Shown piece after piece: positions 1 through 64,000 of a DNA stretch of 64,000 nucleotides (its first letter is position 1; the number at the start of each line of letters is the position of its first letter). The notes below the pieces were generated by a model that was given only the letters and a program-made list of their open reading frames with translations, searched no databases and had not been told where the DNA came from. This DNA is from Limonium bicolor (lineage: Eukaryota > Streptophyta > Magnoliopsida > Caryophyllales > Plumbaginaceae): NCBI GenBank assembly GCA_023374045.1, contig CM041783.1, positions 93,469,298 through 93,533,297 of the forward strand. The letters are read 5' to 3'. The position numbers and the translations under genes were made by a program.

Positions 1-31
1 TTGGGCATGTTCTGGTGGCGTCCGACCCAGG

Positions 32-262
32 GGTCCGACCCAAGTTTGGGTCGGACAGCCTCTGTTAGACGCCAGTGAATGGTTCTGGAACGATCCGACC
101 CAGAGGATTTGGGTCGGACGGATGAGGTTTAGAAGACGGAAATTTCTGGAATGGTCCAACCCAGTTGGTTGGGTCGGACATGGGTCGGACAAGTGGAGTT
201 TTTCAAACCCGAAAGTTACTGGAAGGGTCCGACCCAGTTGGTGGGTCGGACGGTGGGTCGGA
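32..262 (+). repeat. LTR hairpin array, TCCGACCC type (E2 5' LTR)
   Basis: There are about four modules of 60-75 bp. Each contains GTCCGACCCA-like arms followed by TGGGTCGGAC arms, and most begin with a conserved TTCTGGAA(T)GG. The 3' LTR copy (52972-53236) differs by one extra 12-bp arm, so arm number is unstable. The arm sequence differs from the GACCGACCTT type in the E1, E3 and E4 LTRs although the module layout and the CTGGAATGG flank are kept. Confidence 0.8.
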
Positions 263-1358
263 CAACCCTTAACACTTAAAAAAAACTTTAAATTCTAAGG
301 ATGTTTAATGGTTTTAATGGTACACCATTTAGAGGGCATTGATGATTATAAACCTAACAACCTAAGGGGATTAAGTTAAGTTAAATATAAGTTCATAAGC
401 TTAAGGTTAAGTTGCAAGATTAAGTTACAAGACTTAAGAAGTGTTAATTGGGGACCACTAAGGGTTAAATAAGTTAAGCAATGTATAGATACTTAATGAT
501 TTAAGTTGGATGGATATTTTAGGACTTGAAAGTTGGAAACCGGAGGAGTATTAAACAACCGGGACGATCGACGGTGAACGGTACAATCTTTCTTGTGACC
601 TGCTTGCTAACGAGGTGTCCCTCGGCTTGTGTGCTATCTGTTTACTTGCTATGACTAAGACAAGATAAAGCATGCAACCGGTTATATTTGTTCTCGTTGC
701 GTATGTGGTTTCTTTACACTAACCCACGAGACTTGAGATTTTTACTAACCGAGTTTAGTACTTACTGAGTTAAGAATAAGAGTTAAGTAATGGTGATTGT
801 TGGTTAATACCCGTTAAGGTTTAACTAACACATGGTGTTTAAGATTTCTACTAACTGGAACTTGAGTGAGGAAACCCGGGACTGACTCCGGTCATGCATG
901 CTAAGGAAAGGGGGACGGTATCTGAATCAGATCCGCCCTCCGCTTAAGGACTTGTCTTCGGACTTGTTGCCTAGGGCCGGTTGCCAGCTCAGCTACGCTG
1001 GACTCCCGTCCAAGGTAGGTGGCATTAAGATGGTGCGGTGGGATCACCTAAATCCCAGGTTTGAAATTAAGCTACAACCAATCCCTTCCAGGAACGGTTT
1101 GTATACTGAGAATAAGTTAAGGTTAAGATTAAGGTAAGTTAAGGAACTGAGGTTAAGGAAATCAGGACTAAGGAGGGGGTTACTAACCCACTTGATAAGG
1201 GAACGCTTGTGTCGTTCATTGTTTGTGAACTATGTATGTTCATTTATGGATTGTTGTTTATTGCACTTAATATCATGCTCGTGTACTTAATCAATTTCCA
1301 TGCTATCGACAATTAGTCGTCGTAGCCCCGTTAGCTTGGGGGCCATGAGAGGGAGTAC

Positions 1359-1400
1359 CAGCATTCGTGCTGACCCCCTTTGGGGGCTGTTTTTTACACT
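1359..1400 (+). promoter_or_regulatory. Conserved double stem-loop followed by T-run near LTR 3' end (E2 5' LTR)
   Basis: Arms CAGCA and TGCTG enclose a TTCG tetraloop, followed at once by CCCCC-TTT-GGGGG and a run of T ending near TTGTAGGTAAG. The same arrangement lies at equivalent places in the other LTR types with different loops. It could mark RNA 3'-end formation in the R region, or a structured 3' splice site, because the T-run precedes CAG|GT in the 3' LTR copy. Its role is inferred. Confidence 0.55.
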
Positions 1401-2043
1401 TGTAGGTAAGAGGCCTGAAATACCCCAAACTTTAGTATGTTGTTTAAACATTAAAACATGATTTATCAAGACAAGAAAATGTCTTAGAAACATTAATAAA
1501 CAATTTAAACCATAAAGAACACAATTAAATACCTTAAGGTCAATATGGGCTAAAATGTGCTCTAAGCTTGGAATAAGCTTGGGTAAGACCTAATGAACTT
1601 ACCAAGATCTTATTTATATGTTAATGAACATATTAAATCAATTACCAAAGAAAACCAAGCTTGAAAACGAGTTAAAACACAAAATGTGCTTTAAGAAGTC
1701 TTAAAGCACATTTTTGAAAAATTGTCTTGTAAATGAGTTTTGAGTGGCTAAATGTCCATCATTACTCTTAAATATATATGTGTACTATATAATATCACAT
1801 TTGGGTGGCTATATCAATGGGAAATCAAAAATTTCACTTCTATGTGCCTTGTTTTATGAATAGTGATTTTTATAAGCTAGTTTGTAACATATGTTGTATT
1901 AAGTAATTAAATTGACAAATAAAGACTAAAATACCCTCATTGTATTATAGGGGGCCGGTTTCCTAAGTGTGGTGACTCACCACTCACTTATTAACATGTT
2001 AAATAAATAAAGATGACTAACTAGGTACTATTTACTTTAAGGC

Positions 2044-2052
2044 TTAAATATC
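2044..2052 (+). promoter_or_regulatory. Candidate TATA box of E1
   Basis: TTAAATATC is followed by a pyrimidine-rich stretch (TCTCATTCTCTCATTTCCC), the layout of a plant Pol II core promoter and leader. E2 and E6 have ATAAATATC at the same relative place. The transcription start is not shown by sequence alone. Confidence 0.4.
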
Positions 2053-3611
2053 TTCTAAAAGCAAGTTTTATCTCATTCTCTCATTTCCCTCCTCCATTTC
2101 ACACGGTTCCAACTTCTTCTTCCTCCCTTCTTGCTGTTCTCTCACGGTAATATCACCACCACCATTAAAACTCAAGCTTTGACCTCTTGTAAATCCAAGC
2201 TCACTTAACCAAATCAAAAACAAACACCACCATTCTCTTCCTTTTATCAAGCTCTTCATTTCTATCTTCTCAAAACTTCAAGAGCCCCATTTCGGTGCCA
2301 TGGAGTTCCACCATTGAAGGAGCTTGAGCTTGTATTTCTACATATTATTACTCTCCTTTGCTTCTAGGTAAGGAATCTCAAATAAAAACAACATTTCCTC
2401 CATGTTTTTGCCTTGACCGAAAATGTACATTGATGGAGATCTTTGTGTGACTTTGCTATAGCTTCATTCCTACTCTTCATGGACTAGGTGGAGTCCTCTC
2501 TTGATATATATTCAAACTCTCTTCAAAGATCAAGGTAAAACAACTACATTAATGTTTCTGAAACAATGTAAAATTAGGGTTTACAATGAGATGAAGCTTA
2601 TAGCTTGAATACTCATTATAATGTTTGTATATTGTTTAGAACTTGACAAGGAATCAAATACCTTACCGGTTTTATAAGGAAACAAGAAAGAAGTTGTTTG
2701 GAAAAGAGGTAAATATACTAACCTAATGTTGTTTTAATGCCTTAGGAGAAATGAGCTTATAATGCTTGTTAAAAACTACCTAAAGAGCAAAAGGGTGAAT
2801 GACCTAGTAACTGTTCTCAAGGAGACTAGTAAAAGAACATATGTTTTGTTGTATGTATTTGCAGGTCAAAGGCTTATATATTGTGGAAATTCAGTGTTTA
2901 TGATTTAAGCACTTTAAGGGCCTAGGAGCCATGCATTTTAAGGGCCTAAGTGCCATGCAATTTAAAGTTATGCATTATATTTTAATGTAGTGGGATTTGA
3001 GTGAAGTTTTAGGTATGAGAGTGTTCTTGGTGTTCTTAGTGTTCTTGGCTGTTTAAAGGTGAAAACAATGTGCTTTGGTGTAACAAAATGCTAGGAAAAC
3101 CTATGTCGAAATTTAGGAAATGCATAAGGGGTTCAAGATGTTTTAAAGGAATTTTTGATGAACTAGGAAGTGTTCTAGAGTGTAATAAGGACTTAGGCAT
3201 GATCTTGAGGTTTTAGTATGTACCAAAGTCATTTTGGACTTAGGTAAAGACTTAGGCAAACTTTGGTAAACAAAGGAGAAAGTGTGAACTTGAAAAAGGA
3301 TTTCAAGAAATGGCATAAGGAGTTGATGGTAGGAAATGATGCTTGAAAGATGATGTTAAAATGAAGAGAAAGTATTTTGAGATAGTAGTTATCATAGGTA
3401 TGAAACACCACTTGGAGACTAGGAGAAAACATTGTAAGTGTTAGGAATTTTGTGAAGATATAAGTAAAGGCTTAAGGAATTAGAAAATGAGTTTTATGAG
3501 TGTTTAAGGATGTCTTAAGGTGTGTTTGAAGTGCCCAAATGAGGTTAGGGTGTACTAGGATATATGGGGTGAAGTTTGAAGTTGAATGAGAAAAGGAAAA
3601 CAAAGGTCTGG

Positions 3612-3950
3612 GGCAGACCGAACTTGCGACCGAACTTGCAAGTTCGGTCGAGCCCAGTTTACCCTGCGAGAATTGGCTTCTGGAATGGACCGACCTTGGG
3701 GACCGGACTTGCAAGGTCGGTCGGGCTTGTATTTTGTGTACGGATTGAGTTACTGGAATCGACCGAACATGGGACCGGACTTGGCAAGTTCGGTCGGGCT
3801 AAATTTTCAAAGGGAAGAAACTCTCGGGAATAGACCGAACATGCGACCGAACTTACAAGGTCGGTCGGAGTAGAAAATTTTGACGGAAATGTGTTCTGGA
3901 ATCGACCGAACTTGGGTAAGTTCGGTCGGTAAGGTCGGTCGGACCAAAAC
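3612..3950 (+). repeat. LTR hairpin array, GACCGAACTT type (E1 5' LTR)
   Basis: There are five modules of about 65 bp. Each has inverted arms such as GACCGAACTTG and CAAGTTCGGTC, or the paired variant GACCGACCTTG and CAAGGTCGGTC, separated by a spacer with TTCTGGAAT. The C-to-A change in one arm is matched by G-to-T in the other. The array is followed by an A-run. An identical array is in the 3' LTR. Confidence 0.85.
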
Positions 3951-4888
3951 TTGTAAAAAAAAACAGAAAAGAATGTGACTTATGTAGTTAACCCTAGGGG
4001 GTATAATGAAGGTAACCTAGGGTAAGTTAGACATTAAAAACATGTCATACAATCATGTTAAATACTTAGTAAGTTTGAAGTTAAATAAATAATTAACCGA
4101 CGTTACTAATGTGTTTAGGATTCTCTCAAGGTGGAAACGAATCGAGGCAAGGACCAAGGTATGGTTTTCTTGCAGTCTGTTGTCTACCGGTTTACACCGG
4201 CTTGGGTGTTGTTTGCTTTTCTGTGTGTTACGACCTTATAAGATTAAGGCATGAAAAGAGTTTACAGTTGTTATATATTATGATGTTGTATTATTGTGAC
4301 TCCTTCCCTTGGTGTGTCTAACAAGACCTAAACACTTACTTGTGTGTGACTTAACAAAATGTTGTGTGATCACTAACAAGTGCTAACCGGGGGAGTGAGG
4401 AGTCCGGTCATGTTCCGGCCACGCGTGTGAGGACGAGAGTCGATGTCATATCCGGTTCGGCTCTCTTGGTGTATGTATAGGTTGTATTCCAATTTGGTTT
4501 CTACCTTCCCTTAGCTTATCCAAAGCTAGTATACTGACTCACGTCGGGCCACAGGGGCATACAAATGTTATTTCGGTGTGCTTGGGATTACTATATCCGA
4601 CACACCTTGGGTATAAGTTAACCGTTCGATATAACTGGATGGTAACGAGGTTGGTAACGAGCTTAGCATGAGATTGGCATTAATCTCTAGGCTCACTATG
4701 TATACTAACTATGGTGGAAGGTTCCTTGTGTGAACCGGTTTCATGGTGTTATGTATTGTTATGGTGCTATGCAATTTCCCTTGCTATGCTATGGTGTATA
4801 TATGTTGGATGTTTAAAATGAATGCCATGTTATCATGACAATTGGTTGCGCGTATCCCGGTAGTCGATGGGCTGCGCGTTAACCATAC

Positions 4889-4927
4889 CAGCAAAGGTTG
4901 CTGACCCCCTCGGGGGCTCCATATTTT
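4889..4927 (+). promoter_or_regulatory. Conserved double stem-loop with T-run near LTR 3' end (E1 5' LTR)
   Basis: Arms CAGCA and TGCTG enclose AAGGT. They are followed by CCCC-CTCG-GGGG, then CTCCATATTTTACTGCAGG. The arms match the E2 and E3 versions while the loops differ. The copy in the 3' LTR is at 15135-15173. Confidence 0.55.
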
Positions 4928-5321
4928 ACTGCAGGATGAGGATCGAAGAAGCGGAGTGGCTCTAGATCCTAGGTCGTTGATGTACTTTTGGTTATTTTGG
5001 TTGTTGAGCCCGGGATGCGCCTGTGCTCTCGAGGTATTACATTTTGGTACCGTTCGTTAAACAGTGGTGGATGTTTACAGTTGGTAGTTGTGATGTAAAT
5101 TAAATACTCGGTATTGTTGGCTATATATATATATATGTGGATGTTAAGATCTATGCTCGGGAGTCTGATCATCAGACCGATACACTTGTATTTATTCTGC
5201 CTAGTTAACCACGTGGGTGGTTAACGGCGTTGTAACACCAAAGCGTTAAATTATTGTTGGTTGGTTATTTCCGCTGCGATTTCAGTAGTTGGTAGGGGCG
5301 TTGTAGGGGTGTTACAAAAAG

Positions 5322-5348
5322 TGATATCAGAGCGAAGTATCGCTCTGA
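5322..5348 (+). promoter_or_regulatory. Primer binding site (initiator tRNA-Met) overlapped by a 9-bp hairpin
   Basis: TGATATCAGAGC (5322-5333) lies 5 bp after the LTR and differs by one base from the plant tRNA-iMet site TGGTATCAGAGC. Its 3' half is the left arm of a perfect hairpin: TCAGAGCGA (5327-5335), loop AGTA, TCGCTCTGA (5340-5348). The hairpin is also present in E3, E4 and E5 with changed but pairing arms; E2 keeps a damaged version. Confidence 0.9.
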
Positions 5349-5535
5349 TGACTAGAATACCGAGCTTAGGGACATACCGAGTTAGGAAACCTAACCATAG
5401 TTACCTAAGTGAACAGATTTGGGAAGGTTAACCACTAACTAAGTGTGGAATTACCTTGTTGTCGGGAAGATGCTACAATCGTTGGACCGATAAATGTGCA
5501 AGCACAGTGCTAATGAAATGTTCATATGAATTCAG

Positions 5536-6993
5536 ATGGCAGGTAGACCACGAGGTAGAGGCCGCGGGCGCGGTGTTGGAGATGCGGGTGACCAGGGCGA
5601 TGATACTACGGCACAGACCATGGCTGAGGCAGTAGCAGCCGCCGTAGCCCAGATGGTACCCCAGATGGTTGCTGCATTACAGCAAGGGCAACAGCCCGGA
5701 GTTCAGCCACCGCCACCGCCACGAGAGACCAATTGGGTCAAGGCGTTGGCTGATCTGAGACTGCCGTCGTTCAATGGGGAGACCGACCCTCGCAAGCTGG
5801 AGGCGTACATCTCCGAGCTGGAGACCGCCTACGAGACCTTGGCAGTACCTGCTGAAGCTAAGGTCCGTCTTGCCGCTTACTACTTGAAGGGTTCGGCACA
5901 GAGTTGGTGGAAGTTGGTGAGAGAGGACAGGATAGCTGATCCTGAGTTTGGTTGGAGGGAGTACATGGCTCTACTGCGAGCCAAGTATTACCCTGTACAT
6001 GTGCAGGAGGCCAAGCGCCTCGAGCTGGACAGTCTGAGGCAGGGGGATAAGATGTCGTTTGATGACTACTACACCGCATTCACCGGCCTTATCCACCTGT
6101 TACCAGACCTTGGGTACTCGAACCGAGTGTTGGTGAACCGGTTCTACAATGGTCTTAGCCACCGTCTCCGCTACGGGATGGGGCCAGCTGAGTATACTAC
6201 CTTGCAGGTAATTAGAGTACCATGTTGTGAATCAATTTATGCCATGAGTGAATGTTAATGTGAGTTGGTAAGTTGTTTTGCGGGGCATGACTGACATCCT
6301 AAAATTCAGGAGTGCTATCATGCCGCTGCTAAGGTTGAAATTACCGTCCGTCTGAGGGACGAGGAGAATGCGCACAAGCGCAAGGCCACTAACGAGGGCC
6401 AGAGTCAGCAAGGGTATGGGGGAGGAAAGAAAAAGAAACCCTACCCTCAGCCCCAGAAGAGTCAGTACCAGGGTGACAAGGGCCAAGCCCAGACCACCAC
6501 AGCTGATGAGCCACTGAAGCTCACGTATGCGTATGCGGCGAAGCCTCTACGCTCCTACCCGCCTAAGGGTAATTATCTAATCCTGTGTGATAAGTTGAAG
6601 TGTATGTTGATAAGTTGTGAGACAAGTATTGATTGTGTGATGTGATAGCAGCTAGCGCGGGTTCGGGACCGGAGCGCCACTTTTACTGTAAGTGGTGTAA
6701 CGGAGACCACCCCGGCAAAGACTGCAAGGGGAATGACGTGAAGTGTCATTACTGCCAGAAGATGGGGCACCGTGAGTTTGAGTGCTGGCAGAACCCCAAT
6801 GGCAGGAACTATAAGCCAAAGGGGCAGTGGAAGGGTAAGACTACCGCGACCACCGAAAGCCCGAAGGCGATCATCCAGCAGTCTTCTGACAAGAAGTACA
6901 CTGAATCCCAGAAAGGGAAGGGTACGGGGTCCGGCAAGGCCGCCCTGAATGTGGTGGACCGGTCTGAGGCACCAGGATCCTCTTCGAGACCAG
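5536..6993 (+). CDS. gag: E1 Gag in three exons (5536-6207, 6310-6568, 6652-6993): capsid region plus two zinc knuckles
   Basis: The ATG at 5536 follows TTCAG and opens an Arg/Gly-rich start (GRPRGRGRGRG). Exon 1 holds the retrotransposon Gag region, with a WW pair near residue 124 and a KYYP motif, the part that builds the particle. Exon 2 is short and basic (GGKKKK). Exon 3 carries two zinc knuckles, CKWCNGDHPGKDC (CX2CX3HX4C) and CHYCQKMGHREFEC (CX2CX4HX4C), which bind RNA. Exon ends are placed at GT/AG sites that keep frame: phase 0 after ACC TTG CAG, phase 1 after AAG G, phase 1 after CCA G. E2 has the same junctions in the same phases, strong evidence that they are real introns. Read unspliced, exon 1 soon stops at 6256 and exon 3 at 7002. 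Exon 3 should join either AlkB (7143) or Pol (8061). Confidence 0.85.
6208..6309 (+). other. Predicted gag intron 1 (E1)
   Basis: Donor CAG|GTAATT and acceptor AAAATTCAG|GAG span 102 bp in phase 0. The E2 counterpart is 45061-45146. Exon sequence on both sides aligns between E1 and E2; the intron does not, as expected of spliced-out sequence. Confidence 0.8.
6569..6651 (+). other. Predicted gag intron 2 (E1)
   Basis: Donor AAGG|GTAATT and acceptor GATAGCAG|CT span 83 bp in phase 1. An alternative acceptor three bases earlier (ATAG) also keeps frame. The E2 counterpart is about 45400-45499. Confidence 0.75.
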
Positions 6994-8060
6994 GTACCGC
7001 CTAAACTGTTAAATGAAAAAGTGATTGCTTACCGCATTTCATGCATGAGTGTTGTATTAGTGAGTCTAATGTACAACCACTTAAGTAATGAGTTATAGAA
7101 TAATGTGAGAGACACCTAAATTAGACAATGTGGAAAACTTAGGAACCTTCAATATCTGTTATCCAATCCCGCCCACACCAAACCCTGAAGAGACCGCCAT
7201 CAGCATCACCGAATTCCCACTGGAGCAATGTCAGGTTATCCAACCAGGTATGATACTCTTAAATGGATACCTGACACCGGAAGCACAAATCCACATCATC
7301 AGGCGTTGCAACGAACTTGGAGCAGCACCAGGAGGTTTCTACACACCCGAATACCCGAGCGGTTCGAAGATGAAGCTGAAGATGATGTGCATGGGTAAGG
7401 ACTGGAATCCTTACACCAAGTCATATCAGGATGTACGAGCTGAAGACGGAGCAACTGTACCAGGCATACCTGAGGAGTTCCTTGCGGTCGTTAACCACGC
7501 CGTGGGAATTGCTCAGCAAGTTGAATCAGGACCGATCCCGAATGTTAAAGCGGACTTGTGTATTGTGAACTTCTACCAGAAAGGTGGACGGTTAGGGTTA
7601 CACCAAGATAGGGACGAGTCACCCGAGTCTCTAAGTAAGGGAGTACCCGTGGTGTCTTGGTCCATTGGTGATACCGCAGTGTTTATGTACGGCGAGCAGA
7701 AGCGTGGTGATCTCGCAAAGAAGCTAGTGTTGAAGTCAGGTGATGTATTAATCATGGGAGGACAATCGAGGATGTTATACCACGGTATCAAGAAGATTAA
7801 CTTGAATACCGCACCATCGACAGTGGTAAATGCCACACATCTGAAACCCGGACGTTTGAATTTGACCTTCAGGCAGTTTTGAGCCTTGTGTAACCATGTA
7901 ATGTAATAAGCCAGATGTATGTTAAGGAAGCTATCTATAGTCATGTCTACAATGTAACCAACTTATGGTGTAAAGAGGGTGTTAATGAATAAAGAGTGGT
8001 TGTTTTGGAGTGTATCAAACGTGTTACTACCGTATACTTATGAGTTTGTGAATGAACTAG
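6994..8060 (+). other. Predicted alternative intron 3 (E1): one donor, acceptors at 7142 and 8060
   Basis: The donor CCAG|GTACCG at 6994 lies in phase 1. Acceptor one, AACTTAG|GA (intron 6994-7142), joins Gag in frame to AlkB. Acceptor two, GAACTAG|GC (intron 6994-8060), joins Gag in frame to protease and skips AlkB. E2 has donor 45821 and acceptors ending 45952 and 46847 at aligned places and in the same phase. Between the AlkB stop and 8060 (7883-8060) no other coding sequence is seen. Confidence 0.7.
7143..7882 (+). CDS. E1 AlkB-family Fe(II)/2-oxoglutarate dioxygenase exon
   Basis: AlkB proteins oxidatively remove methyl groups from bases of DNA or RNA. The exon encodes about 246 residues. 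Visible motifs are iron ligands LHQDRDE (HxD, CAC at 7601), distal His in YHGI (7781), and the C-terminal 2-oxoglutarate motif RLNLTFRQF (RxNxTxR, 7853-7873). SWSIGD and LKSGDVLIMGG strands lie between, as in bacterial AlkB and plant ALKBH1-like proteins. It is full length for the catalytic domain and unbroken, ending at TGA 7880. The frame has no ATG near its start but is entered in phase from the gag donor, so a Gag-AlkB protein is likely, packaged or particle-associated. E2 has the same exon in the same place. The substrate is unknown; protection of element RNA from methylation marks, as proposed for AlkB domains of some plant RNA viruses, is an inference. Confidence 0.93.
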
Positions 8061-11000
8061 GCTGTGCACTCGGAACGGGAGGTATACTGAGTGTCTGCAA
8101 TAAGGCAGAAGCCGGCAAGAGCGACACAATCCTCACCGGTACCTTTCCAGTGAATGGCGTGGATGCATCGATCTTGTTCGACTCTGGAGCCTCACATACA
8201 TTCATTTCGCTATCATTTGCGAAGAGGCTGGGGTTAGACGGTGAAGAGATGCCAGACTTCGTGGTCACTCTCCCGTCGAAAGAGTGGATCAGGTGTACCC
8301 GCTACTACCGAGATGCTGTTATACGAATCAGGGATGAGGAGTTTCCGATCGACTTGATAGAGTTCGACGGACTAGGTTTTGACGTGATTGTCGGGATGAA
8401 CTGGTTGGAGCGGTACAAGGGTAGAATCCTGTGTGCCGAGCATCGACTGCTTCTTCGGAGTCCATCTGGGGTTACTATATCATACCGCCAGAGGCCCAGG
8501 GAGCCTTCGACACAGATCATTACCGCCATGGCCATGTATCGTGAGATACGACGAGGAAATGATGTATACCTCTGCTATGTCCAGGACATAGAGAGAGACC
8601 CTGAGTTTAGCCCAGATGTGCCGGTAGTGTCGGAGTTTCCTGATGTATTTCCTAAGGAACTGCCGGGCATGCCGCCAGCACGAGAGGTTGAGTTTGAGAT
8701 TGACTTAGTTCCGGGCACCGGACCCATTGCGAAGGCACCTTATCGTATGGCTCTAGCAGAGATGACAGAGCTCAAGGAGCAGCTGAGAGACCTACTCGAC
8801 AAGGGCTTTATCCGCCCTAGTGTTTCACCATGGGGAGCGCCGGTCCTCTTCGTGAAGAAGAAGGACGGTAGCCTCCGCCTGTGTATTGATTATCGGGAGC
8901 TGAATGCTGTTACGGTGAAGAACCGTTACCCTTTACCACGCATCGACGATCTATTTGATCAGCTGAGGGGAGCATCAGTATTCTCCAAGATAGACCTACG
9001 TTCCGGATACCACCAGATTGCCATCCGTGACAGTGATATCGAAAAGACAGCATTCAGAACTAGGTATGGGCATTATGAGTTCACAGTTATGCCGTTTGGC
9101 TTATCCAATGCACCAGCAAAGTTCATGGACTTAATGAACCGTTTGTTCCAAGATCAGTTGGAAATCAGTGGTAGTCTTCATCGATGACATACTTGTGTAT
9201 TCGAAATCGAGAGGTGAGCATGAAAGCCACCTGAGAGATGTGTTGCAAACATTGAGGAAAAATCAGCTGTATGCTAAATTTTAAGTGTGAGTTCTGGTTG
9301 AACCAAGTATCCTTCCTTGGACATGTGATTTCTGAGGCCGGGATCGCTGTTGATCCGGCAAAGATAGATGCAGTGCACACCTGGCCTAGGCCGAAGACAG
9401 TTACCGATATCAGGAGCTTCCTCGGTCTGGCAGGTTACTATAGGAGGTTTGTGAAGGACTTCTCCAGTGTCTCGAAGCCGATGACTTCCTTGATGAAAAA
9501 GGATGCACCATTCGAGTGGACAGTCGACTGTGAGAGTTCTTTCACGAGTCTCAAGGATGCTCTGACATCTGCACCGGTTCTGACATTACCAGACGGTCCA
9601 GATGATTTTGAGGTCTATTGCGACGCATCAGGCAGGGGTATGGGTTGTGTGTTGATGCAACACGGGAAGGTCGTGGCTTACGCCTCCCGACAGCTGAAGA
9701 AGCATGAAGAGAACTACCCTACCCACGATTTAGAATTGGGTGCCATTGTCTTCGCATTGAAGATATGGCGACATCATTTGTATGGGGTAAGCGTGTGACA
9801 ATCTATTCCGACCATAAGAGTTTGAAATACTTGTTCACTCAGAAAGAGTTGAACATGAGGCAAGAAGGTGGGTTGAGTTCTTAAATGATTATGACATCAA
9901 TTTACAGTATAAGGAGGGTAAGGCAAATGGTGGTAGCTGACGCATTGAGTCGCCGAGCACACTCTCTCCATCGCATCGTCTCATACTTACTTGGTTGAAG
10001 AGGTGCGGAGTGCTCAGATGACGGATCAGTATATGGTGGAGATTAGACAGAAGCTTATTGATGGCACATTCGAGGGTCAGAAGTACGACTTCAGACTCCA
10101 CGATGATGACCTGATTAGGCTAATGGCGACTGTGTATACCGGAAGTAGCGCGAGCTGAAGGAGCGCATTGAGTGAATCCCATTGTTCTACTACATCGATT
10201 CACCCGGAGCTTCAAAGATGTTATAAAGGATATGAAAAGATATTTTGGTGGCTGGAATGAAAAAGGATGTGAATGCTATGTGTTGAGGTGTCTCACTTGT
10301 CAGAGGTCAAGTTTGAGCACCGACGGCCTGGTGGTATGGTGCAGCCAATGCCAGTGCCCGAGTGGAAGTTCCATGAATATCTATGGACTTCGTGGTAGGG
10401 CTTCCGCCTACAAGGGGAGGTCTGAATATGATTTGGGTTGTGTAGACCGCTGACCAAGGTGGCTCGATTCATACCGATGAAGGACACCTGGAAAGTGGCT
10501 AAGCTTGCAGAGCTCTTCGACAGAGAGATTGTAAGACATCATGGGGTTCCGAAAAACGATTGTATCCGACACCGAGATACCAGATTCTTATCGAGGTATT
10601 GGAGATCCACACGAGAGGCACTGGGTACCGAAACTGAAATTGAGAACAGCGTTTCACCCACAGACAGATGGTCGAGTGAGCGCACCATCCATCCGACTTG
10701 GGATGTTACGTGCTGTGCACTTGACTTTCAGACCAGCTGGATTGATAAGTACATCTGCGAGTTTAGTTACAACAACAGTTACCATGCTTCGATCAAGATG
10801 TCTCCCTTCCAGGCATTGTACGGTAGACCATGCCGCACGCCTTTATGCTGGGATGAGTCGAGTGAGACGGTCATTATAGGACCAGAGTATCTGGAAGTTC
10901 AGGCAGAAGTTCGCCAGATCCGGGCTAACATGAGAGCAGCTCAGGATAGACAGAAGTCGTACGCAGATGTGCGCAGACGTGACCTGGAGTTCGCCGTGGG

Positions 11001-11418
11001 CGATCAGGTATTTTTGAGAGTATCCCCCATGAAGGGAGTATTTCGTTTTGGCCAGAAAGGCAAGTTGAGCCCAAAATATGTGGGGCCTTATGTTGTGACG
11101 GAGCGGATCGGCCCGGTAGCTTATAGACTTGATTTACCCGCCGAGCTGGGCAAGGTACATGATGTATTTCATGTGTCCCAGTTGAAGAAGTATATGTCTC
11201 ATCCGTCTCATGTGCTTCAGCCTGAAAGGCTAACCTTAGAGCCGACCATGCGATCAGTGGAGACTCCCGTACAGATTCTGGATACTAAGACTCGAGACAC
11301 TCGCCATAAGTCCGTGAAACTGGTGAAGGTCCTCTGGTCTAAGCAGGACGTTGAGGAGGCCACTTGGGAGCTGGAAGATAAGATGAAGGCGAAGTACCCG
11401 TCATTGTTTGCTTCTTAG
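8061..11418 (+). CDS. pol: E1 Pol: protease, reverse transcriptase, RNase H, integrase, chromodomain (with frameshifts)
   Basis: The order is typical of Ty3/gypsy chromoviruses. Protease has [10 protein letters not shown] (catalytic Asp near 8180). Reverse transcriptase covers roughly 8640-9400, with its FIDD box near 9177 just past a frame change. RNase H (YCDASG near 9620) follows, then integrase with RDTRF and SERTI parts of the DDE triad. The GPY/F-type region (KYVGPYVV) is near 11080, and a group II-like chromodomain ([10 protein letters not shown] near 11350) ends at the stop 11416-11418. The reading frame changes near 9161, 9283 and 9797 and repeatedly between about 9850 and 10690, damaging the RNase H end and the integrase zinc finger. 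Most are one- or two-base length differences relative to E2, so sequencing error is possible. There is no good start codon; entry is predicted by splicing from Gag at 8061. Confidence 0.88.
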
Positions 11419-11432
11419 TGTTTATATGTATA

Positions 11433-11466
11433 GGGTACGGGGCGTACCCCTTTTAAGGGGGTAGAG
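11433..11466 (+). promoter_or_regulatory. Hairpin plus second polypurine tract just after pol (E1)
   Basis: Arms GGGTACG (11433) and CGTACCC (11443) enclose GGG, followed directly by TTTTAAGGGGGTAGAG. This nearly repeats the true tract before the 3' LTR. E2, E3, E4 and E5 all have it, and the last three use a different but pairing hairpin. It may act as an extra plus-strand primer or an RNA signal. 11467-11690 holds nothing else I recognise. Confidence 0.6.
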
Positions 11467-11690
11467 CCGTTTCGGTTATGGTTGTGTACGACATGTATAT
11501 GTATACATTGTCTATGTTATGCTACAGACCGTTGTGTCTGAATGGTATTATGTGGGTTGGACCTTGAGTCTGTTGTGGTGTAAGTATGATGGTAGTGTTG
11601 GTAATGATGTTTTGGAAGTATTGTGTTATAAGATTTTCCCCGTGTTCTAATATTAAGATATGTGGGAAGTGTGAACTTTGGGGACAAAGT

Positions 11691-11709
11691 TCTTTTAAGG
11701 GGGGTAGAT
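11691..11709 (+). promoter_or_regulatory. 3' polypurine tract of E1
   Basis: TTTTAAGGGGGGTAGAT directly precedes the 3' LTR start at 11710. This is the plus-strand priming site expected of an LTR retrotransposon. Confidence 0.9.
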
Positions 11710-13873
11710 TGAAATACCCCAAACCTTAGTATGTTGTTTAAACATTAAAACATGATTTATCAAGACAAGAAAATGTCTTAGAAACATTAATAAACAATTT
11801 AAACCATAAAGAACACAATTAAATACCTTAAGGTCAATATGGGCTAAAATGTGCTCTAAGCTTGGAATAAGCTTGGGTAAGACCTAATGAACTTACCAAG
11901 ACCTTATTTATATGTTAATGAACATATTAAATCAATTACCAAAGAAAACCAAGCTTGAAAACAGTTAAAACACAAAATGTGCTTTAAGAAGTCTTAAAGC
12001 ACATTTTTGAAAAATTGTCTTGTAAATGAGTTTTGAGTGGCTAAATGTCCATCATTACTCTTAAATATATATGTGTACTATATAATATCACATTTGGGTG
12101 GCTATATCAATGGGAAATCAAAAATTTCACTTCTATGTGCCTTGTTTTATGAATAGTGATTTTTATAAGCTAGTTTGTAACATATGTTGTATTAAGTAAT
12201 TAAATTGACAAAAAAGACTAAAATACCCTCATTGTATTATAGGGGGCCGGTTTCCTAAGTGTGGTGACTCACCACTCACTTATTAACATGTTAAATAAAT
12301 AAAGATGACTAACTAGGTACTATTTACTTTAAGGCTTAAATATCTTCTAAAAGCAAGTTTTATCTCATTCTCTCATTTCCCTCCTCCATTTCACACGGTT
12401 CCAACTTCTTCTTCCTCCCTTCTTGCTGTTCTCTCACGGTAATATCACCACCACCATTAAAACTCAAGCTTTGACCTCTTGTAAATCCAAGCTCACTTAA
12501 CCAAATCAAAAACAAACACCACCATTCTCTTCCTCTTATCAAGCTCTTTATTTCTATCTTCTCAAAACTTCAAGAGCCCCATTTCGGTGCCATGGAGTTC
12601 CACCATTGAAGGAGCTTGAGCTTGTATTTCTACATATTATACTCTCCTTTGCTTCTAGGTAAGGAATCTTAAATAAAAACTACATTTCCTTCATGTTTTT
12701 GCCTTGACCGAAAATGTACATTGATGGAGCTCTTTGTGTGACTTTGCTCTAGCTTCATTCCAACTCTTCATGGACTAGGTGGAGTCCTCTCTTGATATAT
12801 TCAAACTCTCTTCAAAGATCAAGGTAAAAACTACATTATGTTTTTGAAACAATGTAAAATTAGGGTTTACAATGAGATGAAGCTTAAAGCTTGAATACTC
12901 ATTATAATGTTTGTATATTGTTTAGAACTTGACAAGGAATCAAATACCTTACCGGTTTTATAAGGAAACAAGAAAGAAGTTGTTTGGAAAAGAGGTAAAT
13001 ATACTAACCTAATGTTGTTTTAATGCCTTAGGAGAAATGAGCTTATAATGCTTGTTAAAACTACCTAAAGAGCAAATGGTGAATGACCTAGTAATGTTCT
13101 CAAGGAGACTAGTAAAAGAACATATGTTTTGTTGTATGTATTTGCAGGTCAAAGGCTATATATTGTGGAAATTCAGTGTTTATGATTTAAGCACTTTAAG
13201 GGCCTAGAAGCCATGCATTTTAAGGGCCTAAGTGTCATGCAATTTAAAGTTATGCATTATATTTTAATGTAGTGGGATTTGAGTGTTCTTGGTGTTCTTA
13301 GTGTTCTTGGGTGTTTAAAGGTGAAAACAATGTGCTTTGGTGTAACAAAATGCTAGGAAAACCTATGTCGAAATTTAGGAAATGCATAAGGGGTTCAAGA
13401 TGTTTTAAAGGAACTTTTGATGAACTAGGAAGTGTTCTAGAGTGTAATAAGGACTTAGGCATGATCTTGAGGTTTTAGTATGTACCAAAGTCATTTTGGA
13501 CTTAGGTAAAGACTTAGGCAAACTTTGGTAAAATAAGGAGAAAGTGTGAACTTGAAAAAGGATTTCAAGAAATGACATAAGGAGTTGATGGTAGGAAATG
13601 ATGCTTGAAAGATGATGTTAAAATGAAGAGAAAGTATTTTGAGATAGTAGTTATCATAGGTATGAAACACCACTTGGAGACTAGGAGAAAACATTGTAAG
13701 TGTTAGGAATTTTGTGAAGATATAAGTAAAGGCTTAAGGAATTAGAAAATGAGTTTTATGAGTGTTTAAGGATGTCTTAAGGTGTGTTTGAAGTGCCCAA
13801 ATGAGGTTAGGGTGTACTAGGATATATGGGGTGAAGTTTGGAGTTGAATGAGAAAAGGAAAACAAAGGTCTGG

Positions 13874-14213
13874 GGCAGACCGAACTTGCGACCGAACTTG
13901 CAAGTTCGGTCGAGCCCAGTTTACCCTGCGAGAATTGGCTTCTGGAATGGACCGACCTTGGGGACCGGACTTGCAAGGTCGGTCGGGCTTGTATTTTGTG
14001 TACGGATTGAGTTACTGGAATCGACCGAACATGGGACCGGACTTGGCAAGTTCGGTCGGGCTAAATTTTCAAAGGGAAGAAACTCTCGGGAATAGACCGA
14101 ACATGCGACCGAACTTACAAGGTCGGTCGGAGTAGAAAATTTTGACGGAAATGTGTTCTGGAATCGACCGAACTTGGGTAAGTTCGGTCGGTAAGGTCGG
14201 TCGGACCAAAACT
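13874..14213 (+). repeat. LTR hairpin array, GACCGAACTT type (E1 3' LTR)
   Basis: This is the copy of the array at 3612-3950, with the same five modules and no difference I could find in the arms. Confidence 0.85.
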
Positions 14214-15134
14214 TGTAAAAAAAAACAGAAAAGAATGTGACTTATGTAGTTAACCCTAGGGGGTATAATGAAGGTAACCTAGGGTAAGTTAGACATTAAA
14301 AACATGTCATACAATCATGTTAAATACTTAGTAAGTTTGAAGTTAAATAAATAATTAACCGACGTTACTAATGTGTTTAGGATTCTCTAGGTGGAAAAAT
14401 CGAGGCAAGGACCAAGGTATGGTTTTCTTGCAGTCTGTTGTCTACCGGTTTACACCGGCTTGGGTGTTGTTTGCTTTTCTGTGTGTTACGACCTTATAAG
14501 ATTAAGGCATGAAAAGAGTTTACAGTTGTTATATATTATGATGTTGTATTATTGTGACTCCTTCCCTTGGTGTGTCTAACAAGACCTAAACACTTACTTG
14601 TGTGTGACTTAACAAAATGTGTGTGATCACTAACAAGTGCTAACCGGGGGGAGTGAGGAGTCCGGTCATGTTCCGGCCAGCGTGTGAGGACGGGAGTCGA
14701 TGTCATATCCGGTTCGGCTCTTGGTGTATGTATAGGTTGTATTCCAATTTGGTTTCTACCTTCCCTTAGCTTATCCAAAGCTAGTAATGACTCACGTCGG
14801 GCCACAGGGGCATACAAATGTTATTTCGGTGTGCTTGGGATTACTATATCCGACACACCTTGGGTATAAGTTAACCGTTCGATATAACTGGACGGTAACG
14901 AGGTTGGTAACGAGCTTAGCATGAGATTGGCATTAATCTCTAGGCTCACTATGTATACTAACTATGGTGGAAGGTTCCTTGTGTGAACCGGTTTCATGGT
15001 GGTATTGTTATGGTGCTATGCAATTTCCCTTGCTATGCTATGGTGTATTATGTTGGATGTTTAAAATGAATGCCATGTTATCATGACAATTGGTTGCGCG
15101 TATCCGGTAGCGATGGGCTGCGCGTTAACCATAC

Positions 15135-15173
15135 CAGCAAAGGTTGCTGACCCCCTCGGGGGCTCCATATTTT
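15135..15173 (+). promoter_or_regulatory. Conserved double stem-loop with T-run near LTR 3' end (E1 3' LTR)
   Basis: Arms CAGCA/TGCTG enclose AAGGT, then CCCC-CTCG-GGGG, followed by ATATTTTACTGCAGG. This is the 3' LTR copy of 4889-4927. In the 3' LTR it would lie near where the genomic RNA should end. Confidence 0.5.
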
Positions 15174-15558
15174 ACTGCAGGATGAGGATCGAAGAAGCGG
15201 AGTGGCTCTAGATCCTAGGTCGTTGATGTACTTTTGGTTATTTTGGTTGTTGAGCCGGGATGCGCCTGTGCTCCCGAGGCATTACATTTGGTACCGTTCG
15301 TTAAACAGTGGTGGATGTTTACAGTTGGTAGTTGTGATGTAAATTAAATACTCGGTATTGTTGGCTATATATATATATGTGGATGTTAGGATCTATGCTC
15401 GGGAGTCTGATCATCAGACCGATACACTTGTATTTATTATGCCTAGTTAACCACGTGGGTGGTTAACGGCGTTGTAACACCAAAGCGTTAAATTATTGTT
15501 GGTTGGTTATTTCCGCTGCGATTTCAGTAGTTGGTAGGGGCGTTGTAGGGGTGTTACA

Positions 15559-15886
15559 AGGCCCATGAAGTTGCACCACGAGAGTAGGAGCGGTTAGACT
15601 TAAGATGGGTTGTTTGTTTTGAGTACGGGTTGCGCTTGTGCTCTCGGCTGTTTATATTGGAACTGATGTAAGTTTGTAAATATGACTTGGATACTTAAAC
15701 TCGGGGTTGGTGGTATTTGGATGGGTGTTTTGGTCGGTGTTTATTTGGATAAGTGTTGTAATTGATAAGGCCGGTATATTCTAGCGATCAGACCGTGGAA
15801 GGGCAGGTTATTGTATTTCCGCTAAGACGAATTCGATAAGGTTCAGTTTTGCGATAACCACGATTGGCTTTGGATGGGGTGTTACA
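15559..15886 (+). repeat. E2 5' LTR, second segment
   Basis: The segment resumes with AGGCCCATGAAG and matches 54355-54688 of the E2 3' LTR, ending TGGGGTGTTACA. The join across E1 restores the uninterrupted LTR when one AGGCC copy is dropped. Confidence 0.93.
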
Positions 15887-15891
15887 AAAAG

Positions 15892-15916
15892 TGGTATCAG
15901 AGCGTAGTTACGCTGA
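15892..15916 (+). promoter_or_regulatory. E2 primer binding site with a damaged hairpin
   Basis: TGGTATCAGAGC (15892-15903) matches plant tRNA-iMet exactly. The downstream arm has lost two bases (ACGCTGA instead of ACGCTCTGA), so only a partial hairpin forms. The leader is broken 30 bp later by E3. Confidence 0.9.
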
Positions 15917-15937
15917 TCAAGAAATACCGGACATAAG

Positions 15938-16331
15938 TGTAACACCCACAACTCAATCCAAATGTGGTCTCGCAACTTAACAGCATATATTATACATGTC
16001 ACGCAGCGAATTCTTTACACTCCAGGACCTTGCCACGGTCTGACTACAGAATATACCGAACATTAATACATAACAACCTCAACCAAATACATATTCTTCT
16101 ACAATCCTCTCAAACCTATACATCTACTAACTCAATTGCATACGAGTGTACATGCACAACTCGTAGGTCACACTTAATCCTTAACACTTGTATCTCTTTA
16201 CTCTCACGACGGTCTCCTGATGTACCTGTGTAGTAAAAACAGCCCCCAAAGGGGGTCAGCACGAATGCTGGTACGATCCTCTCATGGCCACCAAGCTAAC
16301 GTGGCTACGACGACTAATTGTCGATAGCATG
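15938..16331 (-). repeat. E3 3' LTR, terminal segment
   Basis: It begins TGTAACACCC on the plus strand and matches 39659-40060 of the right LTR. It contains the conserved stem-loop at 16232-16271. It is cut at GCATG by E4. Confidence 0.92.
16232..16271 (-). promoter_or_regulatory. Conserved double stem-loop with T-run (E3 3' LTR)
   Basis: On the minus strand: CAGCA-TTCG-TGCTG, then CCCCC-TTT-GGGGG, then TGTTTTTAC. It is identical in arms and loops to the E2 version, another link between E2 and E3. The second E3 copy is at 39961-40001. Confidence 0.55.
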
Positions 16332-16758
16332 TGTAACACCCCTACCATTAATACATGTTTACCGTCCAATCTCCTTACAGTCAGATACAGCAGCGGATAT
16401 TTACTTATGTACAATGGGTGACAATGCCGCTAACACCCACGTGGCTAACAAGGCTACTACTGCTTACAGCATCGGTCTGATGGACCAGAATCCCGAGTAC
16501 TACACTTCCACAACACATACTCCACTCATCAAACGAACACTACAAGGTTCCATTCAATACTTTACTCCTTCGTAAACCATACAATACAAAATTCATAACC
16601 GAGTCTACTAGGTTTCCAATACAATTACAATGCTTCCAAGTTCGTACACCACTCTCTAAGAGACCTTAATACACCGTTCCTCACAACTACTTGCTTTTAA
16701 TTACAGGGGTGTGCCTCCGGTCTCTTCCTTGACCTATTCGCTTCGGGTACCTGCACAC

Positions 16759-16795
16759 TAAAAAATGTCCCCCGAAGGGGTCAGCTTTCGCGAGA
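16759..16795 (-). promoter_or_regulatory. Conserved stem-loop with T-run (E4 3' LTR)
   Basis: On the minus strand: CCCC-TTCG-GGGG, then ACATTTTTTAGTGTGCAGG. The GC arms, T-run and CAGG are kept; the upstream CAGCA/TGCTG hairpin has diverged. The 5' LTR copy is at 26778-26815. Confidence 0.5.
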
Positions 16796-17954
16796 ATGAT
16801 AACTGCATACCCCGCGTACTAGTGAGGTACGCCGACCACTTGTCGAATACATGCGTTTCGTTTTCATACAAACATACCTGCATACATGCTCTTATACACG
16901 AAACAATAATACTTTCGCAACAACACTACATACAGTTAATTACATACAAGGAGTACAATGTAAATCCAACCAATACATACTTACCTTTTTCCGAATTACA
17001 CATACACATTACATGCACAATACAATATTTGTTTGCTTCATTGGTCCACCCGGGTTAATCGGGTGAGATTACTCTTTTACTCGTTACTTCATACATACGC
17101 ATACATACTCATACTACTTACGGATCCATACTTCTTACTCTTGCTCTTACTCAAGTTAAGTCGTCGGGACCTCCGGCCCTGGGGACTACTCCTCCCACCT
17201 CCGGGATTTACTTGACTCACCAATCCGGGATGCTACCCATTTAAGGGATTTGGGCCGCGGACCATTTAAGAGTCAGGATTTGCAGCCAACCTCTTGTGAC
17301 TCCGCATCCTCACGCGTGGCCGAAACTATATCGGACTTCTACTCATTCCGGTTTTACTCACTTAAGTTAGGAAGTTAGGTAGTTAGGAATTAGCAAAGTC
17401 AACATTCAAGCCACAATAATACAAACCCCTATACACTTACATACATACATTACAATATACAAGTACACTACAAAATACCAATACACTTCATCATCATTCA
17501 TATATTTCATGAATTATCCAAACTATTGTTCGACAAATGTCAAGAACAATGTGAACAAGCACAGTAGTGCAATATAGTCCGATTCATGCATTTATCTTAT
17601 TAGGTGATCAAATAAGCACACAAATCGGGGTAACCAGATTAGATCAGGCATGATAAATCAACCTTTCACCGTTGTACTTGTATCCCAACGTTCCTCCGGT
17701 ATTCACATTCCAATCCTATGATATACATACAACCGAATAATTAATCTAACTATCATTAATTTAATTCGGTTACCCTTACGCTTCCTAACTCATACTTACT
17801 AAGTCTCACATTCTTTATACTTACATTTTATTTACTTACTGTTATTACTTAACAATGGTTTACTTACATATATATGCACATATGTATAGGTGGGTATACA
17901 TATACATACATACATATACTACCATAGTCTTATAGTTTTTTTTTGTAAGTTTTG

Positions 17955-18430
17955 ACCCGACCGAACTTGCGACCGACCTTGCAAGTTCGGTCCAAGTCAG
18001 TAGGCTACATCGGGTGAAAATTCCAGGGCCGACCGACCTTGCAAGTTCGGTCCCAAGGTCGGTCCATTCCAGTGAGTTACTTAACGGAAAATTTTAGCTC
18101 AACCGACCTTGCAAGTCCGGTCGCAAGGTCGGTCCATTCCAGTAGCTTACCCGACGGAAATTTTTCTGGTCGACCGACCTTGCAAGTCCGGTCGCAAGGT
18201 CGGTCCATTCCAGTAAGTTTCAAGGCGGAAAAATTTTGCGTCGACCGACCTTGCAAGTCCGGTCGCAAGGTCGGTCCATTCCAGTAGGTTACAGACGGGA
18301 GAATTTCTCTGGTCGGACCGAACTTGCAAGTCCGGTCGCAAGTTCGGTCCATTCCAGAAGTTTTCCCGTCTTTGTAAATCTGGGCTCGACCGACCTTGCA
18401 AGTTCGGTCCCAAGGTCGGTCTGGCCCAGT
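17955..18430 (-). repeat. LTR hairpin array, GACCGACCTT type, seven modules (E4 3' LTR)
   Basis: Modules of about 70 bp hold arms GACCGACCTTGC and GCAAGGTCGGTC around a 10-base loop with TCCGGTC, followed by CATTCCAG. In the module at 18316-18349 the arms are GACCGAACTTGC and GCAAGTTCGGTC: both arms changed together. ACCGAC, the core of plant DRE/CRT sites, recurs in every module. Confidence 0.87.
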
Positions 18431-21162
18431 ATTTGCATTTTTGTTTCTGTTTTCAGTTCTATACTTTACCCATTGTTTCCCAATCTTCCTACATGTAATC
18501 CCACATGTTTAAACACTACCTAGGCCCTCCAAATTGCCTTAGTTCATCCACCAAATTCCTTACTCAATCCATCAATCAACTTACCCAATTTCCTCACTTC
18601 CTTTCCACACTTACAACAGTTTTTCATCCTCCAATGCTACAGATTTTTGTTCCTACTTCCACCATGCATATTCTCATCTCCTAATGCCATTTCCAAGGTC
18701 TACAATGTATTATCTTACCCTCCAATTCATTCTCCAGCCACTACAATATCTATACCCAAGTCCAACACTCTTGTCACCAATTCTTCCACGCTACTCTTTC
18801 CTAACTTCTCCAATGTACCTCTATGCACTTTGTTACAGATTTTGGGTTCTTATTTCCTCCATTACTCCCTCAACTAATGCTACTCCTAGTATCCAAAATA
18901 CATCCATTAACTTCCTAGCTACATCCCATTAACAAATCATACCCAAATCTGTTACAAGCTACTAAACGCTCCCATTATACTCTCCACATACACCTAGTCA
19001 CTACCTAGGTTGTTTTCTCATCTTGAACACTTAAGTCCTCAAATTCCTAGATAAACTTTGACATAGTCTCCCCTATATTATTAACATTCTCCACACATTA
19101 TTTCCGCTCACATAGTCATATTCTCACAACCTGTTTACTCAATACATTATACTCACATCTCAGTCCTACTACAACAACAATAAAATCCTACACACATACA
19201 CATACTACCCATGGTTTTCCCAAGCTTTTAAACTTCATTTTTTAAAACTTCAAAACTTTTTCAATACCATTACTCATTATACTACAACATACTCACTACT
19301 CATTACTCAATTCACTATTCTAAAAACTGTTACAATACACAATACAAACTAGCTCAAGGTAAGAGACTTTACCTTGTTCTCTCTAGTTTTCTTTCTTCTT
19401 TCCTTTCCTTCTCTCTTTCTTCTTCCTTTGTTCTTCTTCACACAATACTCAATGCTACACCACCATACCAATACACACTATCCATTTAGCATTCTTTTTT
19501 ACTTTAACCCTAGAATTTAATGTTTTAGGGTTTGAGAAAGAGTATTACCTTCCAATGAATGGATGTAGTTCTTGACTAGCAAGAGAACAAGATTCCTAGC
19601 CCAACAAAAGAGCCAAAATCGGCTGGAACAACAAGGAACCAAGAGTTCAAAACTGAAAATTCTTAAAATGCTAATGAGAGCTAGAAATGATGGATTTTCG
19701 AACTTCTTTTTACCTCAAGATGATAAGGAGGTGAAGGTGCTTCTAATGGTGGACTTGAATCTTCAAATGGGGAACACCCATAAAAACGAAAATGAAGCTT
19801 TTGGATTTTTGAAAGGAGGGGAATGTTCTCCTTTGCAAGGGGATTCCAATGGTACTAATTTTGTAATTTTTAGAGCAAGATTAATGGGTTAACAAGAGGA
19901 GAGAATGAGGGAGTTGTGTGAGTTTCTCTAATTCTCCATGGCTGTCGCAAGGTAGAAGGAGAAGGAAGAAGAGAGAATAGAGGGGTGTGTACGTGAGGGA
20001 GGATAAGAGAGTAGAGAGAGTCTTCTTTTTCTTTCTTTATTTCCTTTGTCTTCTTGTGAGTTATAAAATAGTAAAGGGAGTGAGTGAGAGGGAAGCTGGC
20101 CGGCCCCCATATGCACACACACACATTATTTTACTTTTTATTTACAAAGTGGACACACTAACTTTGTTTATTTGCATTCTTACCCCACGACTTCCCGGTT
20201 GTTACAGTTTTCACTAACCGGTACCCGTTCTCTGGAATTTTCCCGTTTAATTAATTTTATTGGTTCTAAAGCCCCAATAATATTTATTAGTGACTATTTA
20301 GTTGACCAAAATTTTACGAGTCTGTTTGACCCGCTTAAAGTCACGTTTTCCCGGTTTCCTCGAAAAACGCGCTTTAATGTTCATTAGTGTTTTTAATCCA
20401 TTTTAAGGATCCGTTTTCTTTGGGGTTTGTTCCCTAATATTTATTTAGACTCAATTAAGCCTTTAGAATCCCTATAATACTCTAACCGAGGTCTCGTACC
20501 TCCTATGGTTATTTTAACGCTTATTTAGCATTTTTCGCTTTTTAAGCGTTTCTTTATTTCTTTTTAGATTTATTCTCCTTACCAATATTAATTAGGTACC
20601 ATTAGGCCCTTAAATATGTATTAGGTTAATTTTAATCCTTATGTTTAAGTTCGGGGTATTTCAATCTACCCCCCTTAGGAACTTTGTCCTCAAAGTTGTT
20701 CGAGGTTATGGGTTTACAATGCTTACTCATTCTTACGTGTCCAATACCAAAGCCATACGTCCTTCCTCCTTACTAATCCCAAATCAGTTACTCAAGGTTT
20801 CTCCTTTCCATACCATACCAATGTACAATAATTACTCTGATCCGCACTACTACCGACCATCCGGTTCCTCATTACCAATTTATACATACATACAATGCAA
20901 AGCTATCCCCAAAGCGATGCAATACACATACAATCCCGCAAGCACTCAGGTCATCTAGACACAGGACTCCTCTATGTCCCGCTGCCCTTGGAATAATACG
21001 ACATACTACCTTACTATCCTCTTCGGTACGCACTTCTAGCAGATCCTCATTCTCCATACTAAAGGAAATTCTTTCACTACTACCAATTAAAAATTTTCTA
21101 AAACACACAACTTCAAATTCCAATTTATATCCATTACTTCTATCCTATGTGTGATTCTTGTG

Positions 21163-21290
21163 ACCACTTGAGGGGAGCTTCAAGAATCATTCGACCCTGA
21201 TGTGATCAGCATCAGTGTTGAACTATCTTTCCACCCCAATTTGTGTTCGGTTTCCCTTGATCTGATCAGGATCAAGTTCGACTTCCCACA
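21163..21290 (-). ncRNA. Conserved two-hairpin block in non-coding internal region (E4)
   Basis: Hairpin one has arms CTGATG and CATCAG around TGATCAG (21197-21215). Hairpin two has arms CTTGATC and GATCAAG around the same loop (21256-21276). A linear block CCACCCCAATTTGTG lies between. The block recurs in E3 and E5, where E5 shows paired changes in both arms. It is a candidate structured RNA of the non-autonomous elements. Confidence 0.6.
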
Positions 21291-21884
21291 TCAGATTCAA
21301 TCAAACAATTAATTTAATTGTTTTCATTTTATATCTTTTTATTCTTTCTAGTCGTGATTATGAATTCATACATCTCCAAAGGATGGAATCAATCCATCAA
21401 TCATCCTCACTCTACTTCCCAAATTCTTTACTCCATGGTTCAATACCTAACTGCTCATTTCATCAACCTCCACTACCTCCATCCATTACTCACCATCATC
21501 TCCTATATTCTAACTAAGGAATACTACACTTATAAGATTTAGTTGACTTCGATTGTTCCAAATATTTTACTTGCGATTCCAATACTCATAAACTTCATTC
21601 ATCTACTACTCTCATTCATTTCGTACTACTTCTTCAAAGGTTACAATACTTGTGGGGTTCCGTCCACTACTCTTTATTTTACTAATACTCTTACATTGGT
21701 GTTACAAGATGGGTATATTCCTCCTATGGTATTTGCATGTCTAATGCCTAGTTACCATAATTACAATATGAATGAGTACTTATGTTTATTTAACATAGTA
21801 TCAATCATCAATTTGATTCTCATTGCTATGCACATTACGGTTTATGTGTTTTATTCACAAAACTTACATTAAGCGGTTTTCGCT

Positions 21885-21919
21885 CTACCCCCCTTAAAAG
21901 GGATTACGCCCACGTAATC
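21885..21919 (-). promoter_or_regulatory. Hairpin plus second polypurine tract (E4)
   Basis: On the plus strand CTACCCCCCTTAAAAG is followed by GATTACG-CCCA-CGTAATC. On the sense strand this is a hairpin immediately before a polypurine tract, as after pol in E1 and E2, but with a different pairing stem. Confidence 0.6.
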
Positions 21920-24900
21920 TACCATATATTATTAAACATTGGTTTAATTAGTTTGGGCAAATTGAAGCGTTTAGCTTCACTACGGTATACTATAGAGTAC
22001 GCTCTGGTCAAAGGGTCTTAACCATACCAATGGTTTAGTCTTTGCACCAAGAGTTCCTATATGAGTTTATTTAACTCATATGTAATTCGGTTCTAGCTTA
22101 ATCGGCTTCAAGGCATTAATAGCCATTTTGCCATACTTACTAGGTATATTAATCTCCTAGCTAGGGCCCACTAGCTTCTGCTGCGTGACCCTGATAGCTT
22201 GGGTTACTTACCCTTCGTGTTATCATTAATGTGCTATACATCACCTTTTATCCGTCTATTATGGGAATAAGGTTTACTAAACAAATGCGGTATTCTTTTA
22301 CCGTGTTTGAACTCAATGAGTTGTAGGATTTATAACCAGCTCTCTGGTAATCTGCTATACATGCTATTCGTGCTTCTACGATTATTCGTTAAGTTCCTCC
22401 GACTTATTGTCAGGCGAGGTTAAGTCACCACTTAGCCGTAGTGCTTCCTCTGTTGTCACTAGCTTTTAAATCATACCAGTTCTTCTGGTTCAGTACAAGT
22501 GTTCTTTACTTGTATGACCTTGCATTTCTATGCGTCGGTCCTAGTGACTTTCTGTATCTCCTTTCACCTTATATTCCAATGGAATTCACATCTTGTGATT
22601 ATTAGTGTGTTTCTCACTCTTCGTGCTTCTTTGGCCTTAGGCCGCACGGTTTGTTGCTAAGCTTGCTTAATTGGCTTGCGCCATGTCTGTTGGTGAAAAG
22701 AAGGGTTTACTACGGTTTACATTCTCCATATCCCTAGCCATCCCATTAGATCATTAGCCGTACAAGTGCGATACCAAAACACTCAGTCATACAGAGTGCA
22801 GAGGCGTAAACGCTTGACAGTAAGTCACTTATGTGATAGGAAAGAATATTTCTGTGTGTCATGTGATACTTATACTCCGTGTCATTGCATAACTACTTCC
22901 TCATAGCTGTCGCTTGTTGCGCACCGTATTCTTACTCATTGTACAACATCGTTTTTACTGTTTCCGTTACTGTGATAGTTTCTCTTTACTCATTGCCATT
23001 GTCATTGGCACCATTTCCTTATGGTGTAAATACACTATGAGTTTCCTGTGTTTGTGTGTATGACGGTTGTCGTAGCATACGACAATCTTATTATCTTCCC
23101 AATGTGGAGATGTCTTATTCCACTTAGGTTTTATGTGTAGGTTAACTTACCTCACATTCTATCATCACTTGTGATACAATTTACCAAGTATCTTGGTTGA
23201 CCAAGGATAAACCAATTTACCGGTTCACAAGTTCACTTGAGCGTTGGTCATTCATGGTGTGCAATGTGCACTCACATTGGTTGTTTTTGACAATTACTGT
23301 CCTCCCAAGGCTGAGCATTGGTTATAGGCTCTAGCTATGCGGTTTTATTCTTGTATGTACATCACCGGGACATCCCATGAAGCTTCAAGGGTTTTCTGGT
23401 CCCGTTCTCCAATTGAAGAGTACTCTGTCATTGATAAATGAAAGTTCTTGTTGAGTGGTTTGTCTCCACTCATAGGTCTAATGACAAGGTTGGCTATGTT
23501 GGTGTTTACACAATGGTTTACCACATGCTTGGGTGCATATGGAGTATACTTACTCCTTTAAGTCGTAATGGTTTGGAAATCTCATTTCCTTATTCCTTCA
23601 CCCCTTGGCAATATCTATTGTGTGGTTTATTGTTATAGTAAATGGAAGCCTTTTCTAAGGGTTCACATCATCACGCATTGGTGGTCTTTGGTTAACGAGG
23701 GGTACCTTCCCTTGGGTTTCTCGTAGTGTCCAAGTGTGGACTAGGCCAATGTTGGCATTATCATGATTCTTATGCCTCCGTGTACAATTGCTACAGAAGG
23801 CATGGCGGTAATTAAGAACTCCGTCAACTGTATACTAGGTTGATGCTCTAGTGACAGTGACATTGAGTTGGCCATTACTCCAAGCCACTCAGGATGTTGG
23901 GTTTGAGTTTATGGTCCAGTTGTTGATTTCTTGTCGTATGAGGCAATATTTCTTGCAAGTCTTGTTAGTAATTGTTTGGGTTTTGCAACCGTTTAAGGTT
24001 ACACAACGCATCGGGTTTATGGCTTTAGAGCCATATTGCTGCAAGCTATGCTCTTTGCAAGCTGCTTATACATGTTTCCACTCCATGTATACCGCCATAG
24101 GTTGGAGGTATTATTGGCTTCATGGTAAGTCGTGGCATCACGCTTCCGTTCATAGGAGGCCTTTTTAGGTAAATGGTATTAATAGGTGCCTCTCAGTATC
24201 TTAGGGCATTTCCTGTTAAGTGAAATCCCGTCGGTGTCCTAACCGAGTGTCCGTTTTAGCTCCCGTGCTCATATCATTACGCTTGTTCAACTGTTGTTAA
24301 CGCGGACACCCTTCAAGGATCGCTCCTGGGTGTTGGTAGTTGTGCCGTTACATCCGGCTAATGTTTATAACATGTGTTGTCCTCTATATCGTCTTATGGT
24401 TTTGTGTTAAGCTATTCCCCCTTTTTGGTCATAACGTCTCCCGTCGTTGGGTAGACCGTCTGTACTTGCTCCCAGTGCTTGAGACTAGGTTTACATATTC
24501 TCTCCGATTATGGATTGTGCTTCGTAGTAATCTTGTGATTGCTCTTGGGAGTTCTGCCCGTTTGTTGAGCATTGTGGTGTTCACGTCGGCAACTGCCTTA
24601 CGGTGTTTAGGCTGGGTATACCATCCAGCTGTCAGGTAATTGCTTGGATTATTTGAGACATATCCAATGTCTATACCTACTAGTATGTGCTCTTTGCACT
24701 TCCTAGTTCTTATTTCTCATCTTCAAATGGATTCTCCGAGTTCCTTGATTCTTGGTCGTCTGAGGTGTCCAGTTGTTCTGGTTTGAACTCACTCATGGTC
24801 CGTAGAGCGGAGTTGACTACTTCCCGTGCGTCGCACACTACATGTATACATACGTGGGGTACCATATTGACACGTTACCACTTACCCAACTATATGTCGG

Positions 24901-26092
24901 GACCGCAAGCTCCTTCGGAGTGCGGTTGTCCCACATCCCGTAACGGGTACACTCGTAGTGTTCGCCACACGCCTAGGTGAAGTATTCTATTGTCAACTCC
25001 TCTTGTATCATTCTTTGATACCCACCGTAATGCTTTGGTCTGGTTTTAAAATCCAAGGTTTTAAAAGAAGGTTTATGGTTTTGAAAGAAAATTTTTGGGG
25101 TTTTTAAATATGGTTCGGTGTTAAAAGAAATCTCTCATGGCATAGCCATGTTCGAAATCTTGATCAGTTCGGCTTCCGCTGACTGGCGTGTTCCAAATGC
25201 AGTGGTCAGGCCGTCAGGCCTTCCCATGGTTTCATTCCTTCAGTGTCGGGTTTTGTGATCCAGTGATTGCTTCATTGTAGTCACGGTACATTACTATGTA
25301 CCTGTGGTGTGTTAGAGTTTCTTTACGTATCTCTGTCCTTACTGCACTTGCCGTGGCAAGTGCGTGGTACTGATGGTTTTTGGGTAGTCCTATACCAATC
25401 TTGGTAGGGTTTCTGCTTGCGTTTGGTAGTCTTGTCAACACTCCCCTTGATCTTATTGATCTACGGTTGGGATGCTCGATTCCTTAGGTAGCTTCTTGGT
25501 GGTCTAGACGTGGCTGTCGTAGATCTGGGTACTTCTCCAATCCTTGGAGATTCCCACTCTATTTGGTTTAGTGTTGTTCCTTGTGGCTCGTTCCCACACA
25601 TCTGTGGTGGTTACTAAGCCTTCCTTGTTTAGGTACTACGCTTGTAGTCCTATTGGGTTATATCTCATGGTTGTTCTTGTAGTCGTCTGAGCAATATTGG
25701 CCAGGTATTGCAACCTTGATGGCATCGTAGTTTTGGGGTTAACCACTTCCGACTATGTCCTTAGTCGGCTAGCATACCGTTGGTGGTATTATTCAAGTAT
25801 TACTATCCCGTAGACTTGTGTCTCGGGTTCCGTTACTGCTCCTGTTTCCATTTCGTTGCACGGTTAGTGCTTCTTTTCCTGTTGCTGGTTGTTTAGCTAG
25901 GTTCTGCGACTGCTAAGCAGGTCGCCCCATGCTGTTGCAAGTTATAGCCTCCTTGTGGTTGGAGTGTTTATACTACCGCTATTAAGTGTGGTTATTGTTG
26001 TTCAACCGGGATCCACTTCCGGGTCTTCCATTTCTTGGAATCTACCATACGTCGGTTCCTGTTTACTGTGTGATTGCTTCACAACTGCCAGA

Positions 26093-26129
26093 TCGGGTTC
26101 TCCCCGAGTATGAGAAGGCTTTTCTTCTC
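26093..26129 (-). ncRNA. Pair of leader hairpins (E4), possible packaging or dimer signal
   Basis: On the plus strand: TCGGG-TTCTC-CCCGA (26093-26107) and GAGAAG-GCTTTT-CTTCTC (26112-26129), about 200 bp inside the primer site on the sense side. E3 and E5 have the same pair with altered loops and, in E5, paired changes in the second stem. Position and structure recall retroviral packaging or dimerisation signals; function is inferred. Confidence 0.55.
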
Positions 26130-26306
26130 TCTGGCGTCCTTTCCCAAGTTATACAGTAGGGTTTGCGGCGGGCAGGACTGGCATTGTAGGTATCCGGTAC
26201 TCACCGGGAGTTCCTAACTAGCATCTCTCTAATGCTATCACTCAGCCCATAGCCCTAAGCTTCTAATTCCTAACTCGGTATTTCCTAAACTCAGTATTTC
26301 CAGTCA

Positions 26307-26333
26307 TCAGAGCGAAGTATCGCTCTGATACCA
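26307..26333 (-). promoter_or_regulatory. E4 primer binding site with overlapping hairpin
   Basis: GCTCTGATACCA (26322-26333) is the reverse complement of TGGTATCAGAGC. The hairpin 26307-26328 has arms TCAGAGCGA and TCGCTCTGA. It lies next to the 5' LTR start on the minus strand. Confidence 0.92.
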
Positions 26334-27991
26334 CTTTTTGTAACACCCCTACCATTAATACATGCTTACCGTCCAATCTCCTTACACGTCAGATACACGC
26401 AGCGGATATTTACTTATGTACAATGGGTGATACAATGCAGCTAACCACCCACGTGGCTAACAAGGCTACTACTACTGCTTACAGCATCGGTCTGATGGAC
26501 CAGAATCCCGAGTACTACACTTCCACAACACATACTCCATTCATTAAACGAACACTACAAGGTTTCATTCAATACTTTACTCCTTTGTAAACCATACAAT
26601 ACAAAATTCATAACCGAGTCTACTAGGTTTCCAATACAATTACAATGCTTCTTCCAAGTTCGTACACACTCTCTAAGAGACTACTTACTACCCGTTCCTC
26701 ACAACTACTTGCTTCTAATTACAAGGGTGTGCCTCCGGTCTCTTCCTTGACCATATTCGCTTTGGGTACCTGCACACTAAAAAATGTCCCCCGAAGGGGT
26801 CAGCTTTCGCCGAGCATGATAACTGCATACCCCGCGTACTAGTGAGGGTACGCCGACCACTTGGTCGAATACATGCGGTTCGTTTTCATACAAACATACA
26901 TGCATACATGCTCTTATACACGAAACAATAATACTTGCGCAACACACATACATACAGTTCATTACATACAAGGAATACAATGTAATCCAACCAATACATA
27001 CTTACCTTTTTCCGAATTACACATACACATTACATGCACAATATACAATATTTGTTAGCTTCATTGGTCCACCCGGGTTAATCGGGTGGAGATTACTCTT
27101 TTACTCGTTACTTCATACATACGCATACATACTCATACATACTTACGGATCCATACTTACTTACTCTTGCTCTTACTCAAGTTAAGTCGTCGGGACCTCC
27201 GGCCCTGGGGACTACTCCGTCCCACCTCCGGGATTTACTTGACTCACCAATCCGGGATGCTACCCATTTAAGGGATTTGGGCCGCGGACCAGTTTAAGAG
27301 TCAGGATTTGCAGCCAACCTCTTGTGACTCCGCATCCTCACGCGTGGCCGAAACTATATCGGACTTCTACTCATTCCGGTTTACTCACTTAAGTTAGGAG
27401 TTAGGTAGTTAGGAATTAGCAGAAGTCAACATTCAAGCCACAATAATACAATACCCATATACACTTACATACAAATACATTACAATATACAAGTACACTA
27501 CAAAATACAATACACTTCATCATCATTCATATATTTCATGAATTATACAAACTATTGTTCAAGACAAATGTCAAGAACAATGTGAACAAGCACAAGTAGG
27601 TGCAATATAGTCCGATTCATGCATTTATCTTATTAGGTGATCAAATAAGCACACAAATCGGGGTAACCAGATTAGGATACAGGGCATGAAGAAATCATAC
27701 CTTTCACCGTTGTACTTGTATCCCAACATTCCTCCGGTATTCACAATTCCAATCCTATGATATACATTCAACCGAATAATTAATCTAACTATCAATTTAA
27801 TTCGGTTACCCTTACGCTTCCTAACTCATACTTACTAAGTCTTCACATTCTTATACTTACATTTTTTTTACTTTTAATTACTTAACAATGGTTTACTTAC
27901 ATATATATGCACATATGTATAGGTGGGTATACATATACATACATACATATACTAACCATAGTCTTATAGTTTTTTTTTTGTAAGTTTTGAC

Positions 27992-28468
27992 CCGACCAAA
28001 CTTGCGACCGACCTTGCAAGTTCGGTCCAAGTCAGTAGGCTACATCGGGTGAAAATTCCAGGGCCGACCGACCTTGCAAGTCCGGTCCCAAGGTCGGTCC
28101 ATTCCAGTGAGTTACTTAACGGAAAATTTTAGCCCAGCCGACCTTGCAAGTCCGGTCGCAAGGTCGGTCCATTCCAGTAGCTTACCCGACGGAAATTTTT
28201 CTGGTCGACCGACCTTGCAAGTCCGGTCGCAAGGTCGGTCCATTCCAGTAAGTTTCAAGACGGAAAAATTTTGCGTCGACCGACCTTGCAAGTCCGGTCG
28301 CAAGGTCGGTCCATTCCAGTAGGTTACAGACGGGAGAATTTCTCTGGTCCGACCGAACTTGCAAGTCCGGTCGCAAGTTCGGTCCATTCCAGAAGTTTTC
28401 CCGTCTTTGTAAATCTGGGCTCGACCGACCTTGCAAGTTCGGTCCCAAGGTCGGTCCGGCCCAGTATT
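27992..28468 (-). repeat. LTR hairpin array, GACCGACCTT type, seven modules (E4 5' LTR)
   Basis: This is the copy of 17955-18430 with a handful of substitutions (for example CCGACC for CGGACC near 28349) and the same paired arms. Confidence 0.87.
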
Positions 28469-29548
28469 TGCATTTTTGTTTCTGTTTTCAGTTCTATACT
28501 TTACCCATTGTTTCCCAATCTTCCTACATGTAATCCCACATGTTTAAACACTACCTAGGCCCTCCAAATTGCCTTAGTTCATCCACCAAATTCCTTACTC
28601 AATCCATCAATCAACTTACCCAATTTCCTCACTTCCTTTCCACACTTACAACAGTTTTTCATCCTCCAATGCTACAGATTTTTGTTCCTACTTCCCCCAT
28701 GCATATTCTCATCTCCTAATGCCATTTCCAAGGTCTACAATGTATTATCTTACCCTCCAATTCATTCTCCATCCACTACTCATTACTCAATTCACTACTC
28801 CAAAAACTGTTACAATACACAATACAAACTAGCTCAAGGAAAGAGACTTTACCTTGTTCTCTCTAGTTTTCTTTCTTCTTTCCTTTCCTTCTCCTCTTTT
28901 CTTCTTCCTTTGTTCTTCTTCACACAATACTCAATGCTACACCACCATACCAATACACACTATCCATTTAGCATTCATTTTTACTTTAACCCTAGAATTT
29001 AATGTTTTAGGGTTTAGGAAAGAGTATTACCTTCCAATGAATGGATGTAGTTCTTGACTAGCAAGAGAACAAGATTCCTAGCCCAACAAAAGAGCCAAAA
29101 TCGGCTGGAACAACAAGGAACCAAGAGTTCAAAACTGAAAATTCTTAAAATGCTAATGAGAGCTAGGAATGATGGATTTTCGAACTTCTTTTTACCTCAA
29201 GATGATAAGGAGGTGAAGGTGCTTCTAATGGTGGACTTGAATCTTCAAATGGGGAACACCCATAAAAACGAAAATGAAGCTTTTGGATTTTTGAAAGGAG
29301 GGAAATGTTCTCCTTTGCAAGGGGATTCCAATGGTACTAATTTTGTAATTTTTGGAGCAAGATTAATGGGTTAACAAGAGGAGAGAATGAGGGAGTTGTG
29401 TGAGTTTCTCTAATTCTCCATGGCTGTCGCAAGGTAGAAGGAGAAGGAAGAAAAGAGAGAATAGAGAGGGGTGTGTACGTGAGGGAGGATAAGAGAGTAG
29501 GAGAGAGAGTCTTCATTTTCTTTCTTTATTTCCTTTATCTTCTTGTGA

Positions 29549-29558
29549 GTTATAAAAT
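29549..29558 (-). promoter_or_regulatory. Candidate TATA box of E4
   Basis: GTTATAAAATA on the plus strand reads TATTTTATAAC on the sense strand. It is followed by a pyrimidine-rich leader (the reverse of the GA-rich stretch 29440-29515). Confidence 0.45.
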
Positions 29559-30157
29559 AGTAAAGGGAGTGAGTGAGAGGGAAGCTGGCAGGCCCCCATA
29601 TGCACACACACACATTATTTTAATTTTTACTTACAAAGTGGACACACTAACTTTGTTTATTTGCATTCTTACCCCACGACTTCCCGGTTGTTACAGTTTT
29701 CACTAACTTGTACCCGTTCTCTGGAATTTTCTCGTTTAATTAATTTTATTGGTTCTAAAGCCCCACTAATATTTATTAGTGACTATTTAGTTGACCAAAA
29801 TTGTTACGAGTCTGTTTGACCCGCTTAAAGTCATGTTTTCCCAGTTTCCTCGAAAAACCCGCTTTAATGTTCATTAGTGTTTTTAATCCATTTTAAGGAT
29901 CCGTTTTCTTTGGGGTTTGTTCCCTAATATTTATTTAGACTCAATTAAGCCTTTAGAATCCCTATAATACTCTAACCGAGGTCTCCTACCTCCTATGGTT
30001 ATTTTAACGCTTATTTAGCGTTTTTCGCTTTTTAAGCGTTTCTTTATTTCTTTTTAGATTTATTCTCCTTACCAATATTAATTAGGTACCATTAGGCCCT
30101 TAAATATGTATTAGGTTAATTTTAATCCTTATGTTTAAGTTCGGGTATTTCAGCATG

Positions 30158-33100
30158 GAGGTTGATTAGATGCACAACACAATAGTAAATGCTGTAAACA
30201 ACAATCCAATATGAACAATTAAAGTTCACACACAATGAACGACTTAAATGCGTTCCCTCCATTAGAGAGTTAATTGTTTAACTCCTTAAGTTATATTTCC
30301 TCTTAATCTTAGTCCATCCTTACCTCACCTCAATCTTAATCTTAGAAACAACCATCCTTTAATAAGGAGTGGATGTGGCTTATCTTAATCTTAATAATAC
30401 AAACCATCCTTTAAAGAGGAATGGTTGCAACTTATCTTAACCTTACCTTATGTATGCCAACCGTTCTCTCATAGGGAACAGGTTAGCCCTTAGTTCGTTG
30501 TTTATTTTTGTAGGGCTTGGTTAACCCTAGCCAGCAGCAGGACACTTACTGACAATAAACAACATTCTTAAATTGTTGGGGATGTAGGCTTGATCCCCCA
30601 CGCCATCTTAAAGCCACCTACCTTGGACTGGATGTCCAATGTAGCCGAGCCGGCCAACCGACCCAAGGCTACTAGTCCGAGGACTAGTCCTTAATCGGAA
30701 GTCGAATCTGCTATAGATACCGACCCCCTTTCCTTAGCATGCATGACTGGAGATCGGTCCCGGGTTTCCTCACTCAAGTTCCAGTTAGTAGTAGTCTCAA
30801 GACCATGTTTGTTGGTTAACCTCTTTCGGTTTATATCGTCCCATATTAGGGAGCGTTCCTTAGTCTCACTCATTTCCTTACTAAACGTTGGTTAGTAAGT
30901 TCTCACGGTATGTTGTGTTAGTTTTCAAACATCACACAACAATACAATAAATATAATATTCTGGTTGCATGCTTTATCTTGTTTAGTGAGCACACAAAAA
31001 CAAATAGCACACAAGCCGAGGGACACCTCGTTAGCAAGCAAGTCACAAGAAGAACTGTACCGTTCACCGTTGATCGTTCGGTTGCTTACTCCCTTCCGGA
31101 GTCCAAATTCCCAGTCCTAAAACATTCATTCAGTTTTAGGTTGTTAATCACTTAACTCAATTCAACTTACTAATCTTACTTAACTTAATTAACTTACTTA
31201 ACCCTTAATGATCCCCACCTAACACCTCTTAAGTCTTACAACTTAATCTTACAAACTTAACCTTAAGCTTTTAAGCTTACACTTAACTTAACTAATCCCT
31301 TAAGTTTTAGGGTCCTAATCATTACCACCCTACCAAAGGTATACCTTATTACCTATTACCATCCTTAGAATCCAAAATTTCTTTTTTTTTATTTTTAGGC
31401 TCGACCGAACTTCCGACCGACCTTACCTAAGGTCGGTCCATTCCAGAACATATTACCGCTTGAAAATTCTACCCCGACCGACCTTGCAAGTCCGGTCCCA
31501 AGGTCAGTCCATTCCCGAGAGTTTCCCCGTGGGATATTTAAGCCCGACCGAACTTGCCAAGTTCGGTCCCATGTTCGGTCGATTCCAGAGACTCAATTCC
31601 TTCACAAATTACAAGCCCGACCGAACTTGCAAGTCCGGTCCCCAAGTTCGGTCGGTTCCAGAATCTTTCTCCGGCAGTGTAAACTGAGCTCGACCGACCT
31701 TGCAGGTCCGGTCCCAAGGTCGGTCAGCTCCATAACCTTATTTCTAAATTCCCATTTGACTCCAAACTTCTCCACAAGTTCCCCCATGTGTCCTAATACC
31801 ATTTAGGCACTTAAACTCACCTTAGAACTTCCACCAAACTCTCCAAAACAACTTCCAAAGATCTTCTCAACATTTACTAAATTCTTACAAACACTCCTAA
31901 CATTTGTCATATAATTCCTTACATTTCCAACATGTACATTTTGTCTAGAACTTTAACTATCCCAAGTGTTTCTTTTCAACCCATATAACTCCTCCTTAAC
32001 ATCATTGCACTCCATCTTGCTAGTTAAACCTACCAAGGTCATCTTGCATGTCCATGCACAATTTCTCTTCTTTTCATTTGTTACCCATCACTCCTAAACT
32101 CTTGAGCTTACTTATACATTCTTTTATTCACTTACTCACCTTCCTCATTATCACACGCTCTTTTACATTCCTAGTCATTTTCCTTGACGTTTGACAACAT
32201 TCTCCCTCACCTTTCTCTTCCATCACCTAAGTCCACTTATTACAATCTAAACTAAACCTCATTAGTCCTCTACTAACATCATCACTACTTAGGCAAGCTT
32301 CCCAAGACTTTCATTGATATATTCCCAAGTTCATACCTAAATCACCTTAAGCATTATACACATTCTCCTTCTCCTTAAAACTTATGCACAAGTCTTACAT
32401 TCCTCATATCATGATTTTGGTGTGCTTAATACACTCACCAATCCTCTAATTCCTCCTAGAAATCTCTAGGTCATTCTAAACCTCAAGAACTCCTTAGTTA
32501 ACTCATTTCCACCCAATTTTCTTTTCATGCTCCCTAGTAAACCCTAGGGCATATTAGGTCACCACTACCACTTAAACACTTTGTTTTCTACTCAAATTTC
32601 GCCATAGCTTCTCTAGCATCTTATCATGCCCAAATGCATTGTTTTCCTCATTCATCCATCTCACACACATCAAGTTCTTTCTCATCACATCTCACCACCA
32701 AACCAACTCATTCACAACAACTCATTATATTGCAATAATCTTAAATTGCATAGCACCAAGGCTCTTAAATGACATGGCTCTTAGGCCCTTAAATGACTTA
32801 AACTTAAACACTGAATTTCCCACATATAAAAGCTTTCAACCTGCAAATACACCCATCAATCTCATAGTAATTATAATGCTCTTAAAATCCATCCTAAACT
32901 TATATTACTAACTCATTCCCATTGGCTCCTTAGTCACAAGTTCACAAGCTTATTTAAGTTCTTTTTCTTAGGTTACATAACCCATTACCTAATTTAAGCC
33001 CTAGGCTACATTGGTACCCTTCTAAAACTCATTCCTTAAACCTTAAACCACCATTAGGTAAGTAATTTACCTTGTTTTCTCAAGCTTATCTTATCTTCCT

Positions 33101-34371
33101 TCTTAGACCTTCTTCTTGAATGAATATCGGCCACCACTTAAACTCCCTTTGCCAATTTTCTAACCAATATTCAATGACTCACATGAGTACTAAACAATAC
33201 ACTAACCTCAAGGAATGAAAACCTAGGTTAGAAATGTGTTCTAACGCATAAAAGTGGATGATTACCTTTGAAGTCTCAAGGTAGACTTGGGCATTGAATG
33301 AAAGAGGACCTCCACTAGTCCTTGGTGAATAAAACAAGCTAGAACAAGGCATAAAAACATATCCCCATGAGTAGTAAATTTTCGGCCATGTAAGGAAGTG
33401 ATGGAAACTTGGTTTTTCTTACATTTTCTTTACCTTAAGAGAATGAAGAAGCTAATGAGCTCTTCAAACTTGATTTTCCTCCATCAATGGAGTTTTCTCA
33501 TGGCACCAAACTTGAGCTTTGAAAGATTTTAAAATAGAAAGGAGGGCCTTGACTTAACTAAGACAAATATGCAATTTGTTTTGGATTTGGAGCTTGGAGT
33601 TGCACTTGGCAAGTGAATGAAGGTGAGGAGCCATGAATGGAGCTCTCTCTCGGTTTGGAGCAGGAGAGGAGAAAGAGAAATTGTGGAAGGAAGGATAAAT
33701 GAAGAGAGAGAGAAAAAGGTAACTTAAGTGAAGATATTTGTTATAAAAAGGTGAATAGTCTTTGCTTTTACTTTCCTTCCCTTTTTATTTCTTAATTTGA
33801 TGAAGTATTTAATGACTCATCCCTTAGAAACCGGCCCCCATCATAAATAAGGCTATTCACGGTCTTTGTTGACCAACTAATTAGCTTATATTGATTAAAA
33901 CTTAAACTAGTTACTATTTGGCACTATTCACTAATTAGTGCACATATTTCTGAAATTTTTGATTTCCCATTGATTTAGACTTCCTAATGTGATACTAATT
34001 AGTACACATGTTGATTAAAGAGTAATGATGGACATCTAGCCACTCAAAACTCAATTCTAAGACAATTTCTCAAAAATGTGCTTTAAGACTTCTTAAAGCA
34101 CATTTTGTGTTTTAACTTGTTTTCAAGCTTGGTTTTCTTTGCTAGTTGATTTAAAATGTCAATTAGCATATTACTAAAGTCTTATAATGGTATTTGGGTG
34201 CTAATCAAAGTCACTCCAAGCTTAGAGCACGTTTTTGCCCAAATTGCCCTTAAGGCACTTTCTTGTGTTTTCCTTGGTTTAAATTGTCTACCAATCTTTC
34301 TAAGGCATATTCTAGCCTTACTACATCATAATTTGATGTTTACTTAGCTTACTTAGGTTTGGGGTATTTCA
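30158..34371 (-). repeat. E3 3' LTR, main segment
   Basis: It resumes at GAGGTTGATTAG after the duplicated GCATG and matches 40060-44231. It contains an array (31399-31735), blocks shared with the E2 LTR (for example GCATGCATGAC...CCGGGTTTCCTCACTCAAG near 30737-30780), a candidate leader acceptor near 32840 (minus) and ends GGGTATTTCA. No gene is seen. Confidence 0.92.
31399..31735 (-). repeat. LTR hairpin array (E3 3' LTR), five modules
   Basis: Modules carry arms GACCGAACTTG with CAAGTTCGGTC, or GACCGACCTTG with CAAGGTCGGTC, and the CATTCCAG/GATTCCAG spacer. Both arm types occur within one array, each pairing with its partner. Confidence 0.83.
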
Positions 34372-34626
34372 ATCTACCCCCCTTAAAAGAACTTTGTCCC
34401 CAAAGTTCCCATGCATCTTATCTTTTTAGAATACATGTCTTAACTCATTCCTTAGATCATGTAGATCATACTTATGTATACTTAAACTCATTGAATCCTT
34501 AGATCCACCATATTCTTATTCTTAACTATCACACAACATGCTTAAGCATGTATAGCACTCAAAATTCTCCTTGTTTCTTTTGATGATTAAAACATTCACA
34601 TAATTTTCTTTCCAACGCATTCTCCC

Positions 34627-34760
34627 ATGTCACCGGTCCGTAGACAATGGCTCATTCGTCCTCGTCACCATGGACCAGAATACAAAACACGCTGCTCTCC
34701 CCATGTCACCGGTCCGAAGACAAAGGTTTGTGCGTCCTCGACTTCATGGGCGAGACTCAG
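34627..34760 (-). repeat. Imperfect tandem duplication in E3 internal region
   Basis: CCCATGTCACCGGTCCG recurs at about 34625 and 34699. Each copy is followed by AAGACAA-like or TAGACAA-like sequence and CGTCCTCG. The repeat was not seen in E4 or E5. Confidence 0.6.
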
Positions 34761-34879
34761 TAAAAAGGTAATCCTTTTTACGAGGTCATGTGAGGAATAA
34801 TTCCTATAATTAAAAATACAATCAGCTCCAATTTCATTTTATCCTAAGGCCTCTATCCATAGTGTGATTTAATTGTGAC

Positions 34880-35005
34880 CACTGGTAGGGAGTTTCAGGA
34901 ATCATCCAACCCTGATGTGCTCAGCATCAGTGTAGAACTATCCTTCCACCCCAATTTGTGTTCGGTTTCCATTGATCCCTAGAAAATCAAGTTCCTCCTC
35001 CCACG
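34880..35005 (-). ncRNA. Conserved two-hairpin block (E3)
   Basis: CTGATG-TGCTCAG-CATCAG lies at 34912-34930, then CCACCCCAATTTGTGTTCGG. The second hairpin is degenerate here (ATTGATC...ATCAAG). It aligns with 21163-21290 of E4. Confidence 0.5.
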
Positions 35006-35540
35006 TCATTTTCAAACATCCAAATAATTCACTCATGTCCAATTTTCTATCTTTTTAGTTCTTCTAATCATAATCAATACATCTCCAAAGTGTGGACTCA
35101 GTCCATCAAACATTCCCAATTCATCTCTTAGTACTTACCTCAGGGCTTAACTTCCTACTAAGTTCTATTACAGTCTCATACCATTTCTCACCATCTTATG
35201 TCTCATAGCATTACCATTTCCTTCTTCATACTCATATCAAATGATATCTCATAGTGTCATCTTATTCTTATCTCACACCTAGTCTCATGTCGACTCATAC
35301 CTCATATATTCCTTATTTCTTAAGTCTCCTTAATCCTTTTCCTTAATTCTCTTAACTTGTACTCACACCGGAGTTAACAAGCCAGGTACTTAATATGTAT
35401 GGCATTCACATCTTCTCTGTGCAATAACCATGATTTATCTCAAAATGTTTGTGTAAAACATATTCTCATATTCTTTTGTGTGCTATGCACACTGTAGTTT
35501 ATGTACTAAGTACTCAAACATACGATAAGTGGTTTTCGCT

Positions 35541-35575
35541 CTACCCCCCTTAAAATGGATTACGCCCACGTAATC
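35541..35575 (-). promoter_or_regulatory. Hairpin plus second polypurine tract (E3)
   Basis: CTACCCCCCTTAAAA is followed by GATTACG-CCCA-CGTAATC on the plus strand, the same arrangement as in E4 and E5. Confidence 0.6.
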
Positions 35576-38500
35576 AACACCATCACATTCTTGAACATAA
35601 GTTCCAGATGTCTAATTCTCACCAATAATTCTAGCTTCCACGTCATCTATCTTACTTATAATTCGATCAGAAATGACTTAGTCTCTGTATCGAGGATTCT
35701 CAACGGTACTTATACCGTTTCCTTAACTTAGTTTGGTCTAATCTCAAAGGTAGTGGTCTACTAGCTTCCGCTGCGCGACTCTGATAGTTTTAGGTTTATT
35801 TGCCTCTCTTATCCTTTTACAGTATCGGATATCTTTCTCTTGCGTGCTTATGGTTTAGCACTAAAGGTCCATCAATGGTCACGTGTTATCTTTATATATA
35901 CACGGCCTTGATGAGTTGTAGCTCGTCTATCCAGTCTCCCTGGAGATCTAATGTTCATACTCTTAGTGTTTTCTCGAATGTCTAAATCGTTCCCTCCAAG
36001 TGACCTTTGGTCTGAGGATGATTCCTAATCTGAGACTACTGTTTAGTGCTTATTGCACTTTACAGTTTAATCTTATTCATCTTAAGACATGTCCAATGTC
36101 TGTACTTAACAATCCGTGCTCTTCGCACTTCATAGTCCTTAATTATTTGTTCTCTGGTTCCTCTGTGTTGCTGGTTCAACTGAATTCTTCTCTTCGACTG
36201 TTTGTGGTAGTAGCTGCTCTTGTCTGATCTTGCGTTGTTGTCGGTGGTACGGAGTCGACTACTTCCCGTGTTCCTTACACCACTTGTTTACATGCATGGG
36301 GTACCTTACTGATACATTACTACTTACCCAACTAACTCATAAATGAGCGTCTCAGGCCTGCAAGCCCCTGTAGGGTGCAGTCGTCCCACGTCTCGTTTTA
36401 GTAAACTCATAGTGTTCGTCACACGTTTAGCTATTGCTAATTATGAAGTATTCTGTTGTCGATCTCCTCTTCATCGTTCCATAATAACATTTATTGTTCT
36501 TCTTGAAGTTAATCAAGGGAAATCCATTATTGTGTTCTTGGGTATGGTATGCTCTAGCTCCTTTCTGTATTCCGTATTGATTCGGTCACTTAATATCTGA
36601 GGTCTCTTTCCGTAGAGCCTCTTATCTTGTTTCTCATACTTATGCTACTAGGAATGCACTTCCAGTTCCTTAAGGAATGGGTAGTGTGCTTCTTGTGAAA
36701 TCTTACCTAACTAGGTCCAGACTACTGGCATCAATGCACAGTTCGTCTACCATCTTATTTCCTTACTTATATTGGTTTTAACTCATAAATCTCATTGCCT
36801 CTGTGTCAATATTTGACGGCTCATACCTAACGGTCGCTTTACCGCGCACCACGACTTAATTCCCCTTATATAACTATTGTACTCACGCCCACTACTACCG
36901 TGGTAGTTGGCCCTTACCATGTTGCCCATTGATGGTGCAACCTCTTACTCATTTATTCTAATGTCTTACCTTATTCTCAATCCCTTCTTGGTGTAAACAC
37001 ACTAGGAGTTCTCTCATTCCGGTGTATGGCGGTTGTCATACCGTGCTGTAAAATAGTTAACTCTTAATATGAAGATGTTCTGCTCCAATCTCAGTTTCGT
37101 AAGCAGGCTAATTTCTCTCGCTTTCTTTCATCCTTAGTGATGTTATCTACCATGTAATTTAACTGGTTACTGAAGAAGTCATCCACTGAATCACAAGCTC
37201 TTCTGAGCATTGGTCACTTGGCGTGTCATAATGTGCAATCTCAATGTTTATCTCTAACCATTACTAATTCTTACATCCTGGGTGTTGGATATGGGGTCTA
37301 TCTGTGCAACCTTCCTTATTACTCGAGTGTATCTGATATGTTCTAAAGTAATCTCAAGTTTACAGCTTCCATTCTCTAACAAAAGTGTATTGCATCACTA
37401 ATAAGTGAAAGCCCTTTTGAGGGGTTCATTCCCACACATGGCCTCACAACAAGGAGAGGTATCCCCACCCTAAAAGGCATGGTTCGTTCTCCGCCCCTGT
37501 CCTCAGCATTATCTCAATATTCTCATTGGTACTCTTCCTTGGTAATATCTTCCCCAATCTAAGTTATAGGTTTGTAACCGTTCACATCTACACATTGTAG
37601 TCCCTTCATGGCTTAAACAAGCTCTCTTATAACTTACTGCGCCTCAGGCTCTGATGTGGTTAACATCCTTGGCTCGTAGGCTCTTAATGCTTAGTGCTTC
37701 AGTTCATTATTTGTACTCTCACTCATCCACAGGTCATCCTTATAAGATTCTGGTTCTTTGAGCACTATCCACCGTTAGGTTACATACTAAATGTAGTATC
37801 GGGTTTCATGGTAAGTTGCTGCATCCTGCTTCCTGCTATGGAAGTTGTTCAGGTGATCTGAGGTTACTTAATGTCTTTGACAATACTGTCATTTTACTAG
37901 ACTTATGTCTTTTAGTAGTCAAGGATAAGTTCGTATTAGGCGTTTGCCTTACAGTGTCCAAGTCGGATATCATCCTGTCATCTTATGCTCCCATCTCAAT
38001 GCTTCGTTCAACTACCGTTGACTACGCCACCCGTTGATGATTAATCATACTTGGGTGTTAATGAGTTAGACGAACAGCATTAACTGTCATTCATCAGTTT
38101 GATCGGCTCGACTATGCCCGCTCTGTGGGGGTAGTCCTCCGGGCTTTTCTTTTCCAGGGTGGTACATCTTTAGTCCTTAGTAGGTTATAGCTTATGTTCA
38201 TTTCTTTTACTCTTGTTTTCTGGGTTTTCCAACATCTTCATTGAAGAATGCTTACTGCTGGTATTCTTAGTGATCAATCTGGGAGTCTTATCCCATCCTT
38301 ATTGGAAGTCGTTCAGTCGACTACCTTTATTGTATCTCTTGATACATTCCATGAATGTTGTTACTTACGTAGTGCTTTTGCTCGAATTATTGAGCGATCT
38401 CTTAGGTTCCTCTTTGGAATCCGGGTTTGGTGTTCTTACCGCACTGTTGGTTGTTGTTGTCGTAGTACGTTGTACTGTTGCTAACATCCATATGGTCTAA

Positions 38501-39415
38501 TATTATGTCCAAGTTCCGCTCCTGGCTGACTGGTGTGTCACCTCATCTCTTCATGGTCAGGCCGTCGGGCCTTTCCAAGGTCTTATCCTCTGGTTCTTAT
38601 GGACTTGCAATCCGGTGTTAATATGTGTTACAACTGTAGTGTTCTCCTATCCTGCCACGATGGCTTTCCGTGTAGCTTAACCGTGGTGGCACTTGCTATG
38701 GCTAGTGCACCATGCAGGATGGGTTATTGGTACAAGGTACCTTGGTAGTGATACTTCTTTCTAATTTCCTTGTAATTGGTAGTCCTCGAAACTCCTTCGA
38801 TAATATCTTATTTTGGATAACTGACCTTCCGGCAGTTTCCTTGTTGTTTGACAGTACTGTCATTTATCAGGGCGTTCCTCTTTCTGAGGGAACCCCTTAA
38901 TATTTCCTTATGTCTTAATCCTCGCTCTTGTCTCCACACATCTTGTTGTGGTTACTAAGTAATGATTCTTCTTTAGGCACTATATCGTAGTCCTATTCCG
39001 GTATACAATTTGCATAAGTTTCCACCGTCGTCCGCGTTATGTTGGCCAGGTTTTGTAACCTTCCTCATTGTATGGGGTTTGGAGTTCCCGTTTCTAACTG
39101 GACTTTCCAGTAGTCTCAGTCCTCATGCTTGTATTATCCTACTGTTATGCTCCTTCGGACCACTGTCTGGTACTCATGTCACTTCCCCTTTTCCTTTCTA
39201 TTGCACCCGTTGTGCTTTCCTTACCATTGGTATTGCGAGTTATTTCGACTGCGTAGCATGTCGACCCATGTTGCCGGTAATTACCGTTCCCTTATTAATA
39301 GAATTCCATAGGTAGTGCCTGTTTTCTCAGCTGCGCTCCATTAAAAACCTCCAAGTTCTCCATAACTGTTGTCAACAGATGTTTCTCGTATTGCTTACTG
39401 TTAGCTAACTACCAA

Positions 39416-39448
39416 TCGGGTTTCCCCGAGTAAGAGAAGGCTTTCTCT
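39416..39448 (-). ncRNA. Pair of leader hairpins (E3)
   Basis: TCGGG-TTTC-CCCGA is at 39416-39429; on the sense strand the loop is GAAA, a GNRA tetraloop. AGAGAA-GGCT-TTCTCT is at 39433-39448. They lie about 190 bp inside the primer site. Confidence 0.55.
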
Positions 39449-39626
39449 CTCTGGCGTTTGTTCTGCATATTCAGGGTTAGGGATGTGGAGGGCGGGTCTA
39501 GGTACTATGGATATCCGGTAAACACCGGGAAGTCCTGACTAACGCACCTCTCACTCTATCTCTCAACCATTAACCCATAAATCAATCTCAACCTCAATAT
39601 TCTCCTAAGTTCGGTATTTCTTGTCT

Positions 39627-39653
39627 TCAGAGCGTAACTACGCTCTGATACCA
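39627..39653 (-). promoter_or_regulatory. E3 primer binding site with overlapping hairpin
   Basis: The reverse complement of TGGTATCAGAGC is at 39642-39653. Hairpin arms TCAGAGCGT and ACGCTCTGA (39627-39648) differ from E1/E4 at one pair (T-A for A-T). Confidence 0.92.
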
Positions 39654-41284
39654 CTTTTTGTAACACCCCAACTCATCCAATGTGGTCTCGCAACTTAACA
39701 GCATTTATATAATGTCACACAGCGGAATTCTTTACACTCCAGGACCTTGCCACGGTCTGACTACAGAATATACCGAACATTAGTACATAACAACCTCAAC
39801 CAAATACATATTGTTCTTACAATCCTCTCACAACCTATACATCTTACTAACTCAATTTCCATACGAGTGTACTGCACAACTCGTAGGTCACACTTAATCC
39901 TTAACACTTGTATCCCTCTCTTACCTCTCGCGACGGCCGCCTCCTGATGTACACCTGTGTAGTAAAAACAGCCCCCAAAGGGGGTCAGCACGAATGCTGG
40001 TATGATCCTCTCATGGCCCCCAAGCTAACGTGGCTACGACGACTAATTGTCGATAGCATGGAGGTTGATTAGATGCACAACACAATAGTAAATGTTGTAA
40101 ACAACAATCCAATATGAACAATTAAAGTTCACACACAATGAATGACTTAAATGCGTTCCCTCCCATTAGAGTTAATTGTTTAACTCCTTAAGTTATATTT
40201 CCTCTTAATCTTAGTCCATCCTTACCTCCCTCAATCTTAATCTTAGAAACAACCATCCTTTAATAAGGAGTGGATGTGGCTTATCTTAATCTTATAATAC
40301 ACACCATCCTTTAAAGAGGAATGGTTTGCAACTTATCTTAACCTTACCTATGTATGCCACCGTTCTCTCATTGGGAACAGGTTAGCCCTTAGTTCGTTGT
40401 TTATTTTTTGTAGGTTTGGTTACCCTAGCCAGCAGCAGGACACTTACCGACAATAAACAACATTCTTAAATTGTTGGGGATGTAGGCTTGATCCCCCCGC
40501 CATATTAAGCCACCTACCTTGGACTGGATGTCCAATGTAGCCGAGCCGGCCAACCGACCCAAGGCTACTAGTTCTGAGGACTAGTCCTATCGGAAGTCAA
40601 ATCTGCTATAGATCCGACCCCCCTTTCCTTAGCATGCATGACCAGAGATCGGTCCCCCGGGTTTCCTCACTCAAGTTCCAGTTAGGAGTAGTCTCAAGAC
40701 CATGTTTTTGGTTAACCTCTTTCGATTTAATCGTCCCATATTAGGGAGCGTTCCTTAGTCTCATCTCATTTCCTTACTAAACGTTGGTTAGTAAGTTCTC
40801 ACGGTATTTGTGTTAGTTTTCAACATCACACACAATACAATAAATATATATTCCGGTTGCATGCTTTATCTTGTTTAGTTAGCACACAAAACAAATAGCA
40901 CACAAGCCGAGGGACACCTCGTTCGCAAGCAGTCACAGAAGAACTGTACCGTTCACCGTTGATCGTTCGTTGCTTACTCCCTTCCGTAGTCCAAATTCCC
41001 AGTCCTAAAACATTCATTCAGTTTTAGGTTGTTAATCACTACTCAATTCAACTTACTAATCTTACTTAACTTAATTAACTTACTTTAACCCTAATGATCC
41101 CCACCTAACACCTCTTAAGTCTTACAACTTAATCTTACAAACTTAACCCTAAGCTTTTAAGCTTACACTTAACTTACTTAATCCCTAAGTTCTTAGGGTC
41201 CTAATCATTACCACCCTACCAAAGGTATAACCTTATTACTATTACCATCCTTAGAATCCAAAATTTCTTTTTTTTTTATTTTTA

Positions 41285-41615
41285 GGCTCGACCGAACTTC
41301 CGACCGACCTTACCTAAGGTCGGTCCATCCAGAACATATTACCGCTTGAAAATTCTACCCCCGACCCCGACCGACCTTGCAAGTCCGGTCCCAAGGTCGT
41401 CCATTCCGAGTTTTCCCCGTGGATATTTAGCCCGACCCGAACTTGCCAAGTTCGGTTCCCATGTTCGGTCGTTCCAGAGACTCAATTCCTTCCCAAATTA
41501 CAAGCCCGACCGAACTTTCAAGTCCGGTCCCCAAGTTCGGTCGGTTCCAGAATCTTTCTCCGGCAGTGTAAACTGAGCTCGACCGACCTTGCAGGTCCGG
41601 TCCCAAGTCGGTCGC
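41285..41615 (-). repeat. LTR hairpin array (E3 5' LTR)
   Basis: This is the copy of 31399-31735 with several one-base gaps inside arms (for example CCAAGGTCGTCC near 41391), which lie in the indel-rich patch. Confidence 0.8.
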
Positions 41616-43599
41616 TCCAAACCTTATTTCTAAATTCCCATTTGACTCCAACTTCTCCACAAGTTCCCCCATGTGTCCTAATACCATTTAGGCACTTAAC
41701 TCACCTAGAACTTCCCCAAACTCTCCAAAACACTTCCAAAGATCTTCTCAAATTTACTAAATTCTACAAACACCCTAACATTTTCCTATAATTCCTACCT
41801 TTTCCAACATGTACATTTTGTCTAAACTTTAACTATCCCAAGTGTTTCTTTTCAACCCATAAACTCCTCCTTAACATCATTGCACCATCTTGCTAGTTAA
41901 CCTACCAGGTCATCTTGCATGTCCATGCACAATTTCTTTCTCTTCTTTCATTTTTGTACCATCACTCCTAAACTCTTGAGCTTACTTATACATTCTTTTA
42001 TTCACTTACTCACCTTCCTCATGATCACACGCTCTTTTACATTCCTAGTCATTTTCCTTGACGTTTGACAACATTCTCCCTCACCTTTCTCTTCCATCAC
42101 CTAAGTCCACTTATTACAATCTAAACTAAACCTCATTAGTCCTCTACTAACATCATCACTACTTAGGCAAGCTTCCCAAGACTTTCATTGATATATTCCC
42201 AAGTTCATACCTAAATCACCTTAAGCATTATACACCTTCTCCTTAAAACTTATGCACAAGTCTTACATTCCTCATATCATGATTTTGGTGTGTTTAATAC
42301 ACTCACCAATCCTCTAATTCCTCCTAGACATCTCTAGGTCATTCTAAACCTCAAGAACTCCTTAGTTAACTCATTTCCACCCAATTTTCTTTTCATGCTC
42401 CCTAGTAAACCCTAGGGCATATTAGCTCACCACTACCACTTAAACACTTTGTTTTCTACTCAAATTTCGCCATAGCTTCTCTAGCATCTTATCATGCCCA
42501 AATGCATTGTTTTCCTCATTCATCCATCTCACACACATCAAGTTCTTTCTCATCACATCTCACCACCAAACCAACTCATTCACAACAACTCATTATATTG
42601 CAATAATCTTAAATTGCATAGCACCAAGGCTCTTAAATGACATGGCTCTTAGGCCCTTAAATGACTTAAACTTAAACACTGAATTTCCCACATATAAAAG
42701 CTTTCAACCTGCAAATACACCCATCAATCTCATAGTAATTATAATGCTCTTAAAATCCATCCTAAACTTATATTACTAACTCATTCCCATTGGCTCCTTA
42801 GTCACAAGTTCACAAGTTTATTAAGTTCTTTTTCTTAGGTTACATAACCCATTACCTAATGTGCCCTAGGCTACATTGTACCCATCTAAAACTCATTCCT
42901 TAAACCTTAAACCACCATTAGGTAAGTAATTTACCTTGTTTTCTCAAGCTTATCTTATCTTCCTTAGACCTTCTTCTTGAATGAATATCGGCCACCACTT
43001 AAACTCCCTTTGCCAATGTTCTAACCAATATTCAATGACTCACATGAGTACTAAACAATACACTAACCTCAAGGAATGAAAACCTAGGTTAGAAATGTGT
43101 TCTAAGGCATAAAAGTGGATGATTACCTTTGAAGTCTCAAGGTAGACTTGGGCATTGAATGAAAGAGGACCTCCACTAGTCCTTGGTGAAAAACAAGCTA
43201 GAACAAGGCATAAAAACATAGCCCCATGAGTAGTAAATTTTCGGCCATGTAAGGAAGTGATGGAAACTTGGTTTTTCTTACATTTTCTTTACCTTAAGAG
43301 AATGGAGAAGCTAATGAGCTCTTCAAACTTGATTTTCCTCCATCAATGGAGTTTTCTCATGGCACCAAACTTGAGCTTTGGAAGATTTGAAAAGATAGAA
43401 AGGAGGGCCTTGACTTAACTAAGACAAATATGCAATTTGTTTTGGATTTGGAGCTTGGAGTTGCACTTGGCAAGTGAATGAAGGTGAGGAGCCATGAATG
43501 GAGCTCTCTCTCGGTTTGGAGCAGGAGAGGAGAAAGAGAAATCGTGGAATGAAGGAGAAATGAGAGAGAGGAAGAAAGGTAACTTAAGTGAAGATATTT

Positions 43600-43609
43600 G
43601 TTATAAAAA
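43600..43609 (-). promoter_or_regulatory. Candidate TATA box of E3
   Basis: GTTATAAAAAG on the plus strand reads CTTTTTATAAC on the sense strand, followed by AAATATCTTCAC and then a pyrimidine-rich stretch, as in the other LTRs. Confidence 0.45.
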
Positions 43610-44418
43610 GGTGAATAGTCTTTGCTTTTACTTTCCTTCCCTTTTCCTTTCTTAATTTGATGAAGTCTTTAATGACTCATCCCTTATAAACCGGCCCCCA
43701 TCATAAATAAGGCTATTCATGGTCTTTGTTGACCAACTAATTAGCTTATATTGATTAAAACTTAAACTAGTTACTATTTGGCACTATTCACTAATTAGTG
43801 CATATATTTCTGAAATTTTTGATTTCCCATTGATTTAGACTTCCTAATGTGATACTAATTAGTACACATGTTGATTAAAGAGTAATGATGGACATCTAGC
43901 CACTCAAAACTCAATTCTAAGACAATTTCTCAAAAATGTGCTTTAAGACTTCTTAAAGCACATTTTGTGTTTTAACTTGTTTTCAAGCTTGGTTTTCTTT
44001 GTTAGTTGATTTAAAATGTCCATTAGCATATTACTAAAGTCTTATAATGGTATTTGGGTGCTAATCAAAGTCACTCCAAGCTTAGAGCACGTTTTTGCCC
44101 AAATTGCCCTTAAGGCACTTTCTTGTGTTTTCCTTGGTTTAAATTGTCTACCAATCTTTCTAAGGCATATTCTAGCCTTACTACATCACAATTTTATGTT
44201 TACATAGCATACTTAGGTTTGGGGTATTTCAATAAGAAACCACCGAGTTAGGATATAAGTTAAGGAATAAGTGATGGGTGAAGGGTGTGAGAAGTTAGTG
44301 TGAGTAGAGTCAGATGACCACTATTAAGTGTGGATCGTCTTTACCGTCTACGGACGTTATAAATTCGTTAACCGAAACAGTGGTGGATACGAATCTAATG
44401 TGAGTTGTGCTTGTTCAG

Positions 44419-45820
44419 ATGGTAGGACGTCCTAGAGGAGGCCGAGGTCGTGGCCAGGGCGATGATGCCTCAGGGATACCAGGAGGGCAGACGATCGCCG
44501 AGATCGTGGCTGCTGCATTAGGGCACATGAGCTATCAGCCTGGTGTGGGTGCACCACCTCCACCGCCATAACCCAGGGAACCAAATTGGGTGAAGAGTCT
44601 TGCAGACCTTCGACCCGCACACTTTAAGGGGGAGACTGATCCCGCCAAGCTTGAGGCGTACATCTCCGAGCTGAAGACCGCCTTTGAGACCCTTGATGTC
44701 CCTGCTGGGATCAAGGTGCGTCTGGCTGCTTTCTATCTGAAGGGGGCGGCAGGCGATTGGTGGAAGCTGGTGAGGGCCGAGCATGTGGCCAATCCAGAGT
44801 TCGGCTGGGAGCAGTACACCGCCTTGCTACGAGCAAAGTACTACCCCGCCCATGTTCAGACGAAGAAGCGCTTGCAGTTGGATGCGCTTAAGCAGACCGA
44901 CAAGATGACGGTGGATGAGTATTACTCAGAGTTCACCGCCTTGCTCCGTCTTCTGCCAGGTCTTGGATATTCAGACCAGATCCTGGTGGACCGCTTCTAT
45001 GGCGGGCTTAGCCATCGACTCCGCTACGGCATGGGGCCGACGAGTTACACTACCTTGCAGGTAATAAGAATGATTGAGATTTGGGTAAGTAAATGAGTAA
45101 GATTTAGATTATGAGAAATAAGAGTGACTAATACTGTGGAAAGCAGGAGTGCTATCATGCCGCTGCTAAGGTTGAGATAACCATCTAGCTGAGGGACGAG
45201 GAGAATGCTAAGAGGAAGAGTGCTGGTAAGGGCACGGAGAGCCAAGGGCAAGGTGGGTACAAGAAACAGAAGTACCAGCCTCAGGCCCAGAAGAGTTAGA
45301 ATCAAAAGGGGAAGGAGGAAAAGGAGAAGGCTCCGGAAGAGCCATTGAAGTTGACATATGCTTTCGCAGCTACACCCCTACGCTCTAGGGCGCCAAAGGG
45401 TAAGGGATTGGTATTGAATGAGTTATGATACAATGAGTAACCGTTTGAGATATGAGTATTGATATTGTGAATGATGAGGATCTGAGACTGAGAAGGGAGC
45501 CGGTGGTGGCTACCAGCGACGCTACATCTGTAGGTGGTGTCACAGGGACCACCCCGGGCTCGATTGCAAGGGGAATAAGGTGGAGTGCAACTATTGTGGG
45601 GTATACGGACACCAAGCATATGAGTGCTTCCGGAACCTTGCTAGCAGAGCCTATAGGCCCGATACCAGGGGCAAGGGCAAGACCGATCAGGGAGCTGGAT
45701 CTGACGGTCAGAGGAAGGTGCAGCAAGCTGCAGACAAGAACCCACGGGTGACCCAGAAGTCGGGACCCACACTACACTTGGTGGACCGGGACGATGAGCC
45801 TGAACCCTCATCGAGGCTAG
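44419..45820 (+). pseudogene. gag: E2 gag, three exons (44419-45060, 45147-45399, 45500-45820), nonsense-mutated
   Basis: The ATG at 44419 follows TTCAG as in E1 and opens an Arg/Gly-rich start. The capsid region and both zinc knuckles (CRWCHRDHPGLDC, CNYCGVYGHQAYEC) align with E1 Gag. Predicted junctions repeat those of E1 in phase: CAG|GTAATA, AAGG|GTAAGG with acceptor GGGAG|CC, and CTAG|GTACCG. In-frame stops are at 44569 (TAA), 45186 (TAG) and 45297 (TAG), so no full Gag can be made. The leader 44237-44418, behind E3, holds nothing else recognisable. Confidence 0.85.
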
Positions 45821-45952
45821 GTACCGCTATAACCACTTAGTAATATAATTGCCTGCTTACCGCATTATCATGCATGTTTGGTGAATAATTGAGTTAAGTA
45901 AGAATGAGATGAGATTAGAACTTAAGTAAGATATAACCTACCACCACTTTAG

Positions 45953-46692
45953 GAAGCTTCAACATCTGCTATCCAATACCATTTACACCTAACCCGGAGC
46001 ACACCGACATCGAAACCATAGACTTTCCAACCGAACAATGTCAGGTTATCCACCCAGGTATGATCTTATTAAGGGGATACCTGACACCTGAAGCACAAAT
46101 AGCCATCATCAGAAGATGCAATCAACTAGGAATGGGACCGGGAGGTTTTTACACACCGGAGTACCCAGGGGGAGCAAGGATGAAATTAAAAATGATGAGC
46201 TTAGGCAAGGATTGGAATCCGTATGCCAAGAACTACTAAACCACGAGGATGCAAGATGGAGTCTCACCACCGGGAATACCCGAAGAGTTCCATCCAGTTA
46301 TTACACAAGTCGTGGAAATCGCTCAGCAATTGGAAGCTGAACCGATTCCAGACATTCAAGCAGACATTTGCATTGTGAACTTCTACGAGAAGGATGGGCG
46401 ACTTGGACTACACCAGGATAAGGACGAGACAACGGAGTCTCTCGAAAGAGGGATACCCGTAGTGTCTTGGTCCATTGGGGATGATGCAGAGTTTTTATAC
46501 GGCGAGCAGAAGCGTGCGGACCGTGCAAATAAGTTGGTACTTAAGTTTGGAGATGTATTAATTATGGGAGGAGAGTCAAGGATGTTATACCATGGGATTA
46601 AGAGAATCAAGCAGAATACAGTACCGTTAGCAGTAATTAATGCGACGCATATGAGACATGGGAGATTAAACCTAACCTTTAGACAATATTAG
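45953..46692 (+). pseudogene. E2 AlkB-family dioxygenase exon, one nonsense codon
   Basis: The acceptor ACTTTAG|GA joins in phase to the gag donor at 45821. The domain aligns along its full length with the E1 AlkB exon and keeps LHQDKDE (46408), YHGI (46588) and RLNLTFRQY (46663). Most differences from E1 look synonymous or conservative. One stop (TAA, 46237-46239) lies before the catalytic part; the frame then runs open to the TAG at 46690. Presence in two diverged elements with all catalytic motifs argues for long selection before E2 decayed. Confidence 0.9.
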
Positions 46693-46847
46693 TCATGTAA
46701 TGTTAGAATGAGATGAGGAATGAGATGTAAGATTGAAGCACATGTTGTAAACAGGATGGTTATGAATAAAGTAACAGTGTTGTTCATATAAATTGTTACG
46801 ACTCTTGTTATACCATCAATACTCATGAAGCTTGTGAACATAATTAG

Positions 46848-49800
46848 GTTAAGGACTCAGTACGGAAGGTGTGCTAAGCATACTTACAGAGGCACAGGCC
46901 GACGCCATCGGTACTATCCTCACCGGCACCTTTCCGATTAATGGGATTGAGGCATCAGTTCTCTTCGACTCAGGGGCCTCACACACCTTTGTCTCGGCAT
47001 CTTTCGCGAGCAGGTTGGGGCTAGACGCTGATGAGCTACCCGACTTCACGGTTACGCTCCCGTCTAAGGAGAAGGTTCATTGCACTCGTTACTACCGAGG
47101 AGCCATTGTCAGAATTAAGGGAGAAGACTTTCCAGTCAGTTTTATTGAGTTCAGTGAGCTAGGATTTGATGTTATCTTCGGGATGAACTGGTTGGAGCGG
47201 CACAAGGGACGTATCCTTTGCGCCGAGCATAGATTGCTGCTCAGGAGTCCGTCTGGGGTAACAATATCATACCGCCAGAGGCCCAGAGAGCCTTCGACTA
47301 AGATCATCACCGCCATGGCAATGTATAAGGAATTGAGGAGAAAAGAAGAAGTGTACCTCTGCTATGTACAGGACATAGAGAGAGACCCTGAGTTCGACCC
47401 CGACTTACCGGTAGTGTCGGAGTTCCCCGACCTATCTCCATGGGAACTGCCCGGCATGCCACCCACTCGGGAGGTAGAGTTCACCATCGAGCTGCTACCT
47501 GGTACCGGACCAATAGCCAAGGCACCATACCGCATGGCTCCGGCAGAAATGAATGAATTGAAAGAACAATTGAAAGATTTGTTAGATAAGGGATTTATAA
47601 GACCAAGTGCGTCACCATGGGGAGCGCCAGTCCTCTTCGTGAAGAAGAAGGATGGTAGTCTCCGCCTCTGCATCGACTACAGAGAGCTGAATGCAGTGAC
47701 AGTGAAGAATAAGTACCCACTACCCCGCATTGACGATCTGTTCGATTAGTTGAAGGGAGCATCTGTGTTCTCCAAGATTGATCTCAGATCGGGGTATCAT
47801 CAGATAGCCATTAAGGAGGGAGACATTGAGAAGATGGCATTCCGGACACGATACAGCCACTATGAATTTACAGTGATGCCGTTCGGTTTGTCGAACGCAC
47901 CGGTGAAGTTTATGGATCTGATGAACCGCTTGTTCCGGGAGCAGCTGGACAAGTCGGTTGTGGTGTTTATTGATGACATTTTGATATACTCGAAATCTAA
48001 GGCTGAACATGAGGAACATCTGAGGAGGGTATTAGAGATATTAAGGGAGAACCAGCTATATGCTAAGTTCTCCAAGTGTGAGTTTTGGCTTGACCAGGTC
48101 TCTTTCCTAGGTCATGTCATCTCGGACGCTGGGATCTCAGTGGATCCAGCAAAGATTGATGCCGTACGTACTTGGCCAAGACCGAAGACTGTTACCGACA
48201 TCCGGAGCTTTCTGGTCTGCAGGTTACTACAGGAGGTTTGTTAGGGATTTCAGCAAGGTCGCGAAACCGATGACCAGTCTGATGAAGAAAGATGCACCGT
48301 TCTTGTGGACAGCTGACTGTGAGAAATCATTTCAGAGTTTGAAGGACTCACTGACCACTGCACCGGTTCTGACCATTCCAGACGGTATAGAGGGCTTTGA
48401 GGCTTATTGTGATGCATCCGGCAGCGGGCTGGGTTGCGTGCTCATGTAACATGGCAAGGTGGTGGCATATGCCTCACGCCAATTGAAGAAACATGAGGAG
48501 AACTACCCCACACATGATTTAGAGCTGGGAGCTATAGTTTTCGCTTTGAAGATATGGCGCCACTACTTATACGGGGTTAGTGTGACGATCTACACCGATC
48601 ATAAGAGTTTGAGATACATATTCACTCAGAAGGAGTTGAATCTTCGACAGAGGAGATGGTTAGAGTTTCTGAAAGACTATGACATTGACCTCCAGTACAA
48701 AGAGGGAAAGGCCAATGTTGTAGCAGACGCCCTGAGCCATCGAGCACACTCACTCCATTCGCTAGTTTCTTTCTCCAGCTTGGTTGATGAGGTGCGAGAG
48801 GCTCAGAGGACAGATGAGTATATGAGAGAGGTCAGACAGAAGCTAACAGATGGTACCTTTGAGAGTCAGAAATATGACTTCAGACTTCACGATGATGATC
48901 TGATCAGACTTAAGGGCCGGTTATGCATACCACGGGGCAACACGGATCTGAAAGACCGTATACTTAGAGAATCACACTGTTCTTCAGTTTCCATCCATCC
49001 AGGAGCCTCTAAGATGTATAAAGACATGAAGAGATACTTCTGGTGACCGGGGATGAAGACAGATGTTACCGAGTTCGTCTTGAGGTGTCTCACATGCCAG
49101 AAGGTAAAATTCGAGCACCGACGACCGGGCGGAATGGTACAATCGATGCCAGTTCCGGAATGGAAGTTCCATGATGTCTCCATGGACTTTGTAGTTGGAC
49201 TTCCACCTGCTAGGGGAGGTCTCAACATGATATGGGTGGTGGTGGATCGCCTTACCAAAGTAGCCCGATTCATACCGATGAAGGATACTTGGAAGGTGAC
49301 CAAATTAGCTGAGTTGTTTGAGAAAGAAATAATGAGACATCACGGGATACCAAAGACCATAGTGTCAAACAGAGATACCAGATTCCTTTCGAGGTACTGG
49401 AGAGCTACTAGAGAAGCGTTGGGTACAGAACTGAAGTTGAGTACCGCGTTCCATCCTCAGACAGATGGTCAGACTGAGCGTACCATTCAGACACTCGGGG
49501 ACATGCTGAGGGCATGTGCCTTAGACTTCCAGGGCAGTTGGATTGACAGACTACATGTGATCGAGTTTTCATACAACAACAGCTATCACGCTTCGATCAA
49601 GATGGCACCTTATCAAGTGTTGTACGGTAGACCATGTCGTACACCGCTCTGCTGGGATGAATCGAGTGAGACGGTCATTATAGGACCAGAGTACTTAGAG
49701 CAAGTTAAGGCTGAAGTTCAGCAAATCAGGGAGAACATGAAAGCTGCTCAAGATAGACAGAAGTCGTATGCTGATGTTCGACAACGGGACCTGGAGTTCG

Positions 49801-50225
49801 CAGTGGGCGACCAGGTATTTCTACGAGTTTCACCGATGAAGGGTGTATCCAGGTTTGGGCAGAAGGGCAAATTAAGCCTGAAGTTTGTTGGTCCTTATGA
49901 GATTATGGAGCGGGTGGGCCCGGTTGCTTACAGGATGAATTTACCTGCTGAACTGGGTAAAGTGCATGATGTTTTTCATGTTTCACAACTAAAGAAATAC
50001 ATGCACCACCCCTCCCATGTGTTAGAACCTGAGAGGTTGACTTTAGAACCAAATATGAGATCAGTGGAGCTTCCTCAGAGAATCTTGGACAGTAAGACTA
50101 GGGACACTCGCCACAAGTTAGTGCGACTGGTGAAGGTTCTCTGGTCTAACCAGGATGTCGAAGAGGCCACGTGGGAATTAGAGGATAAGATGAGGGTGAA
50201 GTACCCTTCTTTGTTTACTGACTAG
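46848..50225 (+). pseudogene. pol: E2 Pol: protease, RT, RNase H, integrase, chromodomain, with stops
   Basis: Domains in order are protease ([10 protein letters not shown] near 46965), RT with [10 protein letters not shown] near 47968, RNase H (YCDASG near 48406; YTDHKSL near 48590), integrase zinc finger (CLTC near 49090), catalytic core with MDF, RDTRF and TERTIQ, GPY/F-type region and a group II-like chromodomain ([10 protein letters not shown]). The predicted entry meets a TAA at once (46850). Further stops are at 47747 (TAG), 48447 (TAA) and 49044 (TGA), and two one-base losses near 48210 shift the frame briefly. Integrase-chromodomain is open from 49053 to the end. 46693-46847 and 50275-50520 hold no gene that I see. 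Confidence 0.9.
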
Positions 50226-50237
50226 ATCGTCTGTATA

Positions 50238-50273
50238 GGGTACGGGGCGTACCCCTTTTTAAGGGGGGTAGAG
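50238..50273 (+). promoter_or_regulatory. Hairpin plus second polypurine tract just after pol (E2)
   Basis: GGGTACG-GGG-CGTACCC (50238-50254) is followed by TTTTTAAGGGGGGTAGAG, the same layout as E1 at 11433-11466. Confidence 0.6.
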
Positions 50274-50518
50274 CTTCCTCGCTTTTGAGTTAGGAAACAA
50301 ACTTGTTGTCGTTTGTTTGGTTGTTTAAGATGTGAATTTGTGTAAGTTGCTACACTTTGGTGTTAAGTTTGAGTTATGTATAATACTTATGTATTGTATT
50401 TGAGATTGACCTTTGAGTCTTGAGATGTGTGAATGTGAATATAAGATGTGGTGTTAAGATTAAGGGAATTATGTACCATGAATGGTTAAGCATATATGTG
50501 AACTTTGGGGACAAAGTT

Positions 50519-50535
50519 CTTTTAAGGAGGTAGAT
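50519..50535 (+). promoter_or_regulatory. 3' polypurine tract of E2
   Basis: TCTTTTAAGGAGGTAGAT sits against the 3' LTR start at 50536. It has GGAGG where E1 has GGGGGG. Confidence 0.88.
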
Positions 50536-52971
50536 TGAAATACCCCAAACTTAGATATGGTGTTTAAATGATAAACTAAGTTATAAGGAGGCTAAATAAT
50601 GCCTTAGAAACATTAAGAAACATTCCTAACCAAAGAAAACATAAGGAAACACCAAAAGAGCAGTTTAAGCAAAAACGTGCTCTAAGCTTGGAGAGACTTG
50701 GGTGAGTACCCAAATATTGTTCTACGACCTTAGTAATATCCTAATGGTCATTTTAAATCAATTACCAAAGAAAACCAAGCTTGAAAACAAGTTAAAACAC
50801 AAAATGTGCTTTAAGGAGTCTTAAAGCACATTTTTGAAAAATTATCTTGTAAATGGGTTTTGAATGGCTAAATGTCCATCATTACTCTTTAATTAACATT
50901 TGTACTAATTAGTATCACATTAGGAAGTCTAAATCAATGGGAAATCAAAAATTTCACAAATATGTGCCTTGTTTTGTGAATAGTAATTAAATTAAGCTAG
51001 TTTATAACATAAGTCAATACAAGTAAGCTAGTTGGTCAACAAAGACTAAATTACCCCTTGCTACTTAATGGGGGCCAGTTTCTAAGGGGATGACTCACCA
51101 TGTGAGTATGCTAGACTATTAGTAAATAAGATAGAAATGTACTAGTCACTATTTGCTTTTGTAAAGCAACATAAATATCTCACCTTTAATCACCTCTCTC
51201 CTCACCTCTTCATTCTCTCTTGTTCCCACGGTTTTGAGCTGCGCCTCTCTTCTTCTCCATTGACGTGAAGAACAACCCTATGCTAGCTCCACCTTCCTTT
51301 GTACACTACTTACTCATTTTAGCTCCAAAACCAAAACAAATTACATATTCTTCTTAGTTAGCTCAAGCTCTCTCTTTCTATCTTTTCAAAACTTCAAGAG
51401 CTTTGATTTGGTGCCAAGCCAAACCACCATTAGAGGAGGAAACTCAAGCTTGGAGACACCATTGGCTTCTTCATTCTCTTAAGGTAAAGAAAGTGTAAGA
51501 AAATCTAGGTTTCCATCACTTTTCTTCATGACCGAAAATACATGCTCATGAGGTTTCATTTTAATGCCTTGTTCTAGCTTGTTTTCTACTCTTCAAAGGA
51601 TTGAGGAGGTCCTTCTTGCTTCAAATCCAAGCTTGTCTTGAGAAACCAAGGTAAAACAATCACCTTAATACCTTAAGGCACATTTTGACCTAGGGTTTGT
51701 TCCTTAGGGTTAATGTATTATCTAGTACTCATTGGAGTCATTGGATATTGGTTAGAACATTGGCAAGGAGATATATATTGGTGATTGAGATTGAGCAAGG
51801 AAAAACCTAAGGAAGAAAGTTTGTAAAGCTTGTAAAAGAACAAGGTAAATTACTTACCTTAAGGTGTTTTATTGTTTAAGGGAATGGGATTTAGATATGT
51901 GATGAGTTTAGTGTAGAGTTTACATTAGAAAAGGGCTATATATAACCTAGGTGAAACAATGATTATGTTTGAGAACTTGTGACTAAGGAGCCAATGAGGA
52001 AAGAGATAGTCAAACAATGTTGAGATGAATTACAAGAAGCATTTTATTTCAATGGGAGCCTTGTTGTTTGTATTCGCAGGTTAAAGGCAAATATATGTGG
52101 AAATTCAGTGGTTAAGATTATTGTCAATTAAGGGCCTAAGTGCCAAGCATTTTTAAGTTTATACACTATATGATGATGTGGTGTAGTTTTAGTGTAAATT
52201 GTGTGTTAAAGTCTTGTGATGAGAATTTGAGTGATCTTGGTTGTTTGATGGTGAAAAACCAAGTGTTTGGCTGCAACAATATACTAGATAACCCATGGCA
52301 AAATTTAGCGAAGCACTTAAGTGTTTAAGATGTTCTAAGGAGATTTCATGACTAAAGAAGTACTAGGAAGTTCTAGAGGTTGTCTTGATGAAAAAGGGTG
52401 AGATTAAGGTGTTTAAATGACTTATAATGACTTAGGCATCACTATGAAGGATTTAGGAATCAAAAGAATGTACTTGGGTATTTAGGACTTAGGTAAATGT
52501 TGGTGAACAACTAGGAAGGAAATAATGGGTTGATGGATGGAAGCATGAGGTTATGAAGGAGCCTTAAGAAAATGCATAAAAGAAGTTTGGAAACTTTAGT
52601 AAGTTTGATGTGAATGAGTGTGAAACCTTGAGATGATTTAGGTAGAAACTAGAGTTTAGAATTTAAGGAAGCCTTGGAAAATGTAATAGGGATGTAAGTG
52701 GTGTATATGGTGTGGTCAAGTTCTTAAGGAGGGAATCTTGGTTAGTAGAAGTTCTAGGTGAAAGGTATGTTGAGAATGTAGTAAAGAAATAAGTGTTAAG
52801 TGTTGGTAGTTGTTATAAGAATTGAGTAAAGGGTTGGGATGATCTTTGGAGGTTATTTTAATGAGTATGGAGGATGATTTAAGGTGGGTTTAAGGGTCGA
52901 AATGATGTTAGAACACATTGGAAGGCTTGAGGAAAAGTTTAGTGAAGATTTGACAATGTTTGGGCATGTTC

Positions 52972-53236
52972 TGGTGGCGTCCGACCCAGGGGTCCGACCC
53001 AAGTTTGGGTCGGACGGCCTCTGTTAGACGCCAGTGAATGGTTCTGGAATGGTCCGACCCAGAGGATTTGGGTCGGACATGGGTCGGACGGATGAGGTTT
53101 AGAAGACGGAAAATTTCTGGAATGGTCCGACCCAGTTGGTTGGGTCGGACATGGGTCGGACAAGTGGAGTTTTTCAAACCCGAAAGTTACTAGAAGGGTC
53201 CGACCCAGTTGGTGGGTCGGACGGTGGGTCGGACGA
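52972..53236 (+). repeat. LTR hairpin array, TCCGACCC type (E2 3' LTR)
   Basis: This is the copy of the array at 32-262 with one extra ATGGGTCGGACG arm near 53088, and with arms intact where the 5' LTR has CCAACCC. Confidence 0.8.
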
Positions 53237-54301
53237 CCCTGAACACTTAAAAAAACTTTAAATTCTAAGGATGTTTAATGGTATTAATGGTACACCATTT
53301 AGAGGGCATTGATGATTAGAAACCTAAGAACCTAAGGGGATTAAGTTAAGTTAAATATAAGTTCATAAGCTTAAGGTTAAGTTGCAAGATTAAGTTATAA
53401 GACATAAGAAGTGTTAATTGGGGACCACTAAGGGTTAAATAAGTTAAGCAATGTATAGATACTTAATCATTTAAGTTGGATGGATATTTTAGGACTTGAA
53501 AGTTGGAAACCGGAGGAGTATTAAACAACCGGGACGATCGACGGTGAACGGTACAATCTTTCTTGTGACCTGCTTGCTAACGAGGTGTCCCTCGGCTTGT
53601 GTGCTATCTGTTTACTTGCTATGACTAAGACAAGATAAAGCATGCAACCGATTATATTTGTTCTCGTTGCGTATGTGGTTTCTTTACACTAACCCACGAG
53701 ACTTGAGATTTTTACTAACCGAGTTTAGTACTTACTGAGTTAAGAATAAGAGTTAAGTATTGGTGATTGTTGGTTAATACCCGTTAAGGTTTAACTAACA
53801 CATGGTGTTTAAGATTTCTACTAACTGGAACTTGAGTGAGGAAACCCGGGACTGACTCCGGTCATGCATGCTAAGGAAAGGGGGACGGTACCTGAATCAG
53901 ATCCACCCTCCGCTTAAGGACTTGTCTTCGGACTTGTTGCCTAGGGCCGGTTGCCGGCTCAGCTACGCTGGACTCCCATCCAAGGTAGGTGGCATTAAGA
54001 TGGTGCGGTGGGATCACCTAAATCCCAGGTTTGAAATTAAGCTACAACCAATCCCTTCCAGGAACAGTTTGTATACTGAGAATAAGTTAAGGTTAAGATT
54101 AAGGTAAGTTAAGGAACTGAGGTTAAGGAAATCAGGACTAAGGAGGGGGTTACTAACCCACTTGATAAGGGAACGCTTGTGTCGTTCATTGTTTGTGAAC
54201 TATGTATGTTCATCTGTGGATTGTTGTTTATTGCACTTCTTATCATGCTCGTGTACTTAATCGTCGTAGCCCCGTTAGCTTGGGGGCCATGAGAGGGAGT
54301 A

Positions 54302-54350
54302 CCAGCATTCGTGCTGACCCCCTTTGGGGGCTGTTTTTTACACTTGCAGG
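54302..54350 (+). promoter_or_regulatory. Conserved double stem-loop, T-run and CAG|GTAAGA (E2 3' LTR)
   Basis: CAGCA-TTCG-TGCTG and CCCCC-TTT-GGGGG are followed by TGTTTTTTACACTTGCAG|GTAAGA. The end looks like a 3' splice site with polypyrimidine tract fused to a consensus donor. As a terminator-like shape it could also mark the RNA end. Confidence 0.55.
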
Positions 54351-54688
54351 TAAGAGGCCCATGAAGTCGCACCACAAGAGTATGAGCGGTTAGACTTAGG
54401 ATGGGTTGTTTGTTTTGAGTACGGGTTACGCTTGTGCTCCCGTCTGTTTATATTGGAACTGATGTAAGTTTGTAAATATGACTTGGATACTTAAACTCGG
54501 TTGGTTGGTGGTATTTTGGATGGTGATGTTTTGGTCGGTTGTTTATTTTGGATAAGTGTTGTAATTGATAAGGCCGGTATATTCTAGCGATCAGACCGTG
54601 GCAAGGTCCAGGTGTTTGTTATTTCCGCTGTGACGAATTCGATTAAGTGTTCAGTTTTGCGATGATTGGCTTTGGATGGGGTGTTACA

Positions 54689-55874
54689 ATAATAGTAAAA
54701 TAACTATTTCATAATAGTGTTAAAATGTCTCTAAAATCCTGCTATGACCGCGGTTATGCAGAGTTTAACAAAATATCTTTCAAACCCCTTCCTTACATAT
54801 TCTTTGTATATATCCTCATGTACACTTACTTAATCATTATATATATATATATATCTAGATTCATCGCTCTTACGAAAATCCCAACCCAGGTGATACAAAT
54901 ACGTATATATACATACATATACTCATTGTTTTTACGCATTTTAGAACTCAGATGATATACCTGCACATATTTTCCTATTTGTTTACGTTTCATGCAGCAT
55001 TTGTACCATGATGTTAGAAAAAATTGGGCTTAATTATAGCTTAAATTTAGTTTCATCATACCATTAAGATTTTTCCTAGAAGCCCGCTAAAAATTCCCAC
55101 AGTTTTATTTCTGTTTCCATATCTTCACTTAATTCATTTCTCATTCCTTTTATAGTGCTACTGCACTAGTGCTGTGTACTGCTCGAGGTAGAGGAGAAAA
55201 AGGACAAGGAACGAGCCTGTATACATGTCGATGGTGGAAGGCATTTGAAATTGTGGAGCACTGTTTTTTTTTAGTCGAGTTAGTAGTTAAGTCCATCTGA
55301 TGACATTGTTACTTAGTGTCTAGAAGTACAATATACTATCGACTATGAGCACAACTCAACCGGTTAAGGCACTCTGTAGAGATACCAACAGTACCGGGTT
55401 CGAATCTCGGCAGGAGCACATTCCCTTCTGTATTTTTTTGTTAGTATATACATACATGCGACTATGTTATCATGTCGCGTTGTTTGTTATAAATATATTT
55501 ATATACATACCACTATGTTATTATGCCACGTTGTAATTTTTGTAACGTTATGTATATGTATATACCTATACGTATATATAAGTGTGTGTGACAGTATTAA
55601 TATGTCATGTTGTTACGTATATGTAACATTGGTCGTATATATATACGTGTATGTTTGTATATATATATATACATGCGCGACTATGTTCGCGTTTTCGGTT
55701 TAGAAATGTGCATTCATATGAGCTTATATTTGCGTAAAATGTACCGGTATGTATATGCGGTATAAATATCCGTTTGGATCCATATTTTAAATACCATAAG
55801 ATTTAAGGTAATTGTTGCACATAATTTAATTTAGACTTCACTAATTTGAAATAATAATTATTCGGGGTATTTCA
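54689..55874 (-). repeat. E5 left LTR, remaining segment
   Basis: It runs from the E2 insertion point to ATTCGGGGTATTTCA. It is AT-rich with TATATA microsatellites. It holds a tRNA-like sequence (55347-55439) and a degenerate repeat of ACTATGTTATCATGTCGCG-like units near 55460, 55513 and 55592. No gene is seen. Confidence 0.75.
55347..55439 (+). repeat. tRNA-derived SINE-like sequence
   Basis: ACAACTCAACCGGTTAAGGC resembles an A box, and GGGTTCGAATCTC (B box) sits in a five-pair T-arm CCGGG/CTCGG. A T-run ends the unit at 55439. The acceptor arms do not pair, so it is not a working tRNA gene. At about 93 bp it is short for a SINE. Confidence 0.45.
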
Positions 55875-56486
55875 GCCTACCCCCCTTAAAGGAACTCCGT
55901 CCCGAAGTTGTTACTTCCTTAGCTCGTGTTTTCTATTCTTGTTAATCTTAGGGATCAAGTCCCGCATTCATTCACGATAACCAAAGGATCGAATCCCATA
56001 TACCATAATTCTCACTACCCATAAGCACTTTGCCACATTAATGGCTTCTCACTAGTTCCCATAGTAGTCCAAGGTATTAGCAATGTGTGTATATAACATG
56101 CTGAGGTGTAAACCAAAGGCACACAACATTCATTCATGACAAAGTGTACATACACGTACATACCATTCACATACACGCAATCCAAAACACACAAACCTAC
56201 TAACCATCAACGTGTGGTTGTAGGGATACACATAGTGAAAGGATCAAGTCACGCAATTCCACAGTTCTATTTCACCATTTGTGCTTATAAGCACTACGCC
56301 ACATCTGTGGCTTCACCAAATTCTCAATAATATTTCGATGTACCAGTAATACTCTTATACTGTACTCATAAGCAATCAATTGAACAAGTTACTCATTCAT
56401 AACCACAATGCATTCAACCCAATCCACACACATAGCATTCAAAACAACACCATAGAATGAGCAACAATACAGTAAGACACAACGCG

Positions 56487-56525
56487 CCTACCCCCCCTTA
56501 AAAATGGATTACGCCCACGTAATCC
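56487..56525 (-). promoter_or_regulatory. Hairpin plus second polypurine tract (E5)
   Basis: CCTACCCCCCCTTAAAAA is followed by GGATTACG-CCCA-CGTAATCC, an 8-bp stem on either strand. Confidence 0.6.
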
Positions 56526-57509
56526 TTATTGTATCATCTTAGAACCTTGTTTCAAGATGTCTAATCCTCATGGGGCATTCTGGTTTCTATGCCATTAGCT
56601 CACCTTATAATTCTATCAAATGTCTTGACCACGTTAAAGGCATAGTTACTATCTCATGGATTCTTATCGGTTTCCATACCGATCTAAAAACGGATTCGGG
56701 TTTAGGCTCTCTAGATCTAAAATATTGGCCGATATGTCACTTGTTATTCAACTTGAGAATGTGAAATATGGTCCACCAGCTTCTGCTGTGCGACTCTGAT
56801 TACTTTCAAAGTTATTCTTTCTGGCTGCCCTTTAGGTTTATATTCATATGTGCTCTGAAGTAATGATTTAGTGCTTAATGTTTTTCAATGTTACAAACGT
56901 GTCGTTGTTACGACAACATGTTTGGCTTATATTACCGCTCATAATTATATGTAGATAGCTAGTTGACTCGCTTAGCGTTACAACCTATTTTTATCCCTTA
57001 ATGTGTACAGTCAAGTTAGATCTTTCTTTGTCTTCAAGTAAACTTTATTTTTCAGTCGAATTATGGTCTCGACACGGCCGGTTTACCGAATTATACGTGT
57101 TACAAGTTTTTTTTTTGCGATTGTATACCATTTAATATAGGATGTTTAGTTTTCTTATCCTTGTTATTATGATTGTATCCAGCCGCCGCTTGCTGACTGG
57201 CTCTGCTTAGTCATTCAGTTTAGTGTCATTATTATGTTCCACCAGGAACTAAAGTAATTGACTACTACCGATTATACATTGCATTTGATTGCGATAGTAT
57301 ATATTTTATGTAGTAACTATTAGGTTCTTTGTAACATCACCTCATTTCAAGTCCTCACATATCTGTATACTCATGTGTGTACCTTCTAAAGTTCGAATCA
57401 TATATCCATGTATTCTATACCATTTTATCATCTAACATTCATATCGTTTCCTTCGCACTTTCGTAATCCGACTTATAAAATTTCACATCTATTTGTAGTT
57501 TGTGTGTCC

Positions 57510-57640
57510 ACTTGTAGGTGGTTTCGAGAATCATCCAACACCGACGTGATCAGCGTAAGTGTTGGACTACCCCTTCACCCCAATTTCTACGCAGTGTCAC
57601 TTGACCTGGCCAGGGTCGAGCTTAACCTTGCACGTCCGGT
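57510..57640 (-). ncRNA. Conserved two-hairpin block with compensatory changes (E5)
   Basis: The first hairpin has outer arms CCAACAC and GTGTTGG and inner ACG/CGT around TGATCAG (57535-57566). The second is CTTGACC-TGGCCAG-GGTCGAG (57600-57620). Compared with E4 (CTTGATC/GATCAAG), T-A became C-G inside the stem. CACCCCAATTT between them is conserved. The block lies about 1 kb beyond the second polypurine tract, whereas in E3 and E4 it lies before it. Confidence 0.6.
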
Positions 57641-60600
57641 TTAAACGACCAATCAATTTAACCAATTTAAGTCCTTATCCCCACTTGTTTTTAGTCATCT
57701 AGCAATTTATTCATGGATTAGCATTAAATTCTAAGCCTTTAGATTAGTTCTTTAATTCTCCAACTATATATACATCCCAATGTGTACATATATATATCCA
57801 CTCGTTCTTGTATCCATAATATATATACTTATCAATATATGGTTGCTTCCATAGATTTAATGGTATATTGATACGTACATTTTTATCCTCCTGATATCGT
57901 AAGTTCTTTTCATTCCAATCTTTGTACCATGTGTACATGTACGTGTAGTTTGACAACTTCCAGAGTTAGCCAATGGGATATACGATTGTATACTTTTTAG
58001 TTCTCATATTATTACTATTTTCTCCATGGTTACTAATTAATGCTGAATCTATTAAGTGATTCTTTCATTATCTGACCCATTGATTTATTCCTCAATTAAG
58101 TCCATTAATCTTCTTAAAATTTCCAAATTTCAGTACCCGCTTATTCATAAATATTCGATTGAGTTGGAACTATTCCTCGTTGGAGTGCCTAGTAATTTGG
58201 CTGATTTCCTCCTGTTTGACTGTTTAGGCCCACTTCGATCTGACTTCATATTACAAATTTTAATTCTTTGAAAGGACCATTTGTAAAGCCCAATTCTACA
58301 TGTATATACATATATATTTCGTTGTTCTTATAATTTTGTTAAATTTAATTTGTTTATTCGGGTTCCCATCTTAATCTTTTATGGGTCTTGTAACCCTACT
58401 ATCACCTTCTCATGATTATATCTTGTGTGAATCCACCAAACTAGTGGTAAGTATTCGGTGATTATCACCACTGAGATCCTAATATTTATTTTCAGTTTTT
58501 AAGTTATAACATTAACTTAAGTCGGGTTTGATTGATTTACTAATCATGACCTCCTTTAGTCAAATTTCATTTGCTCCTTGGGTTTTATTGCCATCAAGTC
58601 TTTCAAGGTTGTGTATGTATATACCCTTACATGATTAGTTTGCTAAATCATGCTTAGAGTTCCTTATCTTTAGTTAGAAGTCCATTAGCCTTACTTATCC
58701 AAGGTCGCCTTGATCTTTTTAAACATCGACCATCTTTGTTTAGGCTATATTCACTAAGTTACCAATCTTACTAGATGTTCCTCTTTGGTCCCCCTTTTTT
58801 TATAGTTGTTAACTCCTCCAGAGGTAGTATGCTTGGAAAGACTACATCGTAATAGTGGCATCATACATTGCCATTTGGATATTTACAAGGGAGGTCGAAT
58901 TTGTGGGGTGCTGTTTATGATTATTATGATACCGGGCACTGGAGCAGTCAGTATTCTGATTTTAGAATGTATGAAATAAATATCTTATATTTGGGAAGTC
59001 TGCTTGATAAGTTTGCCGCAGGTCTGTGTTTGGAGGTAACTCCGCTAAACTTTGGTATGGGTTTAAGAAGTTTAGACACTTGATAATTGTCACCTAAGCC
59101 TGGTGTTTCCAGAATTGACTTCCTTGTCGTCATGGTTTTTGTTTATTTGTTGCCGTTGAGTGAGGTTATTACTCGAAAACATTATGGCAATCTTAACTGA
59201 GGTTATAGTAAAGCTTAGACCAATAACTCATCGAAAGGTCTTGCATTGGACTGTGGTTAGATTTATAAATGAAATGCATTGTAAGTCTATTACATATAAG
59301 TCTCTCGGGACAAGTTTTATGCATGTCTTGAACACCCATTTAACCCTCATTTGAATATGGCATCAGGTGCTCTTTGGTATGTATATCTTGTGAGCATACC
59401 CTCCATTGGTTCAAGAGTTTTCATTGTATTAATTAGTGAGGCTTCGTACCATTTCCTTCATAGTCATAGTGCAGGACGAACATATGCTAAATTGGGTTTG
59501 TCTTTTATAGAACAGAATTCTACAGCTATTTATGACCTTGCTGGCTGGTATTCCAACAGTTTCCCCTTTTTGGGATGTGTTCATTTGTGATTGAAAATTA
59601 ATTTGTTATATTGCACCCATCTTCTGTTATTCGATTTCCGTGGTCATAATACTCGGTAATTATTTGAAACATATTGACAAGGTCACTTCCACTTCTTTAC
59701 CCGTTAGGGTTCTGTCTGTGTGGGAAACCGATGCCTCACAATAATGGTTACTTAGGATGTTTGAGGGATCTGTTTGTGATCTTTATACCAAGGCGTTTTG
59801 ATCTCAGGGAATGGCAACCAATGGTAATTAATAATTATTTTGCAAGAAGCAATAAGGAGTAGAAGGTATCACGATAGAGGATTTGAGCTTCATGACGATA
59901 TCACAATAGTCATGTAACTAGATGATCATATACAAATGGTGAGATGGGCGTGTAGGGTGATGGTGGTTAAATGAGGCAATATGTCACCCGCAACAGTAGT
60001 GGCGAGATATTGTATATACTTCCAGCCTTTGGTTTGTAATGGCATATTGAAAAACTGTTGCCCATTTTGATGGTGTGGTATTAAATTGTAGTAGAGAGTA
60101 GGGCAACGAGCAGTATTTGTCCTTCGTGGGATGATCACTGGGTTCTTAAGGAATAAAACATTTCAAACAAGAAGAGCGCGAAGGAGACATTGGTATGTAT
60201 GTTCCTCGTTCGCTGGTGGTAGAAGCTGAAGGGAATGACCAGTTATGGTCACCAGTTTCAACTGTCAGAGTGTGAGAGACTTAGAAGAATAATTGAATAA
60301 AAGAAGAAGAAAGGAGGTGGTGGCGATGTATGCCGATCGCTAGTTGAGGCGTTGTGCCTTGCAGGCAATTCAAAGAATGTGAGAAGGACCCGAGAATTTA
60401 TTGAATCCCAAAGTATATAATTTAGTATATAAAATTGCGTCATGCTTTAGCAAGCATTATAGATTGTACCAAATTTTATGGTGTATCTTCGTCTCAACTA
60501 TATTCTCTATTTCGTTATTTTATGAGAGTTTTACTAAAATTAATCTCTCAAGTGTATGAATTGTATAATTTCTCTCAATCTCATCCTTAGCTTAATTAAT

Positions 60601-60848
60601 TGTGGAATTAAGCCTTATTTATTTCATGACTTTAGGGATATCTCGGTCCTCTTTGCTTGTCAGGTAGGGTCCTATCGACTGCTAAGCATGTCGACCCAAG
60701 CTGCCGATAAATTTGGTCCCTTTTTAGTTATGGTTCTCTTGGCAGCGGCTTTAATCTCTAAGTTTCGGTCAGATCTTCGAGGCTTGGGCTATTATATAGT
60801 GTAGTTTTCCTTACCTGATTGATTTTATAACGTTAAGTACACGCCCGA

Positions 60849-60885
60849 TCGGGTTTTCCCGAGTAAGAGGAGGCTTCCTACCTCT
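60849..60885 (-). ncRNA. Pair of leader hairpins (E5)
   Basis: TCGGG-TTTT-CCCGA is at 60849-60862. AGAGG and CCTCT arms enclose a 10-base loop at 60866-60885. The second stem has G-C where E3 has A-T, a paired change. Confidence 0.55.
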
Positions 60886-61065
60886 CCGGCGTTCTTTCTC
60901 CAAATTTAAGAGAAATTAAGGACGCGCAGGTTGGGTGTAGTTGTCTAGTAATTACTGGGGAAGATCCCTAACTAACGCGCCTCACATGCTACCCATAACC
61001 CTCAACCCACTGTTAGAACTCCTAAACTCGGTTTTCCTATACTCAGTACTTCTCTGTTCCAGTCA

Positions 61066-61092
61066 TCAGAGCATAACTACGCTCTAATACCA
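61066..61092 (-). promoter_or_regulatory. E5 primer binding site with wobble-paired hairpin
   Basis: GCTCTAATACCA (61081-61092) reads TGGTATTAGAGC on the sense strand, one change from the tRNA-iMet site. Hairpin arms TCAGAGCAT and ACGCTCTAA have two mismatches on the plus strand that become G-U pairs in sense RNA. Confidence 0.85.
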
Positions 61093-61784
61093 CTTTCTGT
61101 AACACCCCCGAATAAAACATCCAAAGATTTAATGAAGCGCCTAACGATATCATAAGTTAACTTTGCAGCGGTATAGACTCCATCCGGGTGCTACAGACAC
61201 CAACCACCCACGTGATTGACATGACCACTCTACCAACACCAAGTTACGGTCTGCATGACTGGAAACAACCCTCATCCAAAACTCATATACAACTTCAAAT
61301 ACCGTTCCAAATACAAACCCTTGTACCGAGTGTCTACAACGTAGTTATTACATTAGGCATACAATCTGAATAAGTACATCCCAGGTTTAATTCTACATGG
61401 TAAAAAACCATACATCTGACACCCTACTTAAAGGTCTTGCCTAGTTAGACTACCCCCATGGTAGTCATCCCACCTACGCTCCGTCTCGTTCCAGATGTCC
61501 ACCTGTAAAAATAAAGGACTCAGCAAAACTATGCTGAGTATGAATATGTGTAGCCTGTATGTTGCCGGGCTACACGACTACTTGGTCGAATAATTATTAA
61601 GTCCAATTTACATGCTATAATAAAGCGGTAACACATAACATGTGATATCAATATAACACTCACAATATGCTGAGCACAGAGATATCCACAAGCACGTCAA
61701 ACACATATACAAATAGAGCGTGCCAGAGAATATACGCGATGATGATCCTCACAGTGGGACCATTCGAGCGTTGTGTGTTTTCAC

Positions 61785-61900
61785 TTCTTTTCCTTGTTTC
61801 CATAATGTGTATTTTCATTCTCTTTCCTTGTTTCCATAATGTGTATTTTCATTTTCCTTCCTTGTTTCCATAATGTGTATTTTCATTTTCTTTCCTTGCA
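61785..61900. repeat. Tandem repeat, about 33-bp unit, 3.5 copies
   Basis: TTTCCTTGTTTCCATAATGT plus GTATTTTCATT recurs at about 61787, 61822, 61857 and (partly) 61892, with small differences in the C/T-rich link. Confidence 0.85.
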
Positions 61901-62029
61901 CCCGGTCTAGGGATATAGTTTGGTTCCCGTGACCTCATCATGTAGGTGCCCATTTGTTCCTTATCTCTTTAAGGATTATTTGTGAGTTCTCTTATCACCG
62001 CACGTTGGAGGACATCTCCTCCGTAGCTA

Positions 62030-62215
62030 ATCCCCCATTCCCAACGTCATGTGCCGAGAAAGGGGAGTCACCTCTAGACTCCAGGATATGCTCCACCAAT
62101 TGCCAATCCCCCATTCCCGACGCCAAGGGTCAAGAAAGCGAGGTCACCTCTAGACCTCAGGATGTGCTGAGAAGGCGGGGTCACCCAGGGACCCCCAAAA
62201 TATGTTCCACCATAG
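62030..62215 (-). repeat. LTR hairpin array with three compensatory stems (E5)
   Basis: Three units: GGAGTC-ACCTCTA-GACTCC (62064-62082), GAGGTC-ACCTCTA-GACCTC (62140-62158) and GGGGTC-ACCCAGG-GACCCC (62177-62195). The stem sequence differs in each unit but always pairs. Linking sequence CAATCCCCCATTCCC and ATGCTCCACC is repeated. Confidence 0.8.
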
Positions 62216-62278
62216 ACGATTGAAGGATCTGATGCAGATGCCAACTCCTGAATATTTCCATACCGCGCGGCCCGAGAT

Positions 62279-64000
62279 TGAAATACCCCAAACTTAGATA
62301 TGGTGTTTAAGTGATAAACTAAGTTATAAGGAGGCCAAATAATGCCTTAGAAACATTAAGAAATATTCCTAACCAAAGAAAACATAAGGAAACACCAAAA
62401 GAGCAGTTTAAGCAAAAACGTGCTCTAAGCTTGGAGAGACTTGGGTGAGTACCCAAAAATTGTTCTAAGACTTTAGTAATATCCTAATGGTCATTTTAAA
62501 TCAATTAACAAAGAAAACCAAGCTTGAAAACAAGTTAAAACACAAAATGTGCTTTAAGGACTCTTAAAGCACATTTTTGAAAAATTTTCTTGTAAATGGG
62601 TTTTGAGTGGCTAAATGTCCTTCATTACTCTTTAATTAGCATGTGTACTAATTAGTATCACATTAGGAAGTCTAAATCAATGGGAAATCAAAAATTTCAC
62701 AAATATGTGCCTTGGTTAGTGAATAGTAACTAAATAGTGCTAGTTTAAGACATTAGTCAAAGTAAGTCAATTTAGTTTATTTAGTTGGTCAAACAAGACC
62801 ATGACTAGCTTAATTAAAAGGGGGTGGCCGGTTTTTAGGGTGATGATTCACCACATGAGCAATAAGAAAGGAAATTACAAGATAAAGTAAAAACTACTGT
62901 TTACTTTATACATAAATATCTCACTTTACTTACCTCTCTCCTCACCTCTTCATTCTCTCTTGTTCCCATGGTTTTGAGCTGCTCCTCTCTTCTTCTCCAA
63001 CGTGAAGAACAACCTCCATGCTAGCTTCAACTTCCTTTGTACACTACTTACTCATTTTAGCTTCAAAACCAAAACAAATTACATATTCTTCTTAGTTAGC
63101 TCAAGCTCTCTCTTTCTATCTTTTCAAAACATCAAGAGCTTTGATTTGGTGCCAAGCCCAACCACCATTAGAGGAGGAAACTCAAGTTTGGAGACTCCAT
63201 TGGCTTCTTCATTCTCTTAAGGTAAAGAAAGTGTAAGAAAATCTAGGTTTCCATCACTTTTCTTCATGACCGAAAATACATGATCATGAGGCTTCATTGT
63301 AATGCCTTGTTCTAGCTTGTTTTCAACTCTTCAAAGGATTGAGGAGGTCCTTCTTGCTTCATATCCAAGCTTGTCTTGAGAAACCAAGGTAAAACAATCA
63401 CCTTAATACCTTAAAGCACATTTTAACCTAGGGTTTGTTCCTTAGGGTTAATGTATTATCTAGTACTCATTGGAGTCATTGGATATTGGTTAGAACATTG
63501 GCAAGGAGATATATATTGGTGACCGAGATTGCTCAAGGAAAACCTAAGAAGGGAAGTTTGTGAGCTTGTTAAAGAATAAGGTAAATTACTTACCTTAAGG
63601 TGTTTTATTGTTTAAGGGAATGGGATTTAGATATGTGATGAGTTTAGTGTAGAGTTTATATTGGGGAAAAAGGGTTATAAAACCTAGGAGAAAGAACAAT
63701 GACTATACTTGTGAACTTGTGATTAAGGAGCCAATGAGAAAAGAGATAGTCAAACAATGTTGAGATGAATTACAAGAAGCATTTTATTTCAATGGGAGCC
63801 TTGTTGTGTGTATTCGCAGGTTAAACAAATATATGTGGAAATTCAGTGGTTAAGATTATTGTCATTTAAGGGCCTAAGTGCCAAGCATTTAAGTTTATAC
63901 ACTATGTAATGATGTGGTGTAGTTTTGGTGTAAATTGTGTGTTAAGGTGTTGTGATGAGAATTTGAGTGATATTGGTTGTTGATGGTGAAAAGCCAAATG
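62279..64000 (+). mobile_element. E6: LTR of the E2 family, truncated by window edge
   Basis: It begins TGAAATACCCCAAAC and matches 50536 to about 52260 of the E2 LTR with scattered substitutions and indels. TATA-like CATAAATATC lies at 62911. Donor-like AAG|GTAAA sites and a TATTCGCAG|GT site (63820) are conserved. It cannot be told from this window whether it is a solo LTR or a 5' LTR. Confidence 0.9.
62911..62920 (+). promoter_or_regulatory. Candidate TATA box of E6
   Basis: CATAAATATC is followed by TCACTTTACTTACCTCTCTCC, as in E2 at 51171. Confidence 0.4.

Follow-up and report, generated by a model that had tools for sequence, protein, structure and literature searches.

A high-copy Ty3/gypsy lineage of Limonium bicolor carries an ALKBH1-type AlkB exon between gag and pol, likely joined to Gag by alternative splicing

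Structure of the element

The window, the whole stretch of 64,000 nucleotides of Limonium bicolor that was analysed (assembly GCA_023374045.1, contig CM041783.1), contains an LTR retrotransposon of the Ty3/gypsy type, about 14.1 kb in length and spanning positions 1411-15563. An exon encoding an AlkB dioxygenase domain lies between its gag and pol regions, and a second, decayed copy of the same lineage occurs further downstream. The features of the locus are as follows.

1411..1415 and 15559-15563, no strand: target-site duplication AGGCC, read off the flanks
1416..5316, plus strand: 5' LTR, TGAAATACC...TGTTACA, by BLAST against the 3' LTR
5322..5333, plus strand: probable primer-binding site, which we take to be a near-complement of the initiator Met tRNA
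5536..6207, plus strand: gag exon 1, capsid (Retrotrans_gag PF03732, E 8.9e-18)
6208..6309, plus strand: gag intron 1, GT-AG, absent to the base in L032, L036 and L039
6310..6568, plus strand: gag exon 2, by comparison of copies
6569..6651, plus strand: gag intron 2, GT-AG, absent to the base in L059, L061, L063 and L068
6652..6993, plus strand: gag exon 3, CCHC zinc knuckles, ending in a phase-1 donor, by comparison of copies
6994..7142, plus strand: intron 3, 5' of AlkB, acceptor AG in 42 of 42 copies
7143..7882, plus strand: AlkB exon with its own stop, TGA at 7880-7882, by Pfam, PDB match and comparison of copies
7883..8060, plus strand: segment from the AlkB stop to the pol acceptor, whose AG is present in 20 of 20 family-A copies
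8061..11418, plus strand: pol, with protease (RVP_2), RT, RNase H, integrase and a weak chromodomain match, by ORF and Pfam
11710..15558, plus strand: 3' LTR, by BLAST against the 5' LTR
44420..50225, plus strand: second, decayed copy of the lineage, with gag from 44420, AlkB exon at 45953-46692 and pol to 50225
52960-54689, plus strand: paralogous empty site, a continuous match to 1-1415 plus 15559-15887 across the insertion point

The two LTRs are 97.9% identical, with 27 mismatches over 3903 columns of the BLAST alignment. Substitutions between them amount to about 0.7%, so the insertion is young, about 0.3 million years old at 1.3e-8 substitutions per site and year, a rate that we assume for LTR dating. 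The pol reading frame of this copy is interrupted, and the AlkB exon of the second window copy, 71% identical to the first in AlkB, contains one internal stop. The zinc knuckles of gag exon 3 gave no Pfam match and were recognised by eye. The chromodomain matches (PF00385, E 6.7e-4 and 1.8e-4) score 20 and 21.8 bits, under the cut-off of 25.1. In the second window copy, 88 residues separate RNase H from the zinc-binding start of the integrase, and Pfam found no second RNase H family.

The AlkB domain

The reading frame at 7109-7882 on the plus strand has no stop before its end, and Pfam assigns the AlkB exon to a single family, PF13532 (2OG-FeII_Oxy_2, E 2.5e-47), with 162 bits against a cut-off of 31.2 and a match over profile positions 1-194 of 194, which is the full domain. 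The original prediction, made from the letters alone, of a complete and open AlkB domain between Gag zinc knuckles and protease is therefore borne out, and the outcome that a profile search would return no AlkB match is excluded. The metal- and cosubstrate-binding motifs that it named are also present, the HxD motif being H154/D156 (codons 7601 and 7607), the distal histidine H214 (7781), and the two arginines of RxNxTxR R238/R244 (codons 7853 and 7871). Across 42 copies, H154 and D156 are kept in all 42, H214 in 41, R238 in 40 and R244 in 41, whereas, averaged over sites, 9.6 of the 42 depart from the window copy. The stop after LNLTFRQF/Y is the identical codon in 39 of 42 copies and displaced by one or two codons in three.

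The nearest solved sequence is rice ALKBH1 (E 2.5e-69), followed by E. coli AlkB (E 3.6e-23), and all 21 PDB sequences matched are AlkB or ALKBH1, with no ALKBH5 and no FTO among them. As judged from these sequences, the domain belongs to the ALKBH1/E. coli AlkB class and not to ALKBH5/9/10. The predicted structure (mean pLDDT 91) aligns to OsALKBH1 with a TM-score of 0.84 (E 1.4e-27) and to E. coli AlkB with about 0.7, and places the domain in the double-stranded beta-helix fold. No in-frame ATG occurs in the exon ahead of residue 37. Its first base, 7143, directly follows a TAG acceptor that is kept in 42 of 42 copies, a count made up of family A, family B (both defined below) and both window copies; an alternative acceptor, TTAG directly before 7125, was discarded since comparison of copies places the acceptor at the TAG before 7143.

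Copy number, linkage and selection

Two queries, the AlkB domain and the protein P0002, were run against the same assembly (2.92 Gb, 2686 contigs). The AlkB-domain query gave 53,499 first-look candidates, 150 of which were scored, all at 93-100% identity, and the P0002 query gave 52,095, of which the 141 scored show 68-74% identity to P0002 and represent a second family. Twenty loci were picked from each list and fetched; as they were selected by AlkB score, the linkage counts start from AlkB-bearing copies. Among these 40 loci, the zinc-knuckle match is present in 40, the gag capsid in 39 (some partial) and protease-RT in 38. One locus, L034, has other DNA upstream, and L045 and L053 lack a protease-RT match, other DNA beginning 3' of AlkB. 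A string spanning the donor of gag exon 3 matches 7,581 genomic places with at most two mismatches, and its reversed control matches none. The Gag-AlkB-RT linkage that had been proposed as something to look for is thus present within the same genome, and the linkage in 40 loci together with the 7,581 copies of the donor string rules out a chance insertion confined to this one copy.

Families A and B are about 57% identical, and AlkB is kept in both. P0001, P0002 and P0004, which come from other public contigs, fall inside the same AlkB clade, so this AlkB type extends beyond the present assembly. In pairs with dS of at least 0.8, dN/dS is 0.05-0.13 for AlkB and 0.06-0.14 for gag; for protease-RT it is 0.04-0.07 in pairs with dS of at least 0.73. 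Shallow pairs give 0.11-0.27 for AlkB, and cross-family pairs are saturated. AlkB is under purifying selection, with dN/dS near 0.1, matching the strength of that on gag between subfamilies. The domain is thus built into a plant Ty3/gypsy element, as predicted, and belongs to a high-copy lineage that keeps it under selection. Intact AlkB frames are found in 37 of 42 copies, a share biased upward because the copies were found by AlkB score. In two further loci, L063 and L065, similarity to the window copy is about 78-84% in the gag exons and about 96% in the pol exon, a contrast that suggests recombination between subfamilies.

Introns and the two splice joins

The donor after the zinc knuckles and the acceptors at 7142/7143 (AlkB) and 8060/8061 (pol) are all of phase 1, so that one donor is able to join either AlkB or pol in frame. 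Each of the 20 family-A copies compared keeps the GT of this donor and the AG of both acceptors. If AlkB is skipped, the segment at 7883-8060 becomes part of a long intron, 6994-8060. The intron 1 donor is kept in 17 of 20 family-A copies, the others being two exact losses and one copy with other DNA at that place. Exact losses, of intron 1 in L032, L036 and L039 and of a linker intron in L069, indicate real splicing. Family B (L039-L058) has introns that family A lacks, located in the gag linker and within pol immediately 5' of the protease (between VIT and GTFPV); intron content thus varies inside one retrotransposon lineage.

Joins of gag exon 3 directly to pol, with AlkB skipped, occur at 13 genomic places (reversed control 0). 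Ten of the 13 were inspected, and exon 3 abuts the pol exon exactly in all ten. Four of these (L059, L061, L063 and L068) also lack introns 1 and 2, like a spliced mRNA, five retain both introns, and L066 retains intron 1 and has about 81 unaligned bases at intron 2. Copies with this join interleave with AlkB-bearing ones, the exon-3 tree requiring four state changes, three of them forced by well-supported branches, and the pol tree six, of which one is forced; the Gag-Pol join arose more than once.

Joins of gag exon 3 to AlkB were found at 13 places by a 28-base string, nine of them exact (reversed control 0). One such locus, L070, was inspected: the join is exact, intron 2 is also absent, and the AlkB sequence stops after 52 nt. 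Unrelated DNA follows these 52 nt at 1562-3026 of L070, which may therefore be a truncated or non-autonomous derivative. All 13 loci have one common base unlike the window copy, so that a single event is possible. An earlier, shorter pattern had given ten matches, of which two were inspected, L070 with a true join and L071 unspliced; the 28-base string recovers nine of these ten and omits L071. The latter was rejected as a Gag-AlkB join, as its whole intron is present and ends in sequence resembling the exon end. At 319-450 of L071, the final ten bases of intron 3 equal the final ten of gag exon 3, TCTAGACCAG, and mimic a splice join.

Genomic copies give good support to splicing to pol and less to splicing to AlkB. 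What these genomic fossils record is the copying of spliced RNAs, and translation is not implied. No Gag-AlkB fusion, with a gag family in the Pfam annotation, occurs among the 120 matches listed of 420 database proteins.

Origin of the AlkB domain

A tree of 44 rows unites the element AlkBs in a single clade (94/88), which joins the plant ALKBH1C/D genes against bacteria with support of 100/100. The clade is placed outside the land-plant genes; a topology that holds it with seed plants gives p-AU 0.53 and is not rejected, and one that holds it with monocots comes close to rejection (p-AU 0.057). The comparison with plant ALKBH genes that had been proposed alongside the original prediction thus ties the domain to the plant genes, and nesting within those of seed plants is neither shown nor rejected. 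The topology is consistent with a single capture of a plant ALKBH1-type gene. Rice OsALKBH1 (PDB 5xeg, 5xoi) and plant ALKBH1C/D are nearest to the element domain in sequence and fold, and have an N-terminal FDIC-like motif and a C-terminal LNLTFRQ end in common with it, but these are host genes outside retrotransposons with long N-terminal regions, whereas the element domains form their own neighbouring clade. Among the 98 scored places, which were filled by long uninterrupted element-like matches, no ALKBH1 gene of the host itself could be discerned. A 200-residue matK piece of the host reaches at most about 69% identity over its length to its best matches, the leading named ones being cacti (68%) and Silene (64%), against 64% for Populus and 55% for an orchid; this points to a probable eudicot rather than an orchid.

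Proposed mechanism

The explanation that best accommodates these data, to which we assign a probability of roughly 0.6, is a high-copy Ty3/gypsy lineage with an ALKBH1-type exon flanked by gag and pol, likely expressed as Gag-AlkB by alternative splicing and demethylating the element's own RNA or cDNA. The one donor 3' of the zinc knuckles would be joined either to the AlkB acceptor, yielding a Gag-AlkB protein that terminates at the AlkB stop, or to the pol acceptor, yielding Gag-Pol with AlkB skipped. Unspliced RNA would be the usual template, since most examined copies retain their introns. Gag would then carry AlkB into the particle. The original prediction, likewise, was that the element may erase methylation on its own RNA or cDNA, or on host RNA, and may thereby escape silencing.

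Given the ALKBH1/AlkB class, the likeliest use of the enzyme is to rid the template of blocking or marking methyl groups, either ahead of reverse transcription or while it proceeds. Single-stranded m1A and m3C are substrates for repair by E. coli AlkB, and both modifications block reverse transcription, so that clearing the template is the simplest benefit; by class, m1A and m3C would be the first substrates, with 6mA or m6A possible. Erasure of host-written m6A or 6mA would be an alternative benefit, though m6A is not the default substrate for a domain outside the m6A-eraser class ALKBH5/9/10. More specifically, and more tentatively, we envisage an eraser inside the particle: the donor picks between Gag-AlkB and Gag-Pol, and an ALKBH1-class demethylase positioned beside the genomic RNA would clear marks that block reverse transcription (m1A, m3C) or are written by the host, before or during cDNA synthesis. 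LTR retrotransposons would then have captured AlkB a second time and independently, from another enzyme class, and for the first time as a Gag fusion.

Alternative explanations

As a free protein, the domain might instead act on nucleic acids of the host, such as m6A in mRNA or 6mA and R-loops at silenced chromatin, its link to Gag being incidental or cleaved. Known relatives give this reading some substance, as an orchid element protein encoded by a separate ORF is reported to demethylate m6A in vitro (PMC9289625) and rice ALKBH1 to remove 6mA from R-loops and affect chromatin (PMC10469495), and the element's own protease could conceivably release the domain. However, the lack of an in-frame ATG before residue 37, the conserved in-frame acceptor after gag and a class other than ALKBH5/9/10 leave it an unlikely reading, if one worth keeping in view. 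Another possibility is that the exon serves mainly as a stop-bearing switch that sets the ratio of Gag to Gag-Pol, comparable to the short gag of EVADE, with enzyme activity secondary. Inclusion of AlkB does terminate the frame and skipping yields Gag-Pol, both joins are found in the genome, and EVADE and BARE1 are described as splicing to a short gag (PMC12786077), but a bare stop needs neither 246 codons at dN/dS near 0.1 nor intact iron and 2OG ligands; we regard a switch in place of an enzyme as improbable, the two roles being compatible with each other.

It is very improbable that the element is the published orchid AlkB retrotransposon family or a near member of it. That family, Gypsy_Pa_2799 of Phalaenopsis (Alvarado-Marchena et al. 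2022, PMC9289625), is described as a Ty3/gypsy element with a paALKBH5-like ORF2, and shares with the Limonium element the Pfam family and the same idea of AlkB within a plant Ty3/gypsy element, amplified in one genome with its catalytic residues kept. According to that report (PMC9289625), however, the orchid element is 25.5 kb long with 6.4-kb LTRs, is of the Ogre/Tat type with dual RNase H, and encodes an AlkB of the ALKBH5/9/10 class in a separate ORF2, whereas the Limonium element is 14.1 kb long with 3.9-kb LTRs, has a single RNase H with only a weak match to a chromodomain, and carries its AlkB, of the ALKBH1/AlkB class as judged from PDB matches in which rice ALKBH1 is best, as an alternative exon after gag with an in-frame acceptor. 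Two RNase H domains are given as unique to Tat, and chromodomains as marking chromoviruses (Neumann 2019, PMC6317226). Equally improbable is a captured host exon riding as a functionless passenger. Retrotransposons commonly pick up host sequence, but purifying selection equal to that on gag between subfamilies, retention in two families about 57% identical and conservation of the catalytic residues already contradict this reading.

Comparison with known systems and significance

Plant RNA viruses that encode an AlkB have it in the replicase. They resemble the element in being mobile or viral genomes with an AlkB of their own, whose proposed role is to preserve their RNA. The families concerned are Alphaflexi-, Betaflexi- and Closteroviridae, as named in PMC9289625. 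No viral relative of the element AlkB was found in one scan of viral_contigs, which is sensitive to close relatives only. Ogre and EVADE are reported to have introns and alternative splicing, and short gag is made through splicing in EVADE and BARE1 (PMC12786077). In Ogre/EVADE as in the Limonium element, introns are present and splice choice sets which polyprotein is made; however, Ogre/EVADE, as described there, choose no enzyme exon, whereas the Limonium element has several gag introns and chooses AlkB or Pol (PMC12786077). The rice enzyme is reported to act on 6mA in single-stranded DNA as well as in R-loops (PMC10469495).

The statement accompanying the original prediction that no retrotransposon lineage is defined by AlkB was too strong, given the m6A-demethylating AlkB of the Phalaenopsis Ty3/gypsy element reported in 2022; as that report describes a working AlkB in LTR retrotransposons, the general idea is already known (PMC9289625). 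Among the literature titles and abstracts listed, which include no preprints and few subscription papers, only PMC9289625 reports AlkB/ALKBH in LTR retrotransposons, and within the same scope no report of a multi-intron chromovirus was found among those dealing with introns of plant LTR elements, chromovirus-type or other. What is new here is how the domain is built in, with introns in gag and one donor that can make two in-frame joins; the element also differs from the orchid one in AlkB class, in lineage features and size, and in the placement of AlkB as an alternative exon after gag. The element is likely an independent capture of another AlkB class than that of the orchid, probably delivered as a Gag fusion. 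Were the orchid family the only case, it might be no more than a curiosity. A further capture, from another class and in another kind of gypsy element, under selection of gag strength and in thousands of copies, suggests that nucleic-acid methylation is a real barrier and that retrotransposons evolve means of removing it. From the splice-choice design, the enzyme is predicted to sit in the particle, and the exact intron-less genomic copies mean that spliced retrotransposon RNAs were themselves reverse-transcribed and inserted.

Neighbouring sequences in the window

Between the two copies of the lineage, the window contains two adjacent LTR-like pairs, at 16332-30152 and 30152-44233, with arms about 96-98% identical. 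The first pairs 16332-20663 with 26339-30152 and the second 30152-34373 with 40055-44233, about 5.7 kb being enclosed in each. They contain a single ORF of at least 150 aa, at 41318-41791 within an LTR-like arm, and may represent non-autonomous, minus-strand elements, the strand being read from GC skew. An imperfect tandem repeat with units of about 70 bp lies within the LTR-like segments at 18027-18421 and 28062-28457.
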